Source: an uncultured Acidimicrobiales bacterium
GTDB lineage: Bacteria > Actinomycetota > Acidimicrobiia > Acidimicrobiales > SHLQ01
Assembly (NCBI GenBank): GCA_937934655.1
Contig: CALGZB010000007.1
Span: forward strand, 1 to 43,597
Direction of reading: 5' to 3'
DNA length: 43,597 bases
How positions within the stretch are numbered: position 1 is the first letter of the stretch; each line of letters starts with the position of its first letter. This document shows, piece by piece, positions 1 to 43,597 of the stretch. The notes under the pieces are model-generated. The model was not told where the DNA came from, did no database searches, and was given only the letters and a program-made list of their open reading frames with translations. Both the position numbers and the translations under genes were made by a program.

Positions 1-209
1 ACCGGTTCGCCGCTGTACCCACGTCGGAGAAACCAGACGACGGCATCGTTTTTGCCATGGAAGTCGGCGTCGACGATAAGACAGCGCTTTCGGCGGGTAA
101 GCCGACGAGGCTGTTCCGGAATTTTCCGCTGCTGCGCGACGTCGATAGCAAGTTGCAACTGTTTTGCATAGGACGATCTGGAGCCGGGCATCGTCACGAG
201 CGTAGACAT
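1..209 (-). CDS. N-terminal part of an unidentified protein, cut by the left window edge
   Basis: On the minus strand an open frame starts at ATG 207-209 and runs off the left edge, giving 69 visible codons. An in-frame TGA at 219-221 lies just upstream, so this is the first possible start, and a GAGCG sequence sits a few bases before it. The visible part ends in a stretch that looks like folded protein: a hydrophobic strand with acidic residues (LIVDADFHGKND) followed by VVWFLRRGYSGEP. I do not recognise the family. The alternative reading is non-coding DNA; a plus-strand frame at 57-275 overlaps it but ends in a low-complexity Arg-rich tail. Most of the protein lies outside the window, so confidence is low. 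Confidence 0.35.
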   Translation of the reverse strand, partial: MSTLVTMPGSRSSYAKQLQLAIDVAQQRKIPEQPRRLTRRKRCLIVDADFHGKNDAVVWFLRRGYSGEP

Positions 210-391
210 CGGAAGCGCTCACGAAGAGCGAATTTCACCGCGGCTACTTGGGGTCGCCGATCGGCGCTGATTTAAGTGGGTTGCCGGCGCGACGATTCAC
301 CCGGGATAGATTCGCCACTCCTCGCAACCGCACAACCGCACACCGCTAGAAAGTGCGTCCGCGGGTGGATTTCCTTACGGGTTTCTTTCGA

Positions 392-1048
392 CTAAACCCG
401 GCTGGTCTCGTAGGCCCACATTGCGAGTTCTACCCGATTCCGTAGCCCCAGCTTCATCATCAGCGCGGCAAGGTGCGTCTTGACGGTGCTGACACTGATG
501 TGGAGTTCGTCGGCGATTTCGGAGTTCGTGCGACCCCGAGCCACCGTGAGCAGGACTTCTTCTTCACGCTCGGTTAGCGGCGAGATGGGCTGCACTCGGT
601 CGGCGCCTTCCGACGGCGCTTCGGCGAACGATTCGAGAAGCCGGCCCGTGATGCTTGGGGCGATAAGCGCATCGCCGTTGGCGGCAGCATGAACCGCCTG
701 CTCGAGCAGCGCTGCTCCGGCATCTTTCAGAAGAAACCCACGTGCTCCAGCTTTGAGCGCACTATGCACGTACTCATCAAGATCGAAGGTCGTGATCACC
801 ACGATGGCCAAAGGATCAGCAACCTCTGGGCCAGCAAGTTCTCGGGTTGCCTCGATGCCGTCCATCTCTGGCATCCGAATATCGAACAGGCACACGTCGG
901 GACGGAGCTCGCGAGCGAGGTCGACGGCCTCCCGACCGGTCGCCGCTTCGCCCACAACCTCGATGTCTGGGTCGGTGGCCTCGAGAATCATTTTGAATCC
1001 GGTGCGGACCATCTCTTGGTCGTCGGCCAACAAGACTCGGATGGTCAT
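392..1048 (-). CDS. NarL/FixJ-type response regulator
   Basis: Cytoplasmic DNA-binding response regulator of 218 residues. The receiver domain covers about residues 1-120, with the acidic pair at D9-D10, the phosphoacceptor at D56 (in LFDIRMPEMDG), a Thr pair near 86-87 and the conserved Lys at 108. A LuxR-type helix-turn-helix follows at about 155-210 (LTEREEEVL, then NSEIADELHISVSTVKTH). I chose ATG 1048, giving MTIRVLLADDQ. The longer frame to 1090 adds 14 residues not expected in the family, and ATG 1048 overlaps the TGA of the upstream kinase gene by four bases (ATGA), which implies translational coupling. It should be phosphorylated by that kinase. Its target genes cannot be told from the sequence; the divergent lipoprotein gene at 2322 is one candidate. 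Confidence 0.93.
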   Translation of the reverse strand: MTIRVLLADDQEMVRTGFKMILEATDPDIEVVGEAATGREAVDLARELRPDVCLFDIRMPEMDGIEATRELAGPEVADPLAIVVITTFDLDEYVHSALKAGARGFLLKDAGAALLEQAVHAAANGDALIAPSITGRLLESFAEAPSEGADRVQPISPLTEREEEVLLTVARGRTNSEIADELHISVSTVKTHLAALMMKLGLRNRVELAMWAYETSRV

Positions 1049-2199
1049 GCTGGAACTCCCGATCGTGGAAGCGCCGCCTCGACGACCCACCCGCCGGTTG
1101 TGCCAGGCGCAGCTCGAAATCGTCCGTCGAGGAGTGCGGCTCGCTCGGCCATACCGATGAGCCCGAAACCAGCCGACCGGTCGTTCAACGTTTGCTTGCG
1201 GCCATCGTCGGCAATGGTGAGATGAACGTCAGTGGCATCGGCGACCACGGAGATCCGAATCTCGCTGGCGTCTCGGGCGTGACGCCGGGCGTTGGTTGTG
1301 GCCTCTTGGGCAATACGAAACAGGCTCGACTCGACCGATGCGCTCAGCGAATCAAATGCGCCGGCTATGTCGACCAACACCGGGGGCTGGGCGGTCGGGT
1401 CAGCCAAGGCTTGGATCTCTCGGATTCCAGCATGCGGCGCTAGTGCGGCCGGGTCGTCGGCGCTGCGGAGGGCCCGAACCATTTGCCGCATTTCGTCGAG
1501 GGTCCGGGTAGCCTCGCTCTCGATATCGTCCAGCGCACCTATCGCTGCATCGGGACGAGTAGCACCCACCGCTTTGCCCGCCTGCGCCCGGATTGCGATT
1601 GCCGATATGTGATGAGCCACGGTGTCGTGCAGCTCGCGGGCAAACTCGGCCCGTTCGTTGGATCGTGCCGCCAACACCTCTTTGGCATGCCGGATCGCAC
1701 GGTTTCGCACGACGATCCCAGCACCGTAGGGAACGAGCCATATCACGCTATTGATGAGCGACTCGATCACTGTCGCGATTGCCGAGACACCGGGCAACCC
1801 CTCGGCGCTAAAGGTGGCATCGACGGTACTGATCGACGGGCCGACCAGCACGACGATGATGAGACCAATGAGCGCATGGCGTCCCGATGCCCACCGGGCA
1901 ACCGCGTAGACCACCACCATCACACCGATGACGCTCAGGTCGCGGCTTGGGTCTGCCGTCTGCGCTGCAACCAAAGCGATAACAAGTGCCGCCATGCAGG
2001 CGACGAGTGGCCACCTCTTTCGAAACCACACAGCGGCGGCAAGGGGAAGGAGCAATGCAAATGCTGAAGCGGTCGAAACGTCGGACTGGAGGAAGCCGAA
2101 GGCAACAACAGCGGAGAGCACGATGTCCCACCGCGACCGGTCGGCCGACTGGCTCGGTGAAGCGAGAATCGTCTCGAGAAGGCTTCTCATACCTCTCAC
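1045..2199 (-). CDS. DesK/NarX-type sensor histidine kinase
   Basis: Membrane histidine kinase of 384 residues, the partner of the response regulator that overlaps its 3' end. About residues 25-165 are hydrophobic and make roughly five membrane spans with no large extracellular domain, so the sensor is probably within the membrane. The HisKA_3 dimerisation helix carries the phosphorylated His at 191 in FARELHDTVAHH. The HATPase domain follows, with the N box around N303 (FRIAQEATTNARRHA), a DDG at 331-333 and a glycine-rich GFGLIGM at 344-350. A second Met three codons in (2190) is an equally good start. The signal sensed is unknown. Actinobacterial pairs of this type often control neighbouring transporter or envelope genes. 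Confidence 0.93.
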   Translation of the reverse strand: MRGMRSLLETILASPSQSADRSRWDIVLSAVVAFGFLQSDVSTASAFALLLPLAAAVWFRKRWPLVACMAALVIALVAAQTADPSRDLSVIGVMVVVYAVARWASGRHALIGLIIVVLVGPSISTVDATFSAEGLPGVSAIATVIESLINSVIWLVPYGAGIVVRNRAIRHAKEVLAARSNERAEFARELHDTVAHHISAIAIRAQAGKAVGATRPDAAIGALDDIESEATRTLDEMRQMVRALRSADDPAALAPHAGIREIQALADPTAQPPVLVDIAGAFDSLSASVESSLFRIAQEATTNARRHARDASEIRISVVADATDVHLTIADDGRKQTLNDRSAGFGLIGMAERAALLDGRFRAAPGTTGGWVVEAALPRSGVPA

Positions 2200-2321
2200 T
2201 GTACGGAACCCCGAGTGACGGCGGATCAGCCAAAAGAATGACTTCTGCGCCCGCCAATCAGCTGATTCACAATGGCTGAGAGGCCGATGTTTCGGGTAGT
2301 CGCAACGTTCACAGTGAGTGC

Positions 2322-4256
2322 ATGACCACTACATCCACACCCTCAAAGCTCCTCATCCGACTCCTCGCAACACTTGCCGCTCTGCTTGCCGTTGCACTGC
2401 TGGCGGCGGCGTGTTCGTCAGCCGACACCCAGACCGCGCAAGTCGCAGGCGACGCCGACCCACCAGTCGCCGAAGCCGATACCTCGACTCCCGACCCGCA
2501 ACCGACCACCAGCACAACCTCAACGTCAACTACAGCGCCGCCCGAGATGGTCGAAACCATCGAATGGACCGACTGTGGCCGGCTGCAATGCGCGACCGTC
2601 GACGTGCCGATCGACTACGAAGATCCAGACTCCGAGACGATTGCTATCGCCATCAACAAACGGTCTGCCGACCGGCCTGAGGAACGCATTGGTTACCTTC
2701 TCACGAACCCGGGAGGCCCTGGAGCGACTGGCCTTGGACATGTTCAACAGGCCGAAGGCCTCTACGACTCGGCCATTCTTGACCGGTTCGACATCATCGG
2801 TTTCGACCCTCGTGGCACCGGCGAATCCGAACCGGCACTGAGCTGTGGAACCGACGCCGAACAGTCGGCGATTATCGAAGCCTCGAAGAGCGACGCTGGC
2901 TATCCCGAGTACCCATCGCCCGAATACCTGGTACTCGGCGAAGCGCTCATCGATCTCTGTTTCGCAGAGTCCGGCCCGGCATTTAGTCGGGTGCATGCCG
3001 AATACGTGGCCCGCGACATGGACGAGATCCGCGCGGCACTCGGTGCTGACGAGATCAGCTTCCACGGACTGTCATGGGGCGCCCACATCGGTGTTTGGTA
3101 CGCCACGCTCTTCCCCGATCACACCCGGGCAATGGTGATCGACGCCGCGCTCGACCCCACGCAGGTGGGCCACACCCGCATCGAGATGGCTACCGCTTAT
3201 GAGGGATTGTTCCGGCAAGCGCTGGAGGCATGCGACAGCACGTGTCCGATCTACAACGATGGCGACCCGGTGGCCTACTACCTCAATGCTATTGAGAAGT
3301 TCGATCTTGTCGTCGAGGCCATGGGCGAGGGCGGAAATCTCGGAAATGCGCTTCTTGAACCTGTCTATAGTGCCGGTAGCTACCCGGCGCTCTGGAAAGC
3401 GATCTTTGAACTCGGCGACAACGACAACCCGTTGCCGTTCGTCGAGCTCGGCTCAACAGCCGGTAGCAACCCGACAGCGGCAGAACTGGCGATCGTTGAA
3501 CGACACGACTGGACGAGGACGTCGGCGAACTGTGTCGACGAGTTTGTCTTGCACCCTCAGGTAACCCGCGACTACCTGCTGACCGAGGAAGTTGTGATCG
3601 AGCAGCCGCTCCTCAATGCCGCTTTCGCTGGCCTCGCACCTGCAGATGAAAGCACTGGTCCAGATCTCAACTTCTGTGCCTTCTTGCAACCAACAGCTCC
3701 AGCCTCATTCACCGGCACCTTCGACGGCGGCAACGTACCGATCGTGGTCGTGGCCAATGCGTTCGAAGGGCCGGTTCCCTACGGCCAGTCCAAGACCATG
3801 GCCTCCAAGGTCCTGGCCGACGGTTACCTCGTCGACGTTCTCGGTAGTCGTGGACACGTGGTGTATCCGTTGAACCAGTGTGTTGTCGACATTGTTGATG
3901 CCCACTTGCTCACATTGGCGTTGCCCAACGATGCCGTGACGACATGCGAAGCGGAATCACTCACCGACGATCTCGGCGACAATGGCGCTGTCGTCACAGG
4001 CGATGCGTTCGACAAGCTGGCCGAGCAGCGCTTCGGCCAATGTGTCGGCCGGGTCATGGCAGCGATCGGCGACATCGATGAGGCCCAAGCCCGAGCAACC
4101 CTGGTTTGTGAGGCGCTCATCAACGCAGCGGTTAACGCGGAAGGCCCGAGCGGCCTCGAGAACGTGACGCTGCTCGACCGACTCCTCGACCAAGCCATCG
4201 AGGACGCTCAGAACCTCCCCCTTACAGAGCTCGGATCCGATACCGACGACGAGTAG
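2322..4256 (+). CDS. TAP-type alpha/beta hydrolase lipoprotein (tripeptidyl aminopeptidase family)
   Basis: Exported lipoprotein of 644 residues. A signal sequence ends in the lipobox LAAAC with the lipidated Cys at 31. A Pro/Thr/Ser-rich linker of about 45 residues then leads to an alpha/beta-hydrolase fold. The oxyanion region reads LLTNPGGPGATG and the nucleophile elbow is GLSWG, with Ser251. The C-terminal TAP-like part has the likely catalytic His at 512 in GSRGHVVYP. Relatives (Streptomyces SlpD/SlpE, tripeptidyl aminopeptidases) remove short peptides from the N-termini of exported proteins or hydrolyse esters; the substrate here is not determined. About 100 residues after the His form an Asp/Glu-rich helical tail. 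The gene is divergent from the two-component operon across 122 bases. Confidence 0.88.
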   Translation: MTTTSTPSKLLIRLLATLAALLAVALLAAACSSADTQTAQVAGDADPPVAEADTSTPDPQPTTSTTSTSTTAPPEMVETIEWTDCGRLQCATVDVPIDYEDPDSETIAIAINKRSADRPEERIGYLLTNPGGPGATGLGHVQQAEGLYDSAILDRFDIIGFDPRGTGESEPALSCGTDAEQSAIIEASKSDAGYPEYPSPEYLVLGEALIDLCFAESGPAFSRVHAEYVARDMDEIRAALGADEISFHGLSWGAHIGVWYATLFPDHTRAMVIDAALDPTQVGHTRIEMATAYEGLFRQALEACDSTCPIYNDGDPVAYYLNAIEKFDLVVEAMGEGGNLGNALLEPVYSAGSYPALWKAIFELGDNDNPLPFVELGSTAGSNPTAAELAIVERHDWTRTSANCVDEFVLHPQVTRDYLLTEEVVIEQPLLNAAFAGLAPADESTGPDLNFCAFLQPTAPASFTGTFDGGNVPIVVVANAFEGPVPYGQSKTMASKVLADGYLVDVLGSRGHVVYPLNQCVVDIVDAHLLTLALPNDAVTTCEAESLTDDLGDNGAVVTGDAFDKLAEQRFGQCVGRVMAAIGDIDEAQARATLVCEALINAAVNAEGPSGLENVTLLDRLLDQAIEDAQNLPLTELGSDTDDE

Positions 4257-4288
4257 CCCGGCCGCAGTCAACAGCAAGAAACAATGGT

Positions 4289-4323
4289 GCGGTTGAGAAT
4301 CTGAAACCCAGGTTCTCGACCGC
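4289..4323 (+). terminator. Candidate hairpin after the TAP hydrolase gene
   Basis: An 11-bp stem (GCGGTTGAGAA at 4289-4299 against TTCTCGACCGC at 4313-4323, one G-T pair) with a 13-base loop lies 32 bases after the hydrolase stop codon. No T-run follows, so it may act as a weak or Rho-assisted terminator or an mRNA-stabilising structure. Confidence 0.35.
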
Positions 4324-4368
4324 ATTGCCTTGCCTCCAGTCGAAACCGCCCTCCCCTAGCTGGTCAAA

Positions 4369-4384
4369 CGGTTCCGCGGAACCG
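4369..4384. promoter_or_regulatory. 16-bp perfect palindrome upstream of sufU
   Basis: CGGTTCCGCGGAACCG reads the same on both strands. It sits in the 247-base gap between the TAP hydrolase gene and sufU, 119 bases before the sufU start. A dimeric repressor site is possible, but no regulator in the window points to it and chance is not excluded. Confidence 0.3.
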
Positions 4385-4503
4385 CTTGTCGACAGCAAAA
4401 TCGGACCCGACGGTTCGAGCGATACCAGCGGCGGGAGGCGGTTTCGATATCTTTCGGCTACGAAATTCTTCGATTTCCAATCGCAGATAACCTTCGGCCA
4501 ATC

Positions 4504-4956
4504 ATGGATATCTACGATCACTACCGATCTCCTCGCAATAAGGGCGAGCTCCCACCGCCGGCGCACCGGGCCGAGGGCTTCAACCCACTATGCGGCGACG
4601 AGATCATTCTGACCCTCGAGATTGAAGATGGCACCCTCAACGATCTCAAGTTTGACGGGCACGGCTGCTCGATCAGCCTGTCATCGGTTTCGATGATGAC
4701 AGTCGCCGTCAAAGGCAAGTCGACCAAAGAAGCTCGCAATTACATCTCGGCGTTCAAGAACATGATGACCATTCATCAGCACGACCTTGGCGATCACGAG
4801 CATGGCGAGCTTGAGGAGACCAACCCCGAACCCGACCTCGGCGGTCTCGAAGGATTCAAAGCTGTCGTGAAGTTTCCGGTACGCATCCAATGCGCCAACC
4901 TTGGATGGAACACCCTGGCCCAAGCGCTCGACGAATTCGGATCCCCCGAGGCATAG
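4504..4956 (+). CDS. sufU: SufU-type iron-sulfur cluster assembly / sulfur-transfer protein
   Basis: Cytoplasmic protein of 150 residues of the SufU/IscU family. The three zinc or cluster ligand cysteines are present with the Asp: C30 and D32 in NPLCGDE, C55 in GHGCSIS, and C130 in RIQCANLGW. The region between the second and third Cys is long and includes a His/Glu-rich stretch (about 91-108), as in SufU rather than IscU. In Gram-positive bacteria SufU takes sulfur from the cysteine desulfurase SufS and feeds the SufBCD scaffold. No sufS, sufB, sufC or sufD lies in the window, so the gene is away from its usual operon or the rest of the system is elsewhere. The ATG at 4504 gives the family N-terminus (MDIYDHYRSPRNKG). 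Confidence 0.9.
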   Translation: MDIYDHYRSPRNKGELPPPAHRAEGFNPLCGDEIILTLEIEDGTLNDLKFDGHGCSISLSSVSMMTVAVKGKSTKEARNYISAFKNMMTIHQHDLGDHEHGELEETNPEPDLGGLEGFKAVVKFPVRIQCANLGWNTLAQALDEFGSPEA

Positions 4957-5007
4957 GAGTAGCCGAGGTACTGACTACCTCTGGCGAATCGCCGGCGAGG
5001 ACTATGA

Positions 5008-6462
5008 CTACAGTCCGACTATTTCGCGTAGGAACGCTGTGTCGAGATGCTCTTCGACGGCATCGGCTAGTGCTTCGAAGGTTTGCTCCAAAACCGGCTC
5101 CGGACGAACACCAAACAGTCTCTCGAGCACGTCGGGCGATTCGAGGAGGCCGTGGATGGTGGTGGCCATCACCGCGTCGTTGGCGAACACTTGACCCCCG
5201 GAGGAAACCATCGATCCGGTATCGCCCAGAGCCGACGATCGACCATGACGAATCTCGTACCCCTCAACCTCGCAGCCGCTGAGCGCCGACCATCGACCGG
5301 GCAGGTTGGGTAGTCGAAGCTGCGTCATCGAGGTGAGCTTCTCTTCGGCGAAGTCGGTTACAAAGGGAAGAAGGCCAAGACCGTCGACGTTGCCGGCAGC
5401 TTGGCCGTCGGTTCGTCCTTCGACCCCGGTTGGGTCGTTGATCGACTCGCCGATCATCTGACACCCGCCGCAGATTCCGAGCACCGGGTTGCCAGCGGCC
5501 ACTCGTCGGGCGATTCCTTCGGCTTGGCCGGTGGATCGCAACCATTGCAGATCGGACACCACATGTTTGCTGCCCGGAAGAATCACCAGATCGGCGGCTT
5601 CGATCTCCTGGGCCGTGGTGGTAAATCGCACCGCCGCCACATGAGCGAGAAGGTGAAACTCATCGACGTTGGAGCCAAACGGCAGCCGAGGTATCGCCAC
5701 CACTGGCGCTCCGACCGGTGGTGTTGCTCGAACGGTGGCGCCCTCTTCGTCCGGCAGTTCGTGCTGCATCATCGGCAGCACTCCAACGTTGGCCATGCCC
5801 GTCAAACGGGTGACGTGCTCGGGCGCCGGGGCTAGCAGCGATTGGTCGCCCCGGAACTTGTTAAGGACGAAACCCGCGAGACGTTCCTGTGTGCTGCTCG
5901 GCGCCAAGGCATGCGTACCAGCAAGGTGAGCGAACGCTCCCCCACGATCGATGTCGCTCACCAACAAGGCAGCGCCATCAACATGCCGGAGCATGCGGTT
6001 GTTCACCAGGTCGACCAGGTTGATCTCGGCCGGGCTGCCTGCACCTTCGAGGATCACCAGATCGTGAGCTGCGGACACCTCGGCGAACCCGGCGGTCATC
6101 GCGGGCCAAAGAATCGACGACCGATGCTCCCACGGCATCTCGGTGACCTCGGGAGCAGCACGACCGTTGAGCACTACCTGGCTGCGAGTGTCGCCCTCGG
6201 GTTTGATGAGAACCGGGTTCATCGCAATGGTCGGGTCCACTTGCGCTGCCCGGGCTTGAAGCCACTGCGCCACACCGATTTCGCCGCCCTCAACCACTCG
6301 GGCATTGTTGGACATGTTCTGCGCTTTGAACGGCGCCACGTCCACACCCTGTCGGGCAAACCAACGACCAAGCGCCGTGACCAGCAGGCTCTTGCCTGCA
6401 TCAGAGGTACAGCCCAAAACCATGAGCGGTCGAAGCTTGTTTCGGTTGGACGCGCTGGTCAT
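5008..6462 (-). CDS. cobQ: Cobyric acid synthase CobQ
   Basis: Enzyme of 484 residues that amidates four side chains of adenosyl-cobyrinic acid a,c-diamide with glutamine and ATP, giving cobyric acid in the cobalamin pathway. The N-terminal P-loop region reads MVLGCTSDAGKSLL, followed by the family signature FKAQNMSNNA. The middle contains LEGAGSPAEINL. The C-terminal class I glutamine amidotransferase domain has its nucleophile Cys at 331 in GICGGCQM, with GYEIRHG and the late His in TTIHG. Length and motif order fit CobQ and not the shorter GatD of the MurT-GatD pair. No other cob gene is in the window. It starts directly after the Lrp-family gene (no bases between), so the two may be cotranscribed. 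Confidence 0.95.
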   Translation of the reverse strand: MTSASNRNKLRPLMVLGCTSDAGKSLLVTALGRWFARQGVDVAPFKAQNMSNNARVVEGGEIGVAQWLQARAAQVDPTIAMNPVLIKPEGDTRSQVVLNGRAAPEVTEMPWEHRSSILWPAMTAGFAEVSAAHDLVILEGAGSPAEINLVDLVNNRMLRHVDGAALLVSDIDRGGAFAHLAGTHALAPSSTQERLAGFVLNKFRGDQSLLAPAPEHVTRLTGMANVGVLPMMQHELPDEEGATVRATPPVGAPVVAIPRLPFGSNVDEFHLLAHVAAVRFTTTAQEIEAADLVILPGSKHVVSDLQWLRSTGQAEGIARRVAAGNPVLGICGGCQMIGESINDPTGVEGRTDGQAAGNVDGLGLLPFVTDFAEEKLTSMTQLRLPNLPGRWSALSGCEVEGYEIRHGRSSALGDTGSMVSSGGQVFANDAVMATTIHGLLESPDVLERLFGVRPEPVLEQTFEALADAVEEHLDTAFLREIVGL

Positions 6463-6927
6463 TTAGTCGAGCTCGTGTTTGGTGGTGTCATAGACGGTGC
6501 GGATCGCAAAGTTTGATCGAATCCGAGCCACCGCTGGTAGCCGAGCCAAATATTGCTTATGGATACGCTCGTAGTCGACAGTGTCGGCCACCGAGAGATG
6601 AAGGATGTAGTCGTACTCCCCCGCCATGAGGTGACACGACATCACCTCGGGGCACTCGGCCACTGCCTCTTCGAATGCATCGAGCTTTTCTTCGGCTTGC
6701 GAGTCGAGGCTGATCTCGACAAACACATCGACCGAACGGCCGATCTTGCTGGGGTCCACCAGCATCACGAAACCAGCGATGACCCCGGTGTCTTCGAGTC
6801 GACGAACCCGACGCAGGCACGCCGACGGCGACAGGCCCACCCGGTCTGCCACATCGATGTTGGGCAGCCGAGCGTCGGTCTGCAGGAGGTTCAGAATCTG
6901 TCGATCGATTGCGTCCAAATTCTCCAT
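6463..6927 (-). CDS. Lrp/AsnC-family transcriptional regulator
   Basis: DNA-binding regulator of 154 residues. An N-terminal winged helix-turn-helix (about 1-55; DAIDRQILNLLQTDAR, then LSPSACLRRVRRLE) is followed by an RAM ligand-binding domain (about 65-150, with HLMAGEYDYIL). I chose ATG 6927 (MENLDAIDR); the longer frame to 6936 would need a TTG start. The divergent neighbour is alanine dehydrogenase. This arrangement matches the mycobacterial AldR-ald pair, where an Lrp-type protein senses alanine and controls ald, so it is probably the ald regulator; that role is inferred from position. Its gene abuts cobQ downstream. Confidence 0.92.
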   Translation of the reverse strand: MENLDAIDRQILNLLQTDARLPNIDVADRVGLSPSACLRRVRRLEDTGVIAGFVMLVDPSKIGRSVDVFVEISLDSQAEEKLDAFEEAVAECPEVMSCHLMAGEYDYILHLSVADTVDYERIHKQYLARLPAVARIRSNFAIRTVYDTTKHELD

Positions 6928-6938
6928 ACGCAACAAAG

Positions 6939-6967
6939 TATGCGCCTTTGTATCGATTGACGCAATA
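6939..6967. promoter_or_regulatory. Candidate Lrp-type operator between the regulator and ald
   Basis: In the divergent region an imperfect inverted repeat with arms TATGCGCC and GACGCAATA is separated by 12 bases, starting 12 bases upstream of the regulator start. The spacing and dyad shape fit Lrp/AsnC binding. This is pattern evidence only. Confidence 0.35.
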
Positions 6968-7088
6968 CCAGAGCGTCTAACCGGGTAGTTGGCCCCCTAT
7001 TTGCAATCGGTGACTGCAGTCACTTCACTACCGTTGTCTCCAGAAGGCGCTCGCCTGGGCGCCCCACAGAGCTGTGGAGAACAACGCA

Positions 7089-8201
7089 ATGATCATTGGC
7101 GTACCTACCGAGATCAAAGATGCCGAACGTCGGGTCGGCCTCACCCCCAACAGCGTGCGAGAAGCAGCCCTTCGCGGCCACGACGTTCTCATCCAAAAGG
7201 GTGCCGGACTCGGGTCGGGCTTCACCGATGCCGAATACGAAAACGCCGGCGCCAAACTCATCGCTACCGCCGACGACCTCTTCGCCAGCTCGGAGATGAT
7301 CGTCAAAGTGAAGGAACCCCAAGCTATCGAGCGGGCTCGCCTCACCCCCGACCACACCCTCTTCACCTACCTCCACCTCGCCCCCGACCGCCCCCAGACC
7401 GACGACCTCGTCGCAAGCGGCTGCATGGCCGTTGCCTACGAAACCGTCACCGACCGCAACGGACGCCTCCCCCTTCTGGCCCCGATGTCGCAGGTCGCTG
7501 GCCGTATGTCGATCCAGGCTGGCGCCAACTTCCTCGAGGCCCCACACGGTGGTTCGGGAGTTCTTCTCGGCGGCGTTCCCGGCGTAGCCCCCGGCCGCAT
7601 CGTGGTTATCGGCGGTGGCGTTGTTGGAAGCAACGCCATCGAGATGGCTATCGGCATCGGCGCCGACGTCACCGTTCTCGACCGCGACCCCAACGTGCTC
7701 GAGTCGCTCAACGCCCGCTTCGGTCCAGTACTTCGCACCATCTACTCAACCGCAGCAGCGCTCGACGAATACGTCGTCGCCGCCGACCTTGTTGTTGGTG
7801 CCGTCCTTATCCCTGGCGCAGCAGCCCCCAAGCTGGTTACCCGAGACATGATCAGCCGCATGCGCCCCGGCTCGGTCGTCGTCGATGTCGCCATCGACCA
7901 GGGCGGAAGCTTCGAGACCTCGAAGGCAACCACCCACAGCGACCCGGTCTACGTCGTCGATGATGTTGTCCACTACTGCGTGGCCAACATGCCAGGCGGC
8001 GTGCCCCGCACCTCGACGCTGGCCCTCAACAACGCAACGCTTCCCTTTACCCTTGCGCTCGCTGCAGATCCGAAGAAGGCCCTTCTCGCCGATCCGCACC
8101 TTCTCAACGGCCTCAACGTTTTCGACGGTAAGATCACCGACGCTGCGGTTGCCGAGGCACTCGACATGGAGTTCCACGACCCGGTCGAACTGCTGAGCTA
8201 A
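7089..8201 (+). CDS. ald: Alanine dehydrogenase
   Basis: NAD-dependent enzyme of 370 residues that interconverts L-alanine with pyruvate and ammonium. The N-terminus is typical of the family (MIIGVPTEIK...RVGLTP). The catalytic pair is Lys75 (in VKVKEP) and His96 (in TYLHLAPD). The Rossmann domain has the dinucleotide motif VIGGGVVGSNA, then TVLDRD for NAD preference. The C-terminal part has NMPGGVPRTST. ATG 7089 is preferred over an in-frame GTG at 7074 because GGAG at 7076-7079 lies nine bases ahead of it and the protein then starts as its relatives do. It is divergent from an Lrp-family gene that probably regulates it. A hairpin terminator follows at 8257. Confidence 0.96.
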   Translation: MIIGVPTEIKDAERRVGLTPNSVREAALRGHDVLIQKGAGLGSGFTDAEYENAGAKLIATADDLFASSEMIVKVKEPQAIERARLTPDHTLFTYLHLAPDRPQTDDLVASGCMAVAYETVTDRNGRLPLLAPMSQVAGRMSIQAGANFLEAPHGGSGVLLGGVPGVAPGRIVVIGGGVVGSNAIEMAIGIGADVTVLDRDPNVLESLNARFGPVLRTIYSTAAALDEYVVAADLVVGAVLIPGAAAPKLVTRDMISRMRPGSVVVDVAIDQGGSFETSKATTHSDPVYVVDDVVHYCVANMPGGVPRTSTLALNNATLPFTLALAADPKKALLADPHLLNGLNVFDGKITDAAVAEALDMEFHDPVELLS

Positions 8202-8256
8202 CACCCGTCCGTCCGATACAGGATCCCCCCAATAAAGAACCCAACAAATCGAATCT

Positions 8257-8298
8257 GTCCGACCCTGACCGCCAAGAGGGTCGGGCAGGCTCATTTTT
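8257..8298 (+). terminator. Intrinsic terminator after ald
   Basis: A 10-bp stem (8257-8266 with 8277-8286, core CCGACCCT/AGGGTCGG, one G-T pair) with a 10-base loop is followed by a T5 run at 8294-8298. It lies 55 bases after the ald stop and ahead of the next lipoprotein gene. Confidence 0.75.
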
Positions 8299-8362
8299 AG
8301 GGAGCTTCCCTCGCGACTCCCGCAGTCCTTAGGGGCAGCCGACATCCGCCGATAGAAACGGG

Positions 8363-9061
8363 ATGTCCCTATCCGCTCTCGCGTCCCCGCTCTCGATTCC
8401 GCGCCTGCTCCTGCTGTCGTGCGTCGTACTGCTGTCGGCATGTACCTACTCGACGGGCGACAGTAATCTCGGAGCTCCCCAGGCCTCGATTCCCTTTGGC
8501 GACGACGAACCGCTCGATACAGCTACCAGCGTTCCCGCCACCAGCACTCCCGACACCGCAGCCGCAGATACTGTCCCGGCGGCACCGACGACAACCACGG
8601 TCGACCGCCAAAGCTGCGTGGGATGGAACTTCTCCATCAACTATCCCGACAGTTGGTACGCCGGAGGACCCGAAGGCCGAGAAGACCATTGCCTCTGGCT
8701 AAGCCGCCGCTCACTTCAAGCGATCTCCAGCGATGACTTCGTCCCCGAAATCTCCTTCACGTTCACCCGCCACTACGGCGACGCACTCAAGTCGGTCAGC
8801 GCCTTTGAAGACAACGACACTGTGCTCATCAACTCGACCGCGACGAACATCAACAGCTTTCCGGCCACGATGTTCGATGTCGAAGCCTCCGGCCGCTCGG
8901 GTGTTGCCGACGGATCTCGGAGTCGGATCGTCGTGATCGATCTCGATGGGAAAGCTCTCATCGCCACCGCGACCGAGGCCACCACCGCCGACCCGGGCAT
9001 CTTCGACGACACAACCGCAGTACTGGGCGAAGTCCTCGACAGCCTGTACCCGATTGGTTAA
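8363..9061 (+). CDS. Putative lipoprotein of unknown function
   Basis: Exported protein of 232 residues. The N-terminal signal ends in the lipobox LLSAC, with the lipidated Cys at 27. An Ala/Thr/Pro-rich linker (about 28-82) leads to a compact domain starting near CVGWNFSINYPDSWY and containing a second Cys in DHCLWLS, so a disulfide is possible. The domain, with the YPDSW start and a late TADPGIFDD-TTAVLGEVLDSL segment, resembles PsbP/Mog1-like lipoproteins in layout, but I cannot confirm this without a structure search. It lies convergent to the SDR gene, with three bases between the stop codons. Surface or cell-wall location is expected. Confidence 0.75.
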   Translation: MSLSALASPLSIPRLLLLSCVVLLSACTYSTGDSNLGAPQASIPFGDDEPLDTATSVPATSTPDTAAADTVPAAPTTTTVDRQSCVGWNFSINYPDSWYAGGPEGREDHCLWLSRRSLQAISSDDFVPEISFTFTRHYGDALKSVSAFEDNDTVLINSTATNINSFPATMFDVEASGRSGVADGSRSRIVVIDLDGKALIATATEATTADPGIFDDTTAVLGEVLDSLYPIG

Positions 9062-9064
9062 CGA

Positions 9065-9808
9065 CTACGCCGTCCAGCCACCGTCGATCACGAACTCCTG
9101 CCCAGTGCAGTAGCTCGACTCGTCCGACGCCAGGTACAACACCAGACCCCCAACCTCTTCTGCCTCAGCGAGCCGACCGTTCGGGATCGCAGACTCCACC
9201 GGTCCACCGTGTTCACCGAATTCTTCAAACATCGGCGTATCGATAATGCCCGGATGCACCGAGTTCACTCGAACACCCGACGCCGCAAGATCGCGAGCGG
9301 CGCTCTTGGTCATGCCTCGCACCGCCCACTTGGTAGCGCTGTAGCTGAAGGCCATCGCCGTGCCGCTGAGACCGGCGATCGACGAAATGTTCACGATGCT
9401 TCCCGAACCCTGCGCCCGCATCAGCGGCGCAACTTCCCGGAGACCAAAGAACACACCCGACTGGTTGATGGCCAACATCCGGTCCCAGTCGTCGTCGGTG
9501 GTTTCCTCAAGCGTCGCAATCTGGAAGATGCCGGCGTTGTTCACCAACACATCGATGCGACCGTGGGTTTCAATGACCGATGCGACGACGTCGCGCCACT
9601 CCTGTGATGACGAAACATCGTGGTGGAGATAGCTCACGGCATCGCCGAGTTGCTCCGCCATAGCCTTTCCCTCGTCGTCGAGAACATCGGTGATAACTAC
9701 CGTCGCTCCGGCGTCGATGAAGAGTCGAGCTTCGGCGGCGCCTTGTCCGCGGGCGCCTCCCGTAATGACGGCGATCTTGCCGGCGAGGCGGCCTGTGGTT
9801 TCGGTCAT
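9065..9808 (-). CDS. Short-chain dehydrogenase/reductase (classical SDR)
   Basis: NAD(P)-dependent oxidoreductase of 247 residues. The cofactor motif TGGARGQG is at residues 16-23. NNAG comes next, then the catalytic Ser region (VNISSIAG) and the Tyr-Lys pair in YSATK, and the classical HPGIIDTPM. An Asp after the second strand (VITDVLDD) suggests NAD rather than NADP. Its best-known relatives include 3-alpha/20-beta-hydroxysteroid dehydrogenases, but the substrate is not set by sequence. ATG 9808 gives MTETTGRLAGK; a longer frame to 9895 only reads back into the neighbour. The start overlaps the stop of the VOC gene by four bases, so both are translated from one message. Confidence 0.93.
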   Translation of the reverse strand: MTETTGRLAGKIAVITGGARGQGAAEARLFIDAGATVVITDVLDDEGKAMAEQLGDAVSYLHHDVSSSQEWRDVVASVIETHGRIDVLVNNAGIFQIATLEETTDDDWDRMLAINQSGVFFGLREVAPLMRAQGSGSIVNISSIAGLSGTAMAFSYSATKWAVRGMTKSAARDLAASGVRVNSVHPGIIDTPMFEEFGEHGGPVESAIPNGRLAEAEEVGGLVLYLASDESSYCTGQEFVIDGGWTA

Positions 9809-10239
9809 GATTGGGAAAATCCTTCTGCCGCTGCGGCAATGTCGTCGTCGGAAACTTCGCGTACTTGCGTGGAAACCATCCACCGATGGCCCCACGGGTC
9901 CAACAGCGTCCCGCTGCGAGCGCCATGAAACTGTTCGGTCACCTCGGCCTGCACGGTGGCCCCATTCGCAACGGCGAGGGCCATGGTTGCATCGGCGTCG
10001 GGAACGTCGACGACCGTCGCGGAGGAATGCCCTCCCAATGTCTGGGGTGACAGAACTCCCATATCGGGATACTCATCGGACAGGTAGAGCGATGCGTCGC
10101 CAATCATGAGCGCAGCGTGGCCGACCTTGCCAGAACCATCGACAAATCGGGGGCCGTCTTCGACGGCGCCGAACACCTTGACGTAGAAATCGATCGCGCT
10201 GGCCGAGTCGTTGCACGTGAGATACGGGATAAGGCTCAT
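9805..10239 (-). CDS. VOC/glyoxalase superfamily protein (PhnB-like)
   Basis: Small cytoplasmic protein of 144 residues with the vicinal oxygen chelate fold made of paired beta-alpha-beta3 modules. The start is typical (MSLIPYLTCNDSASAIDFYVKVFGA), and the C-terminal module has the usual GTLLDPWGHRWMV. PhnB-like members are often of unknown activity; some are bleomycin-resistance or dioxygenase homologues. ATG 10239 is chosen because the family starts there; the open frame extends to 10302 but reads into an Arg/Trp-rich non-homologous stretch. Its TGA overlaps the start of the SDR gene by four bases, suggesting a shared, still unidentified pathway. Confidence 0.88.
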   Translation of the reverse strand: MSLIPYLTCNDSASAIDFYVKVFGAVEDGPRFVDGSGKVGHAALMIGDASLYLSDEYPDMGVLSPQTLGGHSSATVVDVPDADATMALAVANGATVQAEVTEQFHGARSGTLLDPWGHRWMVSTQVREVSDDDIAAAAEGFSQS

Positions 10240-10313
10240 TCCGTCAGCATTGCCTGAAGCGGTGGGCAACTCAAGACGCGTCCATCTCGACGTCCATCTC
10301 AACGTAGAGATGG

Positions 10314-11552
10314 CTAGTCGAGCGGAAGCATGTTCCGCTCGCTCTGGCGACGTTCGAGCACGTTGACGACGTAACTCTCAACCGCGTCAAACAAGCTGAT
10401 CTCTTCGCCCGCCTCCTCCGAGAGGTACCAGTTGTGCTCGAGCAGCTCGTGGTAGATCTCGGCGTCCTCAAGTCGACTTCGCAGGTCCTCGGGTACGAGG
10501 TCGAGTGCCGGACGCCAACGTTCGGTAAGCCACCGGTATCCCATCACCGCTTCGGGCAGTGTTTCGCCTTCGGTTTGGGCAAGCCATGCTCCGTAGCTGC
10601 GGAGCGCGTTAAGCAGGCGACGAGCCTGGTTTTCGTGGGCGACGATACCGGTGAGTCGCTCGAATGACCGCTTGTGATATCCCTCTTCCACCACAGTTGG
10701 CCGGAACCGGACCATCCCGCTGTCTTGGCGGAGTTCGTACTCCTCGGTATCGAAACCGAGCCGGTTGAGCCGTTCGAGCCGTTCCTGGATTCGACCCAAG
10801 TCACTCACCGGAACCTCTTCGGCGGCCGTGAGATCCTCAAAGAGCGCTTCGTACCTCGCCATCAAGGCGTCGATGACATCGATCGGATCGATGTTGAGTG
10901 CGAGGCTTCCCTCGGCCTGAAGGTCATACAGTCCGCCGGCAAGGTTCTCGCTTGCAATCAGCAGGTCGTGGGTCCGCTGGCCATCGGAGAGCGTCGGCTG
11001 AAACTCTGACGTCTCCGTATCGACCACATACGCTCGAAGCGCTCCAGCGTCGCGCCGAAACAACACGTTGTTGAGCGAACAGTCGCCCCAGAAGAACCCT
11101 CCGATATGGAGGCGCACAAGCAAAACGGCCAGCGCATCGATCATCTGGTTGCGTTGGGCTTCGTTGCTGAGATCGGTGAAGACCGTGCGGTAGGCAAGCG
11201 AGTAGCGAAGGTGCCGGGTGATGAGGATCGATTCGAGCGGTTCGCCGTCCGGGGCAAACCGGTCGGTGGCGATACCGATAAGGGTCACAGCGGGAAGTCC
11301 CTCATCGCGAAGGCGGTCGAGGTTCTCGAACTCGAGCTCGGCATAACGAGTCGGCAGTTCTTTCAGGGCGTAGTACTCGCCGTCGTGGCGAAGGAAACGC
11401 ACGACGTGTCGATGGGTACCACTCGGCAGACGAACAAAGTCCTCGTCGGGCCACGACTCGAGAGGCTGATCCCAGGGCAGCTCGAGAAGTACAGGACGGC
11501 TGGGTGAACGACGGAGTTTGAGGGCAACCACCTCTCCAACGATACCGGCCAA
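10314..11552 (-). CDS. DUF4032 protein with a lipopolysaccharide-kinase-like fold
   Basis: Cytoplasmic protein of about 412 residues. The N-terminal half looks like a WaaP/protein-kinase-like fold: a strand region with YYALKELP (possible ATP-binding Lys), then FFWGDCSLNNVLF resembling the catalytic loop and YVVDTET resembling the metal-binding DFG. The C-terminal half matches DUF4032, common in actinobacteria and uncharacterised, with repeated RWLTERW and EIYHELLEHNWYLSE segments. The start is uncertain: TTG 11552 has AAGGGG seven bases ahead, GTG 11531 is another choice, and the frame stays open to a TTG at 11576, which would place the start three bases from an 18-bp palindrome. The gene is divergent from the DCC gene, and both may be controlled by that palindrome. 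Confidence 0.82.
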   Translation of the reverse strand: MAGIVGEVVALKLRRSPSRPVLLELPWDQPLESWPDEDFVRLPSGTHRHVVRFLRHDGEYYALKELPTRYAELEFENLDRLRDEGLPAVTLIGIATDRFAPDGEPLESILITRHLRYSLAYRTVFTDLSNEAQRNQMIDALAVLLVRLHIGGFFWGDCSLNNVLFRRDAGALRAYVVDTETSEFQPTLSDGQRTHDLLIASENLAGGLYDLQAEGSLALNIDPIDVIDALMARYEALFEDLTAAEEVPVSDLGRIQERLERLNRLGFDTEEYELRQDSGMVRFRPTVVEEGYHKRSFERLTGIVAHENQARRLLNALRSYGAWLAQTEGETLPEAVMGYRWLTERWRPALDLVPEDLRSRLEDAEIYHELLEHNWYLSEEAGEEISLFDAVESYVVNVLERRQSERNMLPLD

Positions 11553-11578
11553 GCAGAAGCCCCTTGCCAAACTCAATA

Positions 11579-11607
11579 TTTGAGCGTACGCTCAAACATG
11601 TTGAGCG
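11579..11607. promoter_or_regulatory. Palindromic operator with an extra half-site in a divergent promoter
   Basis: TTTGAGCGTACGCTCAAA at 11579-11596 is a perfect 18-bp inverted repeat. The half-site TTGAGCG recurs in direct orientation at 11601-11607, exactly 21 bases after its first copy, about two helical turns. It sits between the DUF4032 and DCC genes. The size and symmetry fit a TetR-type dimer site; no such regulator is encoded in the window. Confidence 0.6.
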
Positions 11608-11651
11608 AGTGTTTAACACTTTCATCCCGACTGAGAGAACACCGAGAAGAT

Positions 11652-12413
11652 ATGACTGCTGCACCAGAAACCACCAAACCCCGTTTCCTCTACGACGACT
11701 GCTGCCCCATGTGCAAGGGATACACCGCAGCGTTCGCAGGCTTGGGGTGGGCGGGCCGAGAAGCCTTCAGAACCATCGACCAAGAAACCTTCAAAGCGCT
11801 CGACTTCGAAAGGGCCCGGCACCAGATCCCACTCGTCGACGGCGCCACCGGCGAAGTTCGCTACGGAATCGATGGCATCCTCGCAGTCGTCGGAGCCGAG
11901 GTACCTGCGCTCAAGCCGATCCTGGCAACCCGCCCGATTCGAGGAGGACTCGAGCGTCTCTACTGGTTCATCACGTACAACCGCCGACACATCGTCACCG
12001 CCCAACCCCCAGCCGAAGGCATCGATTGCGCCCCTGACTACAACCCACGCATGGTCAAGGCGTACCTGGCCTTCACCGGTGTACTCGGAATCGGCCTTGG
12101 GCTCGCTGGCCCCGCTCCTCTCGCACTTGTCGGCATCGCCGCAGCCGGAACGATGCTCATCGCAAACCGACGGGCTGCGTGGAAAATGCCGACACTGCCC
12201 GCCGTCGGACATGTCGCTTCAACGGTCGTTGCGGCGGCCGGAGCCGGAATGGGCGTCACCAACATCACCGGAAACCCTCGATGGGGCACCGCGGCACTCC
12301 TCGCCGTCGGCGCACGCAAACTTTGGCTCCGACGCTGGATGGTAAAAGGCACTGATCCCGAATGGAAACGACGGTGGATTACTAAGCGTCAAGAAGAGCG
12401 AACAGCCCTTTAA
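11652..12413 (+). CDS. DCC-family thiol-disulfide oxidoreductase-like protein (DUF393) with membrane segments
   Basis: Protein of 253 residues. The N-terminal domain (about 1-120) is the DCC/DUF393 family, a thioredoxin-like fold named for its DxxCxxC motif, seen here as YDDCCPMCKGY, followed by FRTIDQETFKALDFE. A hydrophobic region at about 136-170 (LAFTGVLGIGLGLAG...) gives one or two membrane spans, then a further hydrophobic segment near 190-215 and a basic C-terminus. The combination is longer than a simple DCC protein, so it is probably membrane-anchored. ATG 11652 (MTAAPETT) is preferred because GAGAAG precedes it and the frame upstream crosses the palindromic operator. Actual redox activity is not established for this family. 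Confidence 0.82.
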   Translation: MTAAPETTKPRFLYDDCCPMCKGYTAAFAGLGWAGREAFRTIDQETFKALDFERARHQIPLVDGATGEVRYGIDGILAVVGAEVPALKPILATRPIRGGLERLYWFITYNRRHIVTAQPPAEGIDCAPDYNPRMVKAYLAFTGVLGIGLGLAGPAPLALVGIAAAGTMLIANRRAAWKMPTLPAVGHVASTVVAAAGAGMGVTNITGNPRWGTAALLAVGARKLWLRRWMVKGTDPEWKRRWITKRQEERTAL

Positions 12414-12445
12414 AGGTCGTTCTCCAATATGCCGATCATCGAAAC

Positions 12446-15436
12446 ATGCGTCTCCCCTCAGCACGCCCCCGCCAGCACACTCGTCGTTTCCTCTCGTCGC
12501 TCGTTGCAACCCTCGCGGTCCTCACGACCTTCACGGGCTTTGCCCTGGTAACCCCAACACCAGCTGCCGCAACCGTTACCGAAGATGTCACCACCGGACT
12601 GCCGTTCGTCAACGACGGCAAGGTTTACGACATAGAACAGGTCGGCGACTGGGTCATCGTCGGTGGCACATTCACCGAGGTCACTCTGGCCAATGGCACG
12701 GTCCTGCCGCAGAAATATCTCTACGGCTACAACGCCATCACCGGAGCGTTCGCCGATCACTTCACCCCCGAACTCGACGACGCCGTTCTCGCACTTGCCC
12801 CAAAGGGCGACGGAAAGAACATCTTTGTCGCCGGATCATTCGGTGAAGCCGACGGCCGCCGCCGCAAGAAAATGGCGATGTACAACGTCAACACCGGCGC
12901 CATCTCCACCAAGTTCATTGCCAACGTCAACTCCCAGGTCGCAACCATCGCCGTCAGCGACAAACACGTGTACCTCGGAGGCACCTTCGAGGCCACCCAA
13001 CAGCAGGTCCGCCACGGGCTCGCTCGGGTCGACATCGAGACCGGCAAAATCGACACCACCTTCGACTTTGGCAGCACCGAAGCGGCAGGTCGACCCGTCA
13101 GCTGGCCACCCGACATCAATGGTGTTCCCCAGCCACCAATCCGCCAAGGTGGCGTGGTGACGGTCGACGTTTCGCCCGACAACACCAAGCTCGTCGTCGT
13201 TCACCGCGCCCTCAAGCTCGGCGGCGAGAACCGTCCAGGTGTCGGCATCATCGACATCACCAACGGCGGCGGCACCCTCACCGACTTCGTCGCCGCCACA
13301 CCAGACCTCACCGAACCGATCTACAGCACCGAACGATGCAACAACCAAGGCATCCGGCTCACCGACATGGAGATTTCTCCAGACGGCACCTACTTCGTCA
13401 TTACCCACACGGGCGCTGACGGCCTTCTGGTCTGTGATCAGATCCACCGCTACGAGATCACCACTGGTATGACCGCCCCCACGTGGCGCACCCGTGCCTT
13501 CGACTCGGTCTTCTCCGTGGCAATCGACGACGACGCCATCTACGTTGGCGGCCACTTCCGCTATCTCCCCTCCCCTTCGGCGCCGAGCGCCTACCCAGGC
13601 CGCATCATCGACCCGTTGAACCCGTGGAACATCTACGAGGCCGACCCGGTCACCGACCTCACCTTCCGAGACGAACTCGTCACCCCCGGCTATGTGTACA
13701 AAGCCGAACAACTCGGCGCGCTCTCGCCTTACACCGGCAAAGGCATGCCCACCTGGGACCCGACAAGCAACGCCTTTAAGGGTGTTCTCGACCTCACCGT
13801 TGTCGACGATGGCCTTCTTGTCGGCCAAGACAACAACCGCGTACAAAACGTGCTCACCGGCTACGCCGCCGAGTTCCGCAACGGAAACTTCGACAACGTG
13901 GCCCGCGACAAAGCGACCCGCAGCTCAGCCGAACGAAACGGCGAGTTGGCGGCCCGCACCGTTGACGGTAGCCACGACGCAGCGACCTCCAAGTTCGCCT
14001 CAGCCACCGGCACCGACCACTTCGTCGAGGTCGACCTCGGCAAGGTCACCACCATCAACCGAGCCAACATCTTCGGCCCAAACGCGGACTTCGCGACCAA
14101 CTTTGCCGACATCAGCGTCTTCGTCAGCGAAACCCCGTTCACCTCCGACACCATTGCGGGTGCTCGAGCACAAGCGGGCGTGACCGAGTACAGCTTCCCC
14201 GGCGAACGTTCATCGCAGATCCACCTTCGCGATGTCGTCCGAGCCCGCTATGTCCGAGTCGCCAGTAGCGCACCACAGCTCGATGTTGCTGAAATCGAAG
14301 TCTGGGGCCCGAGCGAAGTCGCCCGCTGCGCCGTTCGCAAACTCAACCCCACCACCGTCGAGATCAGCTGGACCAACGCCAACAACACCACCGTCATGGT
14401 CCGTCGCGACGGCGTCTTCGCTGGAAGCAGCACCGGCCCCGACGGCACCTACCAGGATTCAGTAGCAGGAAACGGCACCTACACGTACCTGATCCGCACG
14501 ACGAATGCTGGCGTCCAAACCGAGGTTCCGTGTGGCGAGATCGTTATCGGGGCGCCCGCCATGAACTGCACCGCAACGATCGCCGGCTCGGCCGTCAAAC
14601 TCGACTGGTCCACCATTGGCGTCGACTCGTACTCCGTGCGACGCAATGGAACCTTCCTCGCCACTTCAACGCTCACCAGCTTCACCGACACCTCACCAGG
14701 TGCCGGAGACGTGACCTATGAAGTCCGGGCCACCGTCAACGGCACCAAACTCACCGAAAGCTGCGGCACCGTGAGCTTCGCTCCAACATCGTGCATCGCA
14801 TCAGCGGTTGGCGCTTCGGTCAAGGTCGATTGGCAGAACGCATCGGGAACCAAGATCGTCCTGCGACGCAACGACAAGTTCGTCGCCAACGTGAACGGCA
14901 CCACATCCTTCACCGACACCAACCCTGCGGTCGGCGCCAACACCTACGAGCTGCGGATCCGCCAAAGCGGAACCGTCACCGATGTGCCGTGCGGAACCAT
15001 CGATGGCGCCGCCCCGAGCTGCGTTGCCGTCGCCTCCGCTAGCGGCATTGAACTCAGCTGGACCGATATCGGCGCAAACAGCTACTCGATCCGCCGTGAC
15101 GGTAGCTTCCTGGCCAGCACCAACGGCACCGCATTCACCGACTTCAACCCACCCGCAGGAACCGTGAGCTACGTCATCCGCACCGGCCAGGGCGACATCC
15201 CGTGCGGTTCGGTGACTGTTTCACCACCACTGTGTGTTGCGATTCTCACACCTGACGGCGTGCAGCTCAGCTGGAGCGATATCGGAGCCACGTCGTACTC
15301 GATCCGTCGAAACGGCAGCTACCTAGCCAGCACCAACGGCACCGCATTCACCGACTTCAACCCACCCGCAGGAACCGTGAGCTACGTCATTCGCACCGGC
15401 CGGGGCGATATCGGCTGCGGGTCGGTCAACATTTAG
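12446..15436 (+). CDS. Large secreted protein: beta-propeller-like, discoidin and five FN3-like repeats
   Basis: Exported protein of 996 residues with an N-terminal Sec signal ending near APAAA-type Ala residues (about 43-47). Residues about 50-470 form a propeller-like region with repeated blade motifs: VIVGGTFTEV, IFVAGSFGEADG, VYLGGTFEAT and IYVGGHFRYLP. A discoidin (F5/8 type C) domain follows at about 480-622 (ARDKATRSSAE ... VEVDLGKV ... ARYVRVASS ... VAEIEVWGP), likely binding carbohydrate. Five FN3-like repeats of about 70-78 residues fill 627-996. Each starts with Cys, has a SYSIRRNG-like core and ends in a CG pair, suggesting a disulfide in each. There is no sortase or membrane anchor. 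Surface adhesion or polymer binding is the likely role. The last two repeats are a recent duplication. Confidence 0.85.
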   Translation: MRLPSARPRQHTRRFLSSLVATLAVLTTFTGFALVTPTPAAATVTEDVTTGLPFVNDGKVYDIEQVGDWVIVGGTFTEVTLANGTVLPQKYLYGYNAITGAFADHFTPELDDAVLALAPKGDGKNIFVAGSFGEADGRRRKKMAMYNVNTGAISTKFIANVNSQVATIAVSDKHVYLGGTFEATQQQVRHGLARVDIETGKIDTTFDFGSTEAAGRPVSWPPDINGVPQPPIRQGGVVTVDVSPDNTKLVVVHRALKLGGENRPGVGIIDITNGGGTLTDFVAATPDLTEPIYSTERCNNQGIRLTDMEISPDGTYFVITHTGADGLLVCDQIHRYEITTGMTAPTWRTRAFDSVFSVAIDDDAIYVGGHFRYLPSPSAPSAYPGRIIDPLNPWNIYEADPVTDLTFRDELVTPGYVYKAEQLGALSPYTGKGMPTWDPTSNAFKGVLDLTVVDDGLLVGQDNNRVQNVLTGYAAEFRNGNFDNVARDKATRSSAERNGELAARTVDGSHDAATSKFASATGTDHFVEVDLGKVTTINRANIFGPNADFATNFADISVFVSETPFTSDTIAGARAQAGVTEYSFPGERSSQIHLRDVVRARYVRVASSAPQLDVAEIEVWGPSEVARCAVRKLNPTTVEISWTNANNTTVMVRRDGVFAGSSTGPDGTYQDSVAGNGTYTYLIRTTNAGVQTEVPCGEIVIGAPAMNCTATIAGSAVKLDWSTIGVDSYSVRRNGTFLATSTLTSFTDTSPGAGDVTYEVRATVNGTKLTESCGTVSFAPTSCIASAVGASVKVDWQNASGTKIVLRRNDKFVANVNGTTSFTDTNPAVGANTYELRIRQSGTVTDVPCGTIDGAAPSCVAVASASGIELSWTDIGANSYSIRRDGSFLASTNGTAFTDFNPPAGTVSYVIRTGQGDIPCGSVTVSPPLCVAILTPDGVQLSWSDIGATSYSIRRNGSYLASTNGTAFTDFNPPAGTVSYVIRTGRGDIGCGSVNI
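15113..15390 (+). repeat. Near-identical tandem coding repeat in the secreted propeller/discoidin protein
   Basis: A 65-base block at 15113-15177 recurs without any mismatch at 15326-15390, offset by 213 bases (71 codons). It encodes the second half of the last two FN3-like repeats. The older repeats of the same gene are far less alike in DNA, so this is a recent duplication or gene conversion. Confidence 0.85.
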
Positions 15437-15451
15437 GACCGAGACCGGCTC

Positions 15452-17611
15452 CTACTCGGAGTCGGTCGACAGGCCCGCCACTGCTGCGTTCTTCGGCTGG
15501 ATGGCGATGTTGTCGAAGGCGACCATGCCCACCCCTTGACTTGAGGTGACCACGGGCAACTCGGCGCCCACGTAACGAAGGGTGGCGCGCTTTGGAAGCG
15601 GTCGGTTGAACCGCAAGATGATGCGGCCCGGCGTCGCTTTCATTCGCGTGATCTTTCGACGCTTCGCTGAGCTACTGAACTCTTTGGTGTCGTTGAGCAA
15701 GACCACATCGTCGGAGTCATGCAGGATGATCTCGACGGTTCGCCGGCTGTTGTTGGTAAAGCGGATCGCTACTGGGCGCGGTCCCTCAACGCCTGCTCCG
15801 AAGTCGGTGCCAAACTGGTCGCGTTGGAACAACGTGGCAAGGTGCGAGCCAAGTTCGGCATACCCCTCAGGCGAGAAATGGCAGCCATCGTGGCCCGGCA
15901 ACGCGCTGGTACTTACTAGGGTCACCTCGGGTCGACCGGCCGCTATCTGACGTTGAGTCTCTCGGACCGCCAGGTCACCGTCAGCAACATCTCGCGACCC
16001 GCAGCCGTTTCGGATCTGCATCGTGTAAATGTGCTGAAGTTCGGGCATGTCTTGGCCCCACGCATCAAAGAGTGGGTTCACGAAGTTGACCTGATTCGAA
16101 GGTTTCCGCCAATCGGCTTCGCCCTGGTACCAGGCGAACGACATCGGCGAATCGCGTAGGCCAGCAGCATCAAGGCGGCGCAGCAGCCTGCCGTAGTTCG
16201 TACCGGTATCAAACGGATCGGCATCATTTCGCTGGAAGAACTCAGCGCCTTCGCCACCCTCGGCTCCGTTGAGAACGACGACTGGGACCCGCGTTGCCGC
16301 GAAGAGATCGTTCCCAAACTGCATACCCCACTCGCCAACACTCCCAAGGTCAAAGGACGTGCGAGTGGTGGCAAGATTCCAACCGAGCACTTTGTCCGAG
16401 TACGCGCTATTCGAAGATCCGTACGAACGAATCCACCGTGATTCGCGACGATCCTCATCGAGCTCGCCCGAGTGTCGCGCTACCGAGTTGGACTGGCCCT
16501 GGATAACGATCAGGTCACCTCCGGCGACATCGGCTGCGGTAAGTAATCGTTTGGGTTCGCCGTCCACCATCGCCTCGATGACGACCGAATGGCTTCGCCT
16601 CCGAGCGGGGACCTCGACATCGACGGCGAACCTGCCGTCAGCGTCTACCGGCACCTGCCGGAATCGCCGCAGCACTGCGCCGTCGCGAGTACTTACCCGC
16701 ACGCTCGTGGCCTCAGGCGCTACGCCGGTGACAACCGTACGGCCGCTTGAGGCCGAAGACTCGCGGGGAATGATGGCGCCGGTTTGAAGCGCTCCGGCAT
16801 CAGTGATGGTTCCCGCACTTGCCTGGGCAAACACACGAAGGCGCGGATTCCGCACCGAGGTGCTGTTGCGAGCAGCCGTCCAGTCGGGCGCACCGGTAGA
16901 CCGCGTTCCGATTCCTACATCTTTGACGCCCCGTTGGGCCCAACGATTGAACGCCCAAAGCGTTGCAGAACCCTGCGTGTCGGTCTCGGTGAGATGAACT
17001 TGCATCGACCCGTAGAGCCCAGAGCGACGCGTGTCGTCGGTGTCGAAGTCTTCATCGCTGGAACCCGGAACACCGGTCTGGCGATCGACCGAGTATTTGT
17101 TGGGCCAGAACTCGATAGCGCCTGCCAATGAGTCGCCAGTGGGGAGGCCTTCGACATTTGAACGAACGTCGACGGCGGTTCGGATCTGCTGCCACGACGC
17201 GGTGCGAACCGGTACACCGAGCTCATCGCTATCGGTTGATGGGGCATCGAACGTGGTGAGTACCCACTTCTTGCCGATCTCCATGCAGTAGGCGACCCGA
17301 CCAACCCCGGTTTCGGCGTATCGGTCGCGTTCGTCGATTGTGTACTTGGGTGGTTTCTTCGGCGTGTACGCCGGTGCCGAAACGATGTCGAGGCGAAGCA
17401 CCTCGGTGAAACCAGCATCGAGGCTTCCGACGCAACCTGCATCGAGTCGCTGAACCGGTATCGCGGTGGATTGGGCTTCATCGACATCGGGTTCAGGAGC
17501 GGCGGCCCCTGGCGGAGCGATCATCCCAAGGGTCAAGAGCGCGACCAGGACGAGCAACATTAAACGAGTCGTGAGCTTTGCGGCGGGTATTTGGGGGGAA
17601 GGGTTACTCAT
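15452..17611 (-). CDS. Secreted SGNH/sialate O-acetylesterase-like hydrolase
   Basis: Exported protein of 719 residues with a Sec signal (about 1-37, ending PPGAAA). Residues 38-280 form an N-terminal beta-rich region. A bacterial Ig/CBM-like segment precedes the esterase domain. SGNH blocks are visible in order: IVIQGQSN with nucleophile Ser374, VVLNGAEGGEG, WYQGEADWR and, near the end, DGCHFSPEG carrying the Asp/His. This is the SASA (DUF303) type, which removes O-acetyl groups from sugars. The last 130 residues are beta-rich (GPRPVAIRFTNNS...) and may bind substrate. ATG 17611 gives MSNPSPQ and overlaps the agmatinase stop by four bases. No anchor is seen, so it is probably secreted and acts on acetylated polysaccharide. 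Confidence 0.85.
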   Translation of the reverse strand: MSNPSPQIPAAKLTTRLMLLVLVALLTLGMIAPPGAAAPEPDVDEAQSTAIPVQRLDAGCVGSLDAGFTEVLRLDIVSAPAYTPKKPPKYTIDERDRYAETGVGRVAYCMEIGKKWVLTTFDAPSTDSDELGVPVRTASWQQIRTAVDVRSNVEGLPTGDSLAGAIEFWPNKYSVDRQTGVPGSSDEDFDTDDTRRSGLYGSMQVHLTETDTQGSATLWAFNRWAQRGVKDVGIGTRSTGAPDWTAARNSTSVRNPRLRVFAQASAGTITDAGALQTGAIIPRESSASSGRTVVTGVAPEATSVRVSTRDGAVLRRFRQVPVDADGRFAVDVEVPARRRSHSVVIEAMVDGEPKRLLTAADVAGGDLIVIQGQSNSVARHSGELDEDRRESRWIRSYGSSNSAYSDKVLGWNLATTRTSFDLGSVGEWGMQFGNDLFAATRVPVVVLNGAEGGEGAEFFQRNDADPFDTGTNYGRLLRRLDAAGLRDSPMSFAWYQGEADWRKPSNQVNFVNPLFDAWGQDMPELQHIYTMQIRNGCGSRDVADGDLAVRETQRQIAAGRPEVTLVSTSALPGHDGCHFSPEGYAELGSHLATLFQRDQFGTDFGAGVEGPRPVAIRFTNNSRRTVEIILHDSDDVVLLNDTKEFSSSAKRRKITRMKATPGRIILRFNRPLPKRATLRYVGAELPVVTSSQGVGMVAFDNIAIQPKNAAVAGLSTDSE

Positions 17612-18543
17612 ACGCCGGGAAGAACACACAACATTTCATAGAGGAGGTTTGCGGCGAGATGGGCGGTGTTGCCGCTGGTGTCGTAAACCGGCGCCACCTC
17701 GACAAGGTCGCAGCCGACAACGTCGAGACCCTTACAGCCGCGAATGATTTCCATTCCCTGAATAGACGTGAGGCCGCCGATTTCAGGAGTGCCGGTACCT
17801 TGCGCGACCGACGGATCGAGACCATCGATATCAAAGCTGAGATACACCGGACCGCCAGACACCTGCTCGCGAACTTCTTCCATGAGCGGGGTAAGCGACT
17901 TGTGCCAGCACTCTTCGGCCTGCACAACACGAAACCCCTGCTCGCGAGACCATTCGAAATCGTCGTCGGCATAACCGGTAGCGCGAACACCGATCTGCAC
18001 CACACGGTCAGGATCGAGAAGACCTTCCTCGACCGCTCGTCGGAACGGCGTGCCGTGGGCGATCTTCTCGCCAAACATCGTGTCGTTGATATCGGTGTGC
18101 GCATCGACATGCACCAACCCGACCGGACCCGTCTTCTTGGTGAGCGACCTCAGGATAGGAAGGACAATGGTGTGATCGCCGCCCATGGTGACGGGGATGA
18201 CATCGTTGGCGAGCAACTCGTCGTAGTGAGCTTCGATGCGGTCGACCGAATCGAGCAGGTTGAAGGTATTGATGGCCACGTCGCCGGTGTCATCGATACG
18301 AAGCGCGTCGAAGGGAGCGTCCTTCGTTGCCATGTTGTACGGACGGGTCATCACCGACTCTGAGCGGATGCCCCGAGGCCCAAAGCGGGCACCCGGTCGC
18401 CACGAGGTACCGATATCAAGCGGCACGCCAACAATGGCGACGTCGAGGTCAGCCGGATCGGTGGTGCCAGGGAGGCGCATAAACGTGGCGATCCCGCCGA
18501 AGCGAGGCATGGCGTTACCGCCGAGTGGCTGTGGGTTACTCAT
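17608..18543 (-). CDS. Agmatinase-family ureohydrolase
   Basis: Mn-dependent hydrolase of 311 residues that splits a guanidino group to urea. All metal ligands are present: H124 in GGDHT, D147, H149 and D151 in HVDAHTD, and D238 and D240 in SFDIDGLDP. H163 is in AHGTPF. The family includes agmatinase (SpeB), guanidinobutyrase, guanidinopropionase and proclavaminate amidinohydrolase. Substrate-loop residues would decide, and I cannot assign one. ATG 18543 (MSNPQPLGG) is preferred over an upstream frame to 18597 that overlaps the divergent transporter gene. Its stop overlaps the start of the secreted esterase gene by four bases, an unexpected partner for a cytoplasmic polyamine enzyme. The divergent AzlCD transporter may concern amino-acid balance. 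Confidence 0.92.
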   Translation of the reverse strand: MSNPQPLGGNAMPRFGGIATFMRLPGTTDPADLDVAIVGVPLDIGTSWRPGARFGPRGIRSESVMTRPYNMATKDAPFDALRIDDTGDVAINTFNLLDSVDRIEAHYDELLANDVIPVTMGGDHTIVLPILRSLTKKTGPVGLVHVDAHTDINDTMFGEKIAHGTPFRRAVEEGLLDPDRVVQIGVRATGYADDDFEWSREQGFRVVQAEECWHKSLTPLMEEVREQVSGGPVYLSFDIDGLDPSVAQGTGTPEIGGLTSIQGMEIIRGCKGLDVVGCDLVEVAPVYDTSGNTAHLAANLLYEMLCVLPGV

Positions 18544-18624
18544 ATGCCACGAGAGTAGATGCATATTGGCCCGCGAGAAATAGCCGGTTTCCTCCACCTA
18601 GGCCGATCGGCCTACGGTCGATCT

Positions 18625-19338
18625 GTGGCCGCAACAGACGACGAAAGCGCTCAGAGCACACCACGCCTCAGTCGCGCCGACTTCGTAACGATGGGAATCA
18701 CCTTCTTCTCCCTTGGCGTCACCCTGCAGGTCTTGATGATCGAGAACGGCACATCGACGACCCGCGCGTTCGTCGCATCGAGCGTGATCTTCTCGGCAAC
18801 GTCGCAGTTCGCATACCTTGCGGTTCGCGACGGAGGCGGAAGCGACTGGGCAGGAATCATCGCTGGCTGGGTCGTCGCCACACGTTTTGGGATCTTGGCC
18901 GTGAGCCTCAATCCTCGGCTGCCCAAAGGTGTCGTGCGACGGGTTCTCGCCGCACTCAACGCGTTTGACCCGAACGTGGCAATCGCGGTGCAGCAGTCCA
19001 ACCCCCGCGATGTCGAGCGCGAGTTCTGGCGAACAACGGCCGGCATGATGCTCGGCTGGTTCCTTGGCGTCGGCGTGGGAACCTTCCTCGGCGACATCGT
19101 CGGCGATACCAGCCGTATCGGTCTCGACGCCGTGTTTCCCGCCGCACTCTTGGCGATCATTGGAAACCTGCTCCGGCAACGCGACGGACTTATCTCGGGC
19201 ATTTGCGGCGCACTTATCTGTCTGCTCCTGATTCCCTTCGTGCCAGCCGGTTTCCCGATCATCCTGAGTGTCTTCGGCGTCGCAGTTGCACTGATGCTCT
19301 CTCGGCAACCCGCTGTCGAAACCCGGAGCGCCTCATGA
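18625..19338 (+). CDS. azlC: AzlC-family branched-chain amino acid exporter, large subunit
   Basis: Inner-membrane protein of about 237 residues with several hydrophobic helices. The family start is recognisable (SRADFVTMGITFFSLGVTLQVLM), followed by the SATSQFAYLAV segment and the long cytoplasmic loop with NPR. AzlC forms the large component of exporters for branched-chain amino acids and some analogues, together with AzlD, encoded next. The start is uncertain: GTG 18625 places the first residues near the family start, while ATG 18559 (preceded by GAGAG) would add a 22-residue Gly/Arg-rich leader. The stop overlaps the azlD start by four bases (ATGA). Confidence 0.88.
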   Translation: MAATDDESAQSTPRLSRADFVTMGITFFSLGVTLQVLMIENGTSTTRAFVASSVIFSATSQFAYLAVRDGGGSDWAGIIAGWVVATRFGILAVSLNPRLPKGVVRRVLAALNAFDPNVAIAVQQSNPRDVEREFWRTTAGMMLGWFLGVGVGTFLGDIVGDTSRIGLDAVFPAALLAIIGNLLRQRDGLISGICGALICLLLIPFVPAGFPIILSVFGVAVALMLSRQPAVETRSAS

Positions 19339-19640
19339 CGACGTTGGCGATCGTGGCCATCACCATCGGGGTCTGGGGCCAGCGCCTCGCCGGCGCGTTT
19401 CTTGTGGGTCCGCAACTCGAGAAACGACCCAACCTCTCACGAGCGGCAAGCCTGCTGCCTGCTGCTGTGGTGATGGCGGTCATCGTACAACTGACCGTGA
19501 CACGGGCTGGTTCGCTCACTATCGACGCCCGACTCGCCGGCATGGTCGTGGCCATCATTTTGGTGTGGCGCAAGGCCCCATTTCTTGCCGTTGTGCTTGC
19601 CGCCGCAGCCACCACCGCATTGATACGTGCATTCGCCTAG
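19335..19640 (+). CDS. azlD: AzlD-family amino acid exporter, small subunit
   Basis: Small membrane protein of 101 residues with about three to four hydrophobic helices (TTLAIVAITIGVWGQRLAG; LLPAAVVMAVIVQLTV; ARLAGMVVAIILVW; FLAVVLAAAATTALIRAF). It has the size, helix pattern and position of AzlD, the partner of AzlC in branched-chain amino acid export. ATG 19335 overlaps the azlC stop by four bases, so both subunits are translated together. Confidence 0.88.
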   Translation: MTTLAIVAITIGVWGQRLAGAFLVGPQLEKRPNLSRAASLLPAAVVMAVIVQLTVTRAGSLTIDARLAGMVVAIILVWRKAPFLAVVLAAAATTALIRAFA

Positions 19641-19696
19641 CTCGTTCGAAGTCTCCGAAGTAGGTTGCGTCAGACACCAGCTTCTAGGGGGCCCAC

Positions 19697-21067
19697 ATGG
19701 CAAACGACGATTATCACAAGATCCTGCTCGACGAATCAGAGATTCCGACGCAGTGGTACAACATCGTGCCCGATCTACCCGAACCGCCGCCCCCGGCGCT
19801 TCACCCCGGCACCCACGAGCCGGCAGGACCAGACGACTTCGCTCCGCTGTTCCCGATGGAACTCATCATGCAAGAGGTCAGCCAAGAGCGGTACATCGAT
19901 ATCCCGGGTGAAGTCCTCGATGTTCTGAAGCTCTGGCGACCATCGCCGCTCTTCCGGGCGCGCCGCCTCGAGAAGCTTCTCGATACCCCAGCAAAGATCT
20001 TCTACAAGTACGAGGGCGTCAGCCCCGCCGGATCGCATAAGCCCAACACGTCGGTGCCACAGGCGTATTACAACGCCAAGGCTGGCGTGAAAAAGCTCAC
20101 CACCGAAACCGGCGCTGGCCAGTGGGGTTCGGCGCTGGCGTTTGCCTGTGCACAGTTCGATATCGAGTGCGAGGTTTGGCAGGTCGCTGCGTCGTACCGC
20201 CAGAAACCGCACCGCAAGACGATGATGGAAATTTGGGGCGCGACCGTGCACCCGAGTCCGTCAGAGGTAACCGATTTCGGACGGGAACTCTTGGCTCAAG
20301 ATGCTGACCACCCCGGCTCGCTCGGAATCGCCATCTCTGAAGCGGTCAGCCAAGCCGCTCCTTACGAGGACGTGCGCTACGCCTTGGGCAGTGTGCTCAA
20401 CCACGTACTGATGCACCAGACGATCATCGGCGAAGAAGCCCTTCTCCAGTTAGCCAAGGTGGGCGAAACCCCCGACGTGCTGGTGGGTTGCACGGGTGGA
20501 GGATCCAACTTTGGTGGGCTGGCGTTCCCGTTCCTACGCGAGAAGATGGCGGGCAAAATGAACCCCACCATTCGCTGCGTCGAACCAATGGCGTGCCCCA
20601 CCCTCACCAAGGGCGAATACCGCTACGACTTCGGCGACACTGCCGGAATGACGCCGCTCATGAAGATGCACACCCTTGGGCACAGCTTCATTCCTGAGCC
20701 AATCCACGCTGGTGGACTCCGCTACCACGGCATGGCGCCGCTGGTGTCGCACATCTACGAGCTGGGAATGGTCGAGGCGATATCGATCGGTCAAGAAGAG
20801 TGCTTTGCTGGCGCACTCCAGTTTGCTCGCGCTGAGGGAATCGTCCCGGCCCCCGAGCCAACCCATGCCATCGCTGCGGCGGTTCGTGAAGCATTGGCCT
20901 GCAAGGAGTCGGGCGAAGAGAAGGTCATCCTCACTGCACTCTGCGGTCATGGACACCTCGACCTCGCAAGCTACGAGAAGTACCTGGCTGGCGAGATCAA
21001 GGACTTCGACCTGAGCGAAGACGCAATCAGTGCAGCCATGGCAGGCGTTCCAACGATCGCCGGCTAG
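19697..21067 (+). CDS. trpB: TrpB2-type tryptophan synthase beta chain
   Basis: PLP enzyme of 456 residues that joins indole and serine to make tryptophan. The PLP Lys is K115 in AGSHKPNTS and the catalytic Glu is E137 in TETGAGQWG. The phosphate-binding glycine loop reads [11 protein letters not shown]. The long N-terminal extension (about 1-75, Pro-rich) and the [13 protein letters not shown] and [21 protein letters not shown] segments mark the TrpB2 group rather than TrpB1. TrpB2 proteins often act without TrpA and may salvage indole; no trpA or other trp gene is nearby. A GGGGG tract just upstream of ATG 19697 serves as the ribosome site. A strong terminator follows. The azlCD genes upstream are on the same strand, 56 bases away. 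Confidence 0.94.
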
Positions 21068-21097
21068 CTCGTCACCGCCGCATCTCGTTTGGACAGA

Positions 21098-21136
21098 AGA
21101 AGGGCCCGGTCAACCGACCGGGCCCTTCTCGTTTTC
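21098..21136 (+). terminator. Strong terminator after trpB2
   Basis: A 14-bp perfect stem (21098-21111 with 21116-21129, sequence AGAAGGGCCCGGTC) closes a four-base loop and is followed by CGTTTT. On the minus strand it could also stop the converging lipoprotein transcript. A second, 9-bp hairpin (CCCGAGGAG 21151-21159 with CTCCTCGGG 21173-21181) lies between it and the lipoprotein stop. Confidence 0.85.
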
Positions 21137-21211
21137 TGAGACGTTCTTATCCCGAGGAGCCTGGAGGGGAACCTCCTCGGGAGAGACTCGGCGATCTAGC
21201 CGCCGAAGGCC

Positions 21212-22300
21212 TTAGCCAAGAACCGCCGTGCCAGTGATGGCGGCAGGTCCTTGGCCGAATTCTTGGACAACATGATCGTCGATGCCGTCAGCAACCTCGC
21301 TGACGAGGGGCTTCAGGGCAAAGGGAGCCGGGCTGTCATCATCGATTGGTTCGACGCTGATGACGACGACACCGTCACGAAGGTCGGTGGGGAACGCAAC
21401 GCCATCGGGGGCGTTGGTGATGAAGTCTTCGCCCGGGTAGTTCGGTCCGGTTGCGTCGACGCCACTGAACCCGTTGAAGTCATCGCCTGCGGCTGGGTCG
21501 GTGAAGCGACCGGTAGAGACGGGGACTCCGTCGATAACAGCCCAGCCTTCGTAGATCCATCCCTCGTTGAGTTCGGGAAGGTCGAGTCCCTGAACGGCGC
21601 CGCCGTCTAGACCGATGAACCAAACACCCGAGAGTTCATCGTCTTCGACCGCCGTGGTGGGGGTACCGAGGATGTAGACGCCGGATGCGTCGGTGAAATC
21701 AGTACCGATGGCGGCTGGGTGAGCCGTGGTGAGTTCGGCCTGGCCATCGACGACATCGCCCCCGAGGACTTTGATGGCAGACGGCGCCGGGTCGGCATCA
21801 TCGGCTGGTTCGATCGAGATAACAACGGCTTCTGCTCGGTCGGTGTGGATTGCTTCGAACGGGCTGGCAATGGACGCTCCGTCGAGGTCGATGAGACCAC
21901 CGTCGGCATCGACGTTGAAGTTTCCGGTGCTCACCGGCGCACCGTCGACCACAATCCAACCTTCGTAGTGGACACCGTTGGCGAGCGGTTCGAGACCGGC
22001 GAAGGTCAGCTCGAGGGTTCCGGCCTGGTCGTCTTCCATGGCGTCATCTTCCATGGCGTCGTCCTCCATGGCGTCGTCCTCCATGGCCTCATCTTCCATG
22101 GCCTCGTCTGTCGAAGCGGTTTCATCTTCCATCGCTTCTTCTTCGACGACCTCGGTGGCCGCATCGGCCGCTTCAGAGGTGCCGTTGTCGACCGCAACAT
22201 CGGATCCGCAGGCAGCAGCCAGGACCCCAAAGGACAGCAGGAGGGATGCCATCTTCTTGTTAATTTTCGGGCTTGGCGATTCTTTGATCGAGCTCAACAT
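21212..22300 (-). CDS. Lipoprotein with two RskA-like domains and a MEDDA repeat
   Basis: Exported lipoprotein of 362 residues. The N-terminal signal ends in LAAAC with the lipidated Cys at 31. An acidic stalk follows, rich in Glu/Asp and built from a five-residue repeat (MEDDA/MEDEA). Two copies of a domain of about 110 residues follow. Both share YEGWxVxDGxPVSTGxF and VVISxEPxDDxxPAPxAxK and resemble the extracellular domain of anti-sigma-K factors (RskA), which also occurs in other exported proteins. There is no anti-sigma helix and no membrane span after the Cys, so it is not a normal anti-sigma factor. ATG 22300 (MLSSIKES) is chosen; the frame to 22354 is longer. Its position after the signalling operon may be coincidental. 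Confidence 0.75.
   Translation of the reverse strand: MLSSIKESPSPKINKKMASLLLSFGVLAAACGSDVAVDNGTSEAADAATEVVEEEAMEDETASTDEAMEDEAMEDDAMEDDAMEDDAMEDDQAGTLELTFAGLEPLANGVHYEGWIVVDGAPVSTGNFNVDADGGLIDLDGASIASPFEAIHTDRAEAVVISIEPADDADPAPSAIKVLGGDVVDGQAELTTAHPAAIGTDFTDASGVYILGTPTTAVEDDELSGVWFIGLDGGAVQGLDLPELNEGWIYEGWAVIDGVPVSTGRFTDPAAGDDFNGFSGVDATGPNYPGEDFITNAPDGVAFPTDLRDGVVVISVEPIDDDSPAPFALKPLVSEVADGIDDHVVQEFGQGPAAITGTAVLG
22033..22107 (-). repeat. 15-base tandem repeat coding MEDDA
   Basis: Five units of 15 bases (core CTTCCATGGCGTCAT on the plus strand, with small variations) lie in frame in the lipoprotein gene. The frame is kept, so slippage would change stalk length in steps of five residues. Confidence 0.85.
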
Positions 22301-22467
22301 ATTCGTCACTTTCAATTCGGAGGATGCCCTGGCGTCGTTGCCTGGGCGTTGCAAACCAAACGGAAAGTGGAGCCTCTCCGGTTCCCTAAAAACCGAAAAG
22401 AACGCGGGAATCTTTGTCGTCGATCCAGGGTTGGCGCCCGATCAAACGACGGAAAAGGCCGCTGGCT

Positions 22468-22686
22468 CTAGTTGTTAATCGCCGAGCCGATTTCGCTCGC
22501 CTGGTAACTGATGCTCTGACCGAAATACGACACTGAAGCGATACAAACCACGGCAATCAGCGAGACAAGAAGCGCATATTCGAGGAGCGCAGCGCCTCGT
22601 TCGGAGCGGGTCTGTAACCGCACAAACAGGGCCGAAAAAGTCTGCAAATACGTACTCAAGGGTGTCGTCTCCTCAACGGTTGCCAT
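22468..22686 (-). CDS. Flp-type (type IVb) pilin-like protein
   Basis: Small exported protein of 72 residues. It has the type IVb prepilin pattern: a short hydrophilic leader, then the prepilin-peptidase motif RSERG followed by AALLEY, then a single hydrophobic helix (ALLVSLIAVVCIASVSYFG) and a short tail ending in SAINN. Cleavage after Gly would leave a mature pilin of about 37 residues. ATG 22686 (MATVEETT) gives this form; the frame is open to 22782 but the extra residues do not look like a pilin leader. No tadA, tadB, tadC, tadV or rcpA gene is in the window, so assembly machinery, if any, lies elsewhere. The gene lies 96 bases after the FHA gene on the same strand and may belong to that operon. 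Confidence 0.8.
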   Translation of the reverse strand: MATVEETTPLSTYLQTFSALFVRLQTRSERGAALLEYALLVSLIAVVCIASVSYFGQSISYQASEIGSAINN

Positions 22687-22782
22687 CAAGAAGAAACTTC
22701 GGCAAGTTTTGCGAAAATCCGTAGTCGGAATTGCGGAACGTTCGCGAAATTGGACCAAAGGACCCACTTCCGCCACCGGCAT

Positions 22783-23490
22783 TTATACCGAACGAAGTTC
22801 AACCTTGGTCCAAGCGCCCAAATAGACAGTGTCGCCGGTGCCAAGCGGGGTCGAAACGCCCGCGGTAACCGCGGTATCTGCGTCGCCGAGGTAGGTCCCG
22901 TTGGTCGAAGACAAATCGGTGATGGTGTAGGTGCCATCGCTCTGACGCTCCAACATTGCGTGCCGGGTAGATACCGCCGGGTCACCCGTGAGCGCGAGAA
23001 CATCAATTTCGGGAAATACCCCACGACTCTCACTTCGTCGTCCCAACAACGCCTTCTGAAGCGAAAGGTCGACGGTGGTCGCGTCGGGCAGCGGATCGGG
23101 AAAATCGAGCTGCCCTTCTGCCGACATCCGGTCGAAATAGGCCCGGTCGATGCTCACCACAAGCTCCCAGCGGGTCGGAGCGCCGCTGGCGGGGTCCGAT
23201 GCGGGGGTCGCCGAGTCATCCAAGGCTGCGGCGGGCCCAGCGATTGTCGGATCAGGGTCGCTCAACGCTCCTGGCATACTGCCAGCAAGAAAGTCGTACC
23301 CGCAGTTCTCACAGAACACTGCGGTGGGTGCGAACGTCTCGGCACAGTTGGGGCAACCGGCACCGGCGTTCGCTTCAGGAGCACCGGTGGCCGCTTGGGC
23401 CTCCGCTCCTGCAGCCCCACCCATGGCGGCGCCGCAGGACGAGCAATAGTCGTCCCATGTTGAATCGTGTCCGTTCGGGCAAGTGGCCAT
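22783..23490 (-). CDS. FHA-domain protein with two zinc ribbons
   Basis: Cytoplasmic protein of 235 residues. Two N-terminal zinc ribbons are visible: C4/H8 with C16/C19, and C46/C49 with C60/C63. An Ala/Pro-rich linker and a beta-rich region lead to an FHA domain (about 147-235) with the phosphothreonine-binding residues GRR at 150-152, STRH at 174-177 and STNGT at 195-199. It should read phosphothreonine marks, most likely those made by the neighbouring PknG. In mycobacteria the PknG substrate GarA has an N-terminal ETTS site followed by FHA; no such motif is visible here, so a GarA-like role is unproven. ATG 23490 has an AAGGA site seven bases ahead. It lies 56 bases after the VWA gene. 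Confidence 0.9.
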   Translation of the reverse strand: MATCPNGHDSTWDDYCSSCGAAMGGAAGAEAQAATGAPEANAGAGCPNCAETFAPTAVFCENCGYDFLAGSMPGALSDPDPTIAGPAAALDDSATPASDPASGAPTRWELVVSIDRAYFDRMSAEGQLDFPDPLPDATTVDLSLQKALLGRRSESRGVFPEIDVLALTGDPAVSTRHAMLERQSDGTYTITDLSSTNGTYLGDADTAVTAGVSTPLGTGDTVYLGAWTKVELRSV

Positions 23491-23546
23491 ATCGAGATCC
23501 TTAGCGGGTGAAGGGAGTGAAAGCGGCTCCGCAAGGAGCACCTGGT

Positions 23547-24842
23547 TTAGGAATTCTTTTTCACTCGAACTGTTCTGGTTGAGCGCACATCGAGCGCCAT
23601 GGCGTCGGCATCTTCGACCTGTTTCTTCAAACGCACGGTGCCGGTCTTTGGGTCATCGACCTCAACGACCTTTTCGAGGAGCTTCACGGTGTCGCCGTTG
23701 CCAGCCTCGTGCGCCAACTGCACTGCTCGACCGAGTTTCATCGTCGCCGTTGCGCCATCGCCGGAATCACGAGCCGCCAGTCCATCGGCAATCGCGTCGG
23801 CCAACTCGGCCTGCCCGGTGTAGTGAGCAACCTCACGGTTGATACGGGTCGACAGCGCTTCGTCGTTGGTCCAGATTGCTCGCACGAGCGCACTTGGTTG
23901 TTCGACACCGTCGATGGTGAGCATGACGCGGGCTCCCAAACGCTCGTCGCCAACATTGCCGACCGGGATGCGAATACGCAGGTGGTAATCACGCGATTCA
24001 TCGCCCGACCACGCACCAAGCGGGTAGTCGTTGGTAAGCGCCTTCACTGGCGCACCCTTGGTGGTGAGATCGTCGATGTTGGGCGCCACCTGTTTGATGA
24101 ACTCGACCTTGGAACCTTGTGGGGTCCAAAGACGGAGCGCCACGGCGCCTACCTCTTTACCCATCGCTGCTTGTGTGAGGGCGCGAAACTCGGCTTCCAT
24201 CTCGGATGGGCTCGGAATGATGTCGACCGTTCCAAGCAACGCGTTGGAAACGCGGCGCAGCTCGTCGACGTTCCAGTCGGTCCCAAGACCACGAGCGTCG
24301 CACTGGAACAGTCCGCTGCAGGCGGCGATGGCATCGTTGAGTGCGCGATCGCTCTCGCTCTGGTTCTTCCCGTCGGTGAGAAGTATGCAGTGGTTTATAG
24401 AGTTGGGAACGTTGTTGAAGATTCCTGCCGCGGCAGAGAGCCATGTCCCGATGGCGGTTCCGCCCTTGGCACGTACCCGTGACACCACCGACTTCGCTGC
24501 TTCGCGAGTGTCGGCAGCAGCGCGAGCCACCGCGCCGGCCTCCTGCGGGTAGAGCGCGTAGGCCCCGTCGACTCCGGCAACGATTGAGAACAGCGTGCCG
24601 TCACTGATGGTGTCGATGGCTGCCATCGTTGCTTCTCGGGCGGCCCGCATTTTGAGCCCACCCTCCTCGTTCATCGATCCGGAACAGTCGATGATGATGA
24701 CCTCGACGCGCTCCTGCCCCGATGGCGGAGCAGCGATACCCGCACCGCCGCCCGACGCGGTGACGGTGATGACTGCGTCGACGACGTCGGCGCCTTCGTT
24801 GAGATACTCGTTCTGGAAAACTTCGGCTCGGAAATCAGTCAC
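23547..24842 (-). CDS. VWA-domain protein of the PknG cluster
   Basis: Protein of 431 residues with a von Willebrand factor A domain at about 46-230. The metal-ion-dependent adhesion site is complete: D52-C-S54-G-S56, Thr in GGTAIG, and Asp in LLTDGKN. The rest is beta-rich with a helical tail; the 300-345 region has RDYHLRIRIPVGNVG. No signal or membrane span is seen, so it is cytoplasmic. VWA proteins of this kind often assemble with AAA+ ATPases or with kinase-phosphatase-FHA sets. Its start overlaps the PP2C stop by eight bases, so it is translationally coupled in the PknG operon. The binding partner is not known; the giant AAA+ protein 12 kb away is one candidate, on inference only. Confidence 0.88.
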   Translation of the reverse strand: MTDFRAEVFQNEYLNEGADVVDAVITVTASGGGAGIAAPPSGQERVEVIIIDCSGSMNEEGGLKMRAAREATMAAIDTISDGTLFSIVAGVDGAYALYPQEAGAVARAAADTREAAKSVVSRVRAKGGTAIGTWLSAAAGIFNNVPNSINHCILLTDGKNQSESDRALNDAIAACSGLFQCDARGLGTDWNVDELRRVSNALLGTVDIIPSPSEMEAEFRALTQAAMGKEVGAVALRLWTPQGSKVEFIKQVAPNIDDLTTKGAPVKALTNDYPLGAWSGDESRDYHLRIRIPVGNVGDERLGARVMLTIDGVEQPSALVRAIWTNDEALSTRINREVAHYTGQAELADAIADGLAARDSGDGATATMKLGRAVQLAHEAGNGDTVKLLEKVVEVDDPKTGTVRLKKQVEDADAMALDVRSTRTVRVKKNS

Positions 24843-26025
24843 TGGTTACGTCCTCTACTTCTGGAGATTCGGGTACTTCTGGAGATTCGGGCACTTCTAG
24901 AGATTCGGGCACTTCTGGAGATTCGGGTTCGGGTTCTTGAGATGCGGGTACTTGCGATTCTGGGCCAGGAATGTCGGCGATGGCCACGGTGGTGTTGTCG
25001 TGGCCGCCCGAATCGAGGGCAAAGCGCACAAGGTTCTGCGCCAGTGCGAGCAACGAGTCGCCCTTCTGCGCCTCGAGTTGGGCGGTCATCGCTTCATCGG
25101 TATCGGCGTAGTTCCATAACCCATCGCTGCAAAGCAGCAACCGGCCCGAGGTGTCTCTTCCTTCAGAGCTTCCTTCAGGGCTGGCTTCAGGGCTGGCATC
25201 AGGATTGTTCGTAGGAAGGTGGTGCACGGCGATTCCTGGCTCGAGCTCGTGGGCGTCATCGCCAAGCCAACGAGTAATGGTGTGAGCGCGACGATCGGCA
25301 TTCGCCTCTTCGGCCGTCATCAACCCATCGGCTACCTGCTCATACGCCCACGAATGATCGGTGGTGAGCTGGCTCGCGACACCCAAACCGTCGATCCAAT
25401 AGGCCCGGCTGTCGCCAAGCCAACCAACCGTGATCTGAACGCCGGTGTCGGTGACTCGGGAGATCGATGCCACAAAGGTGCACGAGGGCGACCCCTTGCC
25501 GCCGACGACCTGCGGCACCTGAAGGGCCGCATCCTGGCCAGCTCGCACGGCTGCCTGCATTGCAGCAACATCACCGGCGCCGTCGACACCACCATCGATC
25601 TCGGCGCTGCTTTTGAGTGACTCGACCAACGCGTCGAGCGCCGCCGTCGTTGCGACGAGCGACGCCTGCTCGGGGTTGTCGGTGGTCGACACGCCGTCGC
25701 ACACCACCATCGCCGAGTTTGATCCGACCTGGGCGACCGCCCCGAAGTCTTCGTTGCGATGATGCCGCTTGCCGCGGTCGGTCACCATCACTATCCAACC
25801 CTGGTCATCTTCAAGATGGTCACGAATGTCGGGTTGTTTGTGGCCACAACTCCCGCAGTAGCCATCGGCGGCGATATCGGTACTCGGCGCCGCGCAACTG
25901 ACGCACGGGTCACTTGAGGCGTGGGATAGCGCCGTGTCGGCGGCACCGTCGAGGTCGGCGCCGCAGGCTTCGCACCAATCTCCCTCACTCGCCGGTTCGG
26001 CGCATGCCGGACAAACCTGCGCCAT
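24835..26025 (-). CDS. PP2C-family Ser/Thr protein phosphatase with zinc ribbons
   Basis: Protein of 396 residues that removes phosphate from Ser/Thr residues with two metal ions. Two N-terminal zinc ribbons (C5/C8 with C18/C21; C41/C44 with C57/C60) resemble those of the kinase and FHA proteins. The PP2C domain (about 78-350) has RNED at 90-93, VVCDGVS at 108-114, WLGDSRAYW, LLCSDGLW and GGHDNTT. The last 30 or so residues are a repetitive acidic Ser-Pro-Glu tail (PESPEVPE...). It should reverse PknG phosphorylation. Its start shares one base with the PknG stop (TGATG), and its end overlaps the VWA gene by eight bases. Confidence 0.93.
   Translation of the reverse strand: MAQVCPACAEPASEGDWCEACGADLDGAADTALSHASSDPCVSCAAPSTDIAADGYCGSCGHKQPDIRDHLEDDQGWIVMVTDRGKRHHRNEDFGAVAQVGSNSAMVVCDGVSTTDNPEQASLVATTAALDALVESLKSSAEIDGGVDGAGDVAAMQAAVRAGQDAALQVPQVVGGKGSPSCTFVASISRVTDTGVQITVGWLGDSRAYWIDGLGVASQLTTDHSWAYEQVADGLMTAEEANADRRAHTITRWLGDDAHELEPGIAVHHLPTNNPDASPEASPEGSSEGRDTSGRLLLCSDGLWNYADTDEAMTAQLEAQKGDSLLALAQNLVRFALDSGGHDNTTVAIADIPGPESQVPASQEPEPESPEVPESLEVPESPEVPESPEVEDVTSD
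24857..24928 (-). repeat. 18-base tandem repeat coding the PP2C acidic tail
   Basis: Four units of 18 bases (ACTTCTGGAGATTCGGG plus T or C) encode a six-residue ESPEVP-type unit near the C-terminus of the phosphatase. One unit differs by a single base inside the core. The frame is kept, so length variation would not disrupt the protein. Confidence 0.88.
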
Positions 26026-28493
26026 CAGACGAGGCTCTTCGGGCGTACAAGGTTGGCCTTGTCGACCAGAGCAAACCGTTCGGCATCGGTAGGAGCCATT
26101 CGGGCCTGATCGCGGTAGACCGACTCGAGCTTTGACCGAAGATCAACCTCGGTGAGTCCGCCTCCAAACAGCTTCTTCGAGGCATCGGGGGCAAGAGTGC
26201 CAGCACCCATTGCCGCAAGCGCCCGCTCCAAGACTTCGGCGGCAAGACGCGACCGCTCGGACGCATCGATCTGTAGTTGATCGATGGTTTGCGCGGCGGC
26301 TTCGAGTTCGGCCGACGATGGCGCATCGGTGCTTCGAGCACCAGCCAACGTGCGGGCCGACTCGACTTGTGCGCCGGCAAAAGCGGCCGAGCTCGGCGGC
26401 ACTTGACGATACGCCGCAACTGCGCCGGCACGGTCGCCTTGGGCCGCACGGCAGCGAGCCAGACCAAACGGTGCGGAGACATACGTCGAGTCAACCGACG
26501 CAGCGAGTTCGTACAGCTTTGCTGCCCGGCCAAATTCTCCCGCCCGTTCAGCAGCGATAGCAACTGCCACCTTCGGCGCAACCTCGCCGGGGATTTCGGT
26601 CCAGACCTTGCTGAACATCTCGGCGGCGCCCTGCGGGTCGCCGGTCTCGAGCTTGAGGAGTCCTCGGTACCAATTGATGCGCCAATCCCAGGGGTCTGCC
26701 GCCTCGATCTGATCAAGGTTGGCGCCGACATGGGTCGTTGCATCGCCGCCGCCTTCGAGCATTGCGGCAATAGACCGCAAGCGGACCTCTCGAGTGTCGG
26801 GCAGCGAGCCACCCTTCAGACCATCGCTGATGAGTTCCAGTGCCCGGGTGGACTCGACATCTTCAATGCCGAGAAGGAACGCTGCCGCCGGATCGGCAGG
26901 GTCGATCTTGGGATGAGGCAGCACCCGCCAGTCGGCGGTGTCGACAAGCGCATTGTCGTCGGCGTCGATGAGCAACGTTGCCAAGCGGTCGCCCTCAAAA
27001 AGTTCACTCGGCACCGGGCGTGGGCTGCGTTGGCTGACCGCGACGATTTCGCGCAGCACACCGGTGAGCTGAAGAGCCGTCTCACCGGCGTCCTGGAACC
27101 GGTCGTCGGGGTGGTGGGCGGTGGCTTTGAGAAGGAAGCGGTAGAGCGATTCCCACTGCGCAAACACCGGCACCTCGCCGGGGGTAGGAAGGGTGTGCTC
27201 GTAGGTTCCCTTATGGAACACAAAGTCGAGGATCATCACCGCAAGGGTTCGACCCACGGTGAACAGGTCGGAGGATACCGAAGGGCCCATGGTGGCGATC
27301 TCGGGAGCTTGAAACCCTCGGGTGCCGAAGATTGCGGCATCATTGTCGTCAATCTGCATCACTCCGCCCACGTCGATGAGCTTCACGCCGTCGCCAACAC
27401 TCATGACGTTGGCGGGCTTGAGGTCGTTGTAGACCAGTCCTGACTCGTGCAGATAACCAAGCGCCGGGAGGATTCCCAGGATGTAGGCGATTGCGTCGGT
27501 GACCGGGAGCGGATCGGGTACGCCACCATTGGCCTTGCGGCGGTCCTTGAGCTTCGAGTTGAGCGACTCGCCACCGACGTACTCCATCACGATGTAGCCA
27601 GCGCCTGCGTGAGTAACAAAGTTGTAGATATTGACAATGCTGCCGTGCTCGATACGAGCGAGGAACTGCCGCTCGGCCACCGCTGAAGCAGCGGCATCTT
27701 CGTCATCGGAGTTCAGGAGGCCCTTCAGTACAACCCAACGATCGGACACCGCTTTGTCCTTACCGAGATAGATCCAGCCCATTCCACCGTGGGCAAGTGC
27801 GCCGAGGATCTCGTACTGGCCGCCCACAAGATCGCCGCTTTTTAGCTTGGGAGCGTTGGTCGTGAAGTCGAAAGGAGTGCGGCAGTTTCCGCAGAATCCC
27901 TGCACCCGGCCGGGGCGAGTGTCGGAGGTTCGCCCGACCTCATTGCCGCAACTGGTGCACACGCGTTTTTCTTCCGGGACAACACCCAGAACGCTCTGGA
28001 TCTTCTCGGCCGACATGAGCGCGGCGGCCGGATCGCCTTCGGGTGTTGGCGGCACGGTGACAAGCCCGAGCCCAAGTCGCTGGCGCGAAATACCGGTTCG
28101 ACGGGTGCTTGCCGTGCGGCGGGTCGAAGTTGGGCCCGTGCGTTGCGACGAAGTTCCGGGGGCAGTAGGCGCAGCGATCGAAGAGCCCGCGAAGGTTCCC
28201 GACGTTGGCGGCGCTGCAGGAGAGCTGGCAGTGCTTCCGGCGATGCCGCAGGTGTTGCAGTACCCGTCGGCCTCAATGGCCCCGGTGCATCCAGCCTGGG
28301 AACATGAGGCTCCGGCGACAGGCGGGGCGGCAACGGCTGGGGCAACTGCTTGCGCTTGGGGTGAAGCCGATTGGGCTGACGGCGGCGGGGATGAGGGTGC
28401 CGCACTGGCGGGTGCTTTTGCTCCGCAGGTGTCGCAGTACCCATCGCTGGCAAAGGCGCCGGTGCACCCGGCGGTAACGCTGCATGAGCTCAT
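26025..28493 (-). CDS. pknG: PknG-type Ser/Thr protein kinase with zinc ribbons and TPR domain
   Basis: Cytoplasmic kinase of 822 residues. Two zinc ribbons (C4/C10/C20/C23 and C64/C69/C79/C82) precede a Pro/Ser/Thr linker. The rubredoxin-like element typical of PknG (C179/C182 with C201/C204) follows, then the kinase domain: P-loop AHGGMGWIYL at 234-243, K257, the VYNDLKP loop with D357 and the unusual LIDVGG at 372-377. A TPR-rich half (about 480-822) ends in LVDKANLVRP, as in Mycobacterium PknG. In mycobacteria PknG phosphorylates GarA and tunes glutamate metabolism. The extra N-terminal ribbons are not in mycobacterial PknG. The 418-residue helical protein gene upstream overlaps its start by four bases; the mycobacterial glutamate-binding lipoprotein gene is not present. 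Confidence 0.95.
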   Translation of the reverse strand: MSSCSVTAGCTGAFASDGYCDTCGAKAPASAAPSSPPPSAQSASPQAQAVAPAVAAPPVAGASCSQAGCTGAIEADGYCNTCGIAGSTASSPAAPPTSGTFAGSSIAAPTAPGTSSQRTGPTSTRRTASTRRTGISRQRLGLGLVTVPPTPEGDPAAALMSAEKIQSVLGVVPEEKRVCTSCGNEVGRTSDTRPGRVQGFCGNCRTPFDFTTNAPKLKSGDLVGGQYEILGALAHGGMGWIYLGKDKAVSDRWVVLKGLLNSDDEDAAASAVAERQFLARIEHGSIVNIYNFVTHAGAGYIVMEYVGGESLNSKLKDRRKANGGVPDPLPVTDAIAYILGILPALGYLHESGLVYNDLKPANVMSVGDGVKLIDVGGVMQIDDNDAAIFGTRGFQAPEIATMGPSVSSDLFTVGRTLAVMILDFVFHKGTYEHTLPTPGEVPVFAQWESLYRFLLKATAHHPDDRFQDAGETALQLTGVLREIVAVSQRSPRPVPSELFEGDRLATLLIDADDNALVDTADWRVLPHPKIDPADPAAAFLLGIEDVESTRALELISDGLKGGSLPDTREVRLRSIAAMLEGGGDATTHVGANLDQIEAADPWDWRINWYRGLLKLETGDPQGAAEMFSKVWTEIPGEVAPKVAVAIAAERAGEFGRAAKLYELAASVDSTYVSAPFGLARCRAAQGDRAGAVAAYRQVPPSSAAFAGAQVESARTLAGARSTDAPSSAELEAAAQTIDQLQIDASERSRLAAEVLERALAAMGAGTLAPDASKKLFGGGLTEVDLRSKLESVYRDQARMAPTDAERFALVDKANLVRPKSLV

Positions 28494-29746
28494 GAGGCTG
28501 CTCCTGGTGAGTTGGTGATGCCTGGTAGTCGCATTGCGTTACCAAAGGCCGAGACCAACATGTTGGCCCGGTCGAGATCGGTGGGCGAAGTGAAGAGTTC
28601 GTTGTGCGCATCGTCGTGCAGATCGGAGAGCGTTGGATCCTCGGCTCGACCGAGCGCTGCGGCCTTCGCCCAGTAGGCAGCGAGCAGTCCGCGCAGTTCG
28701 CTTCGTTGGCGGAGTGGCGCCGCGTTTATGTCGTAGGCGCGGGTGAGTTGTTCGCGAAACGCCACCACTTTGGCCATCCACTCGTCGAGCTTCTGACGTT
28801 TCTGTTGCCAGTCGCCATCGGCAGCCCGAAGCTCATCGGCCATCGCTGCGAGTCCTTTGTCGCCATCGATGATGGCCACATCAGGAGTACGGATAAGGCC
28901 TTCGACGTTCACGATCTTCGACGTCGATTGGGTATGCGCAGTGGCAGCTTGGTTTCGCAATATCCGTAGCTCGGCGAGATGCGCCTCGGATTCGGCGATA
29001 TCGCCATCGAGCTGGTCATAGCCTCGGGCAATCGCAGCCATCTGATGCGCAGCATCGGCGACCAGAACATCGAGGTCGGAGGCGTAGTTGGCACTGAGCG
29101 ACATTGGATCCTCGGCAAGTGCCGATTTCACGTCACGGAGTCTTGTGTGCAGCGCATTGACCGTCGGCTCGGAAAGGCCAAGGCGGTTTGCGTCTTTCTG
29201 AAGCCGCTGGAGAGTGGTTTCGGCGCTCGAGGTCCGGGGCACCACCTCGGTCCACACCTGGTCGACCATGGCAACCGCATCGCGGATTGGTTCATAAACC
29301 GAGCGCATATTGCTGAGGAGCTGATCGATTGTGCCGCGAACATCGTTGCTGCCGCTATCGAGGAGATCGCGCTGGGTCACGCCTCGATCGTCGACGTGCA
29401 ACAGGATTGACGAACCAGTAAGGAGGTCGGTGAGCCGTCGCCGGCGCTCGGTGTTCATCCGACCGTCGTCACGAATATCGCGGACATCGTTGAGCGTCAC
29501 CCGAAGTTGGGCGAGCCAACGCCAGAGCTCCGGCGCCTGTTCCATCGCTGGCCCAACGGTTGCGAGGGTGGTTCCACGGAGTCCGCCGGCACTGAGAATC
29601 TTGTAGGTGGGATGCTCATCAAGTTCGAGCAAATTCGCCGCGATACGCGCTTCGGCCGCACCGTAGCGAGTGAGAAGTTCGTCGATCTGTTCGGCTTGCA
29701 GCAACCGGAAGGTCCTCGGTAATTCGTGGTTCCGAACATCGTACAA
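28490..29746 (-). CDS. Unrecognised alpha-helical protein at the head of the PknG operon
   Basis: Protein of 418 residues with no signal sequence and no membrane span. It is strongly helical with long amphipathic and coiled-coil-like stretches (about 160-310), a short Leu/Ala-rich C-terminal helix (RGLLAAYWAKAAALGRAEDP) and a Gly/Ala/Pro tail. I do not recognise a family. Position is the best clue: it is the first gene of the operon with PknG, PP2C, VWA and FHA, and its stop overlaps the pknG start by four bases. In mycobacteria the corresponding position holds GlnX, a membrane sensor; this protein lacks membrane segments, so it is not simply GlnX. Scaffold or regulator of PknG is a reasonable inference. 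Confidence 0.8.
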   Translation of the reverse strand: MYDVRNHELPRTFRLLQAEQIDELLTRYGAAEARIAANLLELDEHPTYKILSAGGLRGTTLATVGPAMEQAPELWRWLAQLRVTLNDVRDIRDDGRMNTERRRRLTDLLTGSSILLHVDDRGVTQRDLLDSGSNDVRGTIDQLLSNMRSVYEPIRDAVAMVDQVWTEVVPRTSSAETTLQRLQKDANRLGLSEPTVNALHTRLRDVKSALAEDPMSLSANYASDLDVLVADAAHQMAAIARGYDQLDGDIAESEAHLAELRILRNQAATAHTQSTSKIVNVEGLIRTPDVAIIDGDKGLAAMADELRAADGDWQQKRQKLDEWMAKVVAFREQLTRAYDINAAPLRQRSELRGLLAAYWAKAAALGRAEDPTLSDLHDDAHNELFTSPTDLDRANMLVSAFGNAMRLPGITNSPGAAS

Positions 29747-29793
29747 CCAGCTCGGCGGCTGGACTGCCTAGTTCCTTCCGGTTCCGAGCGTGC

Positions 29794-31011
29794 TTAGTTC
29801 GGGGCGATCTTCGTGCGCTTGGGCATTGGGTAACGAAACCAACCTTTGCAGGAGAGCTGCTCGCTCTTTTTCAGGCCTTTGCCACAACCGTTCGATGCGC
29901 TCCAAACGCCTTTCGATTTCACGTTTGGGGCCTCGGTTTCAAAGACCCGGCCGTTGACGGCGATGAAGTCGACGGTGACATCACGATCGACGCCCTTGTG
30001 ATCGCCGTCATTGACAAAAATGACCGTGACGTTGTTGGCGCGCATCGACTTGCGGGGGATGTAGCGGAAGTCGCGCATCTCGGTGGTGAGCTGAAATCCG
30101 GCAACGACCTTGCGGTTTACTTTGATCTTGATGATTTCGGTTCCGGTGGTGCCTTGCGCACGGATGACCATGGGCGCATCGGGCAGGGGCACTGTTGTGG
30201 GAGGGACTGTTGTGGGAGGCGGCCGCGTCGTTGTCGTAGTGGTCGGGGGCCGGGTCGTCGTCGTGGTGGTCGTCGTCGTTGTGGATGTCGTTGTTGATGG
30301 TTCGACGGGCACGATGCTTCGACACTGCGGAACGGTCTCGAACCGGAATCCCTGTGCGGTGAAGTGTTCAAGCACCCGGCGGGTGGCCTCGACGGTTGCC
30401 GGGCCGGCGGGGTCATGCAACAAGATGATGTCGCCCGACTGAGCGTTTCGCACTCGATCGAGGAACTCGTCACCCGACTTGAGCCCGTAGTCATTGCCGC
30501 CCCGGTTCCAAAGCACCTTGGTCATTCCGAGGCTCTCCGCGATGCCGTCGACCCGAGCGTTCGAGCTGCCTGACGGCGGTCGCATACACGTCGGCTTGGC
30601 GCCGATGACTCCCTCGATGGTGTTGCTCGCATCATTGAACTCACGCCAGACCTCATCGTCGGAGAGGTCTGGGAGATTCGGATGGCTCATCGTGTGGTTG
30701 CCAACCTGATGCCCCCGGTCGACCATGGACCGCATCAAATCGGCTGCCGAATTGAGTTTGGAACCCAGCGGGAAGAATGTCGCCTTCGCACCATGGTCGT
30801 CGAGTGCATCAAGAATCGACCAGGTGAAGTCGTTCGAAGGGCCATCGTCGAAGGTGAGATACAGCACCCGGTCGTCCTGGCCAGAAGCCGAATTGGCCAA
30901 CGAAAGCCCAGCGACCGTTACCGCAGAAATGAGCAGCATCGCGAGCAGTCGAGTCACAACTGGTGACCGACCTTTGGGAGAACCGTTGCAAGTACGGTCA
31001 TTCGTCGCCAT
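29794..31011 (-). CDS. Secreted polysaccharide deacetylase with a carbohydrate-binding-like tail
   Basis: Exported enzyme of 405 residues. A signal sequence (about 15-45) is followed by a NodB-type catalytic domain (about 48-230) with the motifs in order: TFDDGPS with D55/D56, HTMSHPNL with H106/H110, RPPSGSSN with R144, and ILLHD with H199. It should remove N- or O-acetyl groups from cell-wall or surface polysaccharide. A Thr/Pro-rich linker (about 239-285) then leads to a beta-rich domain of about 115 residues (IRAQGTTGTEIIKIKVN ... RDVTVDFIAVNG ... CGKGLKKSEQLSCKGWFRYP) that resembles CBM36/60 xylan-binding modules in pattern. ATG 31011 is preferred to the longer frame starting at 31053. 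Confidence 0.88.
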   Translation of the reverse strand: MATNDRTCNGSPKGRSPVVTRLLAMLLISAVTVAGLSLANSASGQDDRVLYLTFDDGPSNDFTWSILDALDDHGAKATFFPLGSKLNSAADLMRSMVDRGHQVGNHTMSHPNLPDLSDDEVWREFNDASNTIEGVIGAKPTCMRPPSGSSNARVDGIAESLGMTKVLWNRGGNDYGLKSGDEFLDRVRNAQSGDIILLHDPAGPATVEATRRVLEHFTAQGFRFETVPQCRSIVPVEPSTTTSTTTTTTTTTTRPPTTTTTTRPPPTTVPPTTVPLPDAPMVIRAQGTTGTEIIKIKVNRKVVAGFQLTTEMRDFRYIPRKSMRANNVTVIFVNDGDHKGVDRDVTVDFIAVNGRVFETEAPNVKSKGVWSASNGCGKGLKKSEQLSCKGWFRYPMPKRTKIAPN

Positions 31012-31105
31012 TGGTCGGACAGAATAGACCGAAACTCCGTGAGCGACATTCATCCACGACGAGAGATATAGAACGACGCTCGAAGCCGTGATCTATCGTG
31101 AAGAC

Positions 31106-31360
31106 ATGTGCCGAAATATCACAACGCTGCGGGGGCTTGAACCCACCGCCACTGAAGAAGAAATCGTCGCCGCCGCCCGTCAATATTGCCGCAAAGTCAG
31201 CGGCGTGCAGAAGGTCTCGGCCAACACCGAAGACGCCTTCGAGCGAGCGGTAGCAATCATCGCCGCCGCAACCATCGATCTTCTCGGCGAGCTCCCACCC
31301 AGAAAACAACCCCCCAAAACCGAACCCCCACTCAGAAGACTCGCCAAAACCAGAGCCTAA
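31106..31360 (+). CDS. DUF2277 family protein
   Basis: Small cytoplasmic protein of 84 residues. It starts with the family signature MCRNITTLRGLEP and continues through TATEEEIVAAARQYCRKVSG to a basic Pro-rich tail. DUF2277 is widespread in actinobacteria and other phyla and has no known function. I chose ATG 31106 because relatives start with MCRNI; the frame is open from 31088. A long perfect hairpin follows the stop codon. Confidence 0.88.
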   Translation: MCRNITTLRGLEPTATEEEIVAAARQYCRKVSGVQKVSANTEDAFERAVAIIAAATIDLLGELPPRKQPPKTEPPLRRLAKTRA

Positions 31361-31367
31361 AGCCGTA

Positions 31368-31411
31368 CTGGTCGAAATAGTGGCTGCTGGAGCAGCCACT
31401 ATTTCGACCAG
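31368..31411. terminator. 44-base perfect hairpin between convergent genes
   Basis: A 21-base arm at 31368-31388 pairs without mismatch with 31391-31411, leaving two bases (GG) between the arms. It starts seven bases after the DUF2277 stop and 51 bases before the end of the convergent NimA-like gene. AGATTTTTGG follows on the plus strand and CAGTACGGCTTTAGG on the minus strand, so it may end transcription from the left, or from both sides. Confidence 0.75.
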
Positions 31412-31461
31412 AACAGATTTTTGGGCTGTTTTGGTTTTGGTGCTGGTCTTCGGCTTTTGGG

Positions 31462-32130
31462 TTATTGGACGGGGGTTCCGGCTAGTGCGGCTATTGCTGG
31501 TGGGACTTCGATGCCGGCTTTGAGGTCGGCGGCGGAGACCGGTTCGGCCCAGGTGGCGATAATCGGCACCACACCTGCCCAGTGCGGACCATCCATGTCG
31601 ATCTCGTCGTCGATGGCGTCATCCGCTCGGATCTTGCCCGAGATCTCGTCGAGCGGAACCTTGATCACCAAGGTTTTCTTGAAGTCGACCTCGCTCGACG
31701 GACGACCGGTATCCCAGTTGGCAACAACATGGTCGGTCATCAGCCGCAAGGCCTCTACCTTCTCCTCGCCCTCCACTTTGGTTGCAGCGCCCCGGATAAC
31801 CACCGACCGGTAGTTCATCGAGTTATGGAACGGCGTCCGGGCGATAACGAGGCCGTCAACGATCGTGACTGTCACACAAATGTCCTCACCGGCTCCGCCC
31901 CGAAGCAAGGCGTTCGCAGCAGCGCCATGCAAAAGGATGTCGGTGTCCGTGCGGCTATATGCCATCGGCAAAACGATTGGGCCATCAGGCGTGCTGACCC
32001 CGACGTGAGCAACCATGCCAGCATCGAGCACGGCGAGCAGTTCGGCTCGGCCGTATTCCTGGCGATTCGTGCCTCGCCGCATTGTGACTCGAGGGCTTGC
32101 GGGCTGACCGTGATCGGTGGGTTCTGACAT
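31462..32130 (-). CDS. Pyridoxamine 5'-phosphate oxidase-like flavoprotein (NimA group)
   Basis: Protein of 222 residues with the FMN-binding split-barrel fold of the pyridoxamine phosphate oxidase superfamily. The family features seen are the N-terminal helix (RAELLAVLDAGMVAHVGVSTPDG), PMAYSR, LLHGAAANALL, and FHNSMNYRSVVIRG, the last close to that of NimA-type nitroreductase-like proteins. NimA-like proteins bind FMN or heme, and most have no established reaction. The C-terminal region (GPHWAGVVPIIATW) is also typical. Position between a hairpin and the amidase gene gives no further clue. Confidence 0.88.
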   Translation of the reverse strand: MSEPTDHGQPASPRVTMRRGTNRQEYGRAELLAVLDAGMVAHVGVSTPDGPIVLPMAYSRTDTDILLHGAAANALLRGGAGEDICVTVTIVDGLVIARTPFHNSMNYRSVVIRGAATKVEGEEKVEALRLMTDHVVANWDTGRPSSEVDFKKTLVIKVPLDEISGKIRADDAIDDEIDMDGPHWAGVVPIIATWAEPVSAADLKAGIEVPPAIAALAGTPVQ

Positions 32131-32186
32131 GGCGACAGTATGGCAGCGGCCAACGACGACCGACCGTGAATTTCGGGGCTATTGGG

Positions 32187-33653
32187 CTACTCGAAGCCGG
32201 GCGGCGGGCCGATCGGTTCGATGACCTCGGTGAGCATGCGTGCCACCGCCAGAGTGGTTGCATCATGCAGGTAGGGACCGACGATCTGAATGCCTACCGG
32301 CAACCCGTCGCTTGCCACGCCAACAGGAACCACCGTTGCCGGCAGATAACAGCACCCTGCGGGCGCCATCCACGTTGTGAGATCCATATACGGAACTTCT
32401 TTCCCAGCGACTTCGGCCATCCGAACCGCCTGAGGAAAGCTCTGGTCGTGCGGAAACGCAGTGCGGGCCATCACGGGGAGAAGCAGCACATCCCAGTCGG
32501 TAAAGAAGTCTTCAAAGGACTTCCGCATCTGCAGTCGACGTTCGTGAAGACTCAACCAGTCCCGGTGACGCATCGCCGTCGCCCGACGGTCACGACCATG
32601 GGGAGTGTCGGACTCATCCGACGCAAACCGCTCGATTCGAGCCCGGTCGAACCCGCCCGATAGCGCAGCCATCAAAAGCTGGCTGAACGTCGACGCCACC
32701 TTCTCGAGCGTAAAACCAGGGCGCGCCGTGTCATCGACCCTGGCACCTGCACCGGCCAGCGCGTTGGCGGCACCTTCGAGGAGAACTCGTACGTCCGGAT
32801 CAACCGGGCATCGTTCGTCGTCGAACCATGTCGCCACCCGAAGACTCTTCACATCGGTTGTTCGAGCCGGCGGAAGGTTGAGCGACCAGCCTGGGGTGTC
32901 CCACCTGTCAGGCCCAACCATCAAATCCAGCTGAAGTTCGAGGTCGTCAACGCTGCGAGCCATCGGGCCGTACACGGCCAGATCGGACATCGTGAACATC
33001 CCAGGCTGACTCGGAATATGCCCATGGCCGGGAGCGATTTGGTAACTCGGCTTGTGTCCCATCACGCCGCACATATGCGACGGCAAACGAATCGACCCAC
33101 CGATATCGCTGCCCAACTCGATCGGGGTAAAACCGGCGGCCAACGCCGCACCCGCTCCGCCCGACGATCCGCCCGGAGTTCGGCTGACATCCCATGGATT
33201 GTTGGTGGTCCCGAACACCTCATTGAAACTTTGGAGGTCGCCAGCCCAGATCGGCAGATTGGTTTTTCCAAACGGGATCGCTCCGGCATCGCGCATAGCG
33301 GTGACTGCCCAGGCATCTTCGGTGGGGACATAGTCGGACAGTTCGGGAGCCCCCGACGTCGTGCGCATTCCGGCGGTGCTGTAACTGTCTTTCACCGTCA
33401 TCGGCACGCCGTGGAGCGGCCCGAGCGCCGGGCCTCCCGACTTCGCAGCAACAACCGCTTCATCGGCTTGTGTCGCACGCACGTGTGCTTGCTCGGCATC
33501 GATCGTGACGACCGAGTTGATGTCACCATCAAGGCGCTCGACGCGAGCGAGTAGATGATCGAGCACCTCAGTGCTCGACACCTCCGATGTTGCGATCAGC
33601 TCGGCCAGCTTCGTAGCCGAGGCGAAACTCAGATCATCAGGTGAAGGCGTCAT
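32187..33653 (-). CDS. Amidase-signature family hydrolase
   Basis: Hydrolase of 488 residues with the Ser-Ser-Lys triad of the amidase signature: K88 in VKDSYS, S163 in PGGSSGGAGAALA and S187 in GSDIGGSIR, with the FAAH-like spacing of 24 residues between the two Ser. It is similar to general amidases and to GatA, but no gatB or gatC is nearby and the sequence resembles single-gene amidases that release ammonia from amides, or hydrolyse amide-containing compounds. There is no signal sequence, so it is cytoplasmic. ATG 33653 is used. Divergent from the EamA transporter gene across 69 bases. Confidence 0.9.
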   Translation of the reverse strand: MTPSPDDLSFASATKLAELIATSEVSSTEVLDHLLARVERLDGDINSVVTIDAEQAHVRATQADEAVVAAKSGGPALGPLHGVPMTVKDSYSTAGMRTTSGAPELSDYVPTEDAWAVTAMRDAGAIPFGKTNLPIWAGDLQSFNEVFGTTNNPWDVSRTPGGSSGGAGAALAAGFTPIELGSDIGGSIRLPSHMCGVMGHKPSYQIAPGHGHIPSQPGMFTMSDLAVYGPMARSVDDLELQLDLMVGPDRWDTPGWSLNLPPARTTDVKSLRVATWFDDERCPVDPDVRVLLEGAANALAGAGARVDDTARPGFTLEKVASTFSQLLMAALSGGFDRARIERFASDESDTPHGRDRRATAMRHRDWLSLHERRLQMRKSFEDFFTDWDVLLLPVMARTAFPHDQSFPQAVRMAEVAGKEVPYMDLTTWMAPAGCCYLPATVVPVGVASDGLPVGIQIVGPYLHDATTLAVARMLTEVIEPIGPPPGFE

Positions 33654-33722
33654 GGTTCGACCCTACGCTTCCGGGCGGTTCCGGGAGTAGCCCATCTTGT
33701 GGGTGGCCCTACGATCGACGAA

Positions 33723-34553
33723 GTGACCACCACAGCGTTCTTCCTCATCTTGGGCGCTGCGCTGCTCCACGCGGCGTGGAACCTGGTCGTGAAGGGCAGC
33801 GAGGACCGACTGGCCTCGATGTGGGCTGTGGCCACCGCTGGCGGGTTGGTCAACCTTCCGGTTCTGGCGGTGATCGGATTTCCCGAGCGCGAGGTATGGG
33901 GCTGGTTGGCGCTCTCGGCGGTGCTGCATGTGGCCTACGGCTACACCTTGGCAGGCACGTACGACCGGGTCGATCTGTCGAGTGCGTATCCAATCGCACG
34001 GGGCACCGCTCCACTCATCGTCACGGTGATTGGTGTGCTGTTTCTCGACGACACGATCTCGCTTGTCGGGGTGATTGGCATTGTTCTCGTCGCTGGCAGT
34101 CTGGCGCTCATTGGACTCCGTCATGTCCCGAAGAACGTCGGTTGGCCGATTCTTACCGGGCTCGTTATTGCGGCTTACACCGTGAGCGACGGCGCCGGCG
34201 TTCGGGCCGGCGACGAATCGGTTCGATACATCGGCGCACTCTTCGTGATGCACTCCCTGTTGTTCACGCTCATCCTCGGGGCCACCAGAAAATCGCTCGC
34301 AAGCCTTGGCGAGGCACTTCGGCGATCCCCGGTGCGGCTCCTTCTCGGCGGCGCTGCGTCGGCTGGCGCCTACCTCCTCGTTATGATCGCCGCACGATCG
34401 ACCCCACTTGGGCTTGTGGCGGGCTTGCGCGAAACGTCTGCCGGCTTCGGGGTGTTGGCCGGATACTTCATCCTTCATGAAAAGGTCACCCGTCATCACG
34501 CGTTGGCGGTGCTGGTGGCGATAGCCGGGTCGACACTGATTGCACTCAGCTAA
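33723..34553 (+). CDS. EamA/DMT-family transporter
   Basis: Membrane protein of about 276 residues with roughly ten hydrophobic helices and two EamA-like halves, the second starting near PILTGLVIAAYTVSDG. The pattern with ARGTAPLIVTVIGVLFLDD and the terminal ETSAGFGVLAGYFILHEKVT matches the drug/metabolite transporter superfamily. The cargo is not determined. GTG 33723 gives a start at the first helix; a GTG at 33699 would add eight residues. Its stop lies 34 bases from the stop of the convergent EcsC-family gene. Confidence 0.9.
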   Translation: MTTTAFFLILGAALLHAAWNLVVKGSEDRLASMWAVATAGGLVNLPVLAVIGFPEREVWGWLALSAVLHVAYGYTLAGTYDRVDLSSAYPIARGTAPLIVTVIGVLFLDDTISLVGVIGIVLVAGSLALIGLRHVPKNVGWPILTGLVIAAYTVSDGAGVRAGDESVRYIGALFVMHSLLFTLILGATRKSLASLGEALRRSPVRLLLGGAASAGAYLLVMIAARSTPLGLVAGLRETSAGFGVLAGYFILHEKVTRHHALAVLVAIAGSTLIALS

Positions 34554-34587
34554 TTCGGCGGGCTCGACAAACCCTTACAGATCATCT

Positions 34588-35508
34588 CTAGTTCTTGCCC
34601 CATCGAGCACGCAAGCGCTTCTTGGAGTCGTCGGCCTCTGAAGGCGGAATCATCGACTCGTCGAACCCAGTTGGCGGAGGCGGAAGATGCTCGTAGGAAG
34701 GGCTGGCCGGAGGCAACGCGCCCGAGTAATGCTCGCGACTCGTGGCGGTAATGACATCTCGTTCGTCGGATACTTCGCTGAAGCCAGTTTCGTGAAGCGG
34801 CGCATTGCGGAAGAACGAATCGGCATGCTTCGAGAGGTTACGGATCATCGTGAAGTTGGCACCGCCGCCGATAACCGCACCGACACCGAACGGCAGGAGT
34901 CGACCCACCGTGGCGATACCCCGGCGCGTCCCGTACTTGGTGAGCACATGGGTACCAAGCGAACCATTGACCCGTTCGATCACCTCGAGCGGCATCCGCA
35001 TGCCCTCGACGCCTGCCGGATTCATGTTCATCTTGTTCACCAGTGAGGTGAATTCGACGGCCGCTTCATCGCCAAAGGCCAAGATTGAAAGCACCCAAGC
35101 ACGTCGCTGATCCGGGGTTGCATTGGTATGACCGTGAACAGCGGCGATGGTCATGATGAGGTCGGTTGAACGAAGCGCCAGCCAGGCCACATCGGCGCTG
35201 AGCCAGCTCGCTGCAGCCGCAGTGCCGAGGCCCGGAGTGGCCGCCGCTGCGCCAGTAGCGGCACCCGCTCCAGTGAGCTCTTTTTGAAACGACTTGTAGA
35301 TCTCGGCGAGCCGCTGCTCCCGAGTTCCTTGGGTCTCTGCCGCCCGGTCGAGGGCACGTTGCCAACGTTTGCTAACCGCCTTGTCGACCCCCTCAACCAT
35401 TGCCCTACCCAATGCATCGAGCACGGGCTGGGGAATCATGTCGGGGCTCAGCCCCTTCTTGGCGGCCTTCTTCGCAGCTTTGTTGACGAGCCGTTTTCGA
35501 ATAGCCAT
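34588..35508 (-). CDS. EcsC-family protein
   Basis: Protein of 306 residues. The N-terminal basic region (KRLVNKAAKKAAKKG) is followed by the EcsC family core (about 70-240). Its hydrophobic Gly-rich segments (TGAAAATPGLGTAAAASWLSA and PFGVGAVIGGGANF) suggest membrane insertion or association. EcsC was first named in the Bacillus Ecs transporter locus, and its function is unclear. The C-terminal tail is Pro/Asp-rich. It is the last gene of the minus-strand SPFH-AAA-AIM24-EcsC set, 76 bases after the AIM24 gene. Confidence 0.88.
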   Translation of the reverse strand: MAIRKRLVNKAAKKAAKKGLSPDMIPQPVLDALGRAMVEGVDKAVSKRWQRALDRAAETQGTREQRLAEIYKSFQKELTGAGAATGAAAATPGLGTAAAASWLSADVAWLALRSTDLIMTIAAVHGHTNATPDQRRAWVLSILAFGDEAAVEFTSLVNKMNMNPAGVEGMRMPLEVIERVNGSLGTHVLTKYGTRRGIATVGRLLPFGVGAVIGGGANFTMIRNLSKHADSFFRNAPLHETGFSEVSDERDVITATSREHYSGALPPASPSYEHLPPPPTGFDESMIPPSEADDSKKRLRARWGKN

Positions 35509-35584
35509 GGCTTACAAACTAACGGCGCCGGCCCAGATTCTTGTGGCGCGCCGCGATGGCAGGCTTGTGGCCCGCCACCTGGGG

Positions 35585-36307
35585 CTAGCCCGAAAGCGCT
35601 CCGAGAAGTCCGCCTGATCCGCCGCCGCCCGTAGGTGTGGGGCGACCCTCCGACGGTTGGACAAGGATGAAACCCTGGCCTTGGAAATCCATCTGGAAAG
35701 TTTCGCCGGATCCGCCACGAGCCATCGACTTGAGGCCGCCGGTGCTGTCGGTCTTGAGGTTCATCTGCACGCCGGCACTCCACATGACCACGGCTTGTGG
35801 GTCGCCGAAGGTGGTGCCGCCAGAGACGTCGAGCATGACGGGAGGCCCATCGGTGGTGATCGCCACGTAGCCGGTGCCGGTAAGGGTGACGTTGAAGAGA
35901 CCGCCAGCCATCGCTCCGGCCATTCCGCCGCCGAGGCTCTTGATGTCCCACTCGATAGAACTGGAGAATGCGAGGACGTTGGAGCCGTTGACCGAGATCT
36001 GGTCGTTCTCGAGGTACATGACCTGAATGTCGTGCGCTTCGTTGGCGAGGAATACTTCGCCGGTGCCGCCGACGTGCATCATGTTTACGCCCTCGCCGGT
36101 GGCGACCTTTTTGAGCAGTTTGCCCATTCCGCCCGAACCCTTGTTCTCAAAGGTCGCAGCGCCTTGGTAGGCCACCATCGAACCGGTAGCGGCTTCGACC
36201 GGGCCATAGGCCAGGGTTACCCGCAAGAGCTTCTTGTTCTGCAACTGGAACTGCTGTTCGCCAACCGGAATCTCTCCGTATTGGGCAAGCTCGCTGTGAA
36301 TAGGCAT
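35585..36307 (-). CDS. AIM24-family protein
   Basis: Beta-rich protein of 240 residues of the AIM24 family (a TRAP-like/TerD-neighbour fold found from bacteria to mitochondria). It has Gly-rich strands and loops with FENKGSGGMGKLLKKVATGEG, then MMHVGGTGEVFLAN and GGLFNVTLTGTGYVAI. The C-terminus is Gly-rich (TGGGGSGGLLGALSG). ATG 36307 (MPIHSELAQYGE) is chosen: the open frame runs to 36571 but the extra 88 residues overlap the end of the AAA+ gene and are Arg-rich out-of-frame sequence. It sits in the operon with the AAA+ ATPase and EcsC. Confidence 0.88.
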   Translation of the reverse strand: MPIHSELAQYGEIPVGEQQFQLQNKKLLRVTLAYGPVEAATGSMVAYQGAATFENKGSGGMGKLLKKVATGEGVNMMHVGGTGEVFLANEAHDIQVMYLENDQISVNGSNVLAFSSSIEWDIKSLGGGMAGAMAGGLFNVTLTGTGYVAITTDGPPVMLDVSGGTTFGDPQAVVMWSAGVQMNLKTDSTGGLKSMARGGSGETFQMDFQGQGFILVQPSEGRPTPTGGGGSGGLLGALSG

Positions 36308-36395
36308 CGTGTGGTCTCGCTTCTGTCCGCCACCCGCGTGGCGACCGTAGTAGTCGTCCGCCCGGCCATCCCGCGACGGCCAAGATGCCTTTACC

Positions 36396-39300
36396 TTAAT
36401 CGGCAGGTGGCGGTGGCGGAGGTGGAGGCGGCGGGTTTTCCGATTGCGCCGGAGTTCGGCGGTTGCTGGTGCGGTCACGATAGATCGCTTGGCGCGCTGC
36501 GCGGCTGACCTCGTCGGCCTTGATGAGCTTTCGAAGCGTCTCATCGAAGAGCGCCATTGCCTCGGCGGCATCGGGGCCGCGGTTCTCGCTGAGCGCTCGC
36601 AACTGTTCGCTGATTCCGCTGACTGCTCCGGCTACCCGAACCATCGGGTCATCGTCGGAGCCACCCATGAGCTTCATGCGACGGAATGAGTTCTTGATCT
36701 CTTCCCACCGCTCGGCGTCTTCGCCATCGAGTACACCGCGCAGTTCACGAAGCTTGAGCAAGTTGGATTCGGCGCCGGTGGTGAGGGTTTGGGCTTCGCC
36801 CACGTAGTGATCGTCGAGCAGCGCTTCGAGCTCGTCGTCGTTCATGACCGGCAGAACCTTTTCGGCGAGCCGGTTCATGTTTCGATACGAACCCTGCAAT
36901 TGGAACCTTGGCTCGGTGCGGAATTCATCTTCCTGCGACGCCGAGCTGATGTACGTCTGGTTCACGGCAAGCAACACTTGCTGCACACGGATCAGCCGTC
37001 GGAATGTAGCGACAAGCTCGTCGATCTCAACCTTCGAATAGGGATGTGCGAGGTCATCGGGCGATACCGCTTCGCCCTTCGCCATCGCGATGAGCTTGAG
37101 CGTGTCGCCGGGGTCGCGGGTAGTGAGCGATGCGAGTACCGGGTTCGAGGTGAGCGAGTTTTCGAGATAGCTCAGCGCAAACTGCTGATCGTTGCCGGTG
37201 AGAACGTCGCCAAGGTTGTAGGTGTCGGCACGGTTGGCGAGCATGTCGGGTATCTGGAAACGCTCGCCCGACTCGGTGTACGGGTTACCGGCCATAACCA
37301 CGGCGAAACGCTTGCCTCGGAGGTCGTAGGTTTGGGTTCGCCCGTTCCATACGCCTTCCATGCGACGCTGCGCATCGGACATCGAGATGAACTTCTGCAA
37401 GAGCTCGGGGTTCGTGTGCTGAATATCATCGAGGTAGAGCAGCACGTTGCTGCCCATTTCGAGAGCGAAGTTGATCTTGTCGACCTCTTGGGCAGCGGTG
37501 GCATTGGGCGCTTCGGTGGGGTCGAGCGAGTCGACACCATGACCAAGCGCCGGACCGTTGATCTTGACGAACACCATGCCCAAACGGTTGGCCACGTATT
37601 CCATCAGCGTGGTCTTGCCGTAGCCCGGAGGCGAGATGAGCAGAAGTAGACCCATCTGGTCGGTGCGGCCGCCTTCGATGGTGCCGAGCTGTTTGGCCAG
37701 GTTGTCGCCGATGAAGGGGAGGTACACCTGATCGATGAGCTGGTTTCGCACGAAGGCGCTCATGACCTTCGGCGTGAACTCGTCGAGGCGCAACCGGTGG
37801 CGAGTAGCCGTCAGTAGTTCGTGTCGTTGAGATTGGTAGGCACGAAACCCGGGGACCACCGTGCGACGGAAGACGTCGCCTTCAGCCAGGAGTTGGTCGT
37901 AGCGGAAGCCCAGCGTCTGGTTGGTGATTCGGTTGTGCTGGCTGAGCAGTCCGGTGACTTCGCAGCGCAGGTCGACGGCTCCGGCCTGATGCGGCAGGTC
38001 GGCGGCCACCATGAGGGCCACGGCCTCGGGCACGTACGCAAGGGCCTCGGGCTGTTGTGCCGTGGCGAAGGCGGTGAACCAGGCCGAAAGGAGGCGGGTT
38101 CGGTCGCTGAGTCCTTCGAGTTCGGCGAGTGAGCTCCCGACGGTGTCGTGATGAAGAAGAAGTGCGTCGCGAAGGTTGGAGGCGGCGCTGCTTACGACGA
38201 AGGCAAGCGGCTCTTCGGCGAGCTCTTCAAAAAGATAGGTAGCAACCGCAACCAGGTCGTCGCCGACCCCAAGCGATTCCGCTAGTGCGGGGTTGGCTGC
38301 GGTGAACAGCGCGATGTGGTCGGTAAGGGTTGCGATGAAGTCGGCGATGGCAGGAGAGTTGGCGAAGGTAGAGCGAAGACGCCCCAGGCTGACGCCACTC
38401 GCCAGAAGTTCGGCTTGTTTCGCCTCGTCGAGTCCGTGGGCCCAAAAGACTTGGGCGAGCGCCCGGGTGTGCGGTTCGAAACGTAGAAGGGCAACCTCGT
38501 CCCAACGGTTGATGAGCACGCCGAGGATGAGCGCCGCATCGTGATCGTGCACGCCGCGGTCGTACCCCTCATCGACCCGACCTTCGGCAGCCGAACGAAC
38601 GAGCGCTTCAAGGCTCGCTGGACTACCGGCTGCCTCACGGAGTGCCGTCATCGTGAGGTCGGTGCCCCCGTGCGCAGCGTCGTTAAGAAGCGACGTTGCG
38701 AGAAACTCGATGCGGCTGAAATCGTTGCGCTCGGAGACCAAGCTTTGATCCCAGAAGGGGCGCAGATCGTCAAGATTGCTCTCGCCGAGAGCTGACTCTC
38801 CAAGGGCTTGGACCGAGACGATCTCTTTGAAGTCGGTTCCGGTGATGACGACGTGAAGTTCGCCGTCGATAACAGCAGTGGTGAGTTCGAGTCGCTGCGA
38901 GTCGACGCTGAAGCGGTGGCGACCGAGCCGGATGACCTGGCCGCCGTCTTCGAAGATGTCGGTCCGGTCTCGGAGCGAGCGAGCGGATTCTTCTTTGGCC
39001 GTTTCGAGTGTTCGGAGTACCTCGTCGGCCCGAACCTGCTCGTCGAGTCCGCGAAGGTCTTCGGCGATCGACCGGACCTTGGCGACCAGCGGGTCGCTGA
39101 CAAAGAAGGCATTGATTTCGTCGGGCGATTCGAAGCCCTCGATGCGGCGGTTGAGGCTGGTAAGGATTCGATCGGATGCGTCGACCAAACGGCGAGCCGC
39201 ACGTTGACGGTCGTCGATGAGGCTCTGCTTACGCGAGGAAAACGCCTCGTAAATGTCTTCTCGTTTTGTAGCGATCTGATCGAGGTAGTCGTCGGACTCG

Positions 39301-41588
39301 CCGAATCGACTCTCGAGGTTTTCGAGCTGCACGAGAAGCGTGCCGAGGGCAGCGTCGGCGCGCTCAGGCGTTGAAGCCCGAGACAGCTCCGCGGTGACCG
39401 ACTGAGAGAACAGTCCGAACTCGACACCGAATGCAGCGCTGCTTTCTGAATCGTTGAGGGTACGGCGTTGATTCTCGGCGACTGCGCGGGTGCGGTTGAG
39501 CGAGCCCATGACGTCGGAGACACGTTCGAAGATGCTGGTTCGTACCGTGGCGTCGTCGATGTCGAGGCCACCGACGACTTCGGTGAGAAGGTCGAGGCCC
39601 TCGCCGATGTCGTCCAGTGATTCGAGATGCGGCTGGAGATCAGTGACTTTTTCGGTCGACTCGATGGTACTGGTGAGCGACGCAACGTCGGTATGGAAAC
39701 CTTCGAAGGCGGCGTCGTCGGCCAGGAACTCGACCGCTTGACTCGACTGAGTATCGAAAGCCTCCTGCAGTGCCCCGTCGAGTTCATCGAGGGCTGCGTC
39801 ATCGACGTAGCGAACGTCGCGAAGGGTTAGAACATGGCCCTGCTTACGCCGGAGCTGCTGGAGCGCATCGACGAATTCTCGGGTGCTGCTCGGACGCTTG
39901 GCGCGGAGTCCGTCGACGAGCGTGCGGATCTCGGTTCGAGATTCGGTCACCACATCGAGGGCCGTCGCCTTGAGTGATTCGGCCTTCTCGAACTCGTCGA
40001 TGATCAGTTCAGAGGTGGCACGGATTTCGCCGAGAGGCGCTGCGAGGTCGCCGGCTGCGTCGTCGGCTAGCCAGGCATACGCGTCGAGAACGCGAACGGT
40101 CGAGGTAGAGAGGGCTTCGAAGACCGCGGCCGATGGTTCGACGTCGGCGACGAGTCGTTTGATGTTGAGCGACTCGCTGACGCCTCGGACCGCTTCGGCG
40201 TTACCGATGCGTTCGAGGAACCCGTCGCCCAAAGGTTGACGGGCATGAAAATCGTCGCTGACAAACGGCGTAGCCCAGATCTGCATGGGGTGCACTCGGG
40301 TTGGCTCGCCGTCCTCGCGAAACACCACGAGGGTGCCGTTCTCGAAGATGCTGTAACCGTGACAGTTGATCGGTGGAGCAACCTCGCGACGAATCAGGTT
40401 GTAGCTCAGCAGGATCGTGCGACCCTCGGAGCGTTGGTGAAACGCGTAGAGCACGTCTTCGCCGTTGGGCGACCGGCGTTCCGCCTTGAACTCCATCGAG
40501 GATGTGTCGAGGTCAAAGACTTTGGTGTCGCCCTCGCGGAGGTAGTAGCCACCGGGAAAGATGAGCCCGTGGTCTTCGGGGAGGATCTGGCACGACTGGC
40601 CAATGGCGTCGGCTCGAAGCGCCGACCGGTTGAACAGGTTCACCACGTAGAAGCGATCGTGGTCTTCGAGGTAAGGCCGGACCCGCAGCAACACCAAGTC
40701 GCCGACGATCGCGTAGTCCATCGACGTATCGGCGACCGACTGGTCGGCATTGTCGACCGACTCGGCCAGCACCACCGAACCGGTTTCGGTGTTGTCTTCA
40801 AGGCGAATCTCGAGGGCGCCACCCTCTGGGTACACAAAGACCCGGTCGTCGAGGTTCACGTGAGGCTCAACGCCGCCAACATGATGCGAGCGGGTTACCG
40901 GAATCCACTCGAACCCAAACTGGGGTGGATAGATGTGGTCGCGTTCGCCGCGGTTGTCGAGGTATCGGGCGCCTCCATCAGGCGTGACTTCCCAACGGAA
41001 GACGCGAATGTCGCTTACCGAGTTTCCGATTTGAAACGCAGCCAGCATGCGCCCCTCAGTGCGACGTAGCTGGAGGAGCTTGTTGTCCTTGTAATAGCGG
41101 GTAAGTTCGCTGAAGTCGCTGAGAAACGATGGGTCGTGAAGCCACGCTGTCGCCGACCCGTCGGCAGCCTCGGACAGGGGCGACAGCGAGAATGACTCTT
41201 CGGATTGATCGAGCCGATGCAGCGTAAAGACGTCATCGATGGTGGTCTCGGATTTAAGTCCGAGAAACACGTTGTAGCCAAACAGCATCTGATCGCCGAC
41301 CGACACGATGTCGCGAGCGACGCAGTTGTTTTCGGTACGAATCCGTTCGCTGCCAACCAACTCGAAGCGGCTAGTCCCGAACGTTTCGAGTCGTTGGTCA
41401 TTGAGTCGCGAGGCGCGACTTCCAAGCTCGTCGGCGTGTTCGAGAAGGCGCGAGCGAAGAAGCTCGTACGTCCCTGCGCCCGCGGTATCGGCAACCGCGG
41501 AAGCTGTTTCGGCGGTTGGGTCAGCGCCGGAAGGAGTCCCGGAAGCTCCACCGGAAGTATTGGGTGTTTCTGGTTCGGTCGTAGTCAC
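36396..41588 (-). CDS. Giant DUF3686-AAA+ ATPase
   Basis: Protein of 1730 residues. After an Ala/Thr/Pro-rich leader, a beta-rich region (about 45-480) has repeated strand motifs (GYNVFLGLK, LLQLRRTEGRMLAAFQIG, DRFYVVNLF). It matches the type of N-terminal region described as DUF3686, often annotated as a DNA-repair ATPase part, though that role is unproven. A long helical/coiled-coil region (about 500-1200) follows. A single AAA+ module lies at about 1290-1560: Walker A ISPPGYGKTTL near 1323, Walker B LLYLDDIQ near 1384, and sensor-like VVMAGNPYTESGERF near 1432. The C-terminus is a run of Pro residues. It has no membrane segment. It lies 37 bases after the flotillin-like gene. Confidence 0.88.
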   Translation of the reverse strand: MTTTEPETPNTSGGASGTPSGADPTAETASAVADTAGAGTYELLRSRLLEHADELGSRASRLNDQRLETFGTSRFELVGSERIRTENNCVARDIVSVGDQMLFGYNVFLGLKSETTIDDVFTLHRLDQSEESFSLSPLSEAADGSATAWLHDPSFLSDFSELTRYYKDNKLLQLRRTEGRMLAAFQIGNSVSDIRVFRWEVTPDGGARYLDNRGERDHIYPPQFGFEWIPVTRSHHVGGVEPHVNLDDRVFVYPEGGALEIRLEDNTETGSVVLAESVDNADQSVADTSMDYAIVGDLVLLRVRPYLEDHDRFYVVNLFNRSALRADAIGQSCQILPEDHGLIFPGGYYLREGDTKVFDLDTSSMEFKAERRSPNGEDVLYAFHQRSEGRTILLSYNLIRREVAPPINCHGYSIFENGTLVVFREDGEPTRVHPMQIWATPFVSDDFHARQPLGDGFLERIGNAEAVRGVSESLNIKRLVADVEPSAAVFEALSTSTVRVLDAYAWLADDAAGDLAAPLGEIRATSELIIDEFEKAESLKATALDVVTESRTEIRTLVDGLRAKRPSSTREFVDALQQLRRKQGHVLTLRDVRYVDDAALDELDGALQEAFDTQSSQAVEFLADDAAFEGFHTDVASLTSTIESTEKVTDLQPHLESLDDIGEGLDLLTEVVGGLDIDDATVRTSIFERVSDVMGSLNRTRAVAENQRRTLNDSESSAAFGVEFGLFSQSVTAELSRASTPERADAALGTLLVQLENLESRFGESDDYLDQIATKREDIYEAFSSRKQSLIDDRQRAARRLVDASDRILTSLNRRIEGFESPDEINAFFVSDPLVAKVRSIAEDLRGLDEQVRADEVLRTLETAKEESARSLRDRTDIFEDGGQVIRLGRHRFSVDSQRLELTTAVIDGELHVVITGTDFKEIVSVQALGESALGESNLDDLRPFWDQSLVSERNDFSRIEFLATSLLNDAAHGGTDLTMTALREAAGSPASLEALVRSAAEGRVDEGYDRGVHDHDAALILGVLINRWDEVALLRFEPHTRALAQVFWAHGLDEAKQAELLASGVSLGRLRSTFANSPAIADFIATLTDHIALFTAANPALAESLGVGDDLVAVATYLFEELAEEPLAFVVSSAASNLRDALLLHHDTVGSSLAELEGLSDRTRLLSAWFTAFATAQQPEALAYVPEAVALMVAADLPHQAGAVDLRCEVTGLLSQHNRITNQTLGFRYDQLLAEGDVFRRTVVPGFRAYQSQRHELLTATRHRLRLDEFTPKVMSAFVRNQLIDQVYLPFIGDNLAKQLGTIEGGRTDQMGLLLLISPPGYGKTTLMEYVANRLGMVFVKINGPALGHGVDSLDPTEAPNATAAQEVDKINFALEMGSNVLLYLDDIQHTNPELLQKFISMSDAQRRMEGVWNGRTQTYDLRGKRFAVVMAGNPYTESGERFQIPDMLANRADTYNLGDVLTGNDQQFALSYLENSLTSNPVLASLTTRDPGDTLKLIAMAKGEAVSPDDLAHPYSKVEIDELVATFRRLIRVQQVLLAVNQTYISSASQEDEFRTEPRFQLQGSYRNMNRLAEKVLPVMNDDELEALLDDHYVGEAQTLTTGAESNLLKLRELRGVLDGEDAERWEEIKNSFRRMKLMGGSDDDPMVRVAGAVSGISEQLRALSENRGPDAAEAMALFDETLRKLIKADEVSRAARQAIYRDRTSNRRTPAQSENPPPPPPPPPPAD

Positions 41589-41625
41589 AGGTGCGACTCG
41601 TCAGACGTGATTCGCGGCCGGTGAC

Positions 41626-43597
41626 CTACAGGTCTCCGATCGGCAGGTCGCCGATGCCTTCTTTGGAAACCGCGTCGATGATGTTGCCGAGCTTGCTCTT
41701 CATCTCACCATCGGAGTTCTTCATTGCATTCGCGAGGAATGCCGAGATCGTGAGGTCGCGTACTCCGGCGCCGCCGAGGCCCGCCGTAAGTTCGGTTAGG
41801 TCGGCCACAACGTCGCCGTCTCCGTCGAGGTACTTGCCGAACAACTTGCTGGTGGTGCCAGAGTTCTCGACGAACGCATCGACCGACTTTCCGCCGGCAA
41901 CGGCGCCGACGAGGCGATCGATGAAGATATCCGAGCCACCGACGATGTCGATGTCGGCGCTTTCGAGACCGGCTTTGAGGGCATCGGCTTGAGCGTTGGC
42001 GATATCGATCTGCGCATCGACCTTGGCCAGGTCGACCTCTTTCTGGGCGTCGAGGCGACGGGTGAACTCTTCGAACTCTTGACCCACGCCTTCGAGTTCG
42101 CGCATTGCGGCTGCCTTGTCGGTGAGACCGGCAGCTTCGCCACGGAGGATGGCTTCGGAAGCTTGGGCTTCGGCGAGGCCCATGTCGCGGACGACAGCAG
42201 CGTCGGCGGCGCCTTCCTTTTGAGTGGCTCCGGCGTCGGCTTCGCGCACGCGAACCTCGGCAAGGCCGACCTTTTCAATGGCGATGGCATCGGCTTCGCG
42301 CACGGTGACCTCGGCAAGGCCCTTTGCGGCTGCTTCGGCTTGGGTACCTTCGGCCAGGCGAACCATGGCTTTGGCGTCGAGATCGCTGGCTTCGAGGTCG
42401 GCCCGCGAGATGGTGACTCGTTCGGTGGCCTTGTGCTGAGCGGCCTTCTCGGCGGCTTCGGCGGCCTTGATGTCTTTGACGAAGGCGCCTTCGGCTTCTG
42501 CCTCGGCTTCGATGACCGTGGCGTCACGGTTTCGGTTGGCGTCTTCGACAACCCGGAGGGTCAGGATGGCTTCTTCTTCTTCGGCCACGGTCTTTTCGAC
42601 GGCAGTCCGTTTGGCAACGATTTCGGCGATCTCGGTCTTTTCGAGCTCGAGCCCCTTGGTTGCACCAACGGTTTCGAGTTCGCGAGCGATGATTTCAAGG
42701 TCACGTGCTTTGGTGATGCGCTCTTCTTCAACAGCAACGACCCGCAGGCGGTTGCGTTCGGCGACTTCGACCTCACGCATGAGGTTCTCCTGCTGCACAC
42801 CGACATCCTGTTCGGTAGCGAGACGTGCGGTCTCGGATCGAAGAAGTTCCTCGGCGGCAACCTTTGCGGTCTCGGCCTGTTCACGAGCACGGACGGTCTG
42901 AATCTCGCGGGACTGGCGAGCCTCGGCATCGGCCTGCTGACGCTGGAGTTCGAGCACGGCTTCGCGTGTCTCAACGTCTTTCTGGGTGATCTGCTTCTCT
43001 TCTTCCCGGGTGGCGACGTTGGTGGCCACATGTTCGAGAGCGGTGAGTTCGGTGATCTTCCGGATGCCCTGGGCATCGAGGATGTTGGTGTCGTCGAGGC
43101 TCGAGAGTGGTGTCTGTTCGAGGTAGTCGATAGCAGCATCTTCGAGCACGTAACCGTTGAGGTCGGTACCAATGACCTCGATGATCTCGTCACGGAATCG
43201 ACGACGCTCGGTGTAAAGGTCGATGAAGTCGAGGCGCTTACCCACGGTCTTGAGCGCTTCGGAGAACTTGGCCGTGAAGAGCTCTTCGAGCGTCTCTTGC
43301 TGGCTGGCCCGGTCGACACCAATGGCCTGGGCCACCTTGATGACGTCTTCTTCCGCGTTGTTTACCCGCACAAAGAAGTTGACCTTGATGTCGGCACGGA
43401 TGTTGTCGCGACAGATCAGGCCTTCGGTAGCGCGCCGGTCGATCTCGATGGTCTTGACCGAGGTATCCATGATCTCGGCTTTGTGGATGACCGGCAACAC
43501 AAGCTTTCCGGTAAACGAAACGACGACGTCGTTCATGGTGCTCACAACGAGCGCCTTACCCTGTGGAACCTTTCGGAACAGGCTGCTGAACAGCGCT
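41626..43597 (-). CDS. Flotillin-like SPFH protein, N-terminus cut by the right window edge
   Basis: The frame runs without stop to the right edge, and 656 residues are visible. The first residues are FRKVPQGKALVVSTMNDVV, typical of the start of the SPFH domain in flotillins, so the true start and the likely N-terminal membrane anchor lie beyond 43597; the GTG at 43545 is probably internal. The SPFH domain occupies about the first 200 visible residues. A very long helical stalk (about 190-520) is made of Glu/Ala-rich heptads, with four repeats of a VREADA-type motif. A C-terminal globular part (about 530-656) follows. Flotillins form large membrane assemblies. It is the first gene visible in the operon with the giant AAA+ protein. 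Confidence 0.9.
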   Translation of the reverse strand, partial: ALFSSLFRKVPQGKALVVSTMNDVVVSFTGKLVLPVIHKAEIMDTSVKTIEIDRRATEGLICRDNIRADIKVNFFVRVNNAEEDVIKVAQAIGVDRASQQETLEELFTAKFSEALKTVGKRLDFIDLYTERRRFRDEIIEVIGTDLNGYVLEDAAIDYLEQTPLSSLDDTNILDAQGIRKITELTALEHVATNVATREEEKQITQKDVETREAVLELQRQQADAEARQSREIQTVRAREQAETAKVAAEELLRSETARLATEQDVGVQQENLMREVEVAERNRLRVVAVEEERITKARDLEIIARELETVGATKGLELEKTEIAEIVAKRTAVEKTVAEEEEAILTLRVVEDANRNRDATVIEAEAEAEGAFVKDIKAAEAAEKAAQHKATERVTISRADLEASDLDAKAMVRLAEGTQAEAAAKGLAEVTVREADAIAIEKVGLAEVRVREADAGATQKEGAADAAVVRDMGLAEAQASEAILRGEAAGLTDKAAAMRELEGVGQEFEEFTRRLDAQKEVDLAKVDAQIDIANAQADALKAGLESADIDIVGGSDIFIDRLVGAVAGGKSVDAFVENSGTTSKLFGKYLDGDGDVVADLTELTAGLGGAGVRDLTISAFLANAMKNSDGEMKSKLGNIIDAVSKEGIGDLPIGDL

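What the first reader, a model, noticed from the sequence alone, without database searches (positions are those of the whole stretch)
34588..43597. Flotillin - giant AAA+ - AIM24 - EcsC operon: a candidate membrane-associated ATPase system
Four minus-strand genes are separated by only 37, 88 and 76 bases: an SPFH/flotillin scaffold, a 1730-residue DUF3686-AAA+ ATPase, an AIM24 protein and an EcsC protein. Each is known as a family, but none has an agreed function. Together they combine a membrane scaffold, an energy-driven remodeller and two membrane-associated factors. This looks like a defined module for stress, envelope repair or biological conflict; that role is inference.
Basis: partly seen in the sequence, partly recalled or inferred. 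Interest (0 to 1): 0.75.

Follow-up and report, generated by a model that had tools for sequence, protein, structure and literature searches.

The report
Flotillin–giant ATPase membrane-stress gene cassette
The window holds a real flotillin plus giant ATPase gene pair that belongs, with a third membrane gene lost off the end of the contig, to an already described but experimentally untested bacterial membrane-stress cassette; the two extra genes beside it (AIM24 and EcsC) are neighbours found together with it only in this one genus.

Summary
The four genes are real, with the stated spacing. The "four-gene module" is two units joined in one genus.

Unit 1 is a cassette: YqiJ-like 3-TM protein – SPFH/flotillin – giant AAA+ (DUF3686, helical arms, MoxR/NorQ-like AAA+). 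The window is a whole contig that ends inside the flotillin gene. The missing 22 residues and the YqiJ-like gene lie on contig C82, which overlaps the window end by exactly 141 bases. The flotillin precedes the AAA+ gene in 39 of 40 loci with room, and YqiJ precedes the flotillin in 34 of 36. In 397 phylum genomes the same 9 carry both, and none carries one alone. In other phyla the cassette extends to PspA and CesT/Tir (YjfI) genes and occurs on plasmids. Ravi et al. 2024 (PMC11237479) already described this arrangement.

Unit 2 is AIM24–EcsC. It adjoins unit 1 only in three species of this genus. A fourth keeps AIM24–EcsC at the same place without the cassette (an empty site).

Envelope stress is the favoured role for the core, by published gene-context inference. 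A defined role for all four genes together is not supported. The database name "DNA repair ATPase" has no support here: DUF3686 is predicted to be a beta-propeller.

The parts
41626..43597 (-). SPFH/flotillin (YqiK-like): N-terminal TM, SPFH domain, long coiled coil, conserved C-terminal 'IVGG' region; 5' end cut by the contig end (22 residues missing, on contig C82)
   Evidence: full-length 678 aa from the 141-base exact overlap of two contigs of the same genome
36396..41588 (-). Giant AAA+ protein, 1730 aa: DUF3686 (residues 54-504; predicted beta-propeller-type fold), long helical region with DUF7902, second helical region, C-terminal MoxR/NorQ-like AAA+ (Walker A 1319-1327, Walker B 1383-1391, sensor-1 N1435, Arg 1453)
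35585..36307 (-). AIM24-family protein, 240 aa; resident neighbour, not part of the conserved cassette
   Evidence: (1pg6, E 6.2e-7)
34588..35508 (-). EcsC-family protein, 306 aa; resident neighbour, paired with AIM24 in this genus only
   Evidence: PADLOC PDC-S29 profile E 1.1e-17
43457..43597 (.). 141 bases identical to the end of contig C82 (assembly join); the YqiJ-like 3-TM gene (G000:C82:13012-13623) lies just beyond and is the first gene of the cassette

Best explanation
The locus is an abbreviated YqiJ-SPFH-AAA+ membrane-remodelling cassette of the kind described by Ravi et al. 2024 next to PspA operons. In this genus it sits directly upstream of an older AIM24-EcsC gene pair. Proposed mechanism (inferred): the YqiJ-like 3-TM protein and the single-TM flotillin build an oligomeric SPFH cage or scaffold on the membrane. 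The giant cytosolic AAA+ protein docks there through its beta-propeller and long helical arms. Its MoxR/NorQ-like ring then uses ATP to remodel or assemble membrane-bound complexes, possibly PspA polymers encoded elsewhere, when the envelope is stressed. This would be analogous to HflKC-FtsH but without a protease. Shown here: gene order, strict co-occurrence, co-divergence, domain folds by prediction, conserved ATPase motifs, plasmid carriage. Inferred: docking, substrate, stress role.
For: The flotillin lies upstream of the AAA+ gene on the same strand in 39 of 40 loci with room, in several phyla, and a YqiJ-like gene lies upstream of the flotillin in 34 of 36 (window). In 397 phylum genomes the AAA+ and this flotillin occur in exactly the same 9; in the family, in the same 8 of 19. 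Distance matrices of flotillin and AAA+ correlate at r = 0.97, and each with YqiJ at 0.86-0.90, with no Mantel permutation reaching the observed value. Walker A K1325, Walker B D1387/D1388 and sensor-1 N1435 are invariant in 39 proteins. The DUF3686 model (pLDDT 90) matches many beta-propeller proteins; the C-terminal domain matches NorQ, CbbQ and RuvB best. Elsewhere the same triad follows YjfI/DUF2170 or CesT/Tir and PspA genes (L036, L047, pQBR103, a Hymenobacter plasmid). Ravi et al. describe this arrangement and its abbreviated form. The own genome has one PspA elsewhere. AIM24-EcsC stands at the same site without the cassette in congener G400, which branches first in the genus (support 88), pointing to later gain.
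Against: No experiment on this protein set was found. Deletion of the P. aeruginosa SPFH gene of a related operon (PaFlo3) gave only about 20% less biofilm (PMC13086221). The Walker B acidic pair is DD, not the usual DE, so ATP hydrolysis is not certain. Seven of the 9 phylum genomes belong to one genus, so the number of independent events is small. The TM-scores of the propeller matches are low, as expected for a multi-domain query, so the exact propeller type is open.
Confidence: 0.72

Rival explanations
1. AIM24 and EcsC are functional parts of one five-gene operon with the cassette, for example lipid-organising and membrane-bound accessory factors recruited by the flotillin scaffold.
For: Same strand and mostly short gaps (88 and 76 bases in the window) in all three congeners that carry the cassette; no promoter-like or minus-strand terminator-like site in the gaps (a weak test in this GC-rich genome). 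Yeast Aim24 acts in inner-membrane organisation (PMC3975624).
Against: Adjacency is limited to one genus; across 73 downstream neighbour proteins in many taxa only the two congeners supply AIM24 or EcsC. In G400 the AIM24-EcsC pair occupies the same site with no cassette. Most genomes of the family have AIM24 and EcsC without the cassette, and outside the genus on separate contigs.
Confidence: 0.13
2. The giant AAA+ is a DNA-repair enzyme, as the Pfam and RefSeq name 'ATPase involved in DNA repair' says.
For: Database names; weak AAA-domain similarity to RuvB in sequence and fold.
Against: Similarity to RuvB is confined to the general AAA+ core; the best fold matches are NorQ and CbbQ as much as RuvB. 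DUF3686 looks like a beta-propeller. The conserved partners are membrane proteins, not DNA-repair genes.
Confidence: 0.05
3. The locus is an anti-phage or biological-conflict system.
For: Patchy distribution (9 of 397 in the phylum), plasmid carriage, and an EcsC match to the PADLOC candidate family PDC-S29, E 1.1e-17.
Against: No PADLOC match to the flotillin or YqiJ and only trivial AAA-core matches for the ATPase; no relative in the viral-contig collection; neighbours are not defence genes; EcsC itself is a widespread single-copy gene of the family.
Confidence: 0.1

Closest known systems
PspA-associated band-7 / YqiJ / AAA+ operons (Ravi et al. 2024, mSystems, PMC11237479)
   Same: [quoted passage not shown] YqiJ/YuaF-like 3-TM protein; AAA+ with N-terminal beta-propeller and coiled coil. 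The paper also names the abbreviated form without PspA.
   Different: In the window the CesT/Tir-PspA dyad is absent from the locus, and an AIM24-EcsC pair follows.
Escherichia coli yqiJ-yqiK
   Same: YqiJ-like gene directly upstream of a flotillin; profile matches at 95% and 99.8% probability.
   Different: E. coli has no DUF3686 AAA+ gene beside it.
Pseudomonas aeruginosa bacABCDEF operon (PMC10948618; PaFlo3 in PMC13086221)
   Same: YjfI - PspA - short NfeD - SPFH order, co-transcribed by RT-PCR.
   Different: The identity of bacE and bacF was not given in the passages read, so presence of the AAA+ gene there is untested.
HflK/HflC-FtsH (SPFH cage plus AAA+)
   Same: SPFH membrane scaffold paired with an AAA+ machine.
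   Different: The window AAA+ is MoxR/NorQ-like, has no peptidase domain and no TM segment.

Membership tests
YqiJ-SPFH-AAA+ cassette (Ravi et al. 2024) | SPFH/flotillin protein with N-terminal TM and long coiled coil | tested here: met
YqiJ-SPFH-AAA+ cassette (Ravi et al. 2024) | YqiJ/YuaF-like 3-TM protein encoded directly upstream | tested here: met
   On contig C82, joined by a 141-base identical overlap; YqiJ_N and E. coli YqiJ matches
YqiJ-SPFH-AAA+ cassette (Ravi et al. 2024) | AAA+ ATPase with N-terminal beta-propeller and coiled coil, next to the flotillin | tested here: met
Full PspA-type operon | CesT/Tir (YjfI/DUF2170)-PspA dyad in the same operon | tested here: not met
   None near the window cassette; one PspA elsewhere in the genome
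MoxR-type AAA+ | Closest fold to NorQ/CbbQ with conserved Walker A, Walker B, sensor 1 and Arg finger | tested here: met
   the Walker B second acid is D, not E; RuvB scores nearly as well
MoxR-type AAA+ | VWA-domain partner protein encoded beside it | tested here: not met
   The only VWA gene seen is about 12 kb away in the PknG cluster
DNA-repair ATPase | DNA-processing domain or DNA-repair gene partners | tested here: not met
HflKC-FtsH type | AAA+ fused to a metalloprotease domain | tested here: not met

The most novel reading that the evidence does not exclude
In this genus AIM24 and EcsC have been recruited into the SPFH-AAA+ cassette, giving a bacterial counterpart of mitochondrial inner-membrane organisation, where SPFH scaffolds (prohibitins), AAA+ machines and Aim24 also act on the same membrane.
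Probability: 0.1. Interest if true: 0.6.

Novelty: new member of a known kind. Interest (0 to 1): 0.36.

Why it matters
The core is one of the few SPFH–AAA+ gene pairs outside HflKC–FtsH and prohibitin–m-AAA, and the two genes never occur apart in the 397 phylum and 19 family genomes searched. It occurs on plasmids in several phyla and no experimental work on it was found. The correction is useful in itself: database entries name the protein 'DNA repair ATPase' although it looks like a membrane-docked MoxR-type remodeller. The empty site in a congener gives a natural comparison of genomes with and without the cassette.

Tried and rejected
Longest-ORF gene calls in high-GC loci gave opposite-strand shadow genes; they were replaced by a codon-model caller and six-frame HMM checks. 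Breakpoints of the empty site could not be placed to the base because the intergenic DNA is too diverged. The idea that AIM24–EcsC is a general partner of flotillin cassettes was rejected. DNA repair, anti-phage defence and a phage origin were considered and found weak. A VWA partner, as in NorQD, was looked for and not found next to the cassette. Papers naming DUF3686, or joining AIM24 with EcsC or flotillin in this sense, were not found. The PucR-type regulator and sulfotransferase genes upstream in Streptomyces and Actinomadura loci are lineage-specific neighbours.

Full report
What is in the window. EcsC and AIM24 match their Pfam families, and the 1730-residue protein matches DUF3686, DUF7902 and AAA_5. 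The flotillin has no Pfam hit on its own. In an alignment of 36 homologues, 9 members hit Band_7, and the profile aligns with E. coli YqiK at 99.8% probability. AIM24's true start is probably at MPIHS (window 36307). AIM24 and EcsC show no transmembrane segment by a simple hydropathy scan, whereas the flotillin has one N-terminal segment.

The contig end hides a gene. The window is all of contig C7 and stops inside the flotillin gene. A search of the same genome with the YqiJ-like protein of a sister species found one match, on contig C82. The last 141 bases of C82 equal the end of C7, and the join restores a 678-residue flotillin that starts MSILIGIGVV. So the probable order is YqiJ-like – flotillin – AAA+ – AIM24 – EcsC, the order seen unbroken in the two congeners L017 and L018. 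The YqiJ identity rests on two members that hit YqiJ_N, a 95% profile match to E. coli YqiJ, and the same position as in E. coli yqiJ–yqiK.

The conserved unit. Thirty-one loci with a relative of the AAA+ protein came from one scan of GTDB genomes, and further ones from whole-genome searches. They lie in Acidimicrobiales, Streptomyces, Actinomadura, Lentzea, Acidobacteria, Gammaproteobacteria, a deltaproteobacterium and a bacteroidete. After removing duplicates, the flotillin lies upstream of the AAA+ gene on the same strand in 39 of 40 loci with room, including the window. The exception is L023, and in L036 and L047 a small gene lies between the two. The YqiJ-like gene lies upstream of the flotillin in 34 of 36; it was not found in L059 and L063 (window). 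The AAA+ and this flotillin occur in exactly the same 9 of 397 phylum genomes (Fisher p 1.6e-18) and the same 8 of 19 family genomes. These counts are not independent events: 7 of the 9 are one genus. Flotillin and AAA+ distances correlate at r = 0.97.

What travels with it. In Proteobacteria and Bacteroidota the triad follows YjfI/DUF2170 or CesT/Tir, PspA and, in one case, a TelA-like gene. A tblastn of plasmid records found 12 carriers. Some are chromosome-sized records, but pQBR103, pDEGR-1, a Hymenobacter plasmid and Streptomyces plasmids are plasmid-sized. pQBR103 carries YjfI–PspA–rhomboid–DUF2491–DUF350–DUF1190–glutathionylspermidine synthase, then a 217-residue hypothetical protein in the YqiJ position, the SPFH gene and the AAA+ gene. 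The Hymenobacter plasmid carries CesT/Tir–PspA–DUF1449–flotillin-sized protein–AAA+. The viral-contig scan found no relative.

AIM24 and EcsC. Among 73 downstream neighbour proteins only the two closest congeners supply AIM24 and EcsC. In the family, AIM24 and EcsC are each single-copy in 16 of 19 genomes, far more than the 8 with the cassette, and outside this genus they lie on separate contigs. In the order, AIM24 occurs in 58 of 99 genomes and EcsC in 8 of 99, side by side only in this genus. In congener G400, AIM24–EcsC stands directly beside the gene that flanks YqiJ in the window genome, with no cassette between, and G400 lacks both cassette genes elsewhere in its assembly. A tree of shared proteins puts G400 as the first branch of the genus with support 88, so the cassette was probably gained next to an existing AIM24–EcsC pair. 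The breakpoints are too diverged to map.

How it probably works. AlphaFold2 models are confident (mean pLDDT 90 and 86). The DUF3686 region matches many beta-propeller proteins. The C-terminal domain matches NorQ, CbbQ and RuvB, which places it nearest to MoxR-type remodellers. Walker A, the DD of Walker B and sensor-1 N are invariant in 39 proteins. The best reading is an SPFH scaffold that recruits a cytosolic AAA+ remodeller to the membrane, in a PspA-type envelope-stress setting. The docking, the substrate and the stress signal are inference.

Comparison with what is known. Ravi et al. 2024 (PMC11237479, section 19) describe this operon type, including the abbreviated flotillin–YqiJ–AAA+ form, and suggest it works with PspA encoded elsewhere; the window genome has such a PspA. 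The P. aeruginosa bac operon has the YjfI–PspA–NfeD–SPFH order and is co-transcribed (PMC10948618; PMC13086221). The window is therefore a new member of a known kind. The AIM24–EcsC neighbourhood is a genus-level variant with no evidence yet of shared function.

Noticed in passing
window 23547-29746 (-): Cluster of a coiled-coil protein, PknG-type kinase (rubredoxin + kinase + TPR), PP2C phosphatase and a VWA-domain protein, in tight succession.
   Followed up: partly
G000:C82:6353-8217 (locus L108): PspC-domain sensor histidine kinase and LuxR-type response regulator a few genes upstream of the YqiJ-like gene, present in all four congeners including the one without the cassette: an envelope-stress-type two-component system.
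   Followed up: partly
window 34588-35508 (-): The EcsC protein matches the PADLOC candidate defence family PDC-S29 at E 1.1e-17, although EcsC is a common single-copy gene in this family.
   Followed up: partly
L111 (pQBR103) 1019-14223: A ten-gene block joining YjfI-PspA, rhomboid, DUF2491, DUF350, DUF1190 and glutathionylspermidine synthase to the YqiJ-position gene, SPFH and AAA+ genes on a large Pseudomonas plasmid.
   Followed up: no
window 36396-41588 (-), residues 1387-1388: Walker B of the AAA+ is DD instead of DE in all 39 homologues.
   Followed up: no
L060, L061 (genome G183): Two cassette copies in one genome with split or shortened flotillin genes (an internal TAG in one), so the cassettes may be decaying there.
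   Followed up: no
L062:15535-15990: TerB-family gene two genes upstream of the cassette in an actinomycete, a further hint of a Ter-type stress link.
   Followed up: no
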